A stretch of DNA of 64,000 nucleotides from Roseburia rectibacter (GTDB taxonomy: Bacteria; Bacillota; Clostridia; Lachnospirales; Lachnospiraceae), in the NCBI RefSeq assembly GCF_014287515.2, contig NZ_CP092473.1, forward strand, positions 1,577,001-1,641,000. The letters run 5' to 3'. Below are positions 1 through 64,000 of this stretch, in pieces (the first letter of the stretch is position 1; each line of letters opens with the position of its first letter). The notes beneath the pieces are model-generated. The model had not been told where the DNA came from. It did not search any database and saw nothing but the letters and a program-made list of their open reading frames with translations. A program made the translations under genes and the position numbers.

Positions 1-2
1 GC

Positions 3-1154
3 AGTGATTTCATTACAAAAAATGAGGAACTTCTTACGAAAAAAAGAGAGCTTCGCGGTTCCGCTGCGGAAGAAGAGGCATTTGAGGTTTATATTGCCGG
101 GCAGAAAAATAAAAAATATGACAGCCTGAAAGCATCGACACAGGAAGAAATGGAACAGGTGTCCGGTCAGTGTGATGTACAGAAAAATAAACTGGTGGAT
201 GTACGTATGAATTATCTTCAGAATCATCCAAAACGTGATTTCTCAGCGAGCGCAGAGAATAATGACGATTATGACAGCCTGCTGTCAGAGCTTTCCTGCA
301 ATGAACTGGAAGAATACCAGAAAAAAGCGGCTGAGCAGGCAAAGGCAGCAGTGGAGCATTTTAAGGAGGATTTTGTATACAAGATCCGCAGCGCTATCAA
401 AGAAGCCTATGTGCGCAGGGATGAATTAAACCGTATCATCCGCAACCTGAATTTTGGTAAAGACCGCTATCAGTTTAAGATCACGAGAAATAAGGGAGCC
501 GACGGCGCATTTTATGATATGTTTATGGATGAGGACTTAGATATCGATCCGTCCTCACTTGCATCGCCAATGGAGCATCAGATGAATCTGTTTTCGATGG
601 AGCATGAAAATAAATATGGTATGTTGATGAGTGATCTGATCCATATCTTTATTCCGCCGGAAAATGCCACGCAGCAGGAACTTGATGAGGCAAAACAGAA
701 CATGGTGAAGTATGCAGATTACCGTACGTATCTTTCATTTGAGATGGAACAGATCGTGGAAGGTGACGAACGTCTTGTCATTGGTCTTAGTAAGATGATC
801 AAGAAAAATTCCGGTGGTGAGGGACAGAACCCGCTTTACATTGCACTACTCGCAAGTTTTGCGCAGGCATACCATATCAATCTGTCTGCAAGACTGACAA
901 GACGTCCGACAATCCGTCTTGTTGTTTTAGATGAGGCATTTTCCAAGATGGATGCAGAGAAAGTGGCGAGCTGTATCGAACTGATCCGCGGACTTGGTTT
1001 TCAGGCGATCATCAGTGCAACGAACGATAAGATCCAGAATTACATTGAAAATGTAGATAAGACATTCGTTTATGCGAATCCGAATAAGAAGAGCATTTCG
1101 ATTCAGGAGTTTGAGAAAAAGGATTTTTCACAATTGGTTGTGGAGGAGGAGTAA
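3..1154 (+). CDS. jetC: Wadjet SMC-like ATPase JetC, C-terminal part (cut by window start)
   Basis: The frame is open from the first bases, so the N-terminal part lies outside the window. The visible 383 residues are a helical, charged arm followed by an ABC-ATPase tail: an SMC-type signature SGGEGQNP and a Walker B VVLDEAFSKMD followed by an ATNDK segment. This arrangement fits the MukB-like SMC subunit of Wadjet (JetABCD/MksBEFG), which extrudes plasmid DNA loops. The next gene, six bases downstream, is jetD, which makes the assignment firm. jetA and jetB should lie upstream of the window. Without jetD, a generic SbcC/MukB-like ATPase would be the alternative. Confidence 0.85.
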   Translation, partial: SDFITKNEELLTKKRELRGSAAEEEAFEVYIAGQKNKKYDSLKASTQEEMEQVSGQCDVQKNKLVDVRMNYLQNHPKRDFSASAENNDDYDSLLSELSCNELEEYQKKAAEQAKAAVEHFKEDFVYKIRSAIKEAYVRRDELNRIIRNLNFGKDRYQFKITRNKGADGAFYDMFMDEDLDIDPSSLASPMEHQMNLFSMEHENKYGMLMSDLIHIFIPPENATQQELDEAKQNMVKYADYRTYLSFEMEQIVEGDERLVIGLSKMIKKNSGGEGQNPLYIALLASFAQAYHINLSARLTRRPTIRLVVLDEAFSKMDAEKVASCIELIRGLGFQAIISATNDKIQNYIENVDKTFVYANPNKKSISIQEFEKKDFSQLVVEEE

Positions 1155-1160
1155 GAGCGG

Positions 1161-2423
1161 TTGAAGAAGGAGAAGGAAAAAGAGACAAGAACCAGTATCG
1201 TTCAGGTGATCCTTGATGATTATGAACATGGCGATACTGATTGGAGAAAATATCCTAATCAGGGGCAAAATGATGGGAAACGTTCTATCAGAATCGTTCA
1301 GGCGCTGTATGATGAAATCGGAAAAACAGAGCTGAACAGGCAGGTTTTAGAGTTGCAGGCACGTCATCTGTTACAGGATGGAAAAGGGCAGAAGATAAGT
1401 GGATGGTACACAAGGGGAAGTGAACTAGAGCAGATCGTATATCGTTTGTCTGATATTCCGAGATTTTATGAAATGGATGGGCGGGTGCCAAAATATGAGC
1501 GCTATTTTGAACCATTTTTGAAACTTCGTCAGGAGTTACAGAAATTAAGAGGGCGCCAGCAGACCTGGAAACCATGGATCGATCAATGTATTGGGGAGCT
1601 GGAAAATGACCTGGAACGTGAAAAAATTCCGAAAATATGCAAAGATGAAGAAACAAAGGAAATTTATTTTAACACGTTAGCCGGATTAAATGAGATAGAG
1701 GAACCGGTTTCAAGACGGATATTCAGTAAAAAATACCTGAAAAATTCAAAATCATTTCAGAGAGCAGTCCAGGATAAAATTATTTCGGATGCGAGAAAAT
1801 TTTGCCCGGATGTGGATGCTGACGAAGAAGTTATGGGAAATGACGAAGTATTATCGGAAATTGGGATTGAGACATACCATCAGGAACTTTCTGTCAAAGG
1901 TCCGCTGCAGTTTGAGCTTGCAGGAAACAAAATTGATACCGCCCTGTTTGCCTATGGTACGATTTTAAATGCAGAGACATTAAAATATGCAAAACTATTG
2001 CCTGAGCAGACGATTCGAAAAATTGTAACGGTTGAAAATAAAGCCAATTTTATGGAAATGTCATATGAAGAGGGAACGCTGCTTGTCTATTCGCACGGTT
2101 TTTTCTCACCGAAAGAGAGGCTTTTCCTGAAAAATCTCAGGGAGTGTCTGGGAGAGCAGGGGGCAGAGTATTTTCATACCAGTGACTTAGATTATGGCGG
2201 AATCCGTATATTTATGAATATAAAAGAGAAAATTTTTCCGGATGTGAAACCGCTTGCAATGGATGGGGAGACGTTTTTCAAATATCAGGAATATGGGGAA
2301 AAACGGGATGAAAAATATTTGCAAAAAGTAAGGGACACAGAAGTTCCGGCAGAATTAAAAGAACTTAAGGATTATATTTTAAAAACCGGTTGTACGATAG
2401 AGCAGGAAAGTATGCTTTTTTAG
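1161..2423 (+). CDS. jetD: Wadjet nuclease subunit JetD (DUF3322/DUF2220)
   Basis: A 420-residue protein from a TTG start six bases after jetC. The N-terminal half resembles DUF3322, with basic helical segments and a WYTRGSELEQ stretch. The C-terminal half is the DUF2220 TOPRIM-like domain: a glutamate in TVENKANF (about residue 294), YSHGFFSPKE, and the paired aspartates in SDLDYGGIRIF. In Wadjet, JetD is the topoisomerase VI-like subunit that cuts plasmid DNA once the SMC motor has finished loop extrusion. The metal-binding acidic residues are all present, so the subunit looks active. The stop is 12 bases before the next gene, which may be co-transcribed. Confidence 0.88.
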   Translation: MKKEKEKETRTSIVQVILDDYEHGDTDWRKYPNQGQNDGKRSIRIVQALYDEIGKTELNRQVLELQARHLLQDGKGQKISGWYTRGSELEQIVYRLSDIPRFYEMDGRVPKYERYFEPFLKLRQELQKLRGRQQTWKPWIDQCIGELENDLEREKIPKICKDEETKEIYFNTLAGLNEIEEPVSRRIFSKKYLKNSKSFQRAVQDKIISDARKFCPDVDADEEVMGNDEVLSEIGIETYHQELSVKGPLQFELAGNKIDTALFAYGTILNAETLKYAKLLPEQTIRKIVTVENKANFMEMSYEEGTLLVYSHGFFSPKERLFLKNLRECLGEQGAEYFHTSDLDYGGIRIFMNIKEKIFPDVKPLAMDGETFFKYQEYGEKRDEKYLQKVRDTEVPAELKELKDYILKTGCTIEQESMLF

Positions 2424-2435
2424 CAGGAGGGAATT

Positions 2436-4139
2436 ATGCAGACAGCAGCAGAGTTAAAAAATTTATTACAGCGTATCGACCATAAAGGTTATCCGGCATA
2501 TAAGGACACAAGGGGGACTTATGAGTTTCCTGGATATGTGCTTTCCATTGACCATGTGCAGGGAGATCCGTTTGCAGCACCATCGAAGGTAAGCATCCAT
2601 GTCCGTGGAAAACAGGCGGGATTCCCGGAACATCTTTATCAGAAAGACTGCAGAAGAATCGCTGTGCAGGATTATCTGCTGCGCCAGTTTGCGCGCCAGG
2701 TCGAGAAAGTTTCCTTTAAAGCGAAAGGTTCCGGAAAGAGCGGTCTTATGGCGGTCAGCCGTCCGGGACAGGAAGTGTTAGAGCGCAGTGCCTGTCAGAT
2801 GGATGTAAAAAACGGCGATATTGTGCTGCGCATGGAGATTGGGTTCCCGGCAAATGGAAGAACGGTCAATTCCAGAGAACTCGAAAAGATTTTCTTTGAT
2901 TTTCTGCCGGAGTGTGTGAAAGGTTCTCTATATTATCGTTCACTGAAAAAAGAAGCGGTGGAGACAGCCGCAGATCTCGCCGAGGATCAGGAATATATCA
3001 GGGAGCAGTTAGATCCGATGGGACTTTGTGCATTTGTGGCAGACGGTGCGATTCTGCCGCGGGAGTCCGGTGTTTCCGGCAGACCGATGAAGGATGCAGT
3101 GCGTTTTCAGTCACCGGAAAGTCTCTCCGTCACGCTGACGCTGCCACACCACGGAAAACTGACCGGAATGGGAATAAAGAAGGGCATCACGCTGATCGTA
3201 GGCGGTGGTTACCATGGAAAATCAACACTGTTAAAAGCGCTTGAGACAGGTGTCTATAACCACATTGCAGGGGATGGCAGGGAGTATGTCATCACGGACG
3301 ATACAGCGATGAAAATCCGTGCCGAGGATGGAAGAAGCATCCGTGACGTGGATATTTCCATGTTTATCCATGACCTGCCGAATGGGAAAGATACGGTATC
3401 CTTTTATACGGAAGATGCCAGCGGAAGCACGTCGCAGGCGGCGAATGTAATCGAGGCGATGGAGGCGGGCACAAAAGCATTTCTGATCGACGAGGATACC
3501 AGTGCAACGAACTTTATGATCCGTGACGAGCTGATGCAGCGTGTGGTCAACCGTGATGCAGAGCCGATCGTGCCTTTTATTGACCGGGTAGAGGAACTGT
3601 ATCAAACATACGGTATCTCGACGGTTCTGGTTGCCGGAAGCTCCGGTTCTTATTTTCACAAGGCAGACTGCATCATCCAGATGAACCGTTACGAGCCGTT
3701 TGAGATCACAGAGTCAGCAAAGCAGGCAGCGGCAGAGTTCCCGCTTCCAAAACAGGACATTGCTCCGTCAAAGCAGCCTGATTTTGACAGAAAAATAAAG
3801 CCGGACCGGATGTTTCGTGAGGACAACCGCTTAAAGATGAGAACGATGGGAAAGGATTCTATTTCCATCAGCCGGGAAGTCATAGACGTCCGCTATGTGG
3901 AACAGCTTATGGATACGGAACAGCTTGCATCACTTGGATATATGTTAAAATATATGCAGATCCACTTTTTTGATGGGAAACATACACTGACACAGGCGGT
4001 CGATGCGCTTTGGGATGTTTTGCAGAAGAGGGGGATCGCAGCAGTCTGCGAGAGCAGTTATCTGCCGTGCGGACTTGCAATGCCAAGAAAGCAGGAAGTG
4101 TTTGCGTGCGTGAACCGGTACCGGAAGCTGGGACTGTAG
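2436..4139 (+). CDS. ABC-class P-loop ATPase (COG3044-type)
   Basis: 567 residues, ATG start with GGAGGG eight bases upstream. It matches the predicted ABC-class ATPases of the COG3044/PF09818 type: a long N-terminal region, a Walker A VGGGYHGKSTLLKAL near residue 255, and a late segment with DASGSTSQAANVIEA and FLIDEDTSATNFMIRD that combines signature and Walker B elements. No membrane segments are seen, so it is a cytosolic NTPase and not a transporter. The role of this family is not established. Its place right after jetD raises the question of a link to Wadjet, but the family also occurs alone, so this is only positional. Confidence 0.8.
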   Translation: MQTAAELKNLLQRIDHKGYPAYKDTRGTYEFPGYVLSIDHVQGDPFAAPSKVSIHVRGKQAGFPEHLYQKDCRRIAVQDYLLRQFARQVEKVSFKAKGSGKSGLMAVSRPGQEVLERSACQMDVKNGDIVLRMEIGFPANGRTVNSRELEKIFFDFLPECVKGSLYYRSLKKEAVETAADLAEDQEYIREQLDPMGLCAFVADGAILPRESGVSGRPMKDAVRFQSPESLSVTLTLPHHGKLTGMGIKKGITLIVGGGYHGKSTLLKALETGVYNHIAGDGREYVITDDTAMKIRAEDGRSIRDVDISMFIHDLPNGKDTVSFYTEDASGSTSQAANVIEAMEAGTKAFLIDEDTSATNFMIRDELMQRVVNRDAEPIVPFIDRVEELYQTYGISTVLVAGSSGSYFHKADCIIQMNRYEPFEITESAKQAAAEFPLPKQDIAPSKQPDFDRKIKPDRMFREDNRLKMRTMGKDSISISREVIDVRYVEQLMDTEQLASLGYMLKYMQIHFFDGKHTLTQAVDALWDVLQKRGIAAVCESSYLPCGLAMPRKQEVFACVNRYRKLGL

Positions 4140-4197
4140 CTGTAGGCAGTCATGATATACAAACCATTGAGGGAAACTGGTCTGAAGGTAGCCATGC

Positions 4198-4226
4198 TTG
4201 AAAAAGTATCGCAATAGCGATATAAT
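4198..4226 (+). promoter_or_regulatory. Toxin-antitoxin promoter with embedded operator dyad
   Basis: TTGAAA (4198-4203) and TATAAT (4221-4226) are separated by 17 bases. The dyad TATCGC-AATA-GCGATA (4207-4222) fills the spacer and runs into the -10 box, the usual position for a repressor site. The downstream pair encodes an HTH protein that could bind it. Confidence 0.6.
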
Positions 4227-4269
4227 TATATACAAGCCGTTGAGGAATACAGGTCTGGAGGGTGCTCAC

Positions 4270-4950
4270 ATGAAATTAAGATTATATCATGGTTCAGAAA
4301 ACATTATAGAAGTTCCGGAATATGGAAAAGGCATGCGTAATAACGACTACGGCAGAGGATTTTATTGCACGGAAGATATAGAATTAGCCAGAGAGTGGGC
4401 ATGTGCGAAAAATCATGACGGATATGTGAATATCTATGAATTTGATATGTCGGGACTGAATGTACTCAATTTGAATGACCCAAAATACAATATTTTAAAC
4501 TGGCTTGCGATTCTTGCGGATAACAGAACCTATTGGCAAAATGGAACGATAGCGGAAGAAGCAAAAGAATATGTAAAAAAACATTTTCTGATTGATATAT
4601 CAGCGTATGATGTGATCAGGGGATACCGGGCAGATGATTCCTATTTTTCTTTTGCACAGGATTTTGTGGCGGGTACGATTTCGTTGGAAAAATTATCAGA
4701 GGCCATGAGACTTGGAAAATTAGGGGAACAAATTGTCCTCAAGAGTGAAAAAGCATTTCGACAGATCAAATTTATAGATAAAGAAAATGTTTCCTGTGAG
4801 ATCTATTATTCTAAAAAGAGAGAAAGAGAACGGGAGGCAAAGAAAGAATACAGGGTCAGAAAAAGAGCCGATGCTACGTATCATGAGCTGTATATCATTG
4901 ACATTATGAGGGAGGGCATGGAAAATGGAGATGCGCGCCTATCCAGATGA
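4270..4950 (+). CDS. DUF3990 protein, probable toxin (ADP-ribosyltransferase-like fold)
   Basis: 226 residues. The ATG at 4270 is chosen over an upstream TTG because GGAGGG lies eight bases before it. The N-terminus (LRLYHGSE, then DYGRGFYCTEDIELAREWA) is the DUF3990 pattern, a family placed near ADP-ribosyltransferases. The C-terminal 35 residues are a highly charged Arg/Lys/Glu tail. The stop overlaps the next gene, an HTH protein, by 26 bases, as expected for a toxin-antitoxin pair. DUF3990 toxins often come with a small DUF3791 gene; none is seen here. The toxin role is inferred from family and context. Confidence 0.7.
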   Translation: MKLRLYHGSENIIEVPEYGKGMRNNDYGRGFYCTEDIELAREWACAKNHDGYVNIYEFDMSGLNVLNLNDPKYNILNWLAILADNRTYWQNGTIAEEAKEYVKKHFLIDISAYDVIRGYRADDSYFSFAQDFVAGTISLEKLSEAMRLGKLGEQIVLKSEKAFRQIKFIDKENVSCEIYYSKKREREREAKKEYRVRKRADATYHELYIIDIMREGMENGDARLSR

Positions 4951-5566
4951 TTATATTAATCTGGCACAGAGAATATTAGGGGATATGTTTGACTTTGCCG
5001 TTAATACATGTGACATGGACATAGATGAATATTACAGCATGTTTCTGGTGTCAGATGTTTCACGGCAGTTTCAGGAGGGAAATCCAACCTATATTGCGGG
5101 AAAGACAGGCTGCGAAATAGTTAAGGAAGTTGTGGTAAGCGTTGGTCTTCCATATTTACAGCAGGAAGATCAGATGTTTATAGATAAGTCACCGGAATAT
5201 TGGACAGGGTGGGCTCTTGCATATTATCAGTGGTATACCGTCAGAACATTTGCAAGGATTAACAATGTGATAAAACCAAGCCAGATATGTGATATGTATG
5301 AGGTATATCATGAGATGGATATTATGCATTTTGTTGAACGGTTGAATGAATTGTGGAAAGAATATTATGTTGATACAAATTTGAAAAGGCTCAGAAAAGC
5401 ATCAGGGCTTTCGCAGAGCGAACTGGCAGAATTATCAGGCGTTTCTATCAGACAGATACAGCTTTTTGAGCAGAGACAAAGAGATATCAACCATACGAAA
5501 GCCATCGATGTATTCCGGCTGGCACGGGTATTAGGCTGCAGGGATGAGGCACTGTTAGAGATATAA
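4925..5566 (+). CDS. XRE-family HTH protein, probable antitoxin for DUF3990
   Basis: 213 residues, overlapping the DUF3990 gene; GGAGGG sits eight bases before the ATG. Residues 1-145 form an alpha-helical domain of unknown type with many acidic and aromatic residues, a likely toxin-binding part. Residues 150-205 are a clear XRE helix-turn-helix (LKRLRKASGLSQSELAELSG, then VSIRQIQLFEQ). The order toxin then DNA-binding antitoxin, the overlap and the dyad in the promoter suggest translational coupling and autorepression. Confidence 0.7.
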   Translation: MEMRAYPDDYINLAQRILGDMFDFAVNTCDMDIDEYYSMFLVSDVSRQFQEGNPTYIAGKTGCEIVKEVVVSVGLPYLQQEDQMFIDKSPEYWTGWALAYYQWYTVRTFARINNVIKPSQICDMYEVYHEMDIMHFVERLNELWKEYYVDTNLKRLRKASGLSQSELAELSGVSIRQIQLFEQRQRDINHTKAIDVFRLARVLGCRDEALLEI

Positions 5567-5730
5567 ATGGATTCTATTAAGAAGTATAAAAAAATGAGAA
5601 CAAAATTGAAGGCAGGGGACTTGGCAGCGCCCTGATCTTAGAGTTCCTGCTCTATTATATGACAAAACCTGAGTATCAGTTAAAGGTCAGGGAAGAAATA
5701 TATCTGGATAATATGCTGGATCTGTTCTGA
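5567..5730 (+). pseudogene. Frameshifted remnant of a small gene
   Basis: The ATG at 5567 follows the antitoxin stop directly and reads about 22 codons to a TGA. In another frame, sequence up to 5730 reads as a plausible protein tail (LILEFLLYYMTKPEYQL, ending NMLDLF). I read this as one small gene broken by a frameshift. The family is not recognised. The rest of the gap to 5823 holds only the RBS AAAGGAGG of the next gene. Confidence 0.35.
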
Positions 5731-5823
5731 ATGTGTCTGATACTTAGAACATATGGAAGTCTGTAAATAAAAGCATTGGAAACAGTTATTTAATGGCAAA
5801 CGAAAGCTGCAAAGGAGGTTCGG

Positions 5824-6849
5824 ATGAACAATCCCTACGAACTTGCAAAAAATATATTACAGCAGGATAAGGACAAGTCTGACATTTCACCAGCCGCAGA
5901 CGGATTTACCAGCATCGGTTTATATGGAGCTTCGGTGCATGAAAAGAGCGAAGACGATGGAAGCAGCAGTTGTTTTCATCTTGAAAATGAGAGTGGTACG
6001 GGAGATATCACGCTGTACCGGGTGTTTCCCGGCATGGAGTTAGTCTACAATGACATGCACATGGCGTACTGCAACAAACAGCAGGAACCTGCTTCTGATG
6101 TGATGGAGATCAACTATTGCAGGGAGGGACGGAGTGAGTGTCTGTTTGGAGAGCATCAGTATTGCTATATGTCTGCCGGAGATCTGTCTTTTTGTTCCCT
6201 GCAGGACAATTCGCACCAGTCGGAATTCCCGACCAGCCATTACCACGGTATTACCGTTACCATTGATTTTTCCATGATCACAGATGAGATGAAAAATGTG
6301 TTGGAGCTTCTGGCAGTAGATTTAGAGCGGATCAGGGAACTTTCCAGGATGCGTGATTTTACGATCATTCGGGCAAATTCAACCATAGAACATATTTTTT
6401 CAGAGTTGTATACGGTCCCTGAAAAAATCCGGCATGGTTATATCCGGGTAAAAGTTTTAGAGCTGCTTTTGGTGCTGACAGAATTAAACCCCATGGAGGA
6501 CAGGGAAGAGCATGTACATTTTTCTGAGACCCAGATCGAAGTGATCAAACAGATCCATGCTTTTCTCACGGCACATTTCAGTGAACATTATACGATCGAC
6601 GTGCTTTCCGGGCGGTTTGAAATTTCGCCGACGGTCATGAAAAAATGTTTCCGGGGCGTTTACGGAGATTCTGTCTATGCCTACATGAAACGGTACCGCC
6701 TGCAGGTGGCGGAGCGGCTGTTAAAAGAGAGCAGCCTCACGGTGGGGGAGATTGCTGCGCAGATCGGTTATCTGAATCCGAATAAGTTTACATCTGCCTT
6801 TTGCGCGGAGTATGGGATGCCGCCGAGGGAGTATCGGAAAAAAGTCTGA
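5824..6849 (+). CDS. AraC-family transcriptional regulator
   Basis: 341 residues with AAAGGAGG before the ATG. The N-terminal 230 residues are a ligand-sensing region with a cupin-like stretch (DVMEINYCREGRSEC, then a glycine/histidine segment). The C-terminal 100 residues hold two helix-turn-helix motifs: YTIDVLSGRFEISPTVMKKC and LTVGEIAAQIGYLNPNKFTS, ending in the family-typical YGMPPREYRKK. It precedes a lipoprotein and a two-gene ABC exporter, an arrangement seen for siderophore- and drug-type ABC pairs, so it probably activates them. The inducer cannot be read from sequence. Confidence 0.88.
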   Translation: MNNPYELAKNILQQDKDKSDISPAADGFTSIGLYGASVHEKSEDDGSSSCFHLENESGTGDITLYRVFPGMELVYNDMHMAYCNKQQEPASDVMEINYCREGRSECLFGEHQYCYMSAGDLSFCSLQDNSHQSEFPTSHYHGITVTIDFSMITDEMKNVLELLAVDLERIRELSRMRDFTIIRANSTIEHIFSELYTVPEKIRHGYIRVKVLELLLVLTELNPMEDREEHVHFSETQIEVIKQIHAFLTAHFSEHYTIDVLSGRFEISPTVMKKCFRGVYGDSVYAYMKRYRLQVAERLLKESSLTVGEIAAQIGYLNPNKFTSAFCAEYGMPPREYRKKV

Positions 6850-6908
6850 ATGGATAGAAAAAAGACCGTTCAGTAATTGTAAATCAAAATTGAATCCTTT
6901 AGAATGAG

Positions 6909-6942
6909 TGCTGCAGTTAGAAAATACTAACTGCAGCATTTT
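6909..6942 (+). terminator. Intrinsic terminator after the AraC gene
   Basis: A perfect 12-bp stem TGCTGCAGTTAG / CTAACTGCAGCA with a six-base loop is followed by TTTT. It lies 20 bases before the lipoprotein start, so some read-through or a leader role is possible. Confidence 0.7.
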
Positions 6943-6962
6943 CAGTTTGAGGAGGATCTATC

Positions 6963-7835
6963 ATGAAAAAGAAAAAAATTATGAACCTGTTTTTGGCAGC
7001 AACATTGGCATTTTCCATGGCAGCCGGATGCGGAAATTCCGGTAACGGGGCAAATGCGGACACTGGTGATGCGAGTACAGAGGCAGCCGGAACTTCGGCG
7101 AGTGTAGCGGAATCAGAGAGTGCAGCAACAGAAAGCACAATGGAATCAGAGAGCATAGCAACAGAAAACACAGAGGTATCAGAGAGTACGGCAGCAGAAG
7201 AAGTTGCAGATGCGACGGAGACAGCGGATGACAGTCAAACAGCAGAGCAGCTTCTTGTTGACCTGACGGGTACATATCAGGAACTCTGGCCGGTGATCCT
7301 TTCAGATGAGTATGAAAAACTCTGGATTGACAACTGTGGCGAGCTCGTTGGTGAGGAAAATGCTAAGGCAGCGTATGAAAAGCTGGCATCTATGGTTAGT
7401 GGAGAGATTTATGGTGAGAAAGCTGTGGAAGCCTATACGGATGGCAATGGAGTTTATGACTGTTCTTTCACACAGGGTGTAGACACATTGGAATTTGACG
7501 GTGATTCTTCGATGATCAAGGGTTATGATAAAGACGGAAAAGAATTGTTTGCACATACCTATCACTATGTAGGCATGGAAAAGATCCGTGGTCTGTACGA
7601 GTATGAGAGCGATGATGCTGATTCCGGAGAGTTTACTTATTTTTGCATCGCGCCGGATACTTCCGATACGACCTATCATATTGAGTTACGTTATGGCAGC
7701 GATCTGGATGCATTAGGTCAGTATGATGCCGGAGATTATGCTTACTGGCTTGCTTCCGGTATTTCAACGGATTATGATCAGACGATGATCGAGAACTGCA
7801 TTCAGTTATTCTGTACAGAAAATTTGTCTGAGTAA
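6963..7835 (+). CDS. Secreted lipoprotein of unknown function
   Basis: 290 residues, GAGGAG upstream of the ATG. A lysine-rich start and hydrophobic stretch end in the lipobox MAAGC with the acylated Cys at residue 23. Residues 30-95 are a low-complexity Ser/Thr/Glu/Ala linker with repeats of the type SESxATE, followed by a globular acidic domain without cysteines. It should be anchored on the outer face of the membrane. It lies between an AraC regulator and an ABC exporter pair, each separated by a terminator, so it is probably its own transcript. No family was recognised. Confidence 0.7.
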   Translation: MKKKKIMNLFLAATLAFSMAAGCGNSGNGANADTGDASTEAAGTSASVAESESAATESTMESESIATENTEVSESTAAEEVADATETADDSQTAEQLLVDLTGTYQELWPVILSDEYEKLWIDNCGELVGEENAKAAYEKLASMVSGEIYGEKAVEAYTDGNGVYDCSFTQGVDTLEFDGDSSMIKGYDKDGKELFAHTYHYVGMEKIRGLYEYESDDADSGEFTYFCIAPDTSDTTYHIELRYGSDLDALGQYDAGDYAYWLASGISTDYDQTMIENCIQLFCTENLSE

Positions 7836-7858
7836 AGAAACACGGCAGAATCATTTTC

Positions 7859-7897
7859 GGCAGGAATCAGGAAAGTGTCGGATTCCTGCCAGTTTTT
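7859..7897 (+). terminator. Intrinsic terminator after the lipoprotein gene
   Basis: A ten-base stem GGCAGGAATC / GATTCCTGCC with a 12-base loop is followed by AGTTTTT. Confidence 0.75.
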
Positions 7898-7918
7898 AGA
7901 TAAGGAGGATATTTTTTC

Positions 7919-9712
7919 ATGAAAAAGAATTCTGAGATATCCAGAATGTTTCAATATGCCGGAAACCGCCACTGGCTGACAATCGCAGGTATGATCTTTG
8001 CGGGACTGAGTACGGTGTTGTCCATGATCCCGTTTGTCTGTATATGGTTTGTTGTCCGTGACATGTTAAATGCGATGATGGAAGGAGATATCAGTCTTGC
8101 TTTCCATAGCAGTACTTATGCGTGGTGGGCAGTTTGTTTTTCGGTCTTAAGTATTTTACTTTATTTTATTGCACTGTGCTGTTCGCATCTGGCGGCATTC
8201 CGCACTGCAACAAATATGAAAAAGGCAGCTATGCATCATATCGTCACACTGCCGTTAGGATATTTTAGTGCAAATGCCAGTGGACGCCTAAGGAAAGTGA
8301 TTGATGACAATGCAGGACTGACTGAGAATTTTCTGGCACATCAGCTTCCTGATATTACCGGGGCAGTGGTGATGCCGGTCGCAGTGTTCGTGCTGATCTT
8401 TGTTTTTGACTGGCGGTTAGGTCTTTGCTGCATGGTTCCGCTTGCCATCAGTCTTTTCTTTTTAAAGCAGATGATGGGTGGCGACAATGCAAACTTTATG
8501 GAAGGTTACATGACAGCACTTGAAACCATGAATAAGGAAGCCGTCGAATATATCCGTGGAATCCCGGTTGTAAAAGTGTTCCAGCAGACGGTCTATTCCT
8601 TTAAAAATTTCCATGCAGCGATCGGGGAGTACGAAAAATATGCTTCCGGGTATGCGTTAAAATGCCGTATCCCTCTGACCGGTTTTCAGGTTGCATTAAA
8701 TGGCACATTTATCCTGCTGATTCCGGTTGCGTGTATGATTATGACGGGAGTAAGCGGTCAGGCTGCATATCAGGACGTTATTTTGGATTTCCTGTTTTAC
8801 AGTCTGTTCACGCCGGTCTGCACAACGATGATGAACCGTGTCATGTTTGCCAGTGAGCAGTTGATGGCTGCAAAAAGTGCAGTGATACGTATTGAGGAAG
8901 TGTTAAAAGAACAGCCGTTAGCGGAGCCCTCCAACCCAATGCAGCCGAAAGATGCTTCTGTAGCATTTGAAAATGTGTCATTCTGTTACGCAGAAACAAA
9001 AGAAAAAGCACTCGACCAGATCACATTTGAAATCCCAGAAGGAAAGACGGTTGCGCTTGTGGGTGTATCAGGCAGTGGTAAATCTACGGCAGCAAAACTG
9101 ATCCCACGGTTTTATGATGTGACGGATGGAAGTGTCTGTGTAGGAGGCGTTGATGTCAGACAGATGGATAAGAAAACCCTGATGAACCAGATCGCGTTTG
9201 TATTCCAGAACACAAAACTATTTGGGGATACTCTGCTTGAAAATATCCGCGCTGCAAGACCGGAGGCAACACGCGAAGAAGTGATGTGTGCCGTGGAAGC
9301 TGCCCAGTGCAGAGAGATCATTGACCGTCTGTCGGACGGGATTGATACGGTTGTGGGAAATGGCGGCACTTATTTATCCGGTGGAGAAAATCAGAGAATC
9401 GCATTAGCGAGAGCGATTTTAAAGGACGCTCCGATCATCGTCTTGGATGAGGCGACTGCCTTTGCAGATGCGGAGAACGAGCATCAGATACAGCTTGCTT
9501 TTGAAAAACTGACAGCAGAAAAAACGGTTCTCATGATCGCACACCGTCTCTCGACGATACAGAATGCGGATCTGATTTTAGTGTTTGATGGAGGAAAAAT
9601 CATTGAGCGCGGCACACATGATTCACTGCTGGCTGCAGGCGGCAGATATGCGTCCATGTGGAACGATTATCAGACCTCGGTTCATTGGAAAGTCGGAAAG
9701 GAGACGAAATAA
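7919..9712 (+). CDS. ABC exporter half-transporter, first subunit (membrane + ATPase)
   Basis: 597 residues. The N-terminal half has about six membrane segments (type I exporter fold). The C-terminal half is a full ATPase: Walker A GVSGSGKST, signature LSGGENQ, Walker B IIVLDEATAFAD and the H-loop IAHRLST. It ends in a TAATG overlap with a second half-transporter, so the two should form a heterodimer. The AraC-lipoprotein-ABC-ABC arrangement resembles YbtPQ/IrtAB-type and multidrug systems. The substrate is unknown. Confidence 0.88.
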   Translation: MKKNSEISRMFQYAGNRHWLTIAGMIFAGLSTVLSMIPFVCIWFVVRDMLNAMMEGDISLAFHSSTYAWWAVCFSVLSILLYFIALCCSHLAAFRTATNMKKAAMHHIVTLPLGYFSANASGRLRKVIDDNAGLTENFLAHQLPDITGAVVMPVAVFVLIFVFDWRLGLCCMVPLAISLFFLKQMMGGDNANFMEGYMTALETMNKEAVEYIRGIPVVKVFQQTVYSFKNFHAAIGEYEKYASGYALKCRIPLTGFQVALNGTFILLIPVACMIMTGVSGQAAYQDVILDFLFYSLFTPVCTTMMNRVMFASEQLMAAKSAVIRIEEVLKEQPLAEPSNPMQPKDASVAFENVSFCYAETKEKALDQITFEIPEGKTVALVGVSGSGKSTAAKLIPRFYDVTDGSVCVGGVDVRQMDKKTLMNQIAFVFQNTKLFGDTLLENIRAARPEATREEVMCAVEAAQCREIIDRLSDGIDTVVGNGGTYLSGGENQRIALARAILKDAPIIVLDEATAFADAENEHQIQLAFEKLTAEKTVLMIAHRLSTIQNADLILVFDGGKIIERGTHDSLLAAGGRYASMWNDYQTSVHWKVGKETK

Positions 9713-11463
9713 TGACAAAATATTTTCAAAACAAATATGCATTGAGTAAGCAGGGCGCAAAAGACCTGTGTAAAGGAATCCTTTATTCAGTTCTGGCTTA
9801 TGTCAGCCTGATGCTTCCGGTTGCACTGCTTGCATGTGTGCTTGATTCTTTCCTTATAGCATTGTCCTGGGACAGCGGGCAGGGTGGAAATATTTTACTG
9901 TACACGGTGATCGGAATCGTCATTTTAGCAGTCATATTTGTGATGCATTATCTGCAGTATACACTGACCTATATGGGAACCTATCAGGAGAGTGAACGCC
10001 GCAGGATTTCAATCGCGGAAAAGTTAAGGACGATGCCGCTTCGGTTTTTCCATGAGCGTGATCTGTCTGATCTGACGAGTACGATCATGGGGGACTGCGC
10101 AGGTTTTGAACACGCATTTTCGCATACCGTACCGCAGTTCTGGGGTTCGATCCTGTCGACTGCGATCGTGTGCATCGTGCTTTTGATCTATGACTGGAGA
10201 ATGGGACTTGCGCTGCTTGGGGTAGCGCCGGTGGCGTTTGCAATCGTTCTTTTTTCCAGAAAGCTGCAGACAAAGCAGGGGCAGAAACATATCGATGCAA
10301 AACTTGCACTGGCAGATGGAATACAGGAATGCTTAGAGACGGTGCAGGACATTAAGGCGTGCAATCAGGAAACGGTATATCTGAAAAAGCTGGATGAAAA
10401 AATGGATGCCGCGGAAAAGGCACAGATCTCTTCGGAGATGGTAACGGCAAGCCTTGTGACCACAGGGCAGATGTTTTTGCGGCTTGGACTTGCGACGGTC
10501 ATTGTTGTCGGAAATACTTTGATGATCAACCATCAGACCACACTGTTTTCCTACATTTTATTCCTGATCGCAGCTTCAAGACTATATGATCCACTTTCCG
10601 GGGCAATGGCAAATATGGCAGAGCTGTTTTCCGTGGATCTTCAGGTAAAGCGCCTGAAAGAAATCCAGGATTATAAAGAGGAAAATAAGAAGAAAGAGTA
10701 TCAGACAGACGGCTATGATATTACATTCGACCATGTAAGTTTTGCCTACGAACCTGGCAAACCGGTGTTGCGGGATGTTTCTTTCACTGCAAAACAGGGA
10801 CAGGTAACAGCCCTTGTCGGACCGTCCGGCGGGGGAAAGAGTACGGTGGCAAATTTAGCGGCTGGTTTTTACGATGTGAACGGTGGAAAAATCACACTTG
10901 GTGGCACGGATATTGCACCGATCGATTCAGTTGCCATGATGAGAGATTTTTCCGTGGTATTCCAGAACGTAGTTCTTTTCAACAATACCATTATGGAAAA
11001 TATCCGTATAGGGCGCAAAGATGCGACCGATGAAGAGGTGATCGCTGCTGCAAAGGCGGCGCGCTGTCATACGTTTATTGAAAAACTGCCGGACGGCTAT
11101 CAGACCGTGATCGGAGAAAACGGCTCCACACTTTCCGGTGGCGAGTGCCAGCGTCTTTCCATTGCCCGTGCACTTTTAAAAGATGCGCCGGTTATTCTGT
11201 TAGACGAAGCGACAGCGTCCCTTGATGTGGACAATGAGACAGAGATCCAGGAAGCGATTTCTAAGCTGATAAAAGGAAAGACAGTCCTTGTCATTGCACA
11301 CAGAATGAGAACCGTTGAAAATGCAGACAAGATCGTTGTCCTTGACGGCGGTGTTGTCGCAGAGAGCGGAACACATGCTGAGCTGATGAAAAAGAACGGA
11401 CTTTATGCAAGACTGGTGGAGCTGCAGACAGCTTCGGCGGACTGGAAGCTGAATGGCAGGTAA
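9712..11463 (+). CDS. ABC exporter half-transporter, second subunit
   Basis: 583 residues from the ATG at 9712; an upstream in-frame start is rejected because AAAGGAG lies eight bases before 9712 and the ATG overlaps the previous stop. About six membrane segments are followed by an ATPase with Walker A GPSGGGKST, signature LSGGECQR, Walker B VILLDEATASLD and H-loop IAHRMRT. All catalytic elements are intact in both partners. Co-translation with the first subunit is implied by the one-base overlap. Confidence 0.88.
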   Translation: MTKYFQNKYALSKQGAKDLCKGILYSVLAYVSLMLPVALLACVLDSFLIALSWDSGQGGNILLYTVIGIVILAVIFVMHYLQYTLTYMGTYQESERRRISIAEKLRTMPLRFFHERDLSDLTSTIMGDCAGFEHAFSHTVPQFWGSILSTAIVCIVLLIYDWRMGLALLGVAPVAFAIVLFSRKLQTKQGQKHIDAKLALADGIQECLETVQDIKACNQETVYLKKLDEKMDAAEKAQISSEMVTASLVTTGQMFLRLGLATVIVVGNTLMINHQTTLFSYILFLIAASRLYDPLSGAMANMAELFSVDLQVKRLKEIQDYKEENKKKEYQTDGYDITFDHVSFAYEPGKPVLRDVSFTAKQGQVTALVGPSGGGKSTVANLAAGFYDVNGGKITLGGTDIAPIDSVAMMRDFSVVFQNVVLFNNTIMENIRIGRKDATDEEVIAAAKAARCHTFIEKLPDGYQTVIGENGSTLSGGECQRLSIARALLKDAPVILLDEATASLDVDNETEIQEAISKLIKGKTVLVIAHRMRTVENADKIVVLDGGVVAESGTHAELMKKNGLYARLVELQTASADWKLNGR

Positions 11464-11494
11464 AAGTTGAACTGAAAAACGATAAAATCATAAG

Positions 11495-11541
11495 AAAGAC
11501 AGGTTCTTTTAGAGGAATTTTTAAGATGCCTGTCTTTTTTA
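11495..11541 (+). terminator. Intrinsic terminator after the ABC exporter operon
   Basis: The stem AAAGACAGG / CCTGTCTTT has a 25-base loop and is followed by further T residues. Confidence 0.65.
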
Positions 11542-11610
11542 TGGGGATAGAGGGGAGTGCAATCCATTATTTTATGTTATACTGTGTCAGGAAAGTTTTT
11601 TGATTCATAG

Positions 11611-11923
11611 GATTCGGGTGTCAAAAGGTGGCTTCCAAATTTTTGATTGTCAAATTGTACAAAGCCGGGGCTGTTTTGTTCCGTTGTCCGAAAATAAGAA
11701 AATCTAAGTCTGCCTGTGTTAAATTCTCTCAAAGTGACGTGTACGTCTTAAATGTCCCATCCATGGGACATTAAGACTTTTGCTGCCGTCCATGGCAGCA
11801 AAACACTGCGCATCGACAGGCAAACTAAGATTTTCTAATTTTCTCTCCAAGTCACAAAAACAGTCTCTGCTTTGTGCAATTTGCCAGCCACTAAATTAAA
11901 ATCCACCTTTTGACACCCGAATC
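11611..11923. mobile_element. MITE-like element, 313 bp, with 21-bp inverted ends and 7-bp target duplication
   Basis: The ends are perfect 21-bp inverted repeats (11611-11631 and 11903-11923, starting GATTCGGGTG). TTCATAG occurs directly outside both ends (11604-11610 and 11924-11930), as a target duplication would. The interior also folds back on itself: AAGAAAATCTAAGT pairs with ACTAAGATTTTC, and TTGTACAAAG pairs with CTTTGTGCAA. No coding frame is present. Parent transposase family unknown. Confidence 0.7.
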
Positions 11924-11930
11924 TTCATAG

Positions 11931-12084
11931 GAAATTACGTCCTATGACTCAAAAAGCCCTACGGGCGGGATGCGCTCTTCGCGGAGAAGAGTTTGCTGTA
12001 AACAGCACCGCTCGGGCGCGAAAGAGTCGCAAGCGACTCTTTGTTCTGTGAGCAGGATAAGACGAATAAATAAGGAGTACCATC
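11931..12084 (+). promoter_or_regulatory. Hairpin-rich leader upstream of the UvrA2-like gene
   Basis: This gap holds stacked small hairpins: CTCTTC/GAAGAG near 11972, and AAAGAGTCGC-AA-GCGACTCTTT (12021-12042), a perfect ten-base stem followed by TGTT. AAAAAGCCCTACGGGC (11951-11966) recurs at 34198. The layout could be an attenuator, but no leader peptide was identified. Confidence 0.35.
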
Positions 12085-14580
12085 ATGGAAACCAACCATA
12101 ATGAACCAAAATATATCAGGGTAAAAGGGGCGAGAGTCCACAACCTGAAAAATGTAAATGTGGATGTCCCCCTGCATCAGATCGTGGGGGTCGCAGGTGT
12201 GTCAGGTTCCGGCAAATCTTCGCTGGCACTTGGTGTTTTGTATGCGGAAGGATCCAGACGTTATCTGGAGTCACTTTCTACCTATACAAGAAGGCGCATG
12301 ACAGGAGCAGCGAAAGCACAGGTGGATGAGGTGCTGTATGTCCCAGCGGCTTTAGCACTTCATCAGCGTCCGGGAATACCGGGGATCCGCAGTACCTTCG
12401 GGACAGGAACCGAACTTTTGAACAGCTTAAGATTGATGTATTCGGGACTGGCATCCCACAGGTGTCCGAATGGACATTACATAGAGCCTACGTTAAAAGT
12501 AGCGGCGGAGCAGGAAATCTTATGTCCGGTGTGCGGGGAAAAAGTACATGCGCCGGGTGCGGAAGAACTTGCCTTTAATTCACAGGGGGCATGCAAAAGA
12601 TGTGGCGGAACGGGAAGTGTGCGGACGGTGGACATAGATTCGCTGGTACCGGATGATTCGATCAGCATTGATGAGGGAGCAGTTGCACCGTGGAACAGTC
12701 TGATGTGGTCACTGATGACGGATGTCTGCCGTGAGATGGGCGTGCGCACGGATGTCCCATTCCGGGAACTGACGGATGCAGAGAAAGAGATCGTCTATCA
12801 CGGTCCGGCTGAGAAAAAACATATTTTTTATAAGGCAAAAAAATCCAACCAGGCGGGTGAACTGGATTTTACCTATTATAACGCTGTGTACACCGTGGAA
12901 AATGCGCTTGCAAAAGTAAAAGATGAGAAGGGCATGAAGCGTGTGGAAAAATTTTTAAAGGAAGATATCTGCCCGGAATGTGGCGGCAGCAGGCTTTCTG
13001 AGACTGCGAGAGCACCGAGACTTCGGGGGATAGGTCTGGATGAAGCCTGTAAAATGACCTTGAAAGAACTGGTGGACTGGGTGGCAGGAGTGCCGGATTC
13101 CCTGCCGGAAGAAATGCGTCCCATGGCAGAATCCATCTGCGAATCGTTTCAGACTGTTGCAAAAAGGCTGATGGATTTGGGACTGTCTTATCTGTCGCTT
13201 GACCGGGCGGCCTTTACATTGTCGACCGGAGAGAGACAGCGGATGCAGCTTGCCAGAGCTGTGCGAAACCGCACGACAGGCGTTTTGTATGTGTTAGATG
13301 AGCCTTCGATCGGTCTGCACCCGTCGAATATCAAAGGGCTTAATGCCGTGATGCATGATTTGGTCGCGGACGGCAATTCCGTTCTTCTGGTAGACCACGA
13401 TACGCAGATATTATCGGAGGCGGACTGGCTGATCGAGATGGGACCCGAAGCCGGTGTGGGAGGCGGATATGTGATCGCGGAGGGCAGCATTCCGCAGATT
13501 ATTTCCAATAAAAAATCCATGATCGGTCCTTTTCTGGCGAAAATGGCAGATATGCGTGTCCGCACGCAGGCAGGGGAAGAGGAAGTTTTTGCGTTGGGAA
13601 AGCTGCATTTATCTACGGATCATATTCATACGGTAAAGCCATTGGAGGTGGATATTCCAAAGGGAAGGCTTACCGTTGTGACCGGTGTGTCCGGTTCCGG
13701 GAAGACCACGATGGTTTTAGAAAGTCTGATTCCCGGACTGGAAGCTTCTTTTCGCGGAGAACATCTGCCGAAACATGTGAAATGTATTTCGGCGGAAGGG
13801 ATTTCCCATGTGAAACTGATAGATGCCTCACCGATTGGAATCAATGTCCGGTCAACGGTGGCGACTTATGCCAATATACATGATGAACTCCGCAAAATTT
13901 ATGCAAAAACAGCGGATGCAAAAAATCGGGAATACAAAGCAGGGGATTTTTCCTACAATACCGGAAAGCTGCGCTGCCCAGTCTGTGACGGAACCGGGCA
14001 GATCAGTCTGGACGTACAGTTCTTACCGGATGTGGACATCCCCTGCCCGGAGTGTGGTGGGTCGAGGTATGCGAAAGAGGCATGGGAGATCGGCTATGAA
14101 AATAAACAGGGAAACAGGTATTCCCTGCCGGAACTGATGGAGATGGATGTCAACACGGCGCTGCAGGCGGTCACAGATCTGAAACTGGTGCATCAGAGGC
14201 TTAGTGTTCTGAAAAATTTAGGACTTGGTTATCTGACACTGGGTGAGGAGACACCGAGTCTTTCCGGTGGCGAGGCACAGAGACTGAAACTTGCCAGTGA
14301 AATGGGAAAAGGACAGTCGGATTCTGTCTTTGTGTTTGATGAGCCGACCATCGGACTGCATCCGTTGGATGTACAGACGTTACTTGGCGTATTTCAGGCG
14401 TTAGTCGACAACGGGGCGACCGTGCTTGTCATCGAGCATGATCTGGATGTGATCCGAAATGCAGACTATATCATTGATATGGGCCCCGGCGGTGGAGAGG
14501 AGGGCGGCAGAGTGGTCGCCTGCGGGACACCGGAGCAGATTGCAGCAAATGAAAAGAGCGTTACGGGAAAATATCTATAA
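12085..14580 (+). CDS. UvrA2-like ABC ATPase (excinuclease A paralogue)
   Basis: 831 residues, shorter than the about 940 of canonical UvrA. It has two ABC halves: Walker A GVSGSGKSSLA near residue 40 and GVSGSGKTTMV near 535, with signatures LSTGERQR and LSGGEAQR. Zinc-type pairs CPVC/CKRC, CPEC and CPVC/CPEC are present. The shortened first insertion (about residues 120-170) suggests the UvrB-binding part is reduced, as in UvrA2/DrrC-type proteins linked to DNA-binding drug tolerance. The first signature has T for G (LSTGE). It has its own RBS (AAGGAG) and appears monocistronic. Confidence 0.82.
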   Translation: METNHNEPKYIRVKGARVHNLKNVNVDVPLHQIVGVAGVSGSGKSSLALGVLYAEGSRRYLESLSTYTRRRMTGAAKAQVDEVLYVPAALALHQRPGIPGIRSTFGTGTELLNSLRLMYSGLASHRCPNGHYIEPTLKVAAEQEILCPVCGEKVHAPGAEELAFNSQGACKRCGGTGSVRTVDIDSLVPDDSISIDEGAVAPWNSLMWSLMTDVCREMGVRTDVPFRELTDAEKEIVYHGPAEKKHIFYKAKKSNQAGELDFTYYNAVYTVENALAKVKDEKGMKRVEKFLKEDICPECGGSRLSETARAPRLRGIGLDEACKMTLKELVDWVAGVPDSLPEEMRPMAESICESFQTVAKRLMDLGLSYLSLDRAAFTLSTGERQRMQLARAVRNRTTGVLYVLDEPSIGLHPSNIKGLNAVMHDLVADGNSVLLVDHDTQILSEADWLIEMGPEAGVGGGYVIAEGSIPQIISNKKSMIGPFLAKMADMRVRTQAGEEEVFALGKLHLSTDHIHTVKPLEVDIPKGRLTVVTGVSGSGKTTMVLESLIPGLEASFRGEHLPKHVKCISAEGISHVKLIDASPIGINVRSTVATYANIHDELRKIYAKTADAKNREYKAGDFSYNTGKLRCPVCDGTGQISLDVQFLPDVDIPCPECGGSRYAKEAWEIGYENKQGNRYSLPELMEMDVNTALQAVTDLKLVHQRLSVLKNLGLGYLTLGEETPSLSGGEAQRLKLASEMGKGQSDSVFVFDEPTIGLHPLDVQTLLGVFQALVDNGATVLVIEHDLDVIRNADYIIDMGPGGGEEGGRVVACGTPEQIAANEKSVTGKYL

Positions 14581-14590
14581 AGAACAGGGG

Positions 14591-14619
14591 TTGTGTTTCT
14601 CATTCATTTCTGCTACAAT
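14591..14619 (+). promoter_or_regulatory. Promoter of the mgtE leader
   Basis: TTGTGT (14591-14596), a 17-base spacer and TACAAT (14614-14619) with an extended TGC before it. Transcription would start near 14626 and give a leader of about 250 bases. Confidence 0.6.
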
Positions 14620-14674
14620 GACCACGTCATTTTTAGATATATCAAAATTCAAATTTTAATGGAGGTGAATTTTC

Positions 14675-14761
14675 ATGGACAGTTGCGATAGCGTAGGACG
14701 AAGTAAAATATGCGATGTACGAAGATGTAAAAAGAGAATGTGGCTGTCTGTGAGAGTCTGA
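14675..14761 (+). CDS. Leader peptide upstream of mgtE, 28 residues
   Basis: ATG at 14675 with GGAGGTGAAT five to ten bases before it; TGA at 14759-14761. The product is short and basic with three cysteines and many Arg/Lys (contains KICDVRRCKKR). Its codons 12-15 form one strand of the attenuator hairpin described separately. It is too short to be an enzyme and ends well before mgtE, so it is best read as a cis-acting leader peptide. I do not recognise a named family. Confidence 0.55.
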   Translation: MDSCDSVGRSKICDVRRCKKRMWLSVRV

Positions 14762-14842
14762 CCGCCATATTCTATATTGTTGTGCACCTTTTATACATCG
14801 CATCAGAGGATCCTTGCAATCACAATGAAGCGATGTATTTTT
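14710..14842 (+). promoter_or_regulatory. Putative attenuator with mutually exclusive stems before mgtE
   Basis: Element 1 ATGCGATGTA (14710-14719, inside the leader ORF) pairs perfectly with element 2 TACATCGCAT (14794-14803). Element 2 also pairs with element 3 GCGATGTA (14830-14837), which is followed by TTTTT: a weak terminator. Ribosome position on the leader would select between 1:2 and 2:3. No M-box consensus was found. Confidence 0.55.
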
Positions 14843-14872
14843 ATGCCCATTTCAGGCGAAAAGGAGGTCACA

Positions 14873-16264
14873 ATGAGAAAAGTATTAATCCCGAAAAAAG
14901 ACTATGTAAAAGAACTGATAAAGATCATCCGTGTTACAAAAGATGAGCAGAAATTACGGAATCTGCTGTCAGATTATCATGAGAAAGATATCGCGGAGGC
15001 GATCACATTTCTGACGGAGACTGAGCGGAAGCATCTCTACCATGTGCTCGGTTCTGAAAGGATCGCAGAGATATTTTCCTATTTTGATGATGCGGAAATG
15101 TATTTGGAGGAACTGTCTTTAGAGCAGGCAGCAAAAGTAGTTTCCTACATGGATGCGGATGATGCGCTTGATGTGTTAGATGATCTGTCCGAGTCAAAGA
15201 AAAACGCGATCGTGAGTCATCTGGATGCAGACGCACAGAAAGATGTGCAGAAACTGCTCTCCTATGAGGAGGATGAGATCGGAAGCTGCATGACGAACAA
15301 CTTTGTCTGTATTTCAGAGAAATTGTCCGTCCGGGAAGCGATGAGCGAACTGGTCCGTCAGGCGGGGGAACATGATAATATTTCAACGATCTATGTTACC
15401 GATGAAGAGGAAAAGTTTGCCGGTGCGATCGATCTGAAAGATCTGATCATTGCAAGAGAAAACACACCTTTGCAGGAAATCATAAGCAGTTCCTATCCAT
15501 ATGTGTATGAAAATGAAAAGATCAGTGAATGTGTGGAAAAGATTGCAGATTATGAGGAGGATTCCATTCCGGTATTGACGCAGGAGAAAAAGATTGTGGG
15601 TATTCTGACTGCGACGGATATCGTCGAGTTAGTAGATGATGCGATGGGAGATGACTACGCAAAACTTGCAGGTCTGACCTCCGAGGAGGATTTAAAGGAA
15701 CCGACGATTGTGAGCATGAAAAAGAGACTGCCATGGCTGATCATACTGTTGTTCCTTGGGATGGCAGTGTCCTCTGTTGTCGGAATATTTGAATCTGTGG
15801 TTGCAGTTCTGCCGATCGTGATCTGCTTTCAGTCGCTGGTGCTTGATATGGCAGGAAATGTTGGTACGCAGTCGCTTGCAGTAACGATCCGTGTACTTGT
15901 GGACGAGGATTTGGATACCAGAAAAAAACTGGCTCTTCTCGGAAAAGAAATGAAGATCGGCTTTTTAAACGGAGCGAGTCTTGGCGTCATGGCACTTGTA
16001 TTTCTTGGCATTTACATCCACCTGTTCAAAAAATATGCCTGGATGTCAGCATTCCTGATCTCCGGATGTGTTGGGATTTCTCTGGTCGTTGCGATGGTAA
16101 TCTCTGGTTTTGTAGGTACGATCATCCCGATGTTCTTCCACAAGATCCATATTGATCCGGCAGTTGCATCCGGTCCGCTGATCACGACGGTGAATGATCT
16201 GGTTGCAGTGATCACTTATTATGGATTGGCGATGGTATTTCTGATCGATATTTTTCATATTTAG
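14873..16264 (+). CDS. mgtE: Magnesium transporter MgtE
   Basis: 463 residues from the ATG at 14873, chosen because AAGGAGG precedes it; the frame is open further upstream. The order is an MgtE N domain (residues 1-125, rich in acidic residues and including YMDADDALDVLDDL), two CBS domains (about 130-255, with GSCMTNNFVCI) and five membrane segments from about 285 on (ILLFLGMAVSSVVG, DMAGNVGTQSLAVT). The last motif is the conserved pore region. This is a complete gated Mg2+ channel. Expression is probably controlled by the leader upstream. Confidence 0.93.
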   Translation: MRKVLIPKKDYVKELIKIIRVTKDEQKLRNLLSDYHEKDIAEAITFLTETERKHLYHVLGSERIAEIFSYFDDAEMYLEELSLEQAAKVVSYMDADDALDVLDDLSESKKNAIVSHLDADAQKDVQKLLSYEEDEIGSCMTNNFVCISEKLSVREAMSELVRQAGEHDNISTIYVTDEEEKFAGAIDLKDLIIARENTPLQEIISSSYPYVYENEKISECVEKIADYEEDSIPVLTQEKKIVGILTATDIVELVDDAMGDDYAKLAGLTSEEDLKEPTIVSMKKRLPWLIILLFLGMAVSSVVGIFESVVAVLPIVICFQSLVLDMAGNVGTQSLAVTIRVLVDEDLDTRKKLALLGKEMKIGFLNGASLGVMALVFLGIYIHLFKKYAWMSAFLISGCVGISLVVAMVISGFVGTIIPMFFHKIHIDPAVASGPLITTVNDLVAVITYYGLAMVFLIDIFHI

Positions 16265-16280
16265 GAGGAACGGAGATATT

Positions 16281-17312
16281 ATGAATACACAAAATTTAAG
16301 AACCCTTTTTCCAACTGTAACGAAACAAAAAATACTGAATCTGTCATATGGCGAGGGAGAACATTATACAGTGCTTCCCATGATTGCAAAAAAAGAGGAT
16401 ACATTTTATCTGTGGGAAATTTCAGCCATGTCGGAACAGGAATATGAACACAGAAACAGAACATACAAAGAAGCGAAGACAAACCGGGCAGAGTTAAAGC
16501 AGAATCTGGAAGAAGCAGACCAGGTGTGGATCGAAAAAATTGTAAGCGGTGGCTGCTGTTTTGAGGCCGCTTCAGCAACAGGCACCTGTCTTGGCGAGAG
16601 ATATAATATAGAGGAACAGATACAGTTTTTATATATGCTTGGACAGGGAGCGGAGTTAGGGGAGTTAGAACAGGTGGAGCTTGACAGGCTGTTTATCACC
16701 TGCTATGAACTGACGGGAAAAGACGGGCAGGAATTGTCCGAAGAAGCATTCTGGAATATGGGAAATGAGGATGTTACGGTTACGCTGTCAGAACAGCACC
16801 GATCTGTTCTGGTACAAAAAAGATTTCGCTTAAAGACGGGGGAATATACAAAACCCAAAGTGCTCCATCTGACCGGAGAGGCAGAAAGCAGTGTTTATAT
16901 TCATGGCATCCGTTTCCATGATGTCTGGAAAGAGGCAGAGACACGTTTTGAAGATAAACACTATCTGGAACATTTCAGCAAAGAACAGATTGCACAGATG
17001 AAGCGCGACTTTATGGAACTTCTGCCGCAGATATGTCCCAAAGGCTGTGTCCTGCCCATGATCGAATATGAGTGCGACAGGGATTATCAGATGCAGTTTT
17101 ACACAACGGAATATCTGAAATGCGCACCAAAGCATCATTCTTCGGCATTATTTTTCGCGATGCGTCCGGACACGCAGATCGGACCGATGGGATACAAAAA
17201 CAGGGTATGCCAGTTAGAAGCAGTGGAGGAAGGCTTTGAGGGGGAGATATCCGTTGAATTATTTTTGTGTCATAAAACAATACCGGGAGAAGAGAAAAAA
17301 GCAAGGCATTAA
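16281..17312 (+). CDS. Conserved protein of unknown function
   Basis: 343 residues, AGGAGG upstream, 16 bases after mgtE, so probably co-transcribed with it. No signal peptide or membrane segment. The protein is acidic, with a helical segment at residues 55-75 and a C-terminal half of mixed beta character with several Cys (SGGCC, KGCVLP, YECD, LKCAP). I do not recognise the family. The tight link to mgtE may be coincidental. Confidence 0.7.
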   Translation: MNTQNLRTLFPTVTKQKILNLSYGEGEHYTVLPMIAKKEDTFYLWEISAMSEQEYEHRNRTYKEAKTNRAELKQNLEEADQVWIEKIVSGGCCFEAASATGTCLGERYNIEEQIQFLYMLGQGAELGELEQVELDRLFITCYELTGKDGQELSEEAFWNMGNEDVTVTLSEQHRSVLVQKRFRLKTGEYTKPKVLHLTGEAESSVYIHGIRFHDVWKEAETRFEDKHYLEHFSKEQIAQMKRDFMELLPQICPKGCVLPMIEYECDRDYQMQFYTTEYLKCAPKHHSSALFFAMRPDTQIGPMGYKNRVCQLEAVEEGFEGEISVELFLCHKTIPGEEKKARH

Positions 17313-17368
17313 TGCAAATTTTGTGTTATCATGAGTGCAGGTGAAAGAAAGCAGGAGTGGAGATTTTT

Positions 17369-20080
17369 ATGACACAGACTCATATAAATATTGCAATGTT
17401 AGCACATGTTGACGCCGGAAAGACGACATTATCAGAGGCGTTATTATATAAAAGCGGCAGCATCCGCAAAGCCGGACGTGTGGATAATAAAGATGCATTT
17501 TTAGATACAAATGAAATGGAAAGAAACCGTGGAATCACGATTTTTTCCAAACAGGCAGTTTTTTCGTATGGAGGATGCGAATTTACACTGTTAGATACAC
17601 CGGGACATGTGGATTTTTCTGCGGAAATGGAGCGTACCTTGCAGGTGCTTGACTATGCTGTGCTGATCATAAGCGGGGCAGACGGTGTGCAGGGACATAC
17701 GAGGACATTGTGGCGGCTTTTAGCGCGTTACAATATCCCGGCATTTATTTTTGTCAACAAAATGGATCAGCAGGGAACAGACCACGACAAATTATTGGCA
17801 CAGATCAAAGATACATTGGGCAGTGCCTGTGTGGATTTTTCAAAAAATACAGATGGAACATATCTGGATGAGGATTTTTATGAGAACGTGGCTGTCTGCA
17901 ATGAAAAAGTCTTAGAAACATATTTAGAAGGCGGCAGTATCGGGGAAGAAGATATCCGTCAAATGATACAGAAAAGGGAATTGTTTCCATGCTTTTTTGG
18001 TTCAGCACTTAAGATGGACGGGATTGACGAGCTGCTGGCGGCACTTTCTGAATATACCAAAATTCCGGATTATCCGGAGAAGTTTGGCGCAACTGTATTT
18101 AAGATCACGCGCGACGCAGGGGGCAGCCGTCTTACGCATTTAAAAGTCACAGGTGGAACATTAAAGGCAAGAAATCTGCTGACCGGATATAAGCAGAATA
18201 AGGAAGATGATATCTGGGAGGAAAAAGTAAACCAGATCCGCATTTATTCCGGTGAAAAATTTGAGACCCAAGATGAGGTAAAAGCAGGAACAATATGTGC
18301 TGTGACAGGGTTATCCTATACTTATCCGGGAGAGGGACTCGGAATCCAGACGGAGTCGGAACTGCCGATTTTAGAGCCGGTGCTGACATATGAACTGATC
18401 CTGCCGGAGGGGGTACAGCCACAGGCAATGATGCCGAAACTTACGATGTTAGAGGAAGAAGATCCGGAGCTTCACATTGTGTGGAATGAACAACTGCAGG
18501 AGATCAAGATACAGATCATGGGGGAAGTGCAGATCGAGATTTTAAAAGCACTGATCTTTGAGCGTTTTGGTGTGGAGGTGGAATTTGGCACAGGAAAGAT
18601 CCTTTACCGTGAGACGATCGCAGATACCGTGGAGGGAGTGGGACATTTTGAACCACTGCGTCATTATGCGGAGGTACATCTTTTGCTGGAGCCGGGAGAA
18701 AACGGCAGCGGTCTTACCTTTGCAGCGGATGTCAGTGAGGATATGCTGGCAAGAAACTGGCAGAGACTGGTGCTTACCCATTTAGAGGAAAAAGAACATG
18801 TCGGTGTGCTGACAGGCTCACCGGTTACAGATATGAAGATCACGTTGGTTGCCGGACGTGCACATTTAAAACATACAGAGGGCGGCGATTTCAGACAGGC
18901 TACTTACCGTGCCTTAAGGCAGGGATTAAAACAGGCACAGTCCGTTCTGTTAGAGCCATGGTATGATTTCAGGCTTGAACTACCGAATGAATGTATTGGA
19001 CGTGCCATGAATGATATCGAAGGAATGTCAGGTAAATTTGATGCTCCGAACCGGAACGGAGAGATGGCAGTACTCACAGGGATCATTCCGGTTGCATCGA
19101 TACGTGATTATGCAAAAGATGTTATGGCATATACCAAGGGACATGGAAGCCTTACCTGCACGCTGCACGGTTATCTGCCATGCCATAATACAGAGGAGGT
19201 TGTCGAGGCGCTTGGTTATGATTCAGAGCGTGATCTGGCAAATCCGACAGGGTCTGTATTCTGTGCCCATGGAGCAGGATTTGTTGTCCCATGGGATCAG
19301 GTTATGGATTATATGCATTTGGAAAGTGTGCTAAAGCCGGCAAAAGAAACAGAGGAATGGCAGCCAAAGCAGGTTTACATGCAGCAGCAGAGCAGGGAAG
19401 AAGAATGGATTGGCACGGATGAGATTGACAGAATCTTAAATCAGACATACAATGCTAATAAACGGGAAAAATCTGCTCCGGGACGCAATGTCTGGAAAAG
19501 GTCAGGAGGGAGCAGTGCAAATGTACCGCCGGTGACAAGAACTTATACGCCGCCGCTGTCGGAAAAAGAATATCTGCTTGTGGATGGCTACAATGTCATT
19601 TTTGCATGGGATGAGTTAAATGAACTTGCCCGTGATAATGTAGACGGGGCGCGTGGAAAACTTCTCGATATTATGTGTGATTATCAGGGTATGCGCGGAT
19701 GTGAGCTGATCGTGGTGTTTGACGCATACCGTGTGCAGGGGCATAAGACAGAAATGTTTGATTACCACAATATTCATGTGGTTTATACGAGAGAGGCAGA
19801 GACTGCCGATCAGTATATCGAGAAATTCGCACATGAAAATGGCAGAAAATACCGTGTGACGGTTGCGACTTCGGATGGTTTAGAGCAGATCATCATCCGG
19901 GGAGCCGGATGTGTGCTGATCTCCGCAAGAGAGCTGGAAAAAGAGATCGCACGCAAACGCGGGGAAATGTTAGAGACATATCATGCAAAACGTGAGCCGG
20001 AGAAGAAGGTACATATGGCAGAGCATATTTCTGCTGAGGTAGCAGAAGCAGTCAGAAAAGCGGATCAGTGTGAAAAATAA
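17369..20080 (+). CDS. TetM-like ribosome GTPase fused to a Rae1/YacP-type NYN nuclease
   Basis: 903 residues from the ATG at 17369 (AGGAGTGG eight bases before; an upstream GTG is less likely). Residues 1-650 follow the EF-G/TetM ribosomal-protection plan: G1 AHVDAGKTT, G2 RGITI, G3 DTPGH, G4 NKMD, G5 GSALK. Residues 730-890 are a separate NYN domain (LLVDGYNVIFAW, then VVFDAYRVQG, ETADQYIEK, VATSDGLEQ) matching YacP, known in Bacillus as Rae1, which cuts mRNA in the ribosomal A site. Both parts look catalytically intact. Calling this a tetracycline resistance gene would go beyond the evidence. Confidence 0.85.
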   Translation: MTQTHINIAMLAHVDAGKTTLSEALLYKSGSIRKAGRVDNKDAFLDTNEMERNRGITIFSKQAVFSYGGCEFTLLDTPGHVDFSAEMERTLQVLDYAVLIISGADGVQGHTRTLWRLLARYNIPAFIFVNKMDQQGTDHDKLLAQIKDTLGSACVDFSKNTDGTYLDEDFYENVAVCNEKVLETYLEGGSIGEEDIRQMIQKRELFPCFFGSALKMDGIDELLAALSEYTKIPDYPEKFGATVFKITRDAGGSRLTHLKVTGGTLKARNLLTGYKQNKEDDIWEEKVNQIRIYSGEKFETQDEVKAGTICAVTGLSYTYPGEGLGIQTESELPILEPVLTYELILPEGVQPQAMMPKLTMLEEEDPELHIVWNEQLQEIKIQIMGEVQIEILKALIFERFGVEVEFGTGKILYRETIADTVEGVGHFEPLRHYAEVHLLLEPGENGSGLTFAADVSEDMLARNWQRLVLTHLEEKEHVGVLTGSPVTDMKITLVAGRAHLKHTEGGDFRQATYRALRQGLKQAQSVLLEPWYDFRLELPNECIGRAMNDIEGMSGKFDAPNRNGEMAVLTGIIPVASIRDYAKDVMAYTKGHGSLTCTLHGYLPCHNTEEVVEALGYDSERDLANPTGSVFCAHGAGFVVPWDQVMDYMHLESVLKPAKETEEWQPKQVYMQQQSREEEWIGTDEIDRILNQTYNANKREKSAPGRNVWKRSGGSSANVPPVTRTYTPPLSEKEYLLVDGYNVIFAWDELNELARDNVDGARGKLLDIMCDYQGMRGCELIVVFDAYRVQGHKTEMFDYHNIHVVYTREAETADQYIEKFAHENGRKYRVTVATSDGLEQIIIRGAGCVLISARELEKEIARKRGEMLETYHAKREPEKKVHMAEHISAEVAEAVRKADQCEK

Positions 20081-20107
20081 CATTTTTCACAGGTAAGATT
20101 TGTGCTT
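20068..20107. repeat. Dispersed 39-bp hairpin repeat, copy A
   Basis: GTGTGAAAAAT...ATTTTTCAC followed by AAGATTTGTGCTT. Copies B (33519-33557) and C (37093-37131) are nearly identical. Copy A overlaps the last codons of the GTPase gene and precedes a downstream GCAGGAATGGAGATT start context. Confidence 0.75.
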
Positions 20108-20144
20108 ATGCATCAGCTTGATATGCGCAGGAATGGAGATTCTC

Positions 20145-20393
20145 ATGAATAAAAAGGAAGAAGTAAACTTTACACAGTCCGGATTTTTAAAGATCGATGG
20201 GAAAAAAAGAGTGTCTGTGAGATTTGAACGAGGAAGTGATATTGCAGAAGGCATGGTTCCGCCGGGAAAAATTACAAAGAATCATGGATTTTCCGATAAG
20301 GAAGTAGCAGGATTAGAAGTCTATCTGGAGATGAACTGTGATGAGATCTACAAAAAAGCGAAGGAAATTGGTAAATTTACCAACTTACTATAA
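20145..20393 (+). CDS. Small protein of unknown function
   Basis: 82 residues; the ATG at 20145 follows GGAATGGAGATTCTC. The product is basic with a compact beta/alpha pattern (GFLKIDGKKRVSVRFERG) and no membrane segment. It follows the repeat hairpin that also precedes two MATE genes. No family recognised. It overlaps the next gene by about 50 bases. Confidence 0.55.
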   Translation: MNKKEEVNFTQSGFLKIDGKKRVSVRFERGSDIAEGMVPPGKITKNHGFSDKEVAGLEVYLEMNCDEIYKKAKEIGKFTNLL

Positions 20394-20796
20394 AAGAATA
20401 TTTCCATTATTATTCGCATGGATGATCCTGCTTACGACCTGTGTTGGTAGTCAGTCGGATGCCTTTCAGATGATATCAATCGAAAAGGCGTCCGGTCAGA
20501 CTATGTTCTCAGGCGAGCGGCTGGCAAAAACGTATGATGCACTGTTAGAGACAGCCAGAGGACGCAGCGAAACATTAGAGAGTGGGAGGGCAAAAGAGTT
20601 TGCATCCGTAAACTGGCGCAGAATGGCAGGCGTTACAATAAGGATTCTGCTTGTCATACTCCCAGCGCTGATTTTGCAGTTTTGGAGCATCTGGTACCGC
20701 AGGGCTGATGAGATCGTGCCGCGTGGACTGCTCTTAGTAAAGTTTGTGAGGAGGGCGGACGGAAAAAAGAATGGCATTTTAGCTCTCATGAAATAA
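20341..20796 (+). CDS. Membrane protein of unknown function
   Basis: About 151 residues; ATG at 20341 (a GTG at 20338 is an alternative) with GGAG about ten bases upstream. There are two hydrophobic segments, near residues 20-37 (IFPLLFAWMILLTTCVG) and 97-115 (VTIRILLVILPALILQFW), with a hydrophilic 60-residue stretch between them. It overlaps the end of the preceding gene in another frame. No family recognised. Confidence 0.5.
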   Translation: MRSTKKRRKLVNLPTYYKRIFPLLFAWMILLTTCVGSQSDAFQMISIEKASGQTMFSGERLAKTYDALLETARGRSETLESGRAKEFASVNWRRMAGVTIRILLVILPALILQFWSIWYRRADEIVPRGLLLVKFVRRADGKKNGILALMK

Positions 20797-20831
20797 AAAA
20801 TAAAAATATTATTTTATGAGAGGTAGAAAAA

Positions 20832-20975
20832 ATGCAGATTCTTATTTGGGTTATGATGATCGTTGGTGGTGCCGCAGGACTTTTGGCCACGGCTTATCTG
20901 GTATTGGCTATGCCGATAATTATTGTGTGGAAGATTTTCCGCAAGGTGAAATACCGGATACCGATCTGTGACTGA
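20832..20975 (+). CDS. Small single-span membrane protein, 47 residues
   Basis: ATG at 20832 after AGAGGTAGAAAA; TGA at 20973-20975. Almost the whole length is one or two hydrophobic segments (IVGGAAGLLATAYLVLAMP) followed by a basic end (KIFRKVKYR). It follows a membrane protein gene by 35 bases. Function unknown. Confidence 0.45.
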   Translation: MQILIWVMMIVGGAAGLLATAYLVLAMPIIIVWKIFRKVKYRIPICD

Positions 20976-21143
20976 GAAAATTGGAATTGAAAGATTATAT
21001 AACAGAAAGTATTTATAGTGAAAGGGCTGGATTATTCCGGCCCTTTTGAATTATCAGCTTTTTTATGGAAAACATTGAGAATATATAATGTTAAGCATTT
21101 CCCTAAAAAAGATAGAGCACTCATAGTTTTTTTGATAGGTTCA

Positions 21144-21152
21144 TGGTATAAT
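21144..21152 (+). promoter_or_regulatory. Extended -10 promoter element before brxA
   Basis: TGG directly precedes TATAAT (21147-21152), about 65 bases before the brxA start. The -35 region is poor, which is tolerable with an extended -10. Confidence 0.45.
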
Positions 21153-21217
21153 ATTTTTGTTGTGCGAATTTTTAAGTTGACTCGTAAAGAAAAACAATAT
21201 TTGAAAGGTGCAATAAA

Positions 21218-21817
21218 ATGAATAGACGGGAATATAGCGCAGGTGCCGTTAAATTTTCGTTTTGGTTTATGGAATTTAAGGCAGTAGTTAAACTCTTATC
21301 AGAGGGAATGACACTTGATGAGGTTAAGGAAAAGAACCAAAAGGAAAATATATTTGGCGCTCCGACAACGCTTCGTGCAGGTCAGATATTCAGTACCGTA
21401 TCAGCAAGGGTCAAAGCACTGGATGTATCATTTTATTCGATTTTTATGGATAGCGATCTTGCAACGCAGAAGTTATTTGCTTTAGCTGGAGCAATGGCAC
21501 ATGATACGCTTTTCTTTGATTTTGTATACGAAGTGGTAAGAGAAAAGATGATTATTGGAAGCAACGAATTGTCGGATAGCGATATAAATATATTTTTTAG
21601 AAATAAGCAGTTACAGGATGAGAAGGTTGCAAAGTGGACAGATGCGACTTTGAATCGACTTGGAAGAACATATAAGACCATGCTTTTTGAAGCTGGCATG
21701 ACAGATAAGGGTACTCCCCGAACAATCTTAAAGCCTATTCTTGATCCGGCTATGGAACACTGGCTTTTAGATAATGGCATGGAACCAATCGTAAAAGCAT
21801 TAACGGGGGTACGATAA
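21218..21817 (+). CDS. brxA: BREX protein BrxA (DUF1819)
   Basis: 199 residues, AAAGGTGCAATAAA before the ATG. The sequence follows the DUF1819 pattern (YSAGAVKFSFWFMEFKAVVK, then SRVxALD-like ARVKALDVSFY). BrxA is a small DNA-binding protein at the start of BREX phage-defence operons. Its stop overlaps the ATG of a brxB fragment (TAATG). It is the only BREX gene in the window that appears complete; without BrxC and PglX it cannot provide BREX defence. Confidence 0.82.
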   Translation: MNRREYSAGAVKFSFWFMEFKAVVKLLSEGMTLDEVKEKNQKENIFGAPTTLRAGQIFSTVSARVKALDVSFYSIFMDSDLATQKLFALAGAMAHDTLFFDFVYEVVREKMIIGSNELSDSDINIFFRNKQLQDEKVAKWTDATLNRLGRTYKTMLFEAGMTDKGTPRTILKPILDPAMEHWLLDNGMEPIVKALTGVR

Positions 21818-21927
21818 TGGCTGATATAGAAGAAAGACTGGACAAGATGGAAACAAAAATCAGGGAACCAAAGTTCCGTGATACCACAAGAAAGGCGAAC
21901 GAAATGGTGGCATGTCTGACAGATTAG
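21817..21927 (+). pseudogene. brxB: brxB (DUF1788) N-terminal fragment
   Basis: 36 codons beginning with a typical BrxB start (MADIEERLDKMETKIREPKF), then a switch near 21900 into pglX sequence and a stop. An intact BrxB is about 190-200 residues. The junction marks a deletion that removed the rest of brxB, all of brxC and the first half of pglX. Confidence 0.7.
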
Positions 21928-24110
21928 TTGAATTTTTAAAGGTAAAGTATGCGGATAGTAAGACAGACCTATATTCTGTTTTTATCGAAAAATGTGGGGC
22001 TATGTGTAAGAAACATGGATATAGAGCAATGATAACACAACACGGATGGATGTTCTTATCAAGTTTTGAAAAATTGAGAAATAAATTATTGCGTGAAGAT
22101 ATTGTTAATCTAGTTCATTTAGGAGCTAGAGCTTTTGACGAAATTAGTGGAGAGGTGGTACAAACAGTTTCTTTCGTCATTAGGAACACAAATATAAAGT
22201 TATATCGTGCTAAGTATGTAAGATTGTTAAATGCAGTGTCTGAGAAAGGCAAAGAAGATTTATTCTTGTCTACAAATAATAGATACATTGCTACAAAAGA
22301 AAATTTTAAAACCATTTCAGGTATGCCAGTAGCATATTGGTTTAGTGACAGTTTTTTTAGAGTATTTACTAATCAAAAGTTATCGGATGTTGCAAAACCA
22401 AGACAAGGATTGGCAACGGGAGATAACGAAAGATTTTTGCGATTATGGTCTGAAGTTGATATGAATAAAATAGGATACGGAATGGGGAGTAGACAACAAG
22501 CTCTTCAAAGCAAAAAAAAATGGTTTCCGTGTAATAAAGGAGGTACATTTAGAAAATGGTATGGAAATTATGATTATGTGGTTAATTGGGAAAAAGATGG
22601 TATAGAAATAAGAAATAACTATGGCGAAAATGGCAAATTAAAATCAAGACCACAGAATATTGATTATTATTATAAAGAAGGAATGACCTGGTCTACAATA
22701 GCTAGCGGTTCTTTAGCAATGAGATATAGTCCGGTTGGACATATGTTTGAAACAAAAGGTGCTGTGTGTTTTGCTGACAACAAGGAACAGTTATATTATT
22801 TAATAGGATTAATGAACATACCTATTGTTTCATATGTATTGTCGGTGTTGTCTCCGACATTAGATTTTCATGAAGGTCCATTAGGAAAAGTTCCTACTGT
22901 AATTTGTAAAGAAAAACAAGACGAGGTCAATGCTATTGTAAATAAATTGATTGAAAATTCTAAAAAAGATTGGGATTCCTTTGAAAATTCATGGAATTTC
23001 AAGCGTCACCCATTACTTTCAGTGATACCTCGAAATTTGGCATTGTTTGATGACATAAATGATATTGACATAGCAGAAAGTTACACCTGTTGGGAGAATG
23101 AGTGCAACGAGCGTTTCAATCAGCTCAAAGCAAATGAAGAAGAATTGAATCGTATTTTCATTGACATTTATGGTTTGCAAGATGAATTAACATCGGAAGT
23201 AGAGGACAAGGATGTGACTGTCCGTAAAGCCGATTTAAAGAGAGACATTAAGAGCCTGATTTCTTATGCAGTTGGCTGTATGTTTGGTCGTTATTCTTTG
23301 GACGAAGAAGGCTTAATTTTAGCAGGGCAGCCATTTGAATCTCATTTTTTTGAAGCATCTGCACCGAGATGTGGAACAGGTTTTGCAGGTGCACCGGGGA
23401 TGTCACTTCCAACAGGCGAATTTTATTATAAAACACAGGATGGAGCGAAAAAGTGTTCTTTCAATCCAGATAAAGACAATATTATTCCTATTACAGATGA
23501 GGAATACTTAGAAGATGATATGGTATCACGTTTCTGCACATGGTTAAAGGTTGCATTTGGTGAAAAGTCATTGGAGAAAAATCTGGAGTTTATTGCAAAG
23601 GCACTTGGAAATAAAGGAGATACCAACAGAGAGATAATCCGTAACTATTTCCTGAATGATTTCTTCAAAGATCATTGCAATGCCTATTCTGTCACAGGTT
23701 CTGGCAAGCGCCCGATTTACTGGCTTTTTGACAGTGGAAAGCAGAATGGATTTAAAGCACTGGTATATCTGCACCGTTACAATGCGGATACAATCGGCAA
23801 TGTGCGTGTAGACTATCTGTATCGGATGCAGCGTGTTTATGAATCTGAGATTGGACGTATGCAGGATACGATTGATAATAGCAAGAACAGCAGAGAAGTA
23901 TCACTTGCAACAAAGCGTAAGGAAAAATTACAGAAACAGTTAAAAGAGTGCCGGGAATATGATGAGAAAATCGGACACTTGGCACTTTCAAGAATTGAGC
24001 TTGATCTGGATGATGGTATGAAGGTTAATTACCGTAAGGTGCAGACTGCCGCAGATGGCAAGTTTTATGAGATATTGGCTGATTCAAAGAATATTATGGC
24101 AAAACAATAG
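21912..24110 (+). pseudogene. pglX: pglX, C-terminal part only
   Basis: 732 codons equal to the C-terminal half of BREX-1 PglX. The frame enters just after the place where the methylase motif NPPY would be (GGMSDRLVEFLKVKYADSKTDL is the region after it, followed by QHGWMFLSSFEKLR). The SAM-binding core and NPPY are absent, so it cannot methylate DNA. The remaining part holds target-recognition sequence (GMGSRQQ, CNKGG) and the helical tail. No stop interrupts it, so a protein could still be made from the ATG at 21912. Confidence 0.8.
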
Positions 24111-24188
24111 TTCGTTCAAAACACTTAGATGTGGTTAGCGTTTTGAAACTCTATAAGATTAAAATGATATGACAGGAGGTTTGCATAA

Positions 24189-25391
24189 ATGGAATTATTA
24201 AATGGTTTAGATGATTTTGAACAGAATATAGAAAAAATGCGTGTTGAGAATTTTGGATTGGAGTATGAGGAAGAAAATGATGATCAATCCCTAGATCAGG
24301 AAAGTGAATATGAAGAAGAACAACCATTTAATCCAGAAAAAATTCGAGTGGATCAGCAAATGTTGTCAGTAAAATATATGCTGGAATTGATGGAAGAGGG
24401 ATTGATTGAGTTGAATCCGGGATATCAAAGAAATAAAGTTTGGAAAGATAATAGAAGAAAATCATTGCTTATAGAATCATTAATGTTAAGAATTCCTATT
24501 CCTGCGTTTTATTTTTATGAGAATGAAGATGGTGAATATCAGGTAATTGATGGTCAGCAGCGGCTTACAACAATCAGAGAATTTGTTAGTGGAAAATTTA
24601 AGCTGTCTGGACTGGAATATTTGGGAAGGGAATGTGATAAAAAAGGATTTAAAGAGTTAGATATAAAATATGTGCAGAGAATTTACAGAACACAGATTGC
24701 AGTAAATATTTTGGATGCCCGTTCTCCTAAAAAAGTTATTTATGATATCTTTAGGAGAGTTAATACTGGTGGTGTTAATTTAAATCCACAGGAAATGAGA
24801 AATGCAATTTGCAAGCAGGAAACCAGAGATTTTTTGATAAAGAGTACAAAAAATGAGAATTATTTAATGGCTACAAGAGGGAAAATTAAAGATGAACGGA
24901 TGGATGCACAGGAATTAGTTTTAAGATTTTATGCATTTTATATGGCATATAATTATGGTAAAGAATATGTATATTATGATTATAAGAATATTTCCACAAT
25001 GTTGGATGTTCAAATAGAAACCTTAAATAAGTATAGTCCTGAAAAATTAGATGTATTATATCAAAAGTTTGATGAGGCAATGAGACGTTGTTATTTACTT
25101 TTTGGGGAATATGCGTTTTCTAAAATTGGATGGAATAATAATGAGGTTATCAGGAAAGTTGATTATATTAATAAATCGTTATTTTCTTCATTTTCTATTC
25201 TGATAATGCATCCTAAATTTGACAATATAGATTTAAAAAAGTATCAGAAAAAAATTTTAAAGGAATTGGCTTTTAAATTAACAGAAGATCATGTGTATTT
25301 TAATTCGCTAACAGCAGGCACAGGAGACAAAAGGAATGTGTACAAAAACTTTGAGGTTTCAAAGGAGGTATTAGAGATATGCTTAAAATAG
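24189..25391 (+). CDS. DUF262 protein (ParB/Srx-like fold), candidate defence gene
   Basis: 400 residues with ACAGGAGG before the ATG. After an acidic N-terminus (residues 1-50) comes a DUF262 domain: NPGYQRNKVWKDNRRKSLL, LRIPIPAFYF and the diagnostic VIDGQQRLTTI near residue 120, then IFRRVNTGGVNLNPQE. DUF262 is the nuclease/NTPase part of GmrSD-type restriction enzymes. There is no C-terminal HNH (DUF1524) domain. It overlaps the next gene by 13 bases and probably works with it. AT content is clearly higher than in the flanking chromosomal genes, which suggests transfer. Confidence 0.78.
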   Translation: MELLNGLDDFEQNIEKMRVENFGLEYEEENDDQSLDQESEYEEEQPFNPEKIRVDQQMLSVKYMLELMEEGLIELNPGYQRNKVWKDNRRKSLLIESLMLRIPIPAFYFYENEDGEYQVIDGQQRLTTIREFVSGKFKLSGLEYLGRECDKKGFKELDIKYVQRIYRTQIAVNILDARSPKKVIYDIFRRVNTGGVNLNPQEMRNAICKQETRDFLIKSTKNENYLMATRGKIKDERMDAQELVLRFYAFYMAYNYGKEYVYYDYKNISTMLDVQIETLNKYSPEKLDVLYQKFDEAMRRCYLLFGEYAFSKIGWNNNEVIRKVDYINKSLFSSFSILIMHPKFDNIDLKKYQKKILKELAFKLTEDHVYFNSLTAGTGDKRNVYKNFEVSKEVLEICLK

Positions 25392-26491
25392 AACAAATAA
25401 GTGCCAAGAACTTTAAATGTCATAAAAACTTGGACTTGGAATTTTTGTCATTTAATATTTTAACAGGGAGTAATGCAGCTGGAAAATCGAGTTTAATACA
25501 AGCGATTCTTTTAGGATATAAAAGTTGGAAAGAGTATGAAAAAAAGAAAATAAATACAAATAATGTTATGGGAATTAATCTAGGAATACCTATTAATATT
25601 GTTTCTGAACAGGGAGGACAACGAGAGGTTGAAGTTTGTTTTCAGGCAGGCGGAATGCAGAACTCTATAGAATTAGAGTTGGCAGAAGATGATGAAATGT
25701 ATTTCAATATATTAAATTATAATGAAATATTGCAGCAAAGTTTAGAGAAGAATAGCCTAAAAAAAATTAATTTATTTTTCTTGAACGCAGAAAGGACAGG
25801 ACCGCGAATTGTTTCTGCAATTAAAGAACCTTTGTCATATTCTGTGGGGTATCATGGAGAGAATACGGCATATTTGATTTGCAAAATGGACAGAGAGCAA
25901 AAATTAAAAAATATCAAGTTACCGGCTGATTTAAAGATATCCGAGTTAGAAAGGTTTTCTGCAAATTGTGAGGAGTGGCTAAATGTTATTATTCCAGAAA
26001 CTGAAATACAATATAGCGTCGATATTGAGAAGAATATAGCAGCTTTAAAATACAAGAATGAGGGAGAATTTTATGAACCAACAGCTACAGGTTTCGGAAT
26101 TTCTTATGTAATCCCAATTGTTGTTCAGGCATTGGTTGCATCGACAATGAATAATTCGGTTTTGATTATAGAAAATCCAGAGGCTCACTTGCATCCTTAT
26201 AGTCAGTCTCAATTAGGTAAATTCTTAACATTAGTTGCTTTGAATGGAGTACAAATTATTGTCGAAACACATAGTGAACATATTATAGATGGGGCGAGAA
26301 TACAGGCAGCAAAAGAAAAAAAATGCAACGAATTGCAAGTGTTGTTTTTTGAAAAAAAGAATGATTGTAGTATGTGTAAAAAAATAATGGTACAGGATAA
26401 TGGAGAATTAGATGAGTGGCCGGTTGGTTTTTTTGACCAAAAGAGGCAGGATTTACGGGAATTGCTGGAGATGAGGAGATGTCGAAATTGA
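25379..26491 (+). CDS. AAA/ABC-type ATPase with DUF3696 C-terminus
   Basis: 370 residues, ATG inside the end of the DUF262 gene. Walker A LTGSNAAGKSSLIQAI near residue 30; signature-like FGISYVIPIV; Walker B IIENPEAHLHP near residue 268; H-loop VETHSEH. The end GELDEWPVGFFDQ is the DUF3696 mark. Such single-unit RecF/OLD-like ATPases are common motors in defence modules. The overlaps on both sides (13 bases each) show a translationally coupled trio. Confidence 0.8.
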   Translation: MLKIEQISAKNFKCHKNLDLEFLSFNILTGSNAAGKSSLIQAILLGYKSWKEYEKKKINTNNVMGINLGIPINIVSEQGGQREVEVCFQAGGMQNSIELELAEDDEMYFNILNYNEILQQSLEKNSLKKINLFFLNAERTGPRIVSAIKEPLSYSVGYHGENTAYLICKMDREQKLKNIKLPADLKISELERFSANCEEWLNVIIPETEIQYSVDIEKNIAALKYKNEGEFYEPTATGFGISYVIPIVVQALVASTMNNSVLIIENPEAHLHPYSQSQLGKFLTLVALNGVQIIVETHSEHIIDGARIQAAKEKKCNELQVLFFEKKNDCSMCKKIMVQDNGELDEWPVGFFDQKRQDLRELLEMRRCRN

Positions 26492-27330
26492 ATTTTTATT
26501 TACGACCATCAGGAAACTACTGTCAAATAACAAGTGAAGAGGCAGTGAACTTAGAAAAAATGGTCGAATATTTGCAAAATCAAGAAAAAATATTTGTTCC
26601 AATGGAATTCTGGGAGAAGAAAGATAAATTTGATATTTCTGCAACAGATTATTTATTGGGAGAAAATCAGAATGACATTACAGATTTATTAATGGAAACG
26701 GTATCAAAAACAAAAGCCTGTGAAAATTCATACAAAGAAATAACGGAATTTGATCAAAAAGGATATGCGGTAATATCAAAGAAAGATATAGAACCAAAGT
26801 ATGAGAGCATATCTGTATTTGATATTGACGATAAAGAAGAAAATAAAAAAATAGAAGTAAATGATATTACAAAGACAAAAAGATATTATCTTTTGCAGAC
26901 TGATACATATGAGAAATATGAAAAATTATCAGGCGAATGTTTTAACAGATTGATATTTCATGATGATGCTTTTAAAAGTATAAACAAATTGGGAAAAATA
27001 AAAGATATACGTGAAGAATTAACGAGACATTTAAGAGTTTTAAATGATGTGGCAGGAAAACTTTATCTATATTATTGTGGAGATGAAAAAGCTGTATTAG
27101 CGGACTTAAATGCAGAATGGCAGATTATATGTTCTGGTAAAGGATCAAAAGAGGAAACAGAATTTAATAAAAAAATGCAATGGATGGAAAAAGAGTATAT
27201 TCTGACATGTAATCCGCATACGAAATTGTACAAAAAGTATACTGACCAAAGAATTTACTTTTGTTGGGGCAGGAATGAGATTGATAATCATAAAATTATT
27301 GTTGTTAGAATTGGAGATCATTGGAAATAA
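26479..27330 (+). CDS. Third protein of the DUF262/DUF3696 module, unknown
   Basis: 283 residues, overlapping the ATPase gene by 13 bases. No signal or membrane segments; the product is Lys/Glu-rich. Residues 225-280 (EEKAVLADLNAEWQ-like, then CNPHTKLYKKYTDQRIYFCW) have the look of a small alpha/beta domain. The pattern LYLYYC near residue 195 is followed by conserved-looking charged residues, but I cannot name a catalytic motif. By position it may be the effector or a regulator. Its final codons abut a pglX-like duplicate, so the natural end may be altered. Confidence 0.6.
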   Translation: MSKLNFYLRPSGNYCQITSEEAVNLEKMVEYLQNQEKIFVPMEFWEKKDKFDISATDYLLGENQNDITDLLMETVSKTKACENSYKEITEFDQKGYAVISKKDIEPKYESISVFDIDDKEENKKIEVNDITKTKRYYLLQTDTYEKYEKLSGECFNRLIFHDDAFKSINKLGKIKDIREELTRHLRVLNDVAGKLYLYYCGDEKAVLADLNAEWQIICSGKGSKEETEFNKKMQWMEKEYILTCNPHTKLYKKYTDQRIYFCWGRNEIDNHKIIVVRIGDHWK

Positions 27331-27646
27331 GGAAGATATAAGCAGAGAGATTATCCGTAACTATTTCCTCAATGATTTCTTCAAAGACCATTGCAATACT
27401 TATTCTGTCACAGGTTCCGGCGAGTGTCCGATTTACTGGCTTTTTGACAGTGGAAAGCAGAATGGTTTCAAGGCGTTGGTATATTTGCATCGTTATAATG
27501 CGGATACAATCGGCAGTGTGCGTGTATACTATCTGTATCTGATGCAACGTGTTTATGAATCTGAGATAGGACGTATGCAGGATACGATTGATAATAGCAA
27601 GAACAGCAGAGAAGTATCACTGGCAACAAAGCGTAAGGAAAAATAA
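27322..27646 (+). pseudogene. pglX: Second pglX C-terminal fragment
   Basis: About 108 codons closely matching 23613-23930 of the upstream pglX remnant (both contain FKDHCN, FDSGKQNGFKALVYLHRYNADT and SEIGRMQDTIDNS). The copies differ at many positions, so they are not a recent duplication. The fragment ends with a stop inside the coiled segment. It marks the right border of the inserted three-gene module. Confidence 0.75.
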
Positions 27647-27670
27647 TATAAGATGCTGGAGGTGATCATA

Positions 27671-29170
27671 TTGACGATAGAAGAAATTCAGGCTGGCGAA
27701 TCAAAAAATGTGGAATTTAAGGTACAAAGACCGAAGGACAGTATAAAATATATGAAAACCGTTGTGGCTTTCTCAAATGGTGATGGTGGGTGTATTATAT
27801 TTGGTATAGATGATAGAAGTCATGAAATAGTTGGAATTCCGAAAGAAAAGGTTTTTTCAGAAATTGATGCTATTACTACAGCAATTTCTGATACATGTGA
27901 GCCGATTATTATTCCGGATGTTTACTTACAGACGATAGATGATAAGACCATTATTATTGCGGAGATTAGTGCGGGAAAACAGCGACCTTATTATATTAAA
28001 TCTATGGGAATCAATGAGGGTACTTTTATTAGGGTATCTGGTACATCCCGTCATGCAGATCGTGAGTTGACAGCAGAGATGTACTATGAGGATGAAGGGC
28101 GTTCTTATGATAAGGTGATCTGTAGAGACAAAACAGTAACGGATGAAGAAATTGAAGAACTTTGTCATCAAATGAAAGAGGTGGCGATTACCAATGCGAA
28201 GTCTGAGACACAGAAAGAGGCAGTGAAAGATGTGACGAAAAATGTGTTGCTTAGCTGGGGACTTTTGGCAGAAGCGGAAGATGGAAGTATTCATCCTACT
28301 AATGGTTATGTTTTTTTATTGGGAAAAGATTGTTTCCTATCGCAGATTCAATGTGGGATGTTCAAAGGAAACACGCGTGCTGTTTTTGTAGATAAACGTG
28401 AGTATGATGGACCATTGTGGAAACAGATTGATGATGCGTTCAAGTTTGTGCTGCGAAATATTCATCTTGGTGCAAGATTGAATGGTATCTATCGACAGGA
28501 CATTTATGAGTTGCCACCGGACAGTATCAGAGAGTTGATTATTAATGCGGTAATGAATTGTAGTTTCTTACAAAGCTCGCATATTCAGGTTGCTATTTAT
28601 GACAACCGGTTGGAAATTACTTCACCGGGTGGTCTTATGCCGGGAGTAACATTAGATAAGATGAAAGAAGGATATTCAAAAATCCGAAATCGAGCATTAG
28701 CTCATGCCTTCTCATATATGAATTTGATTGAAGCATGGGGAAGTGGAATCCCAAAATTGATGAAGAATATGCGGGATTATGGGCTGCTGGAACCGGAGTT
28801 TCTTGATATGGAGACAGCTCTTCGTATCAATCTTTATCGTAACATAGAAAATGTTCAGCTTGGTACTACCCAAGTTGCCCAAGGTACTACCCAAGTTGCC
28901 CAAGATACTACCCAAGCTACCCAAGATACTACCCAAGCTGCTCAGAATATAATCCAAGATGACATCCCGACTGTTATAGGTGATGAAGATAAAAAAATAT
29001 TGGAGATAATTAAAATAAATCCGTATACATCTCAAAGAGAAATAGCGAAAGCACTTGACTGGAAAATTGACAGAGTAAAATACTATCTAAAGAAAATGAA
29101 ACGTGAAGGAATTGTACGGCGTGTTGGAAGCAGCCAAAAAGGATATTGGGAAGTGAACCCCAAAATATAG
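27671..29170 (+). CDS. AlbA_2 (Schlafen-like) ATP-binding protein with winged helix
   Basis: 499 residues from a TTG at 27671, preferred because GGAGGTG lies seven bases upstream. Residues 1-140 are an AlbA_2 domain (GESKNVEFKVQ, then VVAFSNGDGGCIIFGIDD). A middle ATP-binding GHKL-like part follows (DSIRELIINAVMN, EITSPGGLMPG, EAWGSGIPK). Then come four 21-bp repeats (28863-28944, unit TTQVAQ plus one residue) and a C-terminal winged helix (REIAKALDWKIDRVKYYLKKM). Such proteins are often regulators or accessory genes inside BREX loci. The usual histidine of NAVAHR is altered here to NAVMNC, unlike its paralogue. Confidence 0.75.
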   Translation: MTIEEIQAGESKNVEFKVQRPKDSIKYMKTVVAFSNGDGGCIIFGIDDRSHEIVGIPKEKVFSEIDAITTAISDTCEPIIIPDVYLQTIDDKTIIIAEISAGKQRPYYIKSMGINEGTFIRVSGTSRHADRELTAEMYYEDEGRSYDKVICRDKTVTDEEIEELCHQMKEVAITNAKSETQKEAVKDVTKNVLLSWGLLAEAEDGSIHPTNGYVFLLGKDCFLSQIQCGMFKGNTRAVFVDKREYDGPLWKQIDDAFKFVLRNIHLGARLNGIYRQDIYELPPDSIRELIINAVMNCSFLQSSHIQVAIYDNRLEITSPGGLMPGVTLDKMKEGYSKIRNRALAHAFSYMNLIEAWGSGIPKLMKNMRDYGLLEPEFLDMETALRINLYRNIENVQLGTTQVAQGTTQVAQDTTQATQDTTQAAQNIIQDDIPTVIGDEDKKILEIIKINPYTSQREIAKALDWKIDRVKYYLKKMKREGIVRRVGSSQKGYWEVNPKI

Positions 29171-29199
29171 GATGAAAAGGTGAATGATGAAGTAAATCA

Positions 29200-30359
29200 A
29201 TGGCAGAATTAAACTTAAAGCAGATTATAGATAAACTAAATACAGAATTTACCAGGGAACATCGTAAGTTGGTATTCTGGTATGACGATAAAGGCGATTT
29301 CGCAGAGGATATTGACAGCGTAGAGCTTACAAATGCCAAGGTATACAAGCTGACAAAGGATAATCAGTTTTATACAAAGTATTTTCTCGAAAAATAGGAT
29401 ATTACAACAAATTATCTGATTTATGCACCTTTTCCAAAGCCGCTGGTCACAGAAAATCATCTGGAGGATACTTGTGCTTATTCTAAACGGTTTTATGCGG
29501 ATAGAGCATCGTTGTTGTCGGTAGATCTGGGAATTGAAGAAAAATATAAGCCAATCATTGAAAAGCATATCAAGTTCTTTGGAAATAAAGAGCGATTGCA
29601 GAGGTTTTATGATTTGGAGATTGAAAATTTCAATGAAGAAAATATTCTGACCGGAATTATGAGTGCGGTATGCAGGACAAGAACCAATTCTTTTGATGAA
29701 GTGATCCGTGTACTGATTACAGAGGACGGTTTTATTGATAATAAGTACCTTGAGGAATTTGCAAAGTATGATATAGAGAGCGAGTTCTGGAAATTATGTG
29801 AGCAGCAATTTGGTTTTTCTATGGATGCTCCGAATTTGGAAAAACTTGTTATCACCATGTTTGTGACTTATGCAGACCACTATATTGATGCGGAGATGCC
29901 GAAAAGCTGGGGACAGTTTATTTCCTATAAGTCAGGTAATATCATTGCGTTTCTGGACAACCTGATGAACAATATTTTATACCGTGAAAAGTATGATGAA
30001 TTGTCACAATATGTCGCAGAATGTCTGAATGCATCGGAAGAGCTGAGTAAATGGTATGAGAAAGAAGCATATGAACAGACCTGGGGTGTGCGCACGTTAC
30101 AGAGAAATATAGATACACAGTATTATTACCGTTTATTACAGTCTAAAGACAAAGAACCCGTAGAGCATGAAATGAAAGAAAAAACTCTTACTTATCAGCA
30201 GGATAAACTGGAGTTTATAAAAAATCCGATTGTTGTTGAATTTTTGGGGCTGACGCCGGATATATCTTTTACAGAAACAAAACTTGAAGCATGCATTATT
30301 ACAAATTTGCAGAAACTTTACAAAGAAACCAATTTGATTTCAGATCAGGAGGTAGCAAT
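29200..30359 (+). pseudogene. pglZ: pglZ remnant with in-frame stop, fused to a DUF1016 fragment
   Basis: The start NLKQIIDKLNTEFTREHRKL and LVFWYDDKGDFAEDI are the N-terminus of BREX-1 PglZ. A TAG at 29395-29397 interrupts it in frame; the same frame continues (NYLIYAPFPKPLVTEN, then KRFYADRASLLSVDLGI) to about 30200. The alkaline-phosphatase-like core is missing. From about 30205 the sequence switches to the start of a DUF1016/YhcG nuclease (IKNPIVVEFLGLTPD), itself broken. No functional PglZ can be made. Confidence 0.8.
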
Positions 30360-31862
30360 ATGGCAGAAGATACGTTGTTTTCCGGCGAATCAAAGAATGT
30401 TGAGTACAAGATTACTGTACCAGAAAAAAGCGAAAAATACATGAAAACAGTGGTAGCTTTTGCCAATGGCAGAGGTGGCAGGATTGTTTTTGGAATAGAT
30501 GATAAGTCTTTAGATGTTGTTGGAATGGATGTAGATAATATTTATAAGACCATGGATGCCATTACCAATGCAATTTCTGATTCCTGTGAGCCGGCTATCA
30601 GACCAGATGTTGCTATGCAGGCCGTCAGGGATAAGACAGTGATTGTGTTGGAGATACTTCCGGGTGCAGAGCGTCCGTATTATATCAAATCACAGGGCAT
30701 GTTTGAGGGTACTTATGTGCGTGTGGCAGGCACGACCAGACATGTGGAAGATTATATGTTAAAAGAACTGATTCTGGAGGGGAAGAATCGCTATTTTGAC
30801 AGTGAAATATGCCAGAATATGAAAATAACTGACGGTGAGATTGAGGAACTTTGTAAGAGCATGAAAGAGACTGCTATACGAAATACATGGCAGGACAGCG
30901 AAAAGGCAAAGATTAAGGATGTTACCAAAAATGTGCTGATTTCATGGGGGGTTCTGAAGGAAGAAGGCGGAAATGTATATCCGACGAATGCGTATGCACT
31001 TCTGACCGGACGGATGTTTCAGCAGCCAGTTATTCAATGTGGTGTATTCAAGGGAATCAATAGAGCCCATTTTGTGGATCGAAGAGAATTTGAAGGTTCC
31101 ATTCAGGAACAGATGGAAGCTGCATACCAGTATGTACTTGAAAAAATCAATATGGGTATGACGATAAAAGGAATGTATAGACAGGATGTGTATGAGCTGC
31201 CTACAGACAGTATCAGAGAGTTGATTGCAAATGCTGTTGCACATCGTAGTTACCTGGAACCGGGAAACATACAGGTAGCATTGTATGATAACAGGCTGGA
31301 GATTACTTCTCCAGGTATGCTTCTGAACAATGTTACGATTGCAAAAATGATGGAAGGTTACTCAAAACCGAGAAATCCTGCAATCGCAAGAGCTTTTGCA
31401 TACATGAAAATCATTGAAAAATGGGGAACCGGAATACCGAGGTTATTTGAAGCCTGCGAGGAGTATGGTTTGCCTAAACCGGAGCTGATTGATTTTGATG
31501 GCGATTTTAGGGTAAATTTATATCGAAAAAAGGAGACTGATACAGAAATTAACGAGAAAATTTACCAGAGGGTGAATGATGTGATTGGTAGGGTATATCA
31601 GAGAAAAAATGAACCTCAAAATGAACCTCAAAATGAACCCCAAAATGAACCTCAAAATGACCCCCAAAGACTTGGTGTTTTGGAAGAAGGACTTTTGAAT
31701 TTGATTCGCCAGGATGGGCATGTGACACGGGACGAAATGGCAAGTCAGATGAAGGTTTCATTAAGCACGGTTAAGCGTTCGATAAATAAATTGAAAGATA
31801 ATGGCTTAATTGAATATGAGGGCTCAAGTAAAAGTGGCTATTGGATAATTAAGCAGAGCTGA
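30360..31862 (+). CDS. AlbA_2 (Schlafen-like) ATP-binding protein, second copy
   Basis: 500 residues from the ATG at 30360 (AGGAGGTAGCAAT before it; an upstream start is rejected). Same plan as the protein at 27671: AlbA_2 domain (GESKNVEYKITVP, VVAFANGRGGRIVFGIDD), ATP-binding part with SIRELIANAVAHRSY and WGTGIPRLFE, then five 12-bp repeats (about 31610-31665, unit NEPQ), and a winged helix (VTRDEMASQMKVSLSTVKRS). The core histidine is kept here. It follows the pglZ remnant directly. A regulatory role is likely, with nucleic-acid binding by AlbA_2. Confidence 0.75.
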   Translation: MAEDTLFSGESKNVEYKITVPEKSEKYMKTVVAFANGRGGRIVFGIDDKSLDVVGMDVDNIYKTMDAITNAISDSCEPAIRPDVAMQAVRDKTVIVLEILPGAERPYYIKSQGMFEGTYVRVAGTTRHVEDYMLKELILEGKNRYFDSEICQNMKITDGEIEELCKSMKETAIRNTWQDSEKAKIKDVTKNVLISWGVLKEEGGNVYPTNAYALLTGRMFQQPVIQCGVFKGINRAHFVDRREFEGSIQEQMEAAYQYVLEKINMGMTIKGMYRQDVYELPTDSIRELIANAVAHRSYLEPGNIQVALYDNRLEITSPGMLLNNVTIAKMMEGYSKPRNPAIARAFAYMKIIEKWGTGIPRLFEACEEYGLPKPELIDFDGDFRVNLYRKKETDTEINEKIYQRVNDVIGRVYQRKNEPQNEPQNEPQNEPQNDPQRLGVLEEGLLNLIRQDGHVTRDEMASQMKVSLSTVKRSINKLKDNGLIEYEGSSKSGYWIIKQS

Positions 31863-31924
31863 ACGAATGGAAGAATTAAAATTATAGCAGAAAGAATCGG
31901 AAGAAGAAGCAGGGAGGATTTAAA

Positions 31925-33466
31925 ATGCTTCCACAAGCGTTTTTAAACAGAATGGAATCGATGCTTGGAGAGGAATATCCAGCATTTTTAGAAAGTTATG
32001 AGAAAGAAAAATATCAGGCACTGCGGTTAAACAGCATCAAGGGAGATATTGCGCAGATGAAAGACAAGGTGCCGTTTCAATTACAGCCCGTAGCATGGGC
32101 GAAAGACGGATTTTACTATGAAAAGGATGATACCCCTGGAAAGTATCCGCTTCATGAGGCTGGTGTGTATTATATCCAGGAGCCGAGTGCCATGGCTCCG
32201 GTATCTTATCTGATGGGGGATTATGATATAAAAAGACTGCCGAGCGGAGCGAGTGTAGATAGCGATCATGAAGCGGAGCTTCATGATATAGCGCACAAAG
32301 AGGCTGCATCCTGTCAGGAGCGGATCTTAGATCTTTGCGCAGCACCGGGTGGAAAGAGTACACAGATCGCGGCAAGAATGAATGAAATGTATATATCCGG
32401 TCAGTGGAACGAGCAGGGTCTTCTCATCTGTAACGAGATCCATCCGGCACGGGCAAAGATTTTGTCCGAAAATGTGGAGCGGATGGGCATTGCAAATGCG
32501 ATGGTGACAAATGAAACACCGCAGCGTTTAGCAGAGGTGTTTGAGGAGTATTTTACAAGGATTCTGGTGGATGCACCGTGTTCCGGGGAAGGAATGTTCC
32601 GTAAAAATGAGGCGGCGTGTGAAGAATGGAGTACAGAAAATGTTAAAATCTGTGCCGAAAGGCAGGATGGCATTTTAGACTGTGCGGCATCCATGCTTGC
32701 ACCGGGTGGCAGAATCGTGTATTCAACATGTACTTTTGCACCGGCAGAAAATGAAGGAAGCATGACACGCTTTTTGTTGCGGCACCCGGAGTTTCATATC
32801 GTGGAAGTAAAAAAGGCAGAAGGCATGTCGGCAGGAGTACCGGAGTGGGCTTATTTTGAAGAAGAGAAAGGACAGGTACTCCTGGAGATCGCACAGACGA
32901 TCCGGCTCTGGCCACAGCATTTAAATGGAGAAGGACATTATCTGGCTGTGCTTAAAAAAGAAGGAACGCTAAGACAGGGATATTGCCGGAATGGTGAAGA
33001 AAAAGGAATCGCGGCAAAAGATCTGAAAGTACAGGGAAAGGGAATTGTAGAATTTTTGGATTTTGCGAAAGATACATTAGATCCGCAGACATTAGCCGGA
33101 CTGGAGAAAAATGGTACATATCTGAAGTTTGGAGATCAGCTTTACCTTGCACCGAAGGGTATGCCGTCTGTAAAAGGTCTTAAAGTCTTACGTCCGGGAC
33201 TACATCTTGGAACGTTAAAGAAGAATCGTCTGGAGCCATCCCATGCACTTGCTCTGGCACTGAAAAAAGAACAGGTTCGTTATGCTGCAGATTTAGCTTC
33301 GGATGGAGATATGATCCGCAGTTACTTAAACGGTGGAACATTTTCTTATGATGGTGAAAAGGGCTGGTACCTGATCACGGCGGCTGGATTTAGTACCGGC
33401 TGGGGAAAACTGGCTGGTGGAGTCATGAAAAATCATTATCCGAAAGGACTGCGGAAAACGTGGTAG
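31925..33466 (+). CDS. rRNA cytosine-C5 methyltransferase, RsmF/NOL1 family
   Basis: 513 residues with AGGAGGATTTAAA upstream. N-terminal PUA-like part (LPQAFLNRMESMLGEEY, typical of RsmF), SAM motif DLCAAPGGKSTQIAA, catalytic motif DAPCSGEGMFRK and the second cysteine in YSTCTFAPAENE. A C-terminal extension (GLHLGTLKKNRLEPSHALAL) is the RsmF-type RNA-binding end. All catalytic residues are present. It methylates a cytosine in 16S rRNA in known members; the exact position is not readable here. Confidence 0.88.
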   Translation: MLPQAFLNRMESMLGEEYPAFLESYEKEKYQALRLNSIKGDIAQMKDKVPFQLQPVAWAKDGFYYEKDDTPGKYPLHEAGVYYIQEPSAMAPVSYLMGDYDIKRLPSGASVDSDHEAELHDIAHKEAASCQERILDLCAAPGGKSTQIAARMNEMYISGQWNEQGLLICNEIHPARAKILSENVERMGIANAMVTNETPQRLAEVFEEYFTRILVDAPCSGEGMFRKNEAACEEWSTENVKICAERQDGILDCAASMLAPGGRIVYSTCTFAPAENEGSMTRFLLRHPEFHIVEVKKAEGMSAGVPEWAYFEEEKGQVLLEIAQTIRLWPQHLNGEGHYLAVLKKEGTLRQGYCRNGEEKGIAAKDLKVQGKGIVEFLDFAKDTLDPQTLAGLEKNGTYLKFGDQLYLAPKGMPSVKGLKVLRPGLHLGTLKKNRLEPSHALALALKKEQVRYAADLASDGDMIRSYLNGGTFSYDGEKGWYLITAAGFSTGWGKLAGGVMKNHYPKGLRKTW

Positions 33467-33518
33467 TGTATTTTTGTACAAATATGGAATGTACAAAGAA
33501 CAGCAAAAAATGAGGATA

Positions 33519-33557
33519 GTGTGAAAAATACATTTTTTACACGCAAGATTTGTGCTT
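33519..33557. repeat. Dispersed 39-bp hairpin repeat, copy B
   Basis: GTGTGAAAAATACATTTTTT then ACACGCAAGATTTGTGCTT; same unit as copies A and C. It lies before the broken MATE gene, with AAAATGAAGATTAGT before that start. Confidence 0.75.
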
Positions 33558-33584
33558 AAAAACAGTGTAAAAATGAAGATTAGT

Positions 33585-34171
33585 ATGTTACAGCAGGATC
33601 TTACAACAGGAAATATCACATCGAAGCTGTGGATGTTTGCACTGCCGCTCATGCTTGGCAATGTCATGCAGCAGTTTTATAATCTGGCAGATACCTGGAT
33701 CGTTGGCAGATATATCGGATCGGATGCGATGGCAGCGGTGGGAATCAAAGGGACTGCAGAGGCGACGACCATTTCCTGGTATATATCGGGAGTGGGACTG
33801 ATGATCTATTATCATATATGTTATCCGTCGTAAACAGCTTTGGCACGGTCGTAATGTCTGCATTTGTGGGAGCGGGTAAGAAAGAAATCATAGAAGTCGG
33901 AGTGACCTATTTAAGGATTGAAGGGGCATGTTATATCGGAATCGGTGTACTTTTTATGCTTTACGGTTATTACCGGGCGGTGAATATTCCGAAAATGTCT
34001 CTGATACTGACGATCATTTCACTTGGAACAAGAGTTCTTCTGGCATACACACTGCCGAAAATAGCCGGAATAGGAGTGATCGGCATCTGGGTGGCAATCC
34101 CGATCGGATGGCTGCTTGCAGATGTGTATGGAATCCGATATTATTTAAAAAGACACCCTTTCACAGAGTAG
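33585..34171 (+). pseudogene. MATE efflux pump, internally deleted
   Basis: The N-terminus (QQDLTTGNITSKLWMFALP, then LMLGNVMQQFYNLADTWIVG) is a clear MATE start with about 80 residues. The frame then shifts near 33810, and the sequence resumes in another frame with the family's C-terminal part (MSAFVGAGKKEII, GIGVIGIWVAIPIGW) up to 34171. Some 230 central residues are missing. An intact MATE pump lies 3 kb downstream. Not functional. Confidence 0.75.
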
Positions 34172-34188
34172 TGAAGGAGTGTCTTTCC
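34146..34188. terminator. Bidirectional terminator between the MATE remnant and folT
   Basis: The arms AAAGACACCCTTTCAC and GTGAAGGAGTGTCTTT (one imperfect position) enclose six bases, with A/T tracts on both sides. The genes converge here. Confidence 0.65.
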
Positions 34189-34249
34189 CTATTACATAAA
34201 AAGCCCTACGGGCAGAAGTTGTTCTTGTTTTAATGAAATCGGATTCCTG

Positions 34250-34831
34250 TCAGGCGCGCTCTTTGGCACCTGTTGTTATTGTGAAAAATCCAAACTGTGC
34301 TGCGATTTTTCTGGCGTAAGTCAGGGCGAAAAATAAGATAAAGCTGTCGATCGGCAGCATGATCACGTTTTTGATCACACGCGGGCCGAGCAGTGCAATA
34401 AATCCTTTGCCGTAAAGCATGGAGATCCAGAGCGTATTCAGACCGCAGTTGATGACCAGCTTTACAAAAAACTCGGCGATCACGATACGCTTGATGGAGA
34501 CTGGACGACGGTAGAGCAGGCTGCCGTAGATCAGACCGGAAAGCATGGCATTAAAGGTGAATCCAAAGAAAAAAGGACCATCCGGCTTTAAGACATACTT
34601 TAACAGGTCAAGTGCACCGCCAAACAGGCATCCGACAACCGGACCAAACAAAAATTCGACAATGCGGTTCGGCAGACCGGAAAAGCCGATCTTGATGTAG
34701 GGACCAAGCTGGATACTTGCCACAAGACTAAGCACGATGGCGAGTGCAGCTAAGAGTCCACAGAGCACGATCGTCTTTGTGCGACACAGCTCTTTTAGTG
34801 ATTGTTGATACAGTTCTTTTAATTTTTTCAT
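34250..34831 (-). CDS. folT: Folate ECF transporter substrate-binding subunit FolT
   Basis: 193 residues from the ATG at 34831 (GGAGGC upstream on the minus strand; a longer frame is rejected). Five to six membrane segments; typical ECF S-component text LAALAIVLSLVASIQLGPYIKIGF and FGPVVGCLFGGALDLLKYVLKPDG. Upstream is a tetrahydrofolate riboswitch, which settles the substrate as folate. The shared ECF ATPases and T subunit would be encoded elsewhere. Confidence 0.9.
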   Translation of the reverse strand: MKKLKELYQQSLKELCRTKTIVLCGLLAALAIVLSLVASIQLGPYIKIGFSGLPNRIVEFLFGPVVGCLFGGALDLLKYVLKPDGPFFFGFTFNAMLSGLIYGSLLYRRPVSIKRIVIAEFFVKLVINCGLNTLWISMLYGKGFIALLGPRVIKNVIMLPIDSFILFFALTYARKIAAQFGFFTITTGAKERA

Positions 34832-34892
34832 AAAAAAAGCCTCCTTCCTTAGCAGTTTCCTAAAACCGCATAGAGGAGACATATACCTTTAT

Positions 34893-35004
34893 GCAGCAGC
34901 GGGATGCGAATTCTGTACCGCAAACAAAAGCATTGCTTTTGTTTTTCGTCCGTGTGACAACTCCCTGTTCACATGGCACTTAACGCACAGAGTTCTACTC
35001 TGCT
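34893..35004 (-). promoter_or_regulatory. Tetrahydrofolate (THF) riboswitch upstream of folT
   Basis: On the minus strand the conserved blocks appear in order: AGAGTAGA, GCGTTAAGTG, GGGAGTTGTCACAC, ACGAA, GCGGT and GCATCCCGCT, with complementary P1 ends (AGCAG/CTGCT). The variable stem AACAAAAGCAATGCTTTTGTT is a perfect hairpin. The block ends about 60 bases before the folT start. Confidence 0.85.
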
Positions 35005-35032
35005 AATATGAAATATTAGTTTTGACAAGTTC

Positions 35033-35062
35033 TGTTATAGCACACTGCTATAACATTGTAAA
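35033..35062 (-). promoter_or_regulatory. folT promoter with a perfect 23-bp dyad
   Basis: On the minus strand, TTTACA (35062-35057), 17 bases and TATAAC (35039-35034). The dyad TGTTATAGCA-CAC-TGCTATAACA (35033-35055) fills the spacer and covers the -10 box, as an operator would. Confidence 0.55.
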
Positions 35063-35192
35063 GAAGAACTTATATTTCATACTATATTTTTTAATATGAC
35101 TGATAAGTTATGGAAGGAAAAAGATGGATGACGGACGGGTATTTCGGTGTTAAAATAAAAAAGAAAAGAATGATGCAGGAAGGGAGACGGAA

Positions 35193-37079
35193 ATGAAGCT
35201 GACCGGTATCCATATTAAAAATTTTAAAGCAATCCATGAGATGAAGATCGATAACATTGAAAATGCGCTGATCTTAGTAGGGCAGAATAATACCGGAAAG
35301 ACGACAATCTTAGAGGCGATCCGTGCGGCTTTTGGAGACTATCGCATTTCTTCGGAAGATTTTGACGGGGACAGCGCCAATATCGAGATGGATCTGTCAC
35401 TGGAATTTTTGGATGAAGATCTGAAATGGCTGCATCAGAATGGCGTGGTCAGCCAGTATAAAAGATATGAGACATGGTTTGAAGATTTCTGCAAAAAGCT
35501 GCCTTCTTTTTCGGTAAAAGAAAATAACGAAGAAGGCGGTGCGCTGCAGTTTACCTTTATCGCGCACAGGGATGGATGGGTGCGGTATCAGGATAAGGAG
35601 CACAAAAATAATTCCTGCATCCCACAGATATTTCCAAAGATATACTATCTGGATGCAGAGCGTGATCTAAATCAGCTTCAGGGAGATCTTTTAATGCTTC
35701 AGGAGGATGAGCTGTTAAAGCGGATGCGCGCGGACACCTGTATGTTTAATCAGGCAAAAAAATGCGGCCACTGTTTTTCCTGTATTGGTCTGATCGAGAA
35801 AAAGTCGCCTGCAGAGCTGGATGCATTTGAGACAGCAAAGCTGTTAGATTATAAACTTTACCAGTTGAATCTGGATGAATTTGCGAAAAAAGTAAACCAG
35901 AATTATAAGAAGAACGGCGGACAGGATGAAATCCTTTATTCCATGAACCGCGATGTGGAGCGGATGTTAAAAGTTACGACGGAGATCCATAATCCGGCGC
36001 AGAATCTGACCAGACCGGTAGCGAAGATGGGAAAAGGCATGCGCAGCATTTATATGTTGTCTTTACTTGAGACTTATACGGGGACGAAAGGGCGGATTCC
36101 AAGTATTCTTATGATCGAAGATCCGGAGATATTTCTTCACCCGAAACTTCAGAAGGTTTCCGGTGAGATTTTATACCGTCTGTCCAGAAAAAATCAGGTG
36201 ATTTTTTCCACGCACTCGCCGAATTTGCTGGCAAATTTTAACAGCAGGCAGATAAGACAGATTGTTTTAGATGGCGAAGGATATTCAAAGATGTGTGCAA
36301 AGACGGATGTGAGTGCGATCCTTGAAGACCTTGGTTATACGGCAAATGATCTGATGAATGTGAATTTCGTATTTATCGTGGAAGGCAAGCAGGATAAGAG
36401 CCGTCTGCCGCTTCTGATCCGGAAGTATTATTCAGAGACTTATGATGAAAATGGAAAACTTTCAAGAATTGCGATCATCACGACAAACAGTTGTACAAAT
36501 ATCAAAACTTATGCCAATCTGAAATATATGAATCAGATCTATCTGCGTGACCAGTTTCTGATGATACGTGACGGAGATGGAAAAGACAGGATGGAATTAG
36601 GAAAACAGCTCTGCCGTTATTATGAACAGCGGAGTTTAGAGGATGTCGACACACTGCCAAAGGTAAGACCGGAGAATGTTCTGATCTTAAAATATTATTC
36701 CTTTGAAAACTATTTCTTTAATCCGAAAGTGATGGCGGAACTCGGAGTGGTCGCATCTGAGGAGGCATTTTATGAGACGCTGTTTGATAAATGGAAGGAA
36801 TATCTGTATCGTCTCAGCAGTGGCAGACATCTGACAGAAGTATTAGGATATGAGATGCAGAGTGTATCCGACATTAAAGAACATATGGAGGAGATAAAAA
36901 TCTATCTGCGCGGGCATAACCTGTATGATATTTTTTATGGAAGATACAAAGATCAGGAAGAGGAGCTTTTAAAACGTTATATTGACCTTGCGCCGCAGGA
37001 AGATTTTTCCGATATTTTAGATGCAATCGATCATTTTATTTATTTTGAGAGCAGAAAAAAGGACGGAGATTTCAGATAA
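35193..37079 (+). CDS. OLD-family ATPase-TOPRIM nuclease
   Basis: 628 residues with GGAAGGGAG before the ATG. RecF-like ATPase: Walker A VGQNNTGKTTILEAI near residue 32, Walker B LMIEDPEIFLHP near 308, H-loop STHSPN. Then a TOPRIM domain: FIVEGKQDKSRLP near 396 and RDGDGKD near 463 supply the metal-binding acids. A four-cysteine patch (CMFNQAKKCGHCFSC, about residues 184-198) interrupts the ATPase and could bind zinc. Single-gene class 1 OLD nucleases act in phage defence or DNA repair. It is not next to a UvrD-like helicase, so it is not a Gabija pair. Confidence 0.82.
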   Translation: MKLTGIHIKNFKAIHEMKIDNIENALILVGQNNTGKTTILEAIRAAFGDYRISSEDFDGDSANIEMDLSLEFLDEDLKWLHQNGVVSQYKRYETWFEDFCKKLPSFSVKENNEEGGALQFTFIAHRDGWVRYQDKEHKNNSCIPQIFPKIYYLDAERDLNQLQGDLLMLQEDELLKRMRADTCMFNQAKKCGHCFSCIGLIEKKSPAELDAFETAKLLDYKLYQLNLDEFAKKVNQNYKKNGGQDEILYSMNRDVERMLKVTTEIHNPAQNLTRPVAKMGKGMRSIYMLSLLETYTGTKGRIPSILMIEDPEIFLHPKLQKVSGEILYRLSRKNQVIFSTHSPNLLANFNSRQIRQIVLDGEGYSKMCAKTDVSAILEDLGYTANDLMNVNFVFIVEGKQDKSRLPLLIRKYYSETYDENGKLSRIAIITTNSCTNIKTYANLKYMNQIYLRDQFLMIRDGDGKDRMELGKQLCRYYEQRSLEDVDTLPKVRPENVLILKYYSFENYFFNPKVMAELGVVASEEAFYETLFDKWKEYLYRLSSGRHLTEVLGYEMQSVSDIKEHMEEIKIYLRGHNLYDIFYGRYKDQEEELLKRYIDLAPQEDFSDILDAIDHFIYFESRKKDGDFR

Positions 37080-37092
37080 TATGAAGAACATA

Positions 37093-37131
37093 GTGTGAAA
37101 AATACATTTTTCACACGCAAGATTTGTGCTT
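37093..37131. repeat. Dispersed 39-bp hairpin repeat, copy C
   Basis: GTGTGAAAAATACATTTTTC then ACACGCAAGATTTGTGCTT. A second hairpin follows (AACGCTGTTTTTATT / AAAAAACAGCG, about 37157-37184), then AAGAATGGAGATT before the MATE gene. Confidence 0.75.
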
Positions 37132-37217
37132 CTCACAAACTTGTGATGCAAATAAAAACGCTGTTTTTATTGAAAAAACAGCGCAAGAATGGAGATTAAT
37201 ATGGAGATAAAAATAAA

Positions 37218-38564
37218 ATGAAACGAAATGGTGCAAATCTGACAGATGGAAAACCAGTAAAACTGATCTTACAGTTTGCGATTCCGGTGTTTTTAGGCAA
37301 TTTATTTCAGCTTTTTTATGGGTTGATCGATACAAAAATCGTTGGGAGCACGCTTGGCGAGGGCGCACTTGCAGCAGTCGGTTCTGTCTCAATCCTTTAT
37401 AACCTGTTAACCGGTTTCTTTAATGGAATGACACTTGGATTTTCGGTTGTGACTGCAAGGTATTTTGGAGCAGGAGACACAGAAAAATTAAAAAGAAGTG
37501 TTGCGGGAACGATTCTCTTAGGATTTATAACGGCAGCCATACTGGTAACAGGAGTGTTTGTATTCTTACGACCGCTTCTTACGGTAATGCATGTGCCGGC
37601 AGAACAAAAAGAGATGGCGTATACTTATATCAGTATTCTGGTGCTCGGCATGTTCGTAACGCTTGCTTATAATATGTGTGCAAATGTCCTGCGCGCAATC
37701 GGGGATTCCATGACACCACTGATCTTTTTGATCTTAGCGGCGGTGCTGAATGTGATTTTAGATTATGTATGTATTCTGGTATTTTCCATGGGCGTTGGCG
37801 GAGCGGCAGTGGCGACTGTGATCTCGCAGGTCGTATCGGTGGTACTCTGTGTGATACATATCAAAAAGCATTTCCCAATCCTTCAGGTGGAGCGCAGACA
37901 TTTTAAACTGAACAAATCAGAAGTATTTGCGATGCTGTCCGGCGGGCTTTCCATGGGAATGATGTCGAGCCTTGTAAATCTTGGAACACTGATCTTACAG
38001 ACCGGGATCAATACACTTGGAACATCTGTGATCGTGGCACATACAGCGGCAAGAAAAATATTCGAGATATGGGGACTCCCGGTCACAGTACTTGGTTCTA
38101 CCATGGCAACATACAGCGGGCAGAATTATGGTGCCGGAAAATATGACAGGATTACTTCCGGGTTAAAGGCAGCGTTGCTGCTCGGATGTGGCTGGGCAGT
38201 GATGGTAATGATCATGGCGTATACGATTGCCGGTTATCTGGTCAGTTTTATCGCAAGTACACAGAATGCAGAAATCTTGTACTGGGGAACGACCTATCTG
38301 CGGGTGGACATGCTCTTTGAAATGGTCTGTGTGTGGATCGTGATCCTGCGGAATACGATGCAGGGCGTGGGAGATTATAAGACACCGATACTTTCAAGTT
38401 TTATAGAAATGATATGTAAGATCGTGTTTACAGCGGTCTTTGTCCGGTATTTCGGTTACTGGGGTGTCATCTGGACAGAACCGGTCACATGGATCATCAT
38501 GGTGATACCTTTGATCGTAATGCTGATAAAAAATCCCGTGTTTCATCAAAGGAAAACAAAGTAG
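37218..38564 (+). CDS. MATE-family efflux transporter
   Basis: 448 residues, about 12 membrane segments. The start NLTDGKPVKLILQFAIPVFLG-type sequence and LFQLFYGLIDTKIVGSTLG are the typical MATE N-terminus; the repeat in the second half begins near residue 235. Full length for the family (about 450). GGAG lies 11 bases before the ATG, a somewhat long spacing; an upstream ATG at 37201 runs quickly into a stop. It exports drugs or metabolites using Na+ or H+. The repeat element in its leader may control it. Confidence 0.85.
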   Translation: MKRNGANLTDGKPVKLILQFAIPVFLGNLFQLFYGLIDTKIVGSTLGEGALAAVGSVSILYNLLTGFFNGMTLGFSVVTARYFGAGDTEKLKRSVAGTILLGFITAAILVTGVFVFLRPLLTVMHVPAEQKEMAYTYISILVLGMFVTLAYNMCANVLRAIGDSMTPLIFLILAAVLNVILDYVCILVFSMGVGGAAVATVISQVVSVVLCVIHIKKHFPILQVERRHFKLNKSEVFAMLSGGLSMGMMSSLVNLGTLILQTGINTLGTSVIVAHTAARKIFEIWGLPVTVLGSTMATYSGQNYGAGKYDRITSGLKAALLLGCGWAVMVMIMAYTIAGYLVSFIASTQNAEILYWGTTYLRVDMLFEMVCVWIVILRNTMQGVGDYKTPILSSFIEMICKIVFTAVFVRYFGYWGVIWTEPVTWIIMVIPLIVMLIKNPVFHQRKTK

Positions 38565-38644
38565 AAAACCTAGTATGATCAGAAAAACAGCAATTTGCAT
38601 TGGCAAATATCTTAGCAGTAAATTGCATGGAAATGAGGAGCATT

Positions 38645-39499
38645 ATGAAAAAACAAGTGAATTATATAGAGATTATGAAGGAGACTGCGATCTTAACAGC
38701 AGCAGTGGCGATCATTGCGGCGGCAGTGTATTTTTTTCTGGTGCCAAGTCATGCATCTGTCAGCAGTATCTCCGGTCTTGGAATCGTGCTTTCAAATTTC
38801 ATTCAGCTGCCGTTGTCGGCGATCACCATGATTTTGAACGTGGTGCTTCTTATCATCGGCTTTTTTACCTGTGGAAGGGAATTTGGAGTGAAAACTGTCT
38901 ATACAAGCATCATGCTTCCGGTATTTTTAGGTGTATTTGAAAGAGTTTTTCCTGATTTCGGATCGATGACAGACAGTCAGGAACTGGATGTATTATGCTA
39001 TATTTTAGTAGTCAGTGTGGGGTTAAGTATTTTATTTAACCGTAACGCATCGTCAGGAGGACTCGATATCGTGGCAAAGATCATGAATAAATATCTGCAT
39101 ATGGATCTCGGAAGGGCAATGTCTGTATCAGGAATGTGTGTTGCACTTTCAGCAGCCTTTGTTTATGATAAAAAGACAGTGGTACTCAGTATTTTAGGAA
39201 CTTATTTTAATGGAATTATCTTAGATCATTTCATTTTTGATTATAATATCAAACGCCGTGTATGCATTATTACAGAGAAGGAAGAGGAACTCCGTAATTT
39301 TATCATCAATGATCTGCACAGCGGGGCAACAATCTATGAATCAATCGGTGCTTACAATATGCAGAAACGCAACGAGATTATTACCATCGTGGATAAAAAT
39401 GAGTATCAGAAATTAATGAATTATATGAATCATGAAGATCCGAAAGCATTTATTACGGTGTATCATGTGTCGGATATCCGGTATCAGCCGAAAGGGTAA
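38645..39499 (+). CDS. YitT-family membrane protein (DUF161 + DUF2179)
   Basis: 284 residues from the ATG at 38645 (GAGGAG just upstream). Five to six membrane segments with the family pattern LFNRNASSGGLDIVAKIMNKY in the middle. The C-terminal 75 residues are the soluble DUF2179 domain (RRVCIITEKEEELRNFIIND, then KRNEIITIVDKNEYQKL). The molecular function of YitT proteins is not established. A small palindrome ATTTGC-ATTG-GCAAAT (38592-38607) lies in the leader. Confidence 0.85.
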   Translation: MKKQVNYIEIMKETAILTAAVAIIAAAVYFFLVPSHASVSSISGLGIVLSNFIQLPLSAITMILNVVLLIIGFFTCGREFGVKTVYTSIMLPVFLGVFERVFPDFGSMTDSQELDVLCYILVVSVGLSILFNRNASSGGLDIVAKIMNKYLHMDLGRAMSVSGMCVALSAAFVYDKKTVVLSILGTYFNGIILDHFIFDYNIKRRVCIITEKEEELRNFIINDLHSGATIYESIGAYNMQKRNEIITIVDKNEYQKLMNYMNHEDPKAFITVYHVSDIRYQPKG

Positions 39500-39509
39500 G
39501 GTGCAGTGA

Positions 39510-40649
39510 ATGGAAAAATGGGATGTTACCATACATAAGTTATTCAGTAAAGATCCAGATGATGAAAAAGAGAATGTGACACAGAATATTTATGTATTCC
39601 GTTTTATTATATTCTGCATTGCTGTCTATTCTGTGGAAATGTTGTTAAACTGCGCTGGAATTTTTATTGTTGATAAAACGATTTTTGCAAGAGGTTATTT
39701 TACCGGGTGCTTTTTAGCTGTCCTGTATATTGTGATTTTGCTGTTGTTATGACTTGAGCATCCATTGACAAAGTATGTCAGTATAACATCGATCAGCCTC
39801 ATTATCATGGCTGCCAGTATTTCACTGACATATCACATGGTCATTATTATTGTGGTGCCGATCATCATAGCAGGCATGTATACGTCGAAACGTCTATCCA
39901 TCTATACATTTGTGCTTACGGTTTTTTCGATTATAGTCAGCACTTATGCCGGGTATTATTATGGTGTTTGTGATGCAAATATGGTGCTGCTTACCACGAG
40001 CTCTTTAGATAATTCTTCACAAAACGGTATTTTTCTATTGAATCAGGTTAACGATGATCCGGGTATGACGATTGCGTTATATTATGTACTGCCGCGTTGT
40101 CTCATGGCGATTTCATTTGTGTTTGTATCGAACATTGTAAACAAGGTGATACGGAAATCATTGAAAAGTGCAATGAAGATGGAGCAGAAGGCTGCAACGG
40201 ATGAGATGACCGGACTCTATAATAAAAATAAACTTCTTTCGATCATTGAGAAAAGGACGTATGATTACCAGCAGATCGCTGTTATTTACTGGGACATTAA
40301 CCGCTTAAAGCATGTGAACGATACTTATGGGCATTTTGCAGGCGACCAGATGATCGTAAAAACAGCGCAGTCAATACGGATTGCTTTAGGTGACACCGGT
40401 ATGGCATTCCGGTACGGTGGTGATGAAATGCTTGCACTTATTCCCGGAGGAACCGGTGAAACGGCAGAAAAGATGATAAAAATCTGGAAACAGACACTTG
40501 CAGCCGTGCAGGTGGACTGTGAAATACCGATCACCGCAGCAGTCGGTTATTCGATTGGCGAACATGAAAAGTTAAAAAATGTGATCGCGGCGGCAGATCG
40601 GAATATGTATGTATGCAAGGCTGCAGACAAAAAAGTATCTGAAAAATAA
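39510..40649 (+). pseudogene. Membrane GGDEF protein interrupted by an in-frame TGA
   Basis: One frame covers the whole interval except for a TGA at 39750-39752. Before it are 80 codons with two membrane segments; after it several more, then a GGDEF domain (TDEMTGLYNKNKLLS, WDINRLKHVNDTYGH, RYGGDEML). The signature reads GGDEM instead of GGDEF; the nearby DxLT-type N-terminal motif is kept. Without the stop this would be a 379-residue diguanylate cyclase. A restart at the TTG at 39765 lacks a ribosome site. Either a recent nonsense mutation or a sequence error. Confidence 0.7.
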
Positions 40650-40675
40650 AAAGTGAAAAAATTGAAAGAAAATAC

Positions 40676-40706
40676 TTGACTTGAAGTTCACTTCATGGAA
40701 TATGCT
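40676..40706 (+). promoter_or_regulatory. MerR-type promoter (19-bp spacer with dyad)
   Basis: TTGACT (40676-40681) and TATGCT (40701-40706) are 19 bases apart, and the dyad TGAAGT-TC-ACTTCA (40682-40695) fills the spacer. A long spacer with a central dyad is the hallmark of MerR-family activation. The gene behind it is broken. Confidence 0.6.
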
Positions 40707-40730
40707 CTTCGGAAAAAGGAGGTATCATTC

Positions 40731-40895
40731 ATGATGACAGATAAAATGATAACATTAAATAATGGTGTAAAGATTCCACAGCTTGGACTTGGAACATGGT
40801 TTATTGAAGACAATGCGGCAGCAGAGGCAGTGAAAGCGGCAGTCAGCCTTGATACCGTCATATCGATACGGCACAGGCTTACGGAAATGAAGTGA
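40731..40895 (+). pseudogene. Aldo/keto reductase, N-terminal fragment with frameshift
   Basis: AAAGGAGGT precedes an ATG and the typical start ITLNNGVKIPQLGLGTWFIE. After SL (about 40850) one G is missing: in the shifted frame the text continues YRHIDTAQAYGNEV, exactly as in intact aldo/keto reductases. The gene ends after about 55 codons at a structured element. Clearly dead. Confidence 0.75.
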
Positions 40896-41055
40896 TATGT
40901 TGTGAAGTGTAGATGTCAGATTTCCCAAAACAGTGTTGTTTAGCGGAAACCTCCATCTGCTAGTCAAATGCAAGCATTTGACTCTCGCGACATTCGCCAA
41001 ATTGACACGCCAGCGTGTCAGCTTGGCTCATTGTTCGCGGATATAACACAACATA
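40896..41055. mobile_element. Short structured element with inverted ends, MITE-like
   Basis: TATGTTGTG (40896-40904) and CACAACATA (41047-41055) are inverted ends. Inside are two perfect hairpins, GTCAAATGC-AA-GCATTTGAC (40963-40982) and GACACGC-CA-GCGTGTC (41004-41019). No coding frame. No target duplication is evident, so the mobile nature is only suspected. It sits where the reductase gene breaks off. Confidence 0.35.
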
Positions 41056-41163
41056 GGCGGCTGGCTCATTTGTGGTGAATGATAGATTGCAGATGTTGTA
41101 TTAAGAAGGTGATACTCTTTTAATTGAAACTGTAAACATTTAGCACAAAGGAAGGAGCAGCGT

Positions 41164-41313
41164 ATGGAGTTAACATATCATTGGGAAGGCGATGTATTGA
41201 TTCCAGATTTGGAATTGGAAGATGGAAGCAATTATCAGATTGGCAAATATGGCAGAATGCGACAGAGGTATTCTGATTTCGTCACAAAAGGAAAGAGATT
41301 TTGTAAATACTAA
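41164..41313 (+). pseudogene. TnpV N-terminal fragment
   Basis: GGAAGGAG precedes an ATG and LTYHWEGDVLIPDLEL, GKYGRMRQRY, the diagnostic start of transposon-encoded TnpV. After about 35 codons the sequence switches to another gene and the frame ends after 14 unrelated residues. TnpV accompanies Tn4451-like elements. Confidence 0.65.
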
Positions 41314-41809
41314 CTACGACGACATTAAGCAGGTATTCAGCATATGGATATGTATGAACATGGATGATAACAGCTTAAGCCACATCCATTTGACAAAAGA
41401 TGAGATGTTAAAACCATGTAACTGGAAAGGTAATCTCGATCTGTTAAACATTGTGTTAATAGGAATCACAAATGAGATTCCGGAACATGATGAAAAATAT
41501 GAAATGCACCGGTTGATTGGAGCATTACTTTCAAGTGAATTGAAAGAACAGGAAAAATTGGATATTATAGAACATGAATATAATATTCCAATCAGTCAAG
41601 AATTCAGAGAGGATGTGAGAATTATGTGTAATCTGAGTACAGGAATTGAAGAAAGAGCTACTGAAAAAGCTACTGAAAAAACAAGCGAAAAGTTTATTCT
41701 GAATATGTATAAAAAGGGTTATACATTGGATCAGATCGCAGATGTAGCTGAAACAGGTGTTGATGAAGTTGAGGCGATTATTAAGAAGAGAGAGTCTGCA
41801 ATGGCGTAA
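41262..41809 (+). pseudogene. Rpn-type PD-(D/E)XK nuclease/transposase, C-terminal fragment
   Basis: About 180 codons starting at the TnpV junction: LISSQKERDFVNTNYDDIKQ, VFSIWICMN, then a helical regulatory end (MCNLSTGIEERATEKATEKT, YKKGYTLDQIADVAETGVDEV). These match the C-terminal two thirds of the Rpn/transposase_31 family; the catalytic N-terminus is missing. An upstream in-frame ATG at 41222 lies in TnpV sequence read in another frame. Confidence 0.6.
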
Positions 41810-41829
41810 CTATCATTAGCAAAAATAAG

Positions 41830-41876
41830 AGACGGCAAATCGTCAACAAGTTGTTGATGATTTGCCGTCTTTGTTT
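41830..41876. terminator. Strong terminator between convergent genes
   Basis: A 20-base stem with one G-U pair (41830-41849 and 41851-41870, AGACGGCAAATC/GATTTGCCGTCT) is followed by TTGTTTTG. Confidence 0.8.
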
Positions 41877-41888
41877 TGTATATTGGAG

Positions 41889-42791
41889 CTATTCTTCTTT
41901 TTTCTTAACCCTTGTCTTATAGACATTATACTGATTCTTGCATTTCGGAGAGCAGAACTCATTTCCCTTACGGCTTGCGATAAATGCCCTGCCACAGTGC
42001 TTACACAGCTCCATATCGCAGTCAGAATCCGTAAGCATAAAAGAAAAGCACATCTGGATCATGACGAGCAGGGAATGGAAGTTCCATACGATAACCGGGG
42101 CATTTTCCACTAATGAGATATGGTAAGTCGGGGATATTCCGCCAAATGCAGACATACCCTGACGATACAGGTTTTTTGTCTGTTCATCAAGACTGTCGTA
42201 GTCCATATAATATAAGAAACTTGTGGTAAAGGTAAATGCCCAGTCGGAAAATTCTTTCACCAGCCAGTCATAGCGTTCTGCATATTCCTTCTGAAAACTC
42301 ATCGTAACAGCCTGTGGATTCTTTCCCGTTGCAAGTGCGATTGCAATGCCATTCCTGTCAGATACTGACCAACTGGATTCTATCCCTTTTTTATGAAAAT
42401 CCATCTTATCAAACGGATAAAAGTAATCGAGATAACTTTCTGTTGATAGAGATTCTTCTTTAATAAAGTGGTTTTTCGGAAGATATACAGATTCATAGGT
42501 GATAAATTCCGCAGTTGTCGGAAGTGCAGTCATAAAGCCTAAAAATCCGTAGGAATTGATGAAACGAAGTACCATACTTTTCAGTTCATCTTCAGGCGCT
42601 TTATGCATGACCTACAAACCGATGTTGACAGCATCCAGTACAAGTGATTCTGCATCTTTCATAGGATTATACATTTCTGGTTTGGCATCCGCAGATACTA
42701 CAATATACAATGTTCCATCTTCGGCAGTGCTGTATTCATAACTACTGTACCGTATCCATGGGGAACTGGTATGTTCAAATAGATTTTTCAT
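41889..42791 (-). pseudogene. Zinc-ribbon protein (DUF6076-like) with in-frame TAG
   Basis: The minus-strand frame starts at 42791 (GGAG eight bases upstream), reads 59 codons, meets TAG (42614-42612) and then continues in the same frame for 240 codons. The C-terminus holds a CKHC...CSPKC zinc-ribbon (residues about 265-290) like those of the DUF6076 group; the rest is alpha-helical. The later ATG at 42608 has no good ribosome site. One nonsense change is the simplest reading. These proteins are common in mobile regions of Lachnospiraceae; function unknown. Confidence 0.6.
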
Positions 42792-43004
42792 GAAAAGACT
42801 CCAATCTGATTTAACTGGAATCAGAGCAATCGTCTGAAATTCAATTCGTATAACTTCTATATAAAGAAACTGTAATCTATTAACAATTCTATTCGATTAC
42901 ACATTATAGGTCAAGGGTTATCATTCTGAAATTTCAACGCAATTTTTTTTTGACAAAACATTAAAAGTATCATATTACCCTGTTATATATTTCAGGCAGC
43001 ATAG

Positions 43005-43670
43005 TCACTGTTTTTCAGAATTCTTTTCGTCTTTAGTTCTTGCCCCATTTTCAAGAAAATATTTTTCGTCCAATGTAAGTGTCCAAGGCAGATGAAGCAG
43101 CCTTGTTTCAATAGCAGTCTTATATTTCTTTATTATCTGCTTTATGGCAGTTTCCCTTACACCATGCACATTGCGGTCAGTCTTTCCATTCAGCTCAGCG
43201 TATTGGAGAGTGGAGTATGACCGGACAATCACATAGTACAAAAGCTGTTTCTGGTGTTCCTTCATATTCTTTAATATCAGGCATAAATCCTGACTGCGTA
43301 CAAGCTCATGGATGTAATCCGGCTCATCAAAGATATAATCAATAAAATCGCCGGCAAGTATCTGTTGCCACAGCACCATATCATAGTTGGCATTACCGGG
43401 CAGGATATAATCAGAGGCGTGCCATTCAAGCGGTACTTCAGAGCGTCCGATTTCATGGTAGCGCTCTCTGCGTTCCCTGTTGTCATCAAGTTTATCCCAC
43501 CACGATATAACATTTGCAAATTCTTCCTCGGTTCGTGCAGTTTCTTCAAGACGGCTGATTGCCAATGCACGGGCTTCCCTGTGCAGCATAGTTTTCTCAC
43601 TGGAAGAATCGTTGTATTCCGGTATTAAGTTTTGTTTGCGGAAAGCTTTTAGTTCCTCATATTTTGGCAA
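43005..43670 (-). CDS. Sigma-70-like factor of a mobile element
   Basis: 221 residues from a TTG at 43670 with AAGGA upstream. The N-terminal part is helical and charged. Residues 130-185 resemble sigma region 4: LILKNMKEHQKQLLYYVIVR, then YSTLQYAELNGKTDRNVHG as helix-turn-helix. Such proteins occur beside integrases of transposons and ICEs in Clostridia. It is divergent from tnpW and tnpX, so it may regulate excision. The 43671-43888 gap between them has a small hairpin (GCTTCG/CGAAGC near 43830) and no gene. Confidence 0.55.
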   Translation of the reverse strand: MPKYEELKAFRKQNLIPEYNDSSSEKTMLHREARALAISRLEETARTEEEFANVISWWDKLDDNRERRERYHEIGRSEVPLEWHASDYILPGNANYDMVLWQQILAGDFIDYIFDEPDYIHELVRSQDLCLILKNMKEHQKQLLYYVIVRSYSTLQYAELNGKTDRNVHGVRETAIKQIIKKYKTAIETRLLHLPWTLTLDEKYFLENGARTKDEKNSEKQ

Positions 43671-43894
43671 TTTAATCAGTCCTTAAAAATTTTTTCAAAA
43701 ATAATTTCAAAACACTTCCGATTTTGTAGCCGTATTTCTCCTATTAGTGAAGAGAGTAATTCTTTTTATCACTAAAGCAATTACAGAAAGGAGCAAAAAG
43801 GATATGAAGTATGGATAAACAAAAGCTTCGGTTACACGAAGCGGAAGCATGAAACAATTATAATTTTTATCAGAGAGAAAGGCAAGGATTGATT

Positions 43895-44137
43895 ATGGAG
43901 GCAGAAAAACTAAATAATGGCGATAGAAAGTCCGGCTCATGTGAAGCTGGATTTTTTTATCGCAGGATTGGTGGGACAGTTTACAAAATCAGGGTATTAA
44001 CGAGTAAAAACAGTACAGATACCTTTTCGGGCAAGATTTCCCACATTATTTCAAGAGAGGTGCTGACAGAGAAAGCGGATTATGATAAGATAGAGCTACC
44101 ACAAATAAGTCAGTTGCCGGAAGGGAGTTCGGCATGA
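43895..44137 (+). CDS. Transposon-encoded protein TnpW
   Basis: 80 residues from the ATG at 43895 (AAGGA six bases upstream). The sequence FFYRRIGGTVYKIRVLTS, then DTFSGKISHIISREV is the TnpW pattern of Tn4451/Tn4453-like elements. It overlaps the recombinase gene by four bases (ATGA), so translation is coupled. Its role is unknown. Confidence 0.75.
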   Translation: MEAEKLNNGDRKSGSCEAGFFYRRIGGTVYKIRVLTSKNSTDTFSGKISHIISREVLTEKADYDKIELPQISQLPEGSSA

Positions 44138-45960
44138 ACAGAACCAGACAGACAACTGACAAATCGAAAAACAGAATAACTGCTCTTTATGAGCGACTCT
44201 CAAGGGACGATGAGCTTGCGGGAGACAGCAACAGTATAGTGAACCAGAAGAAAATGCTGGAGGACTATGCAAAGAGTAATGGATATACCGATTTGGTGCA
44301 TTTTACAGATGACGGATATTCCGGTGGAAATTTTGACAGACTGGGATGGAAGGAAATGCTCCGACAGATTGAAGACGGAAGCATTGGCACAGTCATTGTA
44401 AAGGATATGAGCCGAGTCGGGAGGGATTACCTACAGGTAGGATTTTACACGGAGGTATTCTTTCGGGAAAAAGGTGTCCATTTCGTTGCTATCTCTAATG
44501 GTGTTGACAGTGATATTAACACCAGCAGCGAATTCGCCCCTTTTTTAAATATCATGAATGAATGGTATCTGCGTGACTGCAGCCGCAAGATAAAGGCGGT
44601 ATTGCAGGCAAAGGGCAGGGACGGGAAACCAATTACCAACAATCCGCCATACGGATATATCAAAGATCCGGAAGATAAGAACCGGTGTGATATGTCAAAG
44701 CCATATGAATGGGCAGGAGTAAGTGTCGTAAGAATGCTTGAAAAACCGGAATATATGGGAGATACAGTGAATTTCCGTACAAAGAAGCTTTCCTATAAGG
44801 ATAAGACTGCTGTAAAAAATGATAGTGACGAGATAGTGGTCTTTACGGATACCCATGAGGCGATCATTGACAGAAAAACATGGTATATGGTGCAGGAGCT
44901 TAGAAAGACCAAACGCAGGATAAACACAGAGGGCGAGTCAAATCCGTTTGTGGGTAAGATTTTCTGTGCGGACTGCGGTGGAAAGATGCATTATCGTAAT
45001 GAGGGAAAGCGTGCCGGAAGAAAATGGAGAGGACTGCCGGATGGCAGTGTCAGAACAACTCCAGCCTGTTATAACTGCGGCAATTATAATAACAGCCATG
45101 ACCAGTCAGGAAAGGTCTGCTGTTCGCACAATATACAGGCAAAGGTGATTGACCAGTTTGTGCTTGAAACCATTCAGTATGCGTGTAAAAGTGTAAGGAT
45201 GGATGAGAGAGCATTTGTCGAAAGCATCCGCAGTGCATTAGAAATCCGGGAACAGAGTGAGGCGAAGAAGCTGAAGGCTGCGTTAAAGCATCAGGAGAAG
45301 CGGTATGCAGAGCTTGATATCCTTCTTAAAAAAGTGTATGAGGACAATGCCCTTGGCAGACTGCCTGACAAAAGATATGAAATGCTATCGGCAGGGTATG
45401 AAAAAGAACAGGCAGAACTGGAACAGTCCATTAAGGCATGCAGGGAGCAGCTTACGCAGTATGACGAGGATACAGACCGGACGGAGGAATTTCTGGCATT
45501 AGTCCATAAATACACGGATATCACGGAATTAACACCTGTCATCATCAATGAATTTGTGGATAAGATACTTGTCCACAAAGCGGAAAAGATTGATGGCGAG
45601 CGTGTGATGGAGATAGAGATTTACCTTAACTTCATCGGTAAAGTGGAACTTCCGGCACAGGAACTGACGGAAGAAGAACTGGCTGAAATAAAGGAAAAAC
45701 AAAGACTTCGTGAGCGCAATGCCATGTATCAGAGGCGGCGCAGGGCAAAGTTCATGCCAAAAACAAAAGCAATCCGTGCAAAGGTGCAGGAGGCTGAGAT
45801 AAAAGAAGCTTTGGAGAATGCGAGTGCAAAAGCGGAAAAACTGCTTATGGCAGATAATGATACGCATATCGCAGAGGTAGTTGCCGGGGAAAACAAAGTA
45901 TATGTTGATACCGGAATTTTCCCAACAGCAGAAGAGGTAAAAGAAAAGTATGCAATTTAA
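44134..45960 (+). CDS. Large serine recombinase TnpX/TndX-like, with internal deletion
   Basis: 608 residues. Resolvase domain with catalytic Ser23 in LYERLSRDDE and the arginines of SRVGRDY. Zinc-ribbon part CADCGGKMHYR...CYNCGNY...CCSHNI near residues 275-335, then a long coiled coil. Between PYGYIKDPEDKNR (about residue 183) and YEWAGVSVVRMLEKPEYMG about 70-80 residues of the recombinase DNA-binding domain are missing compared with relatives. The frame is kept, but DNA binding is probably lost. It would have excised and inserted the element by site-specific recombination. Confidence 0.8.
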   Translation: MNRTRQTTDKSKNRITALYERLSRDDELAGDSNSIVNQKKMLEDYAKSNGYTDLVHFTDDGYSGGNFDRLGWKEMLRQIEDGSIGTVIVKDMSRVGRDYLQVGFYTEVFFREKGVHFVAISNGVDSDINTSSEFAPFLNIMNEWYLRDCSRKIKAVLQAKGRDGKPITNNPPYGYIKDPEDKNRCDMSKPYEWAGVSVVRMLEKPEYMGDTVNFRTKKLSYKDKTAVKNDSDEIVVFTDTHEAIIDRKTWYMVQELRKTKRRINTEGESNPFVGKIFCADCGGKMHYRNEGKRAGRKWRGLPDGSVRTTPACYNCGNYNNSHDQSGKVCCSHNIQAKVIDQFVLETIQYACKSVRMDERAFVESIRSALEIREQSEAKKLKAALKHQEKRYAELDILLKKVYEDNALGRLPDKRYEMLSAGYEKEQAELEQSIKACREQLTQYDEDTDRTEEFLALVHKYTDITELTPVIINEFVDKILVHKAEKIDGERVMEIEIYLNFIGKVELPAQELTEEELAEIKEKQRLRERNAMYQRRRRAKFMPKTKAIRAKVQEAEIKEALENASAKAEKLLMADNDTHIAEVVAGENKVYVDTGIFPTAEEVKEKYAI

Positions 45961-46137
45961 GAAAGAGAGGATTTTATTATGACAGAGAAGATCAGAGAAT
46001 ATAATGTTGTCCGTCAAATTAGATGCACCTGATTTAGATCTTATTTGTTATGCATCCGCAGATTGTCTGCACCAACATCTGCAAGTTATCTGATCGACAT
46101 AAAAAATGATGCAGATTAAGAGATCAGGGAAAATACA

Positions 46138-46163
46138 ATAAAAGCAGGCTGCCCTGCTTTTAC
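46138..46163. terminator. Hairpin after the recombinase gene
   Basis: AAAGCAGG-CTGC-CCTGCTTT (46141-46160) with A and T tracts outside works in both directions. The stretch 45961-46230 also has a 17-codon ORF (45980) and, on the minus strand, a protein tail ending at 46166; both look like debris. Confidence 0.5.
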
Positions 46164-46231
46164 TGCTAAATCTCATTATTATTGATTGCCTGCATGACGA
46201 TCTCTGCAGTAATCATGTCACTTTTTCTAGA

Positions 46232-46860
46232 GTCTCCAATCAGAAGACAACTATTGCATAGAATGTCTGAAAAAGAAGGAAAAGAGCAGACTGGAGTATG
46301 AACGCATAAAGGCTGATATTGAACAGGAATCTGGAAGATATGATGATTATGCGGAATGGGATATATCTGATGTTAAGGAAAGTGTCGGTATAGATACAGC
46401 AGGGAGTGTTCAAAAGGAATATGAAAAGACAGAAGGGGATATCAGTGTATATGAGGGCTTTGACCGGTTCTGTGAGAAAGAGAACATTCGTGATGACGAG
46501 GAGAAAGTGTTCTATGGTGCTGCGTTTGATGAATTTAATCGGGAGTGGCAGGGAATAGCATCAGAAGAACAGACAGAACCGACTTCCCATAAAGAAGAGC
46601 AGGAGATACCACCAGATTATACGAAGATGTCAATGCATGAGCGTGTCAGACAGCTTCCGCCGCCAACAGAGGACACGTCACAGGAGTTTGAAGCATATAA
46701 GAACAGGATGAGATATGGTGCGGCTAAGATGAAGAGTATCCGTTATAAGATGAGTGTATATGATGAATTCTTAGAGAAACTGGAAGCCAGAAAGAAATAC
46801 CATGGAACGAAGGCATATGGCAGACAGGGTACAAGGAAACGAGGCAGAGAGGGAAGGTAA
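46232..46860 (+). pseudogene. C-terminal remnant of a mobile-element protein
   Basis: An open frame of about 209 codons follows a stop at 46229-46231 and has no ATG with a ribosome site; the first possible start is a GTG at 46507. It contains CIEC near the start, a long acidic middle and a basic end (GRQGTRKRGREGR). No family recognised. It is probably the tail of a larger gene whose front was lost. Confidence 0.4.
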
Positions 46861-46878
46861 AAATAATTTTGATGACCA

Positions 46879-46919
46879 TACCATATCGGCAATTATAAAA
46901 AGTGCCGATATGGTATAAT
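46879..46919 (+). promoter_or_regulatory. Promoter of the first two-component system with overlapping dyad
   Basis: TACCATATCGGCA (46879-46891) and TGCCGATATGGTA (46903-46915) are perfect inverted repeats; the second arm ends in an extended -10, TGG-TATAAT (46914-46919). Either an operator or a terminator of the previous gene that also holds the promoter. Confidence 0.5.
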
Positions 46920-46954
46920 AGAAAAATAAAAGTTATTACAGGGAGGAGAATGGA

Positions 46955-47695
46955 TTGTTAGAAGTAGCAATATGCGATGATGATAAGGAAGATCTTGACA
47001 AAGCGGCGCTGATGCTGGATAAAATTCTTTCAGAATATCAGGTTCAATATCAGATTCGGTCATTTCTATCGGCGAATGAGCTGCTGAACAATAATGACAA
47101 GATTGATATCGGAATACTGGATATTTCCATGGAAGAACTGGGCGGAATTACGCTCGGAAGAAAGCTGAAAGAAAAAAATCATGATATAAAAATTATATAC
47201 ATTACCAGTTATGAAGAATACATGGCACAGGCGATTAATAAGGTACATGCGTTTTCTTTTTTGTGTAAACCGATCAATGAAGAAGAAATGAAAACGCAGA
47301 TTATGGAAATTCTGGGGCAGGAGAAATGTCCGGAAATAGAAAAGGAATTTGAAATACTAGATGAATCAGGAACAAAAGCAGGTTGTGTGCGTTTGAAATT
47401 AAACGAGATATTATATTTTGAGTACATAAAAAGATCCAGAAAAGCAGCAATTATTCTGGAAGATTGCAGATATGAATGTGAATGTACATTTGAAAACCTT
47501 GTGGAAGAATTACAACCATATGATTTTGCGGTAAATCACAGAGGCTGTCTTGTAAATCTGAGACATATTGAGAAGATACAGGGATTTCATATTTATCTGG
47601 ACAATGGGAAAGAACTGTCCCTTGCACAAAAAAGAAACTCTGATTTCCGGGAAGAAATGAATAAATTTTTGCAGAAAACCCAGAGGAGAGAATAG
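46955..47695 (+). CDS. LytTR-type response regulator (first system)
   Basis: 246 residues from a TTG start with GGGAGGAG six bases upstream. Receiver domain: ICDDDKEDL at the start, phosphorylated Asp in GILDISMEE (about residue 55), Lys in FLCKPINEEE. The C-terminal part (residues 140-240) is LytTR (LNEILYFEYIKRSRKAAII, VNHRGCLVNLRHIEKI). LytTR regulators bind pairs of direct repeats upstream of target promoters; such a pair occurs at 49021. The kinase gene follows three bases later. Confidence 0.88.
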   Translation: MLEVAICDDDKEDLDKAALMLDKILSEYQVQYQIRSFLSANELLNNNDKIDIGILDISMEELGGITLGRKLKEKNHDIKIIYITSYEEYMAQAINKVHAFSFLCKPINEEEMKTQIMEILGQEKCPEIEKEFEILDESGTKAGCVRLKLNEILYFEYIKRSRKAAIILEDCRYECECTFENLVEELQPYDFAVNHRGCLVNLRHIEKIQGFHIYLDNGKELSLAQKRNSDFREEMNKFLQKTQRRE

Positions 47696-47698
47696 AAG

Positions 47699-48991
47699 AT
47701 GGATAAGATTTTACTTGCGATATGTAATGGACTTTCCTGTTTTATTATCTGTACAATTCTTTTTCAATTTATGAATGAAAGATATAAGAAAAGTTACAGC
47801 AATAAAACTTTGTACATAGCAGCAGAGATAGCGATGGGAATCACTGCATTTGGCATAAATATGCTGAACTTTGCAATATTGAATCTGCTGATATGGTTTG
47901 TTGGAGTTGGTGTAACGGTATATTTTCTGTATTACGAAGATGCAGACAGACCAATCCGTAGAATCACTGAGTGTGAAGTACTGGTTTTATGTATGTCTGT
48001 ATGTGAAACGCTGGGAGTGCTTCTGTTACACTGTTTTTTGCAGATTTGTGGAATATCAAATATTGATGTGGTCATGCAATATTGTCTGGAAGTGACATTT
48101 TCAAAGATAGTGCTGATTTTCCTATACTATGTTTTGATAAACAGATTGATAAAAAGGACAGAGGTAGCCTGTTCCAGAGAACAATATATCATATATGGAA
48201 TCCTGCTTTTTTACAGTCTGGTCAATATGCTTGTGATTGTGCAGAATTTCAGGGATGGACAGAAAAGCTATCTGTCAGCGGTAAATATGGGTTGCATCGT
48301 TTTGGCTGACCTGTATCTTTTGTATTATGTCAAAATGGCAGACGAAAAGAGATACTATGAAAACCGCGTAAAGGCATTGGAGCAACAGGCAAAAATGCAG
48401 TATGAGTATTATCTTGCACAGAATGAAAAATATAGTCAGACAGTACGGATATTACATGATGTGGATAAGCATATCAGGGCTATCGAGAATTTGTATGGAA
48501 CAGAGAGGGAGCATACGGCTGGCGAATATGCAGAGGCAATCAGAAGTACACTGGCACCACTGATTCCTATATCTTACACAGAGAATCCGATACTGAACAT
48601 TCTGCTGACAGATAAAAATGCTGTCATGCAGGAGAAAGGGATACATTCGGACATTAAGATAGACAATGTAGAATTATCTTACATAGAGCCGATAGACATA
48701 ACAACTATTTTCGGGAATCTGCTGGACAATGCGATTGAAGCTGCCGCAAATGCTGACGGAGACAAATACATTTTTATTAAAATCAGTGCCTATCATAAGA
48801 TGACGGTAGTTCATATAGAAAACAGTTGTGGAAAGGTAAAATGGAAAAAACGTATGCCGGTATCAGATAAGGGAAAAGGCAGAGGGATAGGACTCTTAAA
48901 TGTGAAACAGAGCATAGATAAGTATGATGGGGATTTACAATTAAAACAGGATGGAAACAGATTTGTAGCAGATTTGTTTCTGAATTCATGA
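47699..48991 (+). CDS. GHKL sensor histidine kinase (AgrC-like, first system)
   Basis: 430 residues. About six membrane segments in residues 1-215, then a cytosolic GHKL kinase: phospho-acceptor His in RILHDVDKHIRAIENL (about residue 257), N-box GNLLDNAIEAA, G-box GRGIGLLNVKQSI. The architecture is that of AgrC/VirS peptide-pheromone kinases. No agrB or agrD gene is next to it, so the signal is unknown. It is coupled to the regulator upstream and ends at a terminator. Confidence 0.85.
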   Translation: MDKILLAICNGLSCFIICTILFQFMNERYKKSYSNKTLYIAAEIAMGITAFGINMLNFAILNLLIWFVGVGVTVYFLYYEDADRPIRRITECEVLVLCMSVCETLGVLLLHCFLQICGISNIDVVMQYCLEVTFSKIVLIFLYYVLINRLIKRTEVACSREQYIIYGILLFYSLVNMLVIVQNFRDGQKSYLSAVNMGCIVLADLYLLYYVKMADEKRYYENRVKALEQQAKMQYEYYLAQNEKYSQTVRILHDVDKHIRAIENLYGTEREHTAGEYAEAIRSTLAPLIPISYTENPILNILLTDKNAVMQEKGIHSDIKIDNVELSYIEPIDITTIFGNLLDNAIEAAANADGDKYIFIKISAYHKMTVVHIENSCGKVKWKKRMPVSDKGKGRGIGLLNVKQSIDKYDGDLQLKQDGNRFVADLFLNS

Positions 48992-49016
48992 AAAGGGCGG
49001 TTTCGTCCTTTTTTGT
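48989..49016 (+). terminator. Terminator after the first kinase
   Basis: AAAAGGGCG-GTTT-CGTCCTTTTTT forms a stem with a T tract, directly after the kinase stop. Confidence 0.7.
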
Positions 49017-49020
49017 GCTC

Positions 49021-49068
49021 AAATCGTAGTTGGTGCAAAAAAATCGTAGTTGGTGCAGAGCGTATAAA
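49021..49068 (+). promoter_or_regulatory. LytTR-type direct repeat pair and -10 box
   Basis: AATCGTAGTTGGTGCA occurs twice with a 20-base period (49022 and 49042), followed by TATAAA at 49063-49068. Two direct repeats one helix-turn pair apart, upstream of a -10, is the arrangement bound by AgrA/LytTR regulators. Confidence 0.6.
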
Positions 49069-49146
49069 ATATGAGAAGAATAGTGCCGATAAAACTATAA
49101 AAGAATGGAACATGATATAAGTTATATTAAGGATATTGGTGATATT

Positions 49147-49482
49147 ATGAATATTTTTTTTAACAGTCGAATTTATACCAATCAGTCATTCATTAATACG
49201 CTGTATGGGCAACAACGAAAAACTACAAGAAGTCAAGATGCAGGTTGCAGCGGTACAAGAGATACTTTAACGATAAGCGCATCAGGAAAGGAAAAGCTTG
49301 TAAAAAATACGAAAGGAAGAACACATAATACAAATGTTGACAAAAGTATTGATTTGAAATCCTATATAGCTTCAGCCCAAAAAACAAATCAAAAAATAAT
49401 TGATAATGCAGGGACACAGATTAATGCGAAAACAAGTGAATATATGAGTACAGGTAAGGCTTTTAGGGGAGACCAGTTATGA
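49147..49482 (+). CDS. Small Asn/Ser-rich protein, first gene of the first operon
   Basis: 111 residues from the ATG at 49147; an ATG at 49105 in the same frame is an alternative with no better ribosome site. N-terminus NIFFNSRIYTNQSFINTLYG lacks a Sec signal. The middle has TLTISASGKEKL, echoed in the next protein as TLSISKTGQE, so the two share a segment. It overlaps the next gene by four bases (ATGA). Function unknown; candidate export substrate. Confidence 0.55.
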   Translation: MNIFFNSRIYTNQSFINTLYGQQRKTTRSQDAGCSGTRDTLTISASGKEKLVKNTKGRTHNTNVDKSIDLKSYIASAQKTNQKIIDNAGTQINAKTSEYMSTGKAFRGDQL

Positions 49483-50243
49483 AGATTTATAATAATATGA
49501 ATATTACATATTCTGCAATCGAACAAAACAGCAGAAAAAATACAAAGCAAAATATTCCGGCAGATTTAGAAAAGAAAATGACACAGTACACAGATACACT
49601 TTCTATTTCAAAGACAGGGCAGGAAATCTTTAAGCATTTATCATCAGTTAGTTTTATGGATTATGTCAATCGGTTTGAAAATGAAGTAACAGAGGTATTT
49701 GCAAAGGAAGATACGACACAGGGGGTGAAGTCAGATACTTTTGAACATCATGTAAACAGAATGGCAAAAGCATATAACAAAATGAAAAACAGCATTGAAG
49801 AAAAATATGCGGCACAAGATTATGAGCAAGAGTATTATGTGACGGAATCGGGCAAAATTGAGGAATTAACCAAAGAAAAAGAACTGGATATGCTGAATCA
49901 GGCATATGAAAATCACAGTAATTTTATGGCAACTTCCACAGAAATCTGGTCAGAATTACAGGATTTTACACCATCGGTAGTTTACCATAAAGGAAGTGAA
50001 CAGACAGCAAATGAACAGAACATAGGTGAGAACCAGGAGAATACTGCAAGATCTAAAGAAAAGGGGGTTATCCAAAATTCGGCATATCAGGCATTTTTAT
50101 CTGCCATCCAGTCGGATAACCAGAAATTATCGCAGCAGTATTCGGGTGATTGGAAAGATTTAAGGCTAAATCTGAATGTATCAGATGGTGATCGGAAAAT
50201 GCTTAATGGTATTTGGGATTATTATGCTATGGAGAGTGAATAG
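49479..50243 (+). CDS. Candidate flagellar-type export substrate, paralogue 1
   Basis: 254 residues, translationally coupled to the gene before. N-terminus MKIYNNMNITYSAIEQNSRK is Asn/Ser-rich with no Sec signal; then DTLSISKTGQE and a helical body with Glu/Lys/Gln-rich stretches. It ends NGIWDYYAMESE. A near-identical gene lies at 59923-60681. No named family recognised. Its gene neighbours include FlxA-like and FliD-like proteins in the paralogous operon, which suggests a link to flagella. Confidence 0.7.
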   Translation: MKIYNNMNITYSAIEQNSRKNTKQNIPADLEKKMTQYTDTLSISKTGQEIFKHLSSVSFMDYVNRFENEVTEVFAKEDTTQGVKSDTFEHHVNRMAKAYNKMKNSIEEKYAAQDYEQEYYVTESGKIEELTKEKELDMLNQAYENHSNFMATSTEIWSELQDFTPSVVYHKGSEQTANEQNIGENQENTARSKEKGVIQNSAYQAFLSAIQSDNQKLSQQYSGDWKDLRLNLNVSDGDRKMLNGIWDYYAMESE

Positions 50244-50286
50244 ATTCCGAATGACAGAGGAATGAAAATAATTGGAGGAAACGAAA

Positions 50287-50871
50287 ATGAGTATAGCAGG
50301 AATTAACGGTTATAATTATTCAAATTATTATACAGGAACAAAAAGAAACACTGCGAAAGCAAACGGTATGAATTCTGGTTTGTTATCAAATGTAAGTAGT
50401 ACATCTTCTAATATTACATTACATATGTCGGGAACGGGAGATAGTGGAAATGCATTAACAGCAATAGGATTTCCGGATGGCAGTAGTGCATCTGTATATA
50501 AATCAGATACATATGATTCGGCGAACCCGGAATACAGGGTAAGATATTGGGACAAAGAAGGAAATTACACAGATACAAATGTACAGATAAATGGTGTTAA
50601 TCCAAGAAATGCAAGTTATTTGGAAATGCTTGCATATACAACATATAGTGATGTAGAAGGCTTTACGAAAAATGCTTTTGGAGATTTCATGAATGCGGCT
50701 GGTGGTGTGAATGGCAACATCACTTATGATTCTGACAGCATAAATGAAAAGAAAGACTATATGAGCATGATTAAAGAATTTATGCAGTTACAATATGATT
50801 CGAACAACTTATCAGGTTATCTGTCATATAAGGAATTGTATGATTACATAAATGACAGAACAGAGAGGTGA
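50287..50871 (+). CDS. Small secreted-type protein of the first operon, unknown
   Basis: 194 residues from the ATG at 50287 (GGAGGAAACGAAA upstream; a TTG at 50272 contains that site and is rejected). Start MSIAGINGYNYSNYYTGTKR is typical for this set. Beta-rich middle (ITLHMSGTGDSGN, EYRVRYWDKEGNYTDTNVQI), helical end. It lacks the C-terminal motif of its neighbours (ends NDRTER). Function unknown. Confidence 0.65.
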   Translation: MSIAGINGYNYSNYYTGTKRNTAKANGMNSGLLSNVSSTSSNITLHMSGTGDSGNALTAIGFPDGSSASVYKSDTYDSANPEYRVRYWDKEGNYTDTNVQINGVNPRNASYLEMLAYTTYSDVEGFTKNAFGDFMNAAGGVNGNITYDSDSINEKKDYMSMIKEFMQLQYDSNNLSGYLSYKELYDYINDRTER

Positions 50872-50880
50872 TTCAATTAA

Positions 50881-51468
50881 ATGGAAATATCAAATAATTA
50901 TAGCACAGCAAAAGTGTGGAACACATCGAATAAAAATGTTTCTAAATCTTCTGAAAAAAACAAATGGAAATTAACGGATTCTTTAAAAGAGAAGATTGTT
51001 GATCTGGCAAAAAAAGATGCACAGGACAATGTATATATGGGAAATGCATTTATGAATTTGAGAAAGACGGAAGTAAGCAAAGTAGCCCCGAATAGAGCTG
51101 CTTTAATTGGAAAGTTTAGTCAATCAATGAATTCAGGTAATATGTCAGCAATGAAAGAAGTTGAGGAAGCAGACAAAAAATGGCTCTGTATGTTGTTTGG
51201 AATACCTTATGAGGCAAAATATCAGGGAACAGGGACAGGCTCGGCAATTCATGTATACAATGAAGATGGCGAAGAAGTTTTGACCTATACAGGGGGAGTA
51301 GGCTGGCAGAAAAAAGAAACAAAAGCAGAGTCACAGGTTCATTCAGCATTAAAAATGACATATTATGAGGCATTTAGTGAGGCGAGAAAAGCATTAAATA
51401 GTGAAGAAAAGGCTGGCAGTATAAACGAAGACATAATATCACAAGGCAACTTCGATATGAAAGCGTAA
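50881..51468 (+). CDS. PDRK-type small protein of the first operon
   Basis: 195 residues, GAGGTG ten bases before the ATG. Start MEISNNYSTAKVWNTSNKN; a helical part with LRKTEVSKVAPNRAALIGKF that corresponds to SDVAPDRKQLYEQ in the gene at 52668 and TVSPDRKAIYES in that at 54306; then a beta region ending in GGVGWQKK. The C-terminus GNFDMKA fits the hydrophobic-Asp-hydrophobic pattern. The three genes form one family. Function unknown. Confidence 0.65.
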   Translation: MEISNNYSTAKVWNTSNKNVSKSSEKNKWKLTDSLKEKIVDLAKKDAQDNVYMGNAFMNLRKTEVSKVAPNRAALIGKFSQSMNSGNMSAMKEVEEADKKWLCMLFGIPYEAKYQGTGTGSAIHVYNEDGEEVLTYTGGVGWQKKETKAESQVHSALKMTYYEAFSEARKALNSEEKAGSINEDIISQGNFDMKA

Positions 51469-51615
51469 AATGTGTGATTTAATAATGTGTCTTATATGGG
51501 AATGAGCAATGTATGGCAATGTTCAGGAAACAAAAAATCTAATGAGTCATTATGAAAGTGACGGTGATTATGTTAATTATAAAGTGTCACGTGATTAATA
51601 AGGAGGACTTGCACT

Positions 51616-52668
51616 ATGCAGATTAATGCTAATTATTCTGTGAATGGCGTGCCGTATGATAATAAACGTAAGCAGAATAATATCCCTCAATTTAGTACGG
51701 AATGTGCGGTTCAGGAAAATGAAAATATAAATCCATATATGGCAGAACCACTGGTATATGTATGTGACTGTTATCAAAAATTTAATGTAGTGACAGGGAT
51801 GCCCAAGAGTAACTTCGGAGATTCTTTTGGCTATGATATGCAGAAAGATATATCCAGTCATATGACCAATTTTTATGCCGGAAAGGTGAGCAGGGGTGAA
51901 CTTAATTCCTATTTTGAGGAATGTTGTACTTCCATGCGTACCTATCGGACAAGTCAGCATCAGACATCCGGAACCAATGAAGCAGATAATACGCAAATCG
52001 TAAGTGAGATGTATGAGGTATTTGCAAAAGAAAATGCAAGGGCAGCAAGTCAGGCAAACTATCAGGAAGGAAAAGCATTGAATGAGAAATACTATTCTGA
52101 TAGTCACAGTGACTGGACTTATTATAATTCAGATTATTACTATCAATGCAATGAAACCAATGCGGCATTGAGGGAATCTGTCAAGCAAATGATCGAAAAA
52201 TGGGATTTGGATGAGATTGACTGTGATAAAATCGAAGCAAATTCCAGTCTTACATTAGATGGTGGTTTTGATTTTAACAGCACATGGAATTTTGAGTTTA
52301 GAAATCAGGCTGGCAGGAGCAGTCTGGCAAAGGAATCAGCGATACCGCCTGAGAATTTTAAGATGTTTTTCAAGGAACAGGTAACATCTTTTACAGAGGA
52401 CAATAAATTTAATGGAAATCTGAAAATAACAATCGGAGAGAATAATTACGATTTAAAGGTTCCATTTCAGACGTTACGCACCGGATCGGAAGGGGAAATT
52501 TGTAATGTCTGGGATTTGATGGAAGATTATTATCCGAAGTCAGAAGATACCTCTAAAGTTAAAAATTTCCTGGGGAATATGTCTGTATTTACACGGTGGT
52601 ATGCATATGAAACAAGAATTAATGACATATTTGGTGATTATGAAGTGTCACATAAGGAGTTGAGTTAA
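51616..52668 (+). CDS. Larger member of the export-substrate set, unknown
   Basis: 350 residues, AAGGAGGA before the ATG. Start MQINANYSVNGVPYDNKRKQ. The middle is helical; residues 195-300 are predicted beta-rich (LTLDGGFDFNSTWNFEF, LKITIGENNYDLKVPF). It overlaps the next gene by one base (TAATG). The preceding gap 51469-51615 has only a 29-codon frame (51509-51598) without a ribosome site, perhaps a remnant. Function unknown. Confidence 0.65.
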   Translation: MQINANYSVNGVPYDNKRKQNNIPQFSTECAVQENENINPYMAEPLVYVCDCYQKFNVVTGMPKSNFGDSFGYDMQKDISSHMTNFYAGKVSRGELNSYFEECCTSMRTYRTSQHQTSGTNEADNTQIVSEMYEVFAKENARAASQANYQEGKALNEKYYSDSHSDWTYYNSDYYYQCNETNAALRESVKQMIEKWDLDEIDCDKIEANSSLTLDGGFDFNSTWNFEFRNQAGRSSLAKESAIPPENFKMFFKEQVTSFTEDNKFNGNLKITIGENNYDLKVPFQTLRTGSEGEICNVWDLMEDYYPKSEDTSKVKNFLGNMSVFTRWYAYETRINDIFGDYEVSHKELS

Positions 52669-53333
52669 TGGGTATATCATTGTCAGGTATAGGAACTGTT
52701 GGAAAAGAGCAATTAATTTCCTCATGCAGTAACGGAGAACCGAATTGGTCTTATATTCCAACAAAAGGGAAAAGTTCAAAAACGCATGCGGAATTTGTTA
52801 GTGAAATTAAAGAACTGGCACGACGAGCAGCTACGACAGCAAATAAGACAGAGTACGAATATATTTCCAGACAGGTTCTTGGTTTACGGGCAGAATATCT
52901 ATCAGATGTTGCACCTGATAGAAAACAATTATATGAACAGGCTAAAAATACTATAAAAAAACAAACTGGCAATTCGAAATGCAAAGGATGTGGAGAATTA
53001 TCATTATTGGATTTTTTGGAGAAGGCAGAAGGAAAAAGCAGTAATTTTGCTGAAAAGAAGTTTGCACTGGCGGGAGGAGGAACATTGAATTGTCCAATTC
53101 TAACTACTGGTGGTTATGGTGCTGAAATTCAGTATCAGGGAGTAACGGTATTATCTAATCTTGGAAATGGCTGGGGCTATGAGATGACACCAGCGGAACT
53201 TGCAAAAAAAGATGAATTTTATTCTATTTATTGGAGCGAATATAATTTCGTAAAAGAGAATGGAAGTTCAGAATTGAGAGAGATGCCGGATTATTTGGAT
53301 CAGGATAGACCATCTTTTGAAGCCAGAGCATAA
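52668..53333 (+). CDS. PDRK-type small protein of the first operon, with CXXC
   Basis: 221 residues, coupled to the preceding gene by TAATG. Start MGISLSGIGTVGKEQLISS. The helix EFVSEIKELARRAATTANKT and the motif YLSDVAPDRKQLYEQ align with the proteins at 50881 and 54306. It carries a KCKGCGE pair of cysteines (about residue 105) and ends SFEARA. A terminator follows. Function unknown. Confidence 0.65.
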   Translation: MGISLSGIGTVGKEQLISSCSNGEPNWSYIPTKGKSSKTHAEFVSEIKELARRAATTANKTEYEYISRQVLGLRAEYLSDVAPDRKQLYEQAKNTIKKQTGNSKCKGCGELSLLDFLEKAEGKSSNFAEKKFALAGGGTLNCPILTTGGYGAEIQYQGVTVLSNLGNGWGYEMTPAELAKKDEFYSIYWSEYNFVKENGSSELREMPDYLDQDRPSFEARA

Positions 53334-53370
53334 AATAAATATTGTGCGCAAGGAAAAAATGAGCATAGGA

Positions 53371-53398
53371 GCAGTGCCAGGTGGCACTTTTGATTTTT
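53371..53398 (+). terminator. Terminator of the first small-protein operon
   Basis: AGTGCCA-GG-TGGCACT followed by TTTGATTTTT. Confidence 0.65.
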
Positions 53399-53513
53399 CA
53401 CGTGAAGTCCAGAACTTTATGATAAGATTCATAATCGAAACAATTATGCCGATATATAGAAAAGAACAGGTAAACGGATTTACGATGTGATATGTACAAG
53501 GAGGACAACGGAT

Positions 53514-54258
53514 ATGTCAATGAATGTAAGCACAACCACGGCTGCTTATGCAAGTTACCAGAACAACTACAAGACTGGTACAGCAAATAAGAAAAAGAAA
53601 CAGCACAAACAACAGAAAATACGAAATTAAAGAAAAATACGACTGAAAGCATCGCTGAAAAAAATCTCAGTAAAGCGGCACAAAAAATGCTGGAGAATTT
53701 GCGTGGATCAAGAAACGACATGGATTTTATGGTTGCCGATTTTGAAAATGGTGATAATGCCAAAGATATTTTAGCCCAAAGTGATAAGGAGTATACGGTT
53801 ATTTTCTCAAAGGAAGAAATGGAGAAGATGGCGTCTGATCCGAAATATTATGCAGAAAAAATGCATAGCATTGAGGGAGCTTTGCGTATGTCAGATGAAA
53901 TCAATGCCCAGTTCGGCTTTGAAAGAGCATTTGGTAAGACTAACGGTGGTGTAGATGCTGATACAAAAATAACAAAATTTGGCATCTCTTTTAATAGTGA
54001 CGGAACTACAACCTTCTTTGCACAATTGGAAAAATCATCAGCCAGTCAGAAAGAATATCTTGAAAAGATTCAGGAAAAGAAAGCTGAGGAGAAAAAGAGG
54101 CAAAGAAAAAGGAACAGTCCAAGCAAATCGAAGTACGAAAAACTACAGTTCAGGCAAATTCAAAAGAAGAACTTTTGGATAAGATCAAAAACATTGACTG
54201 GGATTCCATTAAACCGGAGGAGAATAAAATCGGCGGAAGGTTTGATTTTTCAATTTAG
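53514..54258 (+). pseudogene. DUF6033-like protein broken by two frameshifts
   Basis: GGAGGACAACGGAT precedes MSMNVSTTTAAYASYQNNYK. Near 53590, in an A-rich run, the frame must shift to continue (SKAAQKMLENLRGSRNDM, then ASDPKYYAEKMHSIEGALRM, FNSDGTTTFFAQLEKSSASQ). A second shift near 54100 is needed to reach the natural end GGRFDFSI. A copy of the last 400 bases at 61337 is intact over the second site, which shows the original frame. The pattern recalls the DUF6033 family of Lachnospiraceae. Confidence 0.65.
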
Positions 54259-54305
54259 TGAATTTGGAACAGATGAAATATATGCCAATATGGAGGAATA
54301 ATATT

Positions 54306-54947
54306 ATGCAGATAACAAGAGATAATTATTCGCAATATGCTCAAATGGTTCAGCAGATGTTCGGGAAAAAAGCAAGTTCAAATGATCCGTTAGCACAATG
54401 TGATTATGGCAATTTTTCATTAAGATTTAAGCCTGTGGATATTAACTTTACAAAACCGAACTGGGATACTATCATGACAAAACGAGATAAACCTGCGATG
54501 TCAGAAGAAGAATTTGACGAAGCAATAAAAGAACTTGCAAGAAAAGAATTTGTTACTGGAAAAAGGGATGATGATGCTTACCGAAAATTGTGTATGCAGC
54601 ATGGAGAAACAGTATCTCCTGATAGAAAGGCTATATATGAATCAAGCATGAAAAAAACTGGTGGCAAAATGAATGCTGCATGTATGTTTTGGGATTCAAA
54701 AGGTAATAAAACGCTTTCTTATAATCCAGAGTCAAGAAACTGGAAAGCTATAAGTACAGATGAAGAATTTGCAAGAGCAAGAGTGTTTACATCAATTTAT
54801 AATGATGAGTTAGCCCGTTTGAAGGAAGAGTATGGCGAAAAAGCGAAAGGAAATGTTTCTTATAGCAAAATAAAGGCAGATATATCCGCAGAGGAATCAA
54901 AGGAAAAGAACAATAATGAAGGAAATACTATTGATTTGCAGATTTAG
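54306..54947 (+). CDS. PDRK-type small protein
   Basis: 213 residues from the ATG at 54306 (GGAGG nine bases upstream; earlier in-frame starts lie inside the previous gene). Start MQITRDNYSQYAQMVQQMFG; EEEFDEAIKELARKEFVTG and HGETVSPDRKAIYESSM align with the proteins at 50881 and 52668. It ends GNTIDLQI, a clear example of the shared C-terminal pattern. No Sec signal or membrane segment. Function unknown. Confidence 0.68.
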   Translation: MQITRDNYSQYAQMVQQMFGKKASSNDPLAQCDYGNFSLRFKPVDINFTKPNWDTIMTKRDKPAMSEEEFDEAIKELARKEFVTGKRDDDAYRKLCMQHGETVSPDRKAIYESSMKKTGGKMNAACMFWDSKGNKTLSYNPESRNWKAISTDEEFARARVFTSIYNDELARLKEEYGEKAKGNVSYSKIKADISAEESKEKNNNEGNTIDLQI

Positions 54948-55165
54948 ATTGTTGATTGCGTTTTAGTAAATAGTAGATAAAAAACGGAAAGATATTCATC
55001 GCTGGTAGCGGCATTGAGTTCATAAATTACTACTACTCTAGATAAAAGTAGTATTCCGATAAGTTAAAAGATAAAGCAGATGCAAATAGACACGAATCCC
55101 AGCGTATACCAATGAAGGAGTTTATTTCATTTCTTTAATAGTGCAGACATGACTAAAAGACAGGG

Positions 55166-55197
55166 CAGTGAACCAATAATGGTTTACTGCTCTTTTC
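55166..55197 (+). terminator. Terminator before the second two-component system
   Basis: GCAGTGAACC-AATAAT-GGTTTACTGC (one G-T pair) followed by TCTTTT. The rest of the gap 54948-55165 shows no gene. Confidence 0.7.
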
Positions 55198-55241
55198 ACA
55201 ACAAAAAAAGGTCATTTCACAACAACTGTGGCAGATATAAT
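55195..55241 (+). promoter_or_regulatory. LytTR direct repeats and promoter of the second system
   Basis: TTCACAACAA at 55195-55204 and 55216-55225 (21-base period), followed ten bases later by TATAAT (55236-55241). The same pair recurs at 57410. The site probably serves autoregulation by the LytTR protein just downstream. Confidence 0.75.
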
Positions 55242-55293
55242 CTGTTCGTCCGATATAATAAATATATTTATCAGACAAAAAGGAAGTGGCAAA

Positions 55294-56007
55294 ATGCAAA
55301 TAGCTATCTGTGATGATGAAGTATCTATGGTTCAGATACTGGAAGAAAAGATAAAAAAGTTATTGCCGGATGCGGTTATAGATAAATATTTATCGGGTGA
55401 TGAACTGATCGCAAGTGGCAGTAAGCCGGATATTCTTTTTCTGGATATTCAGATGCCGGGAATGGATGGGATGGAAACGGCAAAGATGCTTCGTCAGGAC
55501 AATGAGAATATGATACTCATTTTTGTGACAGCAGCAGAGGAGTATGTTTTTCAGGCATTTGATGTCGGAGCATTTCATTATCTGGTTAAGCCATTTTCCG
55601 ATGAGAAATTGAAAGAGGTTGTGACAAAGGCAGTCCATAACATAAAAAGGAGTTCCAGACTTGAAAAAGACGAAAAGTATATTATGGTACAGACCGCCGG
55701 AAGTCATATAAAGATTTTTCTGCGTGATATTGTGTATGCCGAGGTGTATAACCGGAAAGTTATTATCCATACACGAAGTACGGATATTGAATACTATGGT
55801 AAATTACAGGAATTAAGTGATATGGCAGGAACAGATTTTTTCCGAACACACAGAGCCTATCTTGTGCATTTTAAATATGTAGAAAAATATGATGCAACTT
55901 GTGTAACTATGAAAAATGGAACTGCATTGATTGCAAAAAAGAATTATCCGGAGTTTGTGAGGAGGTATCTGAAGTATAACCAGAGGAAAGGAAATGAAGT
56001 CAGATGA
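55294..56007 (+). CDS. LytTR-type response regulator (second system)
   Basis: 237 residues from the ATG at 55294. Receiver: ICDDEVSMV, phospho-Asp in ILFLDIQMPGMDG (about residue 53), Lys in YLVKPFSDEK. LytTR domain in residues 130-232 (HIKIFLRDIVYAEVYNRKVI, RTHRAYLVHFKYVEKYD). It overlaps the kinase gene by four bases. The paired TTCACAACA sites before this gene and before the operon at 57656 are its likely targets. Confidence 0.9.
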   Translation: MQIAICDDEVSMVQILEEKIKKLLPDAVIDKYLSGDELIASGSKPDILFLDIQMPGMDGMETAKMLRQDNENMILIFVTAAEEYVFQAFDVGAFHYLVKPFSDEKLKEVVTKAVHNIKRSSRLEKDEKYIMVQTAGSHIKIFLRDIVYAEVYNRKVIIHTRSTDIEYYGKLQELSDMAGTDFFRTHRAYLVHFKYVEKYDATCVTMKNGTALIAKKNYPEFVRRYLKYNQRKGNEVR

Positions 56008-57374
56008 GTTTAGTGGAAAGATGTTGGATGATCACATCGAAGTTTTCTGTTATTGCAATTTTGATTATTACAGGAATCTGTTTTGGTGTTTTTGTATATC
56101 CATATATGAAAAAGAAAAGGGAAGCTGCTCTGGTCAGTATTGTTTATATTGGAATTATGTCTGTGCTGTATCTGATACCGCAGCAGATTGGCAATTTTTC
56201 TGCATATATGCTGGGGGTTGTGGCTGCATTTCTTGTGATGTATATACAGGACAGAAGAAACATCTATCAGAAAATATTTCTTGCAGTGACATTTTTTTCT
56301 ATCCGTTGGCTTGCGGTTGCAATGGCAGACAGACTGGATGATTTTATCACAAAAGCTCTGGTTTTTGGGAATACGATTGCAGGAAGACAATGGCTGCAAT
56401 ATGGACTTTATGCTGGAACGAGAATTCTGGATATTGTGCTTTGTATCGTTTTCCTTGCAGTTGCAATCGGTCTGATCAATAAAGCATATGTATACAAAAA
56501 TGATGAAATGAACGTTAAAGAGCTGGTAATGCTCATCATACCTTCTCTTGTGGGAGTTACAGGATATGGCATTCTGCAATATTATCTGAATATTTATGAA
56601 AAAGATACAGGAAAGAGCCTGACAGATACCTATGGATTTTATGGAGCTTTAAGCTTTGTGCATTATTTTATCTCTATCATAGCAATTCTTGTTATGACTA
56701 CGATGTTTCAAAACTGGAAGGTGGCACAGGAAGAACAGACAGGTCAGGAGCTGGTATTAAATCAGGTCAGTAATATGAAAAAGCATATCGGGGAAGTGGA
56801 AAAGCTGTATCAGGATATCCGCAGCCTGCGTCATGACATGGGGAATCATATACAGATGCTGGAACATCTTGTGGCAGAGAATCATATGGATGATGCAGCA
56901 GAATATATGGAGCATTTGAAAAAGGAGTGGAATGAAATATCTCCTGAGATAAAAACGGGGAGTCCTGTCATTGATGTGATTCTGATGGAAAAGTTAAGAG
57001 AAGCAAAGGAAAAGCAGATTCGTTTTATATCAGATTTTCATTATCCGGGGGATACGAAATTAAATGCATTTGATTTAAGCGTGATCTTAAACAATGCACT
57101 GGATAATTGCATGGAAAATGTAAGTGGAGAAAATCCTTATATCAGTATCTCTTCTTTTCGGAAAAACAGTATTTTTATGATAACCATAAAGAACAGATAT
57201 GAGGGAGAGTTAAATTATAAGGACAGTGATCTGCCGGAAACAACGAAATCCGGGAAGGAGCATGGAATTGGACTGCATAATATCCGGAGGGTTGCAAGGA
57301 TGTATATGGGAGATATATCTTTAGAGCAGGAGAATCAGGAAGTGGTTCTAAGTATTATGTTACAGGTAGAATAA
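56004..57374 (+). CDS. GHKL sensor histidine kinase (second system)
   Basis: 456 residues, ATGA overlap with the regulator. Six to seven membrane segments up to about residue 240; then a kinase with His in RSLRHDMGNHIQMLEHL (about residue 279), N-box LNNALDNCMENV and G-box HGIGLHNIRRVA. AgrC-like plan, but no peptide-processing gene nearby. A terminator follows directly. Confidence 0.87.
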   Translation: MSLVERCWMITSKFSVIAILIITGICFGVFVYPYMKKKREAALVSIVYIGIMSVLYLIPQQIGNFSAYMLGVVAAFLVMYIQDRRNIYQKIFLAVTFFSIRWLAVAMADRLDDFITKALVFGNTIAGRQWLQYGLYAGTRILDIVLCIVFLAVAIGLINKAYVYKNDEMNVKELVMLIIPSLVGVTGYGILQYYLNIYEKDTGKSLTDTYGFYGALSFVHYFISIIAILVMTTMFQNWKVAQEEQTGQELVLNQVSNMKKHIGEVEKLYQDIRSLRHDMGNHIQMLEHLVAENHMDDAAEYMEHLKKEWNEISPEIKTGSPVIDVILMEKLREAKEKQIRFISDFHYPGDTKLNAFDLSVILNNALDNCMENVSGENPYISISSFRKNSIFMITIKNRYEGELNYKDSDLPETTKSGKEHGIGLHNIRRVARMYMGDISLEQENQEVVLSIMLQVE

Positions 57375-57378
57375 GGAC

Positions 57379-57408
57379 AAAAAGCACCTTCGAGGTGTTT
57401 TTTATTTG
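57379..57408 (+). terminator. Terminator after the second kinase
   Basis: AAAAAGCACCTTCGAGGTGT forms a tight stem with a TTCG loop, followed by TTTTTATTTG. Confidence 0.85.
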
Positions 57409-57409
57409 C

Positions 57410-57453
57410 TTCACAACAAAAAAAGGGCGGTTCACAACATCGCTGTTTATTGT
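57410..57453 (+). promoter_or_regulatory. LytTR direct repeats upstream of the second small-protein operon
   Basis: TTCACAACA at 57410-57418 and 57431-57439, 21 bases apart, identical to the pair at 55195; a weak -10 TATTGT lies at 57448-57453. Confidence 0.75.
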
Positions 57454-57536
57454 AAAGAAAGATATGCCGAAAGAATCAGTAAAGAGAAATCATGTTGTAC
57501 AGATTTTTTAGGAAACGGATTTCAGAATTTAAGCTC

Positions 57537-57649
57537 AAGGAGGCCAAATCCTCTCCTCGCCATGGGGGTCGGATTTTGCTTCGCAAAACAAGGAGGCTAA
57601 ATCCTCTCCTCGCCATGGGACTCGGATTTTGCTTCGCAAAACAAGGAGG
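57537..57649 (+). repeat. 53-bp tandem repeat carrying ribosome sites and hairpins
   Basis: Two copies of a 53-base unit start with AAGGAGG at 57537 and 57590; a third AAGGAGG at 57643 serves the gene at 57656. Each unit contains CCTCTCC, able to pair with AGGAGG, and the hairpin TTTTGC-TTC-GCAAAA. Confidence 0.8.
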
Positions 57650-57655
57650 ATTAAA

Positions 57656-58456
57656 ATGAGAATCAATGGATTTAGTGGGACAAATACGCAGACAGGAACA
57701 ATGGGAATGACACAGGGGAATGATTCTGTAAGTAAAAATATTCAGAATCAGATTGCAAATGCACAGCAGAAGCTACAGGATTTATCATCGAATGAAGAAA
57801 TGTCATTAGAGGATAAGATGAAAAAGCGTCAGGAGATACAGCAGGAGATTAACAATCTCAATCAGCAGTTAAGACAGCACCAGATCGAGCAGAGAAAGGA
57901 ACAGCAGAGTAAAAATTCGTCATCTATGGATGATATGGTGGCTGGAACAAGTAACACTTCTAAAAAGAAAGACACCGGATTGTCACAGGCAAGTATGCAG
58001 GCGATGATCTCCGCAGATTCTTCCATGAAACAGGCAAAGGTGCAGGGAAGTATGGCAACACAGATACAGGGACGTGCCAGTGTGCTTGAATCTGAAATCA
58101 AACAGGATGCCGGAAAAGGAAATACTGAGAAGAAGGAAGAAGAACTGGCAGAGCTGCAGGCAAAGGCACAGTCTGCGACAGCAGCACAGATGTCTACACT
58201 TGCAGATGCAAATAAATCAGTAGAAGAAGCTGCAAAAGCGGAGAACAGCAATACAGAAGACACTGCAACAAAGAACAATACTGATAAATCCGAGAAAACA
58301 CAGGAATCTGCGGGGGCTGCGGCAGAGGAGACAGACAGCGTAAAGAATACGGATATCAAAGGGGAAACACAGGTGACAGTAGAAACACCGACTCTGGAAA
58401 ATGCACAGAATGCAACACAGCAGGCAGTGTATACACCGATTGATATTCGTTTATAG
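57656..58456 (+). CDS. FlxA-like protein
   Basis: 266 residues from the ATG at 57656 (AAGGAGG six bases upstream). Start MRINGFSGTNTQTGTMGMTQ; residues 25-90 are a Gln-rich coiled coil (QNQIANAQQKLQDLSSNEEM, QEINNLNQQLRQHQIEQRKE) that resembles FlxA, a protein of the flagellar regulon in E. coli. A low-complexity Ala/Glu/Thr region follows. The end YTPIDIRL carries the shared C-terminal pattern. No Sec signal. First gene of the operon controlled by the 57410 site. Confidence 0.7.
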   Translation: MRINGFSGTNTQTGTMGMTQGNDSVSKNIQNQIANAQQKLQDLSSNEEMSLEDKMKKRQEIQQEINNLNQQLRQHQIEQRKEQQSKNSSSMDDMVAGTSNTSKKKDTGLSQASMQAMISADSSMKQAKVQGSMATQIQGRASVLESEIKQDAGKGNTEKKEEELAELQAKAQSATAAQMSTLADANKSVEEAAKAENSNTEDTATKNNTDKSEKTQESAGAAAEETDSVKNTDIKGETQVTVETPTLENAQNATQQAVYTPIDIRL

Positions 58457-58477
58457 TTGGTAAAGGAGAATGGTATT

Positions 58478-59233
58478 ATGTCAGAGATTAAGAGTTTTAG
58501 TGATTACAAAAGTAAATATAACAGCAATGTAGATTATTCCGCATTATTTGGAGAAACTTCCGACAGTTCATCCGTAGGAAACACCAATATGCTTTCTGAT
58601 TATGCTGCGATTAAAAACGGAAGCTATGGAAAACTTATGAAAGCATATTATGCAAAGCAGGATGCAGAAAAATTATCGGGGAAAGGCGATACTTCACAGA
58701 AGCTTACACTGATGAAAACAAGTGCGGATTCCCTGAAAAAATCAGCAGATGCACTAAACGATGCGTCACTCTGGGAAAAAAAGAAAATAAAAAAGAAGGA
58801 TGAAAAGACCGGGGAAGAAACAGAGGTAGAGGATTATGACTGGGATGCAATTACCAAAAAAGTGAAATCTTTTATTGATGATTATAATGATGTTGTTAAG
58901 GAGGCAGGAGAATCCAATACAAAAGATGTCCTTAGAAATGCTTCATGGATGACAGGCATGACAGACAAAACCAGTCATTTACTTTCTAAAATAGGTATTA
59001 CCATAGGAAAGGGTAACAAGCTGGAGCTGGATGAAGATGAATTGAAGAAAGCAGATATCAGTTCATTGAAAACGGTTTTTACAGGTTACAATTCCTTTGC
59101 AGGCAAAACAGCCCAGAAAGCAACTGGTATATCAAATGCTGCGAACCGCGCAAGTGCGACTTATACAAACAATGGTACATATTCTAAAAAGGATTCCTCT
59201 CTAACGTCAAGTAAGATAGATAAGGAAGTATAG
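58478..59233 (+). CDS. FliD C-terminal-domain-like protein
   Basis: 251 residues from the ATG at 58478 (AAAGGAG upstream; an in-frame TTG at 58457 is rejected). Residues 130-225 resemble the C-terminal domain of the flagellar cap FliD: VKSFIDDYNDVVKEAG, a leucine-rich helix, LLSKIGITIGKGNKLELDED, LKTVFTGYNSF. The FliD N-terminal domain and the polymer-forming central part are absent, so it is not a cap protein itself. It ends SSKIDKEV. This gene is the best sequence link between the cluster and flagellar export. Confidence 0.62.
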   Translation: MSEIKSFSDYKSKYNSNVDYSALFGETSDSSSVGNTNMLSDYAAIKNGSYGKLMKAYYAKQDAEKLSGKGDTSQKLTLMKTSADSLKKSADALNDASLWEKKKIKKKDEKTGEETEVEDYDWDAITKKVKSFIDDYNDVVKEAGESNTKDVLRNASWMTGMTDKTSHLLSKIGITIGKGNKLELDEDELKKADISSLKTVFTGYNSFAGKTAQKATGISNAANRASATYTNNGTYSKKDSSLTSSKIDKEV

Positions 59234-59298
59234 TATGTTAAGCCTAAATGACAAGAAGAAAAATCTTTTGTATTAATTTGTCGGGAAGGAGGAACCAG

Positions 59299-59895
59299 AT
59301 GAGTTTTACAGTCAATTTATCCGGTGGAGGTTTACTGATAAATAGATTTAATAGTTCTAATATGTTGAAAAGTACACAGGAAAAATTGCAGCGACAGCAG
59401 GAACGGGATAATAAGGTGGCTTTTTTTGAAGCACAAAAAGAAAATTTGAAAAACCGAAAGGCTGACAGTTTGGAAGAAATCTCTGAAAAGCTGGAAATGT
59501 TTCATAATTATGAGGATGAAATTGCGGCAGCAAATCAGGAGTATAATAATTCACAGATGTTTCATGTCATGGACGAGGCAGAAGAACATGGCGAAAAGAT
59601 TGCGGAAGCTGCTGAGAGGAATAAGCCTAAAACAGAAGAAGAACGAAAGGAAGAAATGGTGGATGAAGCTCTTGGAACAGAGGAAAACAAGGGCATGATG
59701 TCTGAAATCATGGACGAACTTTCGGAGACAACCGAAGAAATGACAGAGCAGATGACGGAAAAAACTGTGGAGAATATGGAAGAACTTCCAGACGAGGTTT
59801 TGCAGGAGCAGCTTGCTACAGATAGTTTAGAGGCAGCAGAAATGGTACAAACAGACACAATTAAAAGGTATGTGCCGATTGATATTAGAGTCTGA
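59299..59895 (+). CDS. Acidic coiled-coil protein with IDIRV tail
   Basis: 198 residues from the ATG at 59299 (AGGAGGAACCAG upstream). Start MSFTVNLSGGGLLINRFNSS, then long charged coiled coils (LQRQQERDNKVAFFEAQKEN, ETTEEMTEQMTEKTVENMEE). It ends KRYVPIDIRV, almost the same as the FlxA-like protein (YTPIDIRL). No membrane segment. Function unknown. Confidence 0.65.
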   Translation: MSFTVNLSGGGLLINRFNSSNMLKSTQEKLQRQQERDNKVAFFEAQKENLKNRKADSLEEISEKLEMFHNYEDEIAAANQEYNNSQMFHVMDEAEEHGEKIAEAAERNKPKTEEERKEEMVDEALGTEENKGMMSEIMDELSETTEEMTEQMTEKTVENMEELPDEVLQEQLATDSLEAAEMVQTDTIKRYVPIDIRV

Positions 59896-59922
59896 TGGTA
59901 TTTATCTGGGAAGGAAACAGCT

Positions 59923-60681
59923 ATGAAGATTTACAATAATACAAATATTACATATTCTGCAATCGAACATAACAGCAGGAAAAATACAAAGCAAAATGTT
60001 CCGGCAGATTTAGAAAGGAAAATGACACAGTATACAGATACACTTTCCATTTCCAAAACAGGGCAGGAGAGCTTTCGACATTTATCTTCTGTCAGTTCTA
60101 TGGATTATCAGAACCGTTTTGAGAAGGAAGTGACGGATATATTTGTCAAAGAAGATACAGAGAGTGTAAAAACTGATTCCTTTGAACATCATGTAAACAG
60201 AATGGCAGAAGCATATAACAAAATGAAAAACAGCATTGAAGAAAAATATGCGGAACAAGATTATGAGCCGGAGTATTATGTGACAGAATCGGGCAAAATT
60301 GAGGAATTAACCAAAGAAAAAGAACTGGATATGCTGAATCAGGCATATGAAAATCACAGTAATTTTATGGCAACTTCAACAGAAATCTGGTCAGAATTAC
60401 AGGATTTTACCCCATCGGTAGTTTACCATAAAGGAAGTGAACAGACAGCAAATGAACAGAACATAGGTGAGAACCAGGAGAATACTGCTAAATCTAAAGA
60501 AAAGGGGGGTATCCAAAATTCGGCATATCAGGCATTTTTATCCGCCATCCAGTCGGATAACCAGAAATTATCGCAGCAGTATTCGGGTGACTGGAAAGAT
60601 TTAAGGCTAAGTCTGAATGTATCAGATGGTGATCGGAAAATGCTTAATGGTATTTGGGATTATTATGCTAATAAAAGGTAA
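59923..60681 (+). CDS. Candidate flagellar-type export substrate, paralogue 2
   Basis: 252 residues, GGGAAGGAAACAGCT before the ATG. Nearly the same protein as the one at 49479 (start MKIYNNTNITYSAIEHNSRK; identical over most of the C-terminal two thirds), but with a different last few residues (DYYANKR). The nucleotide identity is high enough for recombination with the first copy 10.4 kb upstream. Function unknown. Confidence 0.7.
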   Translation: MKIYNNTNITYSAIEHNSRKNTKQNVPADLERKMTQYTDTLSISKTGQESFRHLSSVSSMDYQNRFEKEVTDIFVKEDTESVKTDSFEHHVNRMAEAYNKMKNSIEEKYAEQDYEPEYYVTESGKIEELTKEKELDMLNQAYENHSNFMATSTEIWSELQDFTPSVVYHKGSEQTANEQNIGENQENTAKSKEKGGIQNSAYQAFLSAIQSDNQKLSQQYSGDWKDLRLSLNVSDGDRKMLNGIWDYYANKR

Positions 60682-60714
60682 TGAAAGCTTTGTAATACGA
60701 AAGGAGATGTTAGT

Positions 60715-61327
60715 ATGGCAGTTACAGGTGTAAACAATTACTCTAATATTTACACAAATGCTTATACCGGTAATATACAGAAAAATAATGCTAAGGAAAC
60801 CACAGAAAAGCAGGTTGTGGAGCAAACAGAAGATGTAAAGACAGGGACAACCCGAAAAACTGCAGCGGATGAACTTTCCTATCTTTCTAAAAAATGACAA
60901 TTATAGTTTTACATCAGCAAATTATAGTCCGGGGATGAAATATGGTAAATCAACTACCATGAATGTAGTGATTTCTCCTCAGTTTTTAACAAAAATGGCA
61001 AATGATTCAGACTTAGAAGATGAGTACATAAAAGAAATTGGTAACATGAAAAAACTAGATGAGCAGTTTGCAAAGCAACAAGCAGATATTGGATGGAGAG
61101 TTGAACAGGGATGGGCAATAGATAAAGATGGAAATATTAGTTCATGGGCAATAGGACATAAAGATTCAAAAGTAAAATCCTTTCTCCAGAATATGAGTGA
61201 AAAAGCCGAAGAAATCCTACAGAAGCAGTTGGAAAAAGCAAAGGATACAAAGGAAGAAAAAGAAGTATTCTCGATGAAAAAGCATAAAGAAGTTATAAAA
61301 AAGAACAAGGTTGATTTGAAGGTGTAA
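60715..61327 (+). pseudogene. DUF6033-like protein with a single-base frameshift in an A-run
   Basis: AAAGGAGATGTTAGT precedes MAVTGVNNYSNIYTNAYTGN. At TCTAAAAAATGA (60886-60897) the frame ends; with five instead of six A it would continue (LSKNDNYSFTSANYSPGMKY) for 140 more residues to KNKVDLKV, which has the shared C-terminal pattern. Either a real mutation, a phase-variable switch or a sequencing error. The overall pattern recalls DUF6033. Confidence 0.6.
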
Positions 61328-61358
61328 ATAATCAGATTCGAAGTATTATGCAGAAAAA

Positions 61359-61757
61359 ATGCATAGCATTGAGGGAGCCTTGCGTATGTCAGATGAAATC
61401 AATGCCCAGTTCGGATTTGAAAGAGTATTCGGTAAGACTAACGGCAATGCAGATACTGATACAAAAATTACAAAATTTGGCATCTCTTTTAATAGTGACG
61501 GAACTACAACATTCTATGCAGAGTTAGAAAAATCATCAGCCAGTCAGAAAGAATATCTTGAAAAAATTCAGGAAAAGAAAGCTGCTGAGAAGAAAGAGAT
61601 AAAGAAAAAGGAACAATCCAAGCAAATCGAAGTACGAAAAACTACGGTTCAGGCAAATTCAAAAGAAGAACTTTTGGATAAGATCAAAAACGTTGACTGG
61701 GATTCCATCAAGTCGGAGGAGAATAAAATCGGCGGAAGATTTGATTTTTCAGTTTAG
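61359..61757 (+). CDS. DUF6033-like protein, 5'-truncated copy
   Basis: 132 codons from an internal ATG (MHSIEGALRMSDEINAQFGF). Positions from 61337 on match 53847-54258 closely, but everything before is missing, so this is a truncated duplicate. The C-terminal part is intact: SKEELLDKIKNVDWDSI, GGRFDFSV. No ribosome site precedes the ATG, so expression is doubtful. It preserves the true end of the family. Confidence 0.5.
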   Translation: MHSIEGALRMSDEINAQFGFERVFGKTNGNADTDTKITKFGISFNSDGTTTFYAELEKSSASQKEYLEKIQEKKAAEKKEIKKKEQSKQIEVRKTTVQANSKEELLDKIKNVDWDSIKSEENKIGGRFDFSV

Positions 61758-62036
61758 TTTATTCAGATGAGAATAGAAGCAATTTCATAAAATCTTACAT
61801 ACACACTTGACAATATTCCGCCGAGCGCGGCGTCGGTGAAGGGGTTCGCACCTGTGGTGTGCCAACAGAGGTATCGCGGATGCACTCATGGAAAAAATGA
61901 CACCTTTAATAATGAAGAATAGTGTACAGAAATAGCAAATGCTGTGAAATCAATGGTGTAAATATCAGAAATAAGGAAGCTAAAAGTTGGGCGGCAGATT
62001 AGTTAATAATTTGCCGCCTATATACATTTCTCTCCT
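61758..62036. other. Gap between convergent genes with terminator
   Basis: The stem GGCGGCA / TTGCCGCC around 61990-62019 acts as terminator for both directions. A GC-rich stretch near 61820-61880 (CCGAGCGCGGCGTCGG) has different base composition from its surroundings; no gene was found in it. Confidence 0.5.
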
Positions 62037-62669
62037 TTATACCGATACATCAATAGAATTATGAACGAGTCTGTTACCATTTTGGACAAGTGTAGCTTCT
62101 ACGGATTCTCTTGTGACATTATCAAGAATGCTTGCATCAAATGCTTGTCTGGGCTTCCAATTTGGATTGGCTGATTTTACTGCCGCATACATAGCAGCTC
62201 TATACTGTCCTTCATATTGTTCTAAAGTCCATGTACCACTTAAACGCTTATCTTTGCTGACGCTCAACTGATAATCTTTGAAAATATCGGAACGCTTTGT
62301 TGTGTCACCATTTGAAAGACCTTTTTCCTGAATAAATTCCCGCTTCACATTATCAAACATTTTTTGACGATGATCTTCGGATATATTTGTAAGTTTCTGC
62401 CATGATGTACCTTTTCCAGTAACATCCATACCTGCAACACCATTTGAATTTAATAAATCTCCGTCCGAATCAAACTGCTTCATCAGATTTTTAATAATCG
62501 TATCCCTTCCACCGAATATTTCATATATCATCTTTTCTTCCGGAGACATCATGGATTCATTTTCAATTACTCCAGATAACCAGCTTTTTTCTTTCAATGC
62601 CTTATACTGTTTACTATTTGTATTGATACTATTATAGGTATTACCTAAACCGTTAATATTCATTGACAT
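62037..62669 (-). CDS. Export-substrate-type protein with IDVSV tail
   Basis: 210 residues from the ATG at 62669 (GGGAGG upstream on the minus strand; a longer in-frame start at 62687 lies before that site). Start MSMNINGLGNTYNSINTNSK matches the set. Residues about 65-80 hold an Asp-rich loop (QFDSDGDLLNSNGV) that resembles a calcium-binding loop. It ends HNSIDVSV. It is convergent to the operon, so its regulation must be separate. Function unknown. Confidence 0.65.
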   Translation of the reverse strand: MSMNINGLGNTYNSINTNSKQYKALKEKSWLSGVIENESMMSPEEKMIYEIFGGRDTIIKNLMKQFDSDGDLLNSNGVAGMDVTGKGTSWQKLTNISEDHRQKMFDNVKREFIQEKGLSNGDTTKRSDIFKDYQLSVSKDKRLSGTWTLEQYEGQYRAAMYAAVKSANPNWKPRQAFDASILDNVTRESVEATLVQNGNRLVHNSIDVSV

Positions 62670-62850
62670 ATAAAAGCCTCCCTGCAAATAAATTCAAAAT
62701 CCGTTTAGAATCAGTACTATATAATATATCATCGCAAATTCCAGAAAATTAATAACACAGTATATAATATAAAATGCTTTTCCCGATATAATTAGGTAAG
62801 ATTTATGATTGGAAATGAGGAAAAGCATGAACATATGACTTTATAGAATG

Positions 62851-62957
62851 TGCGTATAATCATAAAAAATATGGTTATAATACTTGCGTATAATCAAAAA
62901 ACAATTTACAATATGCGTATAATCATAAAATATAGAACGAATATATATGCGCATAAT
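62851..62957 (+). repeat. Four TGCGTATAAT boxes before the AAA ATPase gene
   Basis: TGCGTATAAT at 62851, 62885 and 62914 and TGCGCATAAT at 62948, 29-34 bases apart, three of them followed by CA. Each contains a -10-like TATAAT. Possible iterated operator or multiple promoters. Confidence 0.65.
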
Positions 62958-62968
62958 CTGGAGGAGCT

Positions 62969-64000
62969 ATGATATTAAAAAGAAAAATATATAAAAAACT
63001 ACTGGAATGGAAAAAGGAGTGTCAGGGGAAAAAAGCTTTACTGATAGAAGGCGCCAGACGTATTGGAAAGTCTACCATCTGCGAAGAATTTGGAAAAAGC
63101 GAATACAAAAGTTTTCTTCTGATTGACTTTGCTAAAAAAGATAAGGAAGTTGAGGGGTATTTTGAGAAATATCTGAATGATCTGGATACATTTTTTATGT
63201 TATTACAGACACATTTTGGAACAAAACTGACAGAGAGAAACTCTCTTATTATTTTTGATGAGGTGCAGATGTTTCCACAGGCAAGAGCAGCGATAAAATA
63301 TTTAGTGGCAGATGGAAGATATGATTATATCGAAACTGGTTCATTGATATCTATCAGAGAAAATGTAAAGAACATCGTCATACCGTCAGAAGAAAGACAT
63401 ATCAATATGTATCCATTGGATTTTGAAGAATTTGCAATAGCATTAGAAGAAGATTTGCTGGTTGAATATATAAAAAAATGCTTTGAAAAAAGAGAACCTT
63501 TGGAAAGAAGTATGCATAATCAGGCAATGCTTTTGTTTCATCAGTATATGCTTGTTGGTGGGATGCCTATGCCTGTAGTAGCATTTATTGAAAGCAAAAA
63601 AGATTTTACAGAAGCGGATAGAGAAAAAAGGGACATTCTTAAATTGTATCGGGAAGATATTATGAAGATAGATATGAGATATAGAAGCAAAGTTCTTGCA
63701 ATCTTTGACCAGATTCCGGGATTCCTTTCACAGCATGAAAAAAGAGTTGTATTCAAAAAGCTACAAGATGGTAGTTACGCAGACCAGTACGAAGAAACTT
63801 TTTTCTGGCTGTCGGATTCTATGATATCCAATGAATGCTTTTTGTGTAATGATCCGAATGTTGGCTTATCATTAAATGAGACAAGAAGCTATGTAAAGTG
63901 TTATATGGGTGATACCGGACTTTTGGTAAGCCATGCATTTGATGAAAATGAATTACTTGAAGATGAAGTATATAAACAGATATTGGCAGGCAAATTACAG
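62969..64000 (+). CDS. AAA ATPase, DUF4143-type (cut by window end)
   Basis: 344 codons visible, no stop before the end. GGAGGAG lies just before the ATG at 62969. Walker A EGARRIGKSTICEEFG near residue 30 and Walker B SLIIFDEVQMFPQ near residue 95 follow the AAA_14 plan; the later part (YMLVGGMPMPVVAFIESK, KIDMRYRSKVLAIFDQIPG) leads into the DUF4143 region. Such ATPases are widespread in gut Firmicutes and Bacteroidetes; their role is unknown. Confidence 0.85.
   Translation, partial: MILKRKIYKKLLEWKKECQGKKALLIEGARRIGKSTICEEFGKSEYKSFLLIDFAKKDKEVEGYFEKYLNDLDTFFMLLQTHFGTKLTERNSLIIFDEVQMFPQARAAIKYLVADGRYDYIETGSLISIRENVKNIVIPSEERHINMYPLDFEEFAIALEEDLLVEYIKKCFEKREPLERSMHNQAMLLFHQYMLVGGMPMPVVAFIESKKDFTEADREKRDILKLYREDIMKIDMRYRSKVLAIFDQIPGFLSQHEKRVVFKKLQDGSYADQYEETFFWLSDSMISNECFLCNDPNVGLSLNETRSYVKCYMGDTGLLVSHAFDENELLEDEVYKQILAGKLQ

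Follow-up and report, generated by a model that had tools for sequence, protein, structure and literature searches.

Unrelated proteins of a Roseburia rectibacter gene island share a C-terminal tail with the flagellar hook-length ruler FliK, suggesting a common tag recognised at the flagellar export gate

The window, the whole 64,000-nucleotide stretch of Roseburia rectibacter DNA analysed here, contains an island in which we consider 15 genes, at 49147-62669. A sigma-28-type promoter precedes the first of them, and a large recombinase-like gene lies immediately upstream of the island. The features are as follows.

49065..49092, + strand: sigma-28-type promoter TAAA-N16-GCCGATAA, agreeing with the consensus at 12/12 positions and lying 82 bp before the first island gene
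49147..49482, + strand: 111-aa protein without the tail, first gene downstream of the sigma-28 site
49479..50243, + strand: 254-aa protein without the tail; paralogue at 59923-60681, 91% identical
50287..50871, + strand: 194-aa protein without the tail
50881..51468, + strand: 195-aa protein ending GNFDMKA (tail 51451-51465)
51616..52668, + strand: 350-aa protein without the tail
52668..53333, + strand: 221-aa protein with the variant end SFEARA; 35% identity over 86 aa to 54306-54947
53514..54258, + strand: DUF6033 gene with several broken frames; tail FDFSI at 54241-54255
54306..54947, + strand: 213-aa protein ending GNTIDLQI
55294..57374, + strand: LytTR/GHKL pair (response regulator, sensor kinase) preceding the FlxA gene
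57656..58456, + strand: FlxA-family protein ending PIDIRL (PF14282, E 9e-17, 61.5 bits against a cut-off of 26.3)
58478..59233, + strand: short protein resembling the FliD C-terminus (PF07195, E 7e-8); its end, KIDKEV, is not the tail
59299..59895, + strand: 198-aa protein ending PIDIRV
59923..60681, + strand: 252-aa paralogue of 49479-50243, without the tail
60715..61327, + strand: DUF6033 gene in two broken frames; the C-terminal part (60869-61327) ends VDLKV
61386..61757, + strand: C-terminal part of a DUF6033 protein (truncated), ending GGRFDFSV
62037..62669, - strand: DUF3879 protein ending NSIDVSV (PF12995, E 3e-49, 167.6 bits against a cut-off of 27)

Three gene copies of the island match the DUF6033 model PF19498 (107.5, 48.2 and 77.9 bits against a cut-off of 25) and one matches the DUF3879 model PF12995; an ncbifam scan of 10 proteins gave no match. 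The broken DUF6033 gene at 53514 has an intact copy in G001, the genome nearest to the window's own (L063:10051-10797). DUF6033, DUF3879 and DUF6115 are not named in the literature searched.

A preliminary description had reported about a dozen proteins of unlike sequence that share a hydrophobic-Asp-hydrophobic tail. All eight endings that it quoted are present in the sequence, with FDFSI in a frame different from the upstream parts of its broken gene, and the count is eight of 15 genes rather than a dozen: seven carry a C-terminal phi-D-phi-x-phi tail as read and one carries it behind broken frames. Specifically, the endings FDMKA, FDFSI, IDLQI, PIDIRL, PIDIRV, VDLKV, FDFSV and IDVSV all have phi-D-phi-x-[V/I/L/A] as their C-terminal core, in many cases preceded by G-x-x. 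Two further genes end in near misses, the FEARA variant (52668-53333) and KIDKEV (58478-59233), and five (49147, 49479, 50287, 51616 and 59923) have no tail. BLAST among the island proteins found paralogue pairs only, and homology was rejected as the cause of the tail. Since three of the eight genes belong to DUF6033, the tailed proteins fall into six families without detected similarity.

For the background we took 100 tiles of G001, 2.0 Mb with 1762 gene calls, from which the targeted loci were excluded, namely the island, the flagellar operon and other DUF6033 loci. The tail occurs in one of these 1762 calls, itself a paralogue, versus seven of the 15 island genes as read (Fisher p = 4.7e-15) or six of 11 when counted by family (p = 7.5e-14), both values ignoring relatedness. 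The same five-residue pattern ending 1-39 residues short of the C-terminus occurs in 0-10 of 1414 proteins at each position. On the background counts a chance origin was rejected, and the tail is far more frequent at C-termini here than chance predicts.

The tail is also retained in orthologues. DUF6033 proteins have Asp at −4 in 78 of 79 and Gly at −8 in 79 of 79, and, among the 120 matches listed for each protein, the strict tail ends 69 of 81 near-full-length homologues of the 54306-54947 protein and 78 of 97 of the 59299-59895 protein. An AlphaFold2 model of a DUF6033 orthologue, built from 40 sequences, reached a mean pLDDT of 69 (under 50 for the last three residues) and had no PDB match with E <0.001, a result that says little given the weak model.

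The N-termini of 13 window proteins, a set that leaves out the broken genes at 53514 and 60715, fit the earlier claim of signal-less, Asn/Ser/Tyr-rich starts, as judged by hydropathy and composition only. None of the 13 has a membrane-like segment in a plain hydropathy window (maximum 17-residue mean 0.94). In 11 of them the Ser+Asn+Tyr share of the first 35 residues is at least 0.26 (background mean 0.141, 95th percentile 0.257), the exceptions being the 54306 protein and the truncated 61386 protein. By the same two measures, these proteins show the type III substrate trait of a low-complexity N-terminus without a Sec signal. In being Sec-less and rich in Ser, Asn and Tyr, these N-termini would resemble that of FlgM.

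FliK, the hook-length ruler of the flagellum, carries the same element as the island tail at its own C-terminus. The FliK of E. coli K-12 ends in GVDIFA, and in G001, which has FlhA and FliK, the operon FliK ends in GNSVDYTA, a second FliK in YSFDVRA, the core DUF6033 protein in SFDYSI and an unnamed 107-aa protein beside sigma-28 in TSFDVKI. As in FliK, the island tails are of the phi-D-phi-x-[AV] type and end at the stop codon, and the host of the island would likewise be flagellar; eight island genes have such an end, and its working as in FliK is putative. Among 30 Lachnospiraceae FliK ends, 17 are strict, 19 have the Asp, 26 have a final Ala and 27 have the usual Gly at −8. Unlike FliK, the island proteins scanned have no match to PF02120 (the Flg_hook switch domain), and their last residue is usually Val, Ile or Leu rather than the Ala of Lachnospiraceae FliK; the final residue is Ile/Val/Leu in 58 of 79 DUF6033 proteins and Ile/Val in 51 of 59 sigma-28-linked operon proteins.

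To compare the ends directly, we used a profile trained solely on the 30 Lachnospiraceae FliK ends. It ranks E. coli FliK and FlxA first and second of 226 E. coli C-termini (gene calls of the flagellar and Qin regions plus three 50-kb stretches). In addition, the window proteins at 54306, 61386 and 62037, the G001 copy of the 53514 gene and the core DUF6033 protein outscore all 1762 G001 background C-termini. Support from the profile is weak for four tails: of the 1762 background ends, 36 score as high as the second FliK, 47 as high as the sigma-28-linked protein, 106 as high as the window FlxA and 158 as high as the 59299 protein.

The preliminary description knew of no account of such a tag, and yet a function has been published for the last five residues of FliK, which are important for the export switch (PMC10965912). 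The same paper reports that A405V, at the last residue of FliK, suppresses an FlhA mutant, in which it is proposed to strengthen FliK action, and PMC13344023 models the terminal residues of FliK as engaging the cleaved FlhB domain.

E. coli FlxA and the window FlxA carry the same tail. E. coli FlxA (b1566, PF14282), which is prophage-borne, ends in TIDIYV, and the window protein matches the same model and ends in PIDIRL; PMC4183435 describes E. coli FlxA as FliA-dependent (sigma-28 dependent), with no obvious flagellar function. E. coli FlxA has 110 aa, whereas Lachnospiraceae members have about 230-300 aa. The strict tail is present in only five of the 12 phylum genomes with FlxA above the cut-off, a search with E. 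coli FlxA gave close relatives among the matches listed (120 of 152), and a plasmid search with the window FlxA gave no match. In FlxA operons, a FliD C-terminal-like protein adjoins FlxA. A tail common to FliK and FlxA was not found in the literature searched, which left out most subscription papers.

Furthermore, the tailed families follow the flagellar system. FlhA is present in 67 of 120 genomes, and these 67 include all 41 with DUF6033, all 46 with the sigma-28-linked protein and all 12 with FlxA above the cut-off (relatedness ignored); seven FlxA matches below the cut-off include two genomes without FlhA. With the consensus TAAA-N14-16-GCCGATA[AT], sigma-28 sites of 11-12/12 precede 40 of 78 DUF6033 genes versus 15 of 1150 neighbours (p = 8e-41). 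The 12/12 site before the first island gene has an 11/12 counterpart at the same place in G001. No other island gene called has a site of at least 11/12 within 300 bp, and 11/12 sites precede few FlxA genes, that of the window not among them. The sigma-28-linked protein has the strict tail at 54 of 59 loci and lies 3.1-13.0 kb from flhA in 68 of 68 same-contig cases.

That unrelated proteins end like FliK suggests a common tag recognised at the flagellar export gate. We lean, at slightly better than an even chance, toward reading it from sequence as a docking tail of the FliK type, carried by sigma-28-linked clients of that gate. The tail would bind the same site as that of FliK, and the tailed proteins would be exported or act at the gate. 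The earlier proposal of a sorting, chaperone or assembly tag for a shared export route is partly supported, in the tie of the tail to the flagellar system, seen in the tails of FliK, the second FliK, the operon protein and FlxA, in FlhA co-occurrence and in sigma-28 sites; its export step is putative. Like FlgM and late flagellar substrates, the island proteins are sigma-28-linked, whereas E. coli FlgM, FlgK, FlgL, FliC and FliD have no tail. Against the docking-tail reading stand the five island genes without a tail and FliK outside Lachnospiraceae, which often lacks the Asp: of nine such ends, one is strict (LDLRV), four have Asn and the others are FTAEA, FSAKA, YVAKA and LSIWA. Several of these clades keep the Asp in FlxA or the sigma-28-linked protein, and FliK and accessory tails do not covary because these proteins keep it where FliK does not. 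Covariation of FliK and FlxA tails within one genome was not seen. Further points against the reading are the modest share of strict ends in Lachnospiraceae FliK and in FlxA, the weak profile support for four tails, the scarcity of sigma-28 sites before FlxA genes and the low-scoring FlxA matches in genomes that lack FlhA.

Rather than being exported, the proteins could be switch modulators whose tail competes with or assists FliK at FlhB/FlhA and so tunes the completion of the hook, the export of late substrates or the number of flagella; we consider this unlikely, while giving it appreciable weight. The sigma-28-linked operon protein is tiny, variable and encoded in the flagellar cluster, with the tail Asp as its sole invariant column in 20 sequences, and the Ile, Val or Leu that ends accessory tails in place of the FliK Ala recalls A405V (PMC10965912). 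However, expression of sigma-28 genes follows completion of the hook (PMC13344023), by which time a switch factor would come late; regulators would hardly account for such a variety of proteins in each island, and the N-termini would resemble export signals.

An assembly tag recognised outside the cell, in a hook, junction, cap or decoration, is improbable. The FliD C-terminal-like neighbour in FlxA operons and the several paralogues per island are consistent with it, but none of E. coli FlgE, FlgK, FlgL, FliC and FliD ends in the tail, and FliK, which bears it, is not known to be a lasting part of the flagellar structure. It is decidedly improbable that the tail is a degron, a ligand through which a protease or PDZ-type domain sets flagellar protein amounts: phi-x-phi-COOH resembles a PDZ ligand class and proteases commonly recognise short peptides exposed at the C-terminus, but Asp −4 is the most conserved tail position, and such ligands are not known to require it. 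A degron would also leave the FliK genetics (PMC10965912) unexplained. Spread of the tail by duplication and recombination of gene ends without a common partner is very improbable because, despite the paralogy, broken copies and recombinase-like neighbour of the island, the tail is found on families without detected similarity, in E. coli and across Clostridia, with an invariant or near-invariant Asp conserved in independent families.

On a wider view, to which we give somewhat less than an even chance, the FliK end would be one case of a general gate tag by which clients of flagellar type III export are marked at the C-terminus. It would occur in at least eight unrelated families, ranging from FlxA of E. 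coli to Clostridia and including the unnamed protein encoded beside sigma-28 in many flagellar clusters of the latter. Mobile islands and prophages would use it to plug cargo or switch modulators, timed by sigma-28, into host flagella. The isolated observation that the last five residues of FliK matter becomes a shared motif that can be searched for, and a concrete way into the study of E. coli FlxA, DUF6033, DUF3879 and a nameless conserved flagellar-cluster protein. What docks at the FlhB/FlhA gate becomes testable in E. coli K-12, as does whether commensal Lachnospiraceae export accessory proteins via flagella.

Clustering with LytTR genes, which the preliminary description had suggested checking, is seen for the island, which adjoins two LytTR/GHKL pairs, and for a second G001 island, which adjoins one; it extends to part of the FlxA loci, with a LytTR/GHKL regulator match at 11 of the 24 searched.

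The island at 49147-62669 contains 15 genes, with one LytTR/GHKL regulator pair ahead of them and a second among them, and eight of its gene copies carry a terminal hydrophobic-Asp-hydrophobic-x-hydrophobic (or Ala) sequence, the tail, with Asp at position −4 counted from the end. Named by start coordinate, the tailed copies and the regulator pairs are:

46955-48991, LytTR/GHKL pair
50881, tail FDMKA
53514, tail FDFSI, broken gene
54306, tail IDLQI
55294-57374, LytTR/GHKL pair
57656, tail PIDIRL
59299, tail PIDIRV
60715, tail VDLKV, broken gene
61386, tail FDFSV
62037, tail IDVSV

The tailed copies fall into six families with no similarity detected between them, namely DUF6033 (three copies), FlxA (PF14282), DUF3879 (PF12995) and three without a Pfam name. 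Seven island genes are without the tail; one of these ends in FEARA, a near variant, and one in KIDKEV. Among the 13 window proteins examined, 11 have a Ser/Asn/Tyr-rich N-terminus and none has a membrane-like segment by hydropathy. The island recurs, tails included, in G001, the nearest genome compared, which has 22% of the window's sampled 31-letter words and an intact counterpart of 53514; transposase-like genes are inserted in its copy of the island. A large serine-recombinase-like gene at 44134-45960 lies directly upstream of the first LytTR gene and has a counterpart in G001, suggesting that the island lies on or adjoins a mobile element.

The tail is far more frequent in the island than expected by chance. 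In a background of 100 G001 tiles (2.0 Mb, 1762 gene calls, purposely fetched loci left out), the strict pattern occurs at only one C-terminus; among the 15 window genes it ends 7 when they are taken as read (p = 4.7e-15), or 6 of 11 when counted by family (p = 7.5e-14). The lone background protein is a paralogue of 59299, 58% identical, with a sigma-28 site matching 11 of 12 consensus positions. The tail is also conserved in orthologues. In a survey of 80 named loci chosen for their DUF6033, mostly from Lachnospiraceae, the strict tail ends 63 of the 79 called DUF6033 genes and Asp stands at −4 in 78, compared with a strict tail in 10 of 1194 other genes at these loci (two of the ten FliK-like, two immediately downstream of a DUF6033 gene). 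Strict tails end 69 of 81 near-full-length homologues of 54306 (among 120 listed of 225) and 78 of 97 of 59299 (among 120 listed of 936). At six loci (L233, L244, L252, L261, L270 and L272), the gene directly upstream of DUF6033 (MRITTxMLNETAKRTGIP...) has a conserved terminal YDFWG, possibly a variant of the tail.

The tail resembles the end of FliK, which is itself already known; we found no report of a FliK-type end on unrelated families in the literature searched. Some 54306 homologues end in VDYTA or IDYTA, just as FliK does in Lachnospiraceae, and the operon FliK of G001 ends in GNSVDYTA. Among the 30 best-scoring FliK proteins out of 67 genomes with FliK, 17 have the strict pattern, 19 the Asp and 27 Gly at −8. 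G001 encodes a second FliK-like (PF02120, Flg_hook) protein of about 600 aa at L067:2517-4475, ending in YSFDVRA; ten such second FliK proteins were examined, and Asp is at −4 in every one, with the strict pattern in seven. Two or three PF02120 matches occur in 53 of the 67 FliK-bearing family genomes, some including one of about 1000 aa.

In E. coli K-12 the C-terminus of FliK is GNSGVDIFA and that of FlxA AGTIDIYV, and theirs are the only strict tails in a set of 226 gene calls covering the flg, flh-che-mot-fli and Qin regions plus three stretches of 50 kb. This FlxA is prophage-borne, being found in Qin, in 31 IMG/VR contigs (L345-L375; 28 of 31 matches at 97-100% identity) and in one phage record (PV340562). 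Among places over the Pfam cut-off, FlxA has the strict tail in 9 of 15 in the family genomes, with an Asn variant in two more, and in 5 of 12 phylum genomes (IDIRL, IDILA, IDIRA, IDIRA, LDIRI); one of the 12 ends in INIQA, and the remaining six are without the tail, uncalled, outside the reading (L193) or not FlxA genes. The FlxA co-occurrence count excluded seven weak matches below the cut-off, two of them from FlhA-less genomes.

We scored other C-termini with a position profile built from the last eight residues of 30 FliK proteins alone. In E. coli, FliK ranks first and FlxA second of 226. Window 54306, 61386 and 62037, the G001 copy of the broken 53514 gene and the core DUF6033 outscore all 1762 background ends, and DUF6033 separates from background with an area under the curve of 0.99. 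Three background ends match the score of 60869 (the C-terminal part of the broken 60715 gene), and 12 that of 50881. The window FlxA (106 background ends), 59299 (158), the sigma-28-linked protein (47) and the second FliK (36) stand out only weakly, owing to different residues at −8 to −6. On these ranks, the FliK link is strong for five copies and is carried by the five-residue core in the remaining tailed proteins.

The sigma-28-linked protein, which has no Pfam match, is in G001 encoded immediately after sigma-28 and ends in TSFDVKI:

G001 L068:18120-18443, sigma-28-linked protein, about 107 aa, flanked in the flagellar cluster by sigma-28 and a DUF6115 gene

The tail Asp is the only invariant column in a 20-sequence alignment, and among 59 loci read (relatives at L315-L344 and L396-L424), 54 have the strict tail and 56 the Asp. 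FlhA is present in all 46 family genomes (of 120) that have the protein and in 84 of the 85 phylum genomes (of 298) that do; the one lacking it, G277, is 85% complete. In those 85, the protein's gene lies 3.1-13.0 kb from flhA in all 68 same-contig cases, with the two on different contigs in four genomes and flhA absent or not among the matches listed in 13. DUF6033 occurs in 41 of the 120 family genomes, which all lie within the 67 with FlhA (p = 1.2e-14, ignoring relatedness); the same 67 bear PF02120; DUF3879 occurs in five, all with FlhA.

Of 78 DUF6033 orthologues, 40 have a sigma-28 site of 11 or 12 matches (of 12) in the 250 bp upstream, compared with 15 of 1150 neighbour genes (p = 8e-41), and few FlxA genes show a convincing site when scanned. 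The island has one:

49065-49092, sigma-28 site, 12/12, upstream of the first island gene

No other called island gene is preceded by a site of at least 11/12, so the remaining genes would need this promoter or others. LytTR/GHKL genes adjoin tail-gene islands in the window and at L065:12737-14865 and lie beside 11 of 24 FlxA loci searched (L041, L045, L047-L052, L060, L062 and L192), and thus a peptide-type signal may gate the tailed accessory genes.

FliK is threaded N-terminus first, so the tail would be its last part at the gate. In a model from a 2026 paper (PMC13344023), the terminal residues of FliK engage the cleaved C-domain of FlhB and destabilise it. In the simplest reading, the FliK-type end on island proteins, FlxA, DUF6033 and the sigma-28-linked protein would be presented to the same gate, and a client with such an end would contact the gate at the close of its own passage. 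We favour the tailed proteins as cargo rather than modulators, because of the late action of sigma-28 genes, the number and diversity of the proteins, and N-termini that resemble export signals. The final residue of accessory tails is mostly Ile, Val or Leu, and Ala in FliK. Of nine FliK proteins examined from outside Lachnospiraceae, only one has the Asp and four have Asn, and several of these clades retain the Asp in FlxA or the sigma-28-linked protein; FliK may therefore not be the archetype, and a different shared partner is possible.

A short protein whose sole Pfam match, read on the window copy, is to the FliD C-terminus is encoded 3′ of flxA at window 58478-59233 and at L043, L045, L047, L048, L051 and L060, with a different conserved end, KIDKEV or similar. 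Only two Rfam families reach gathering score in the window:

11683-11850, minus strand, TwoAYGGAY RNA, 134.7 bits
34895-35004, minus strand, THF riboswitch, 88 bits
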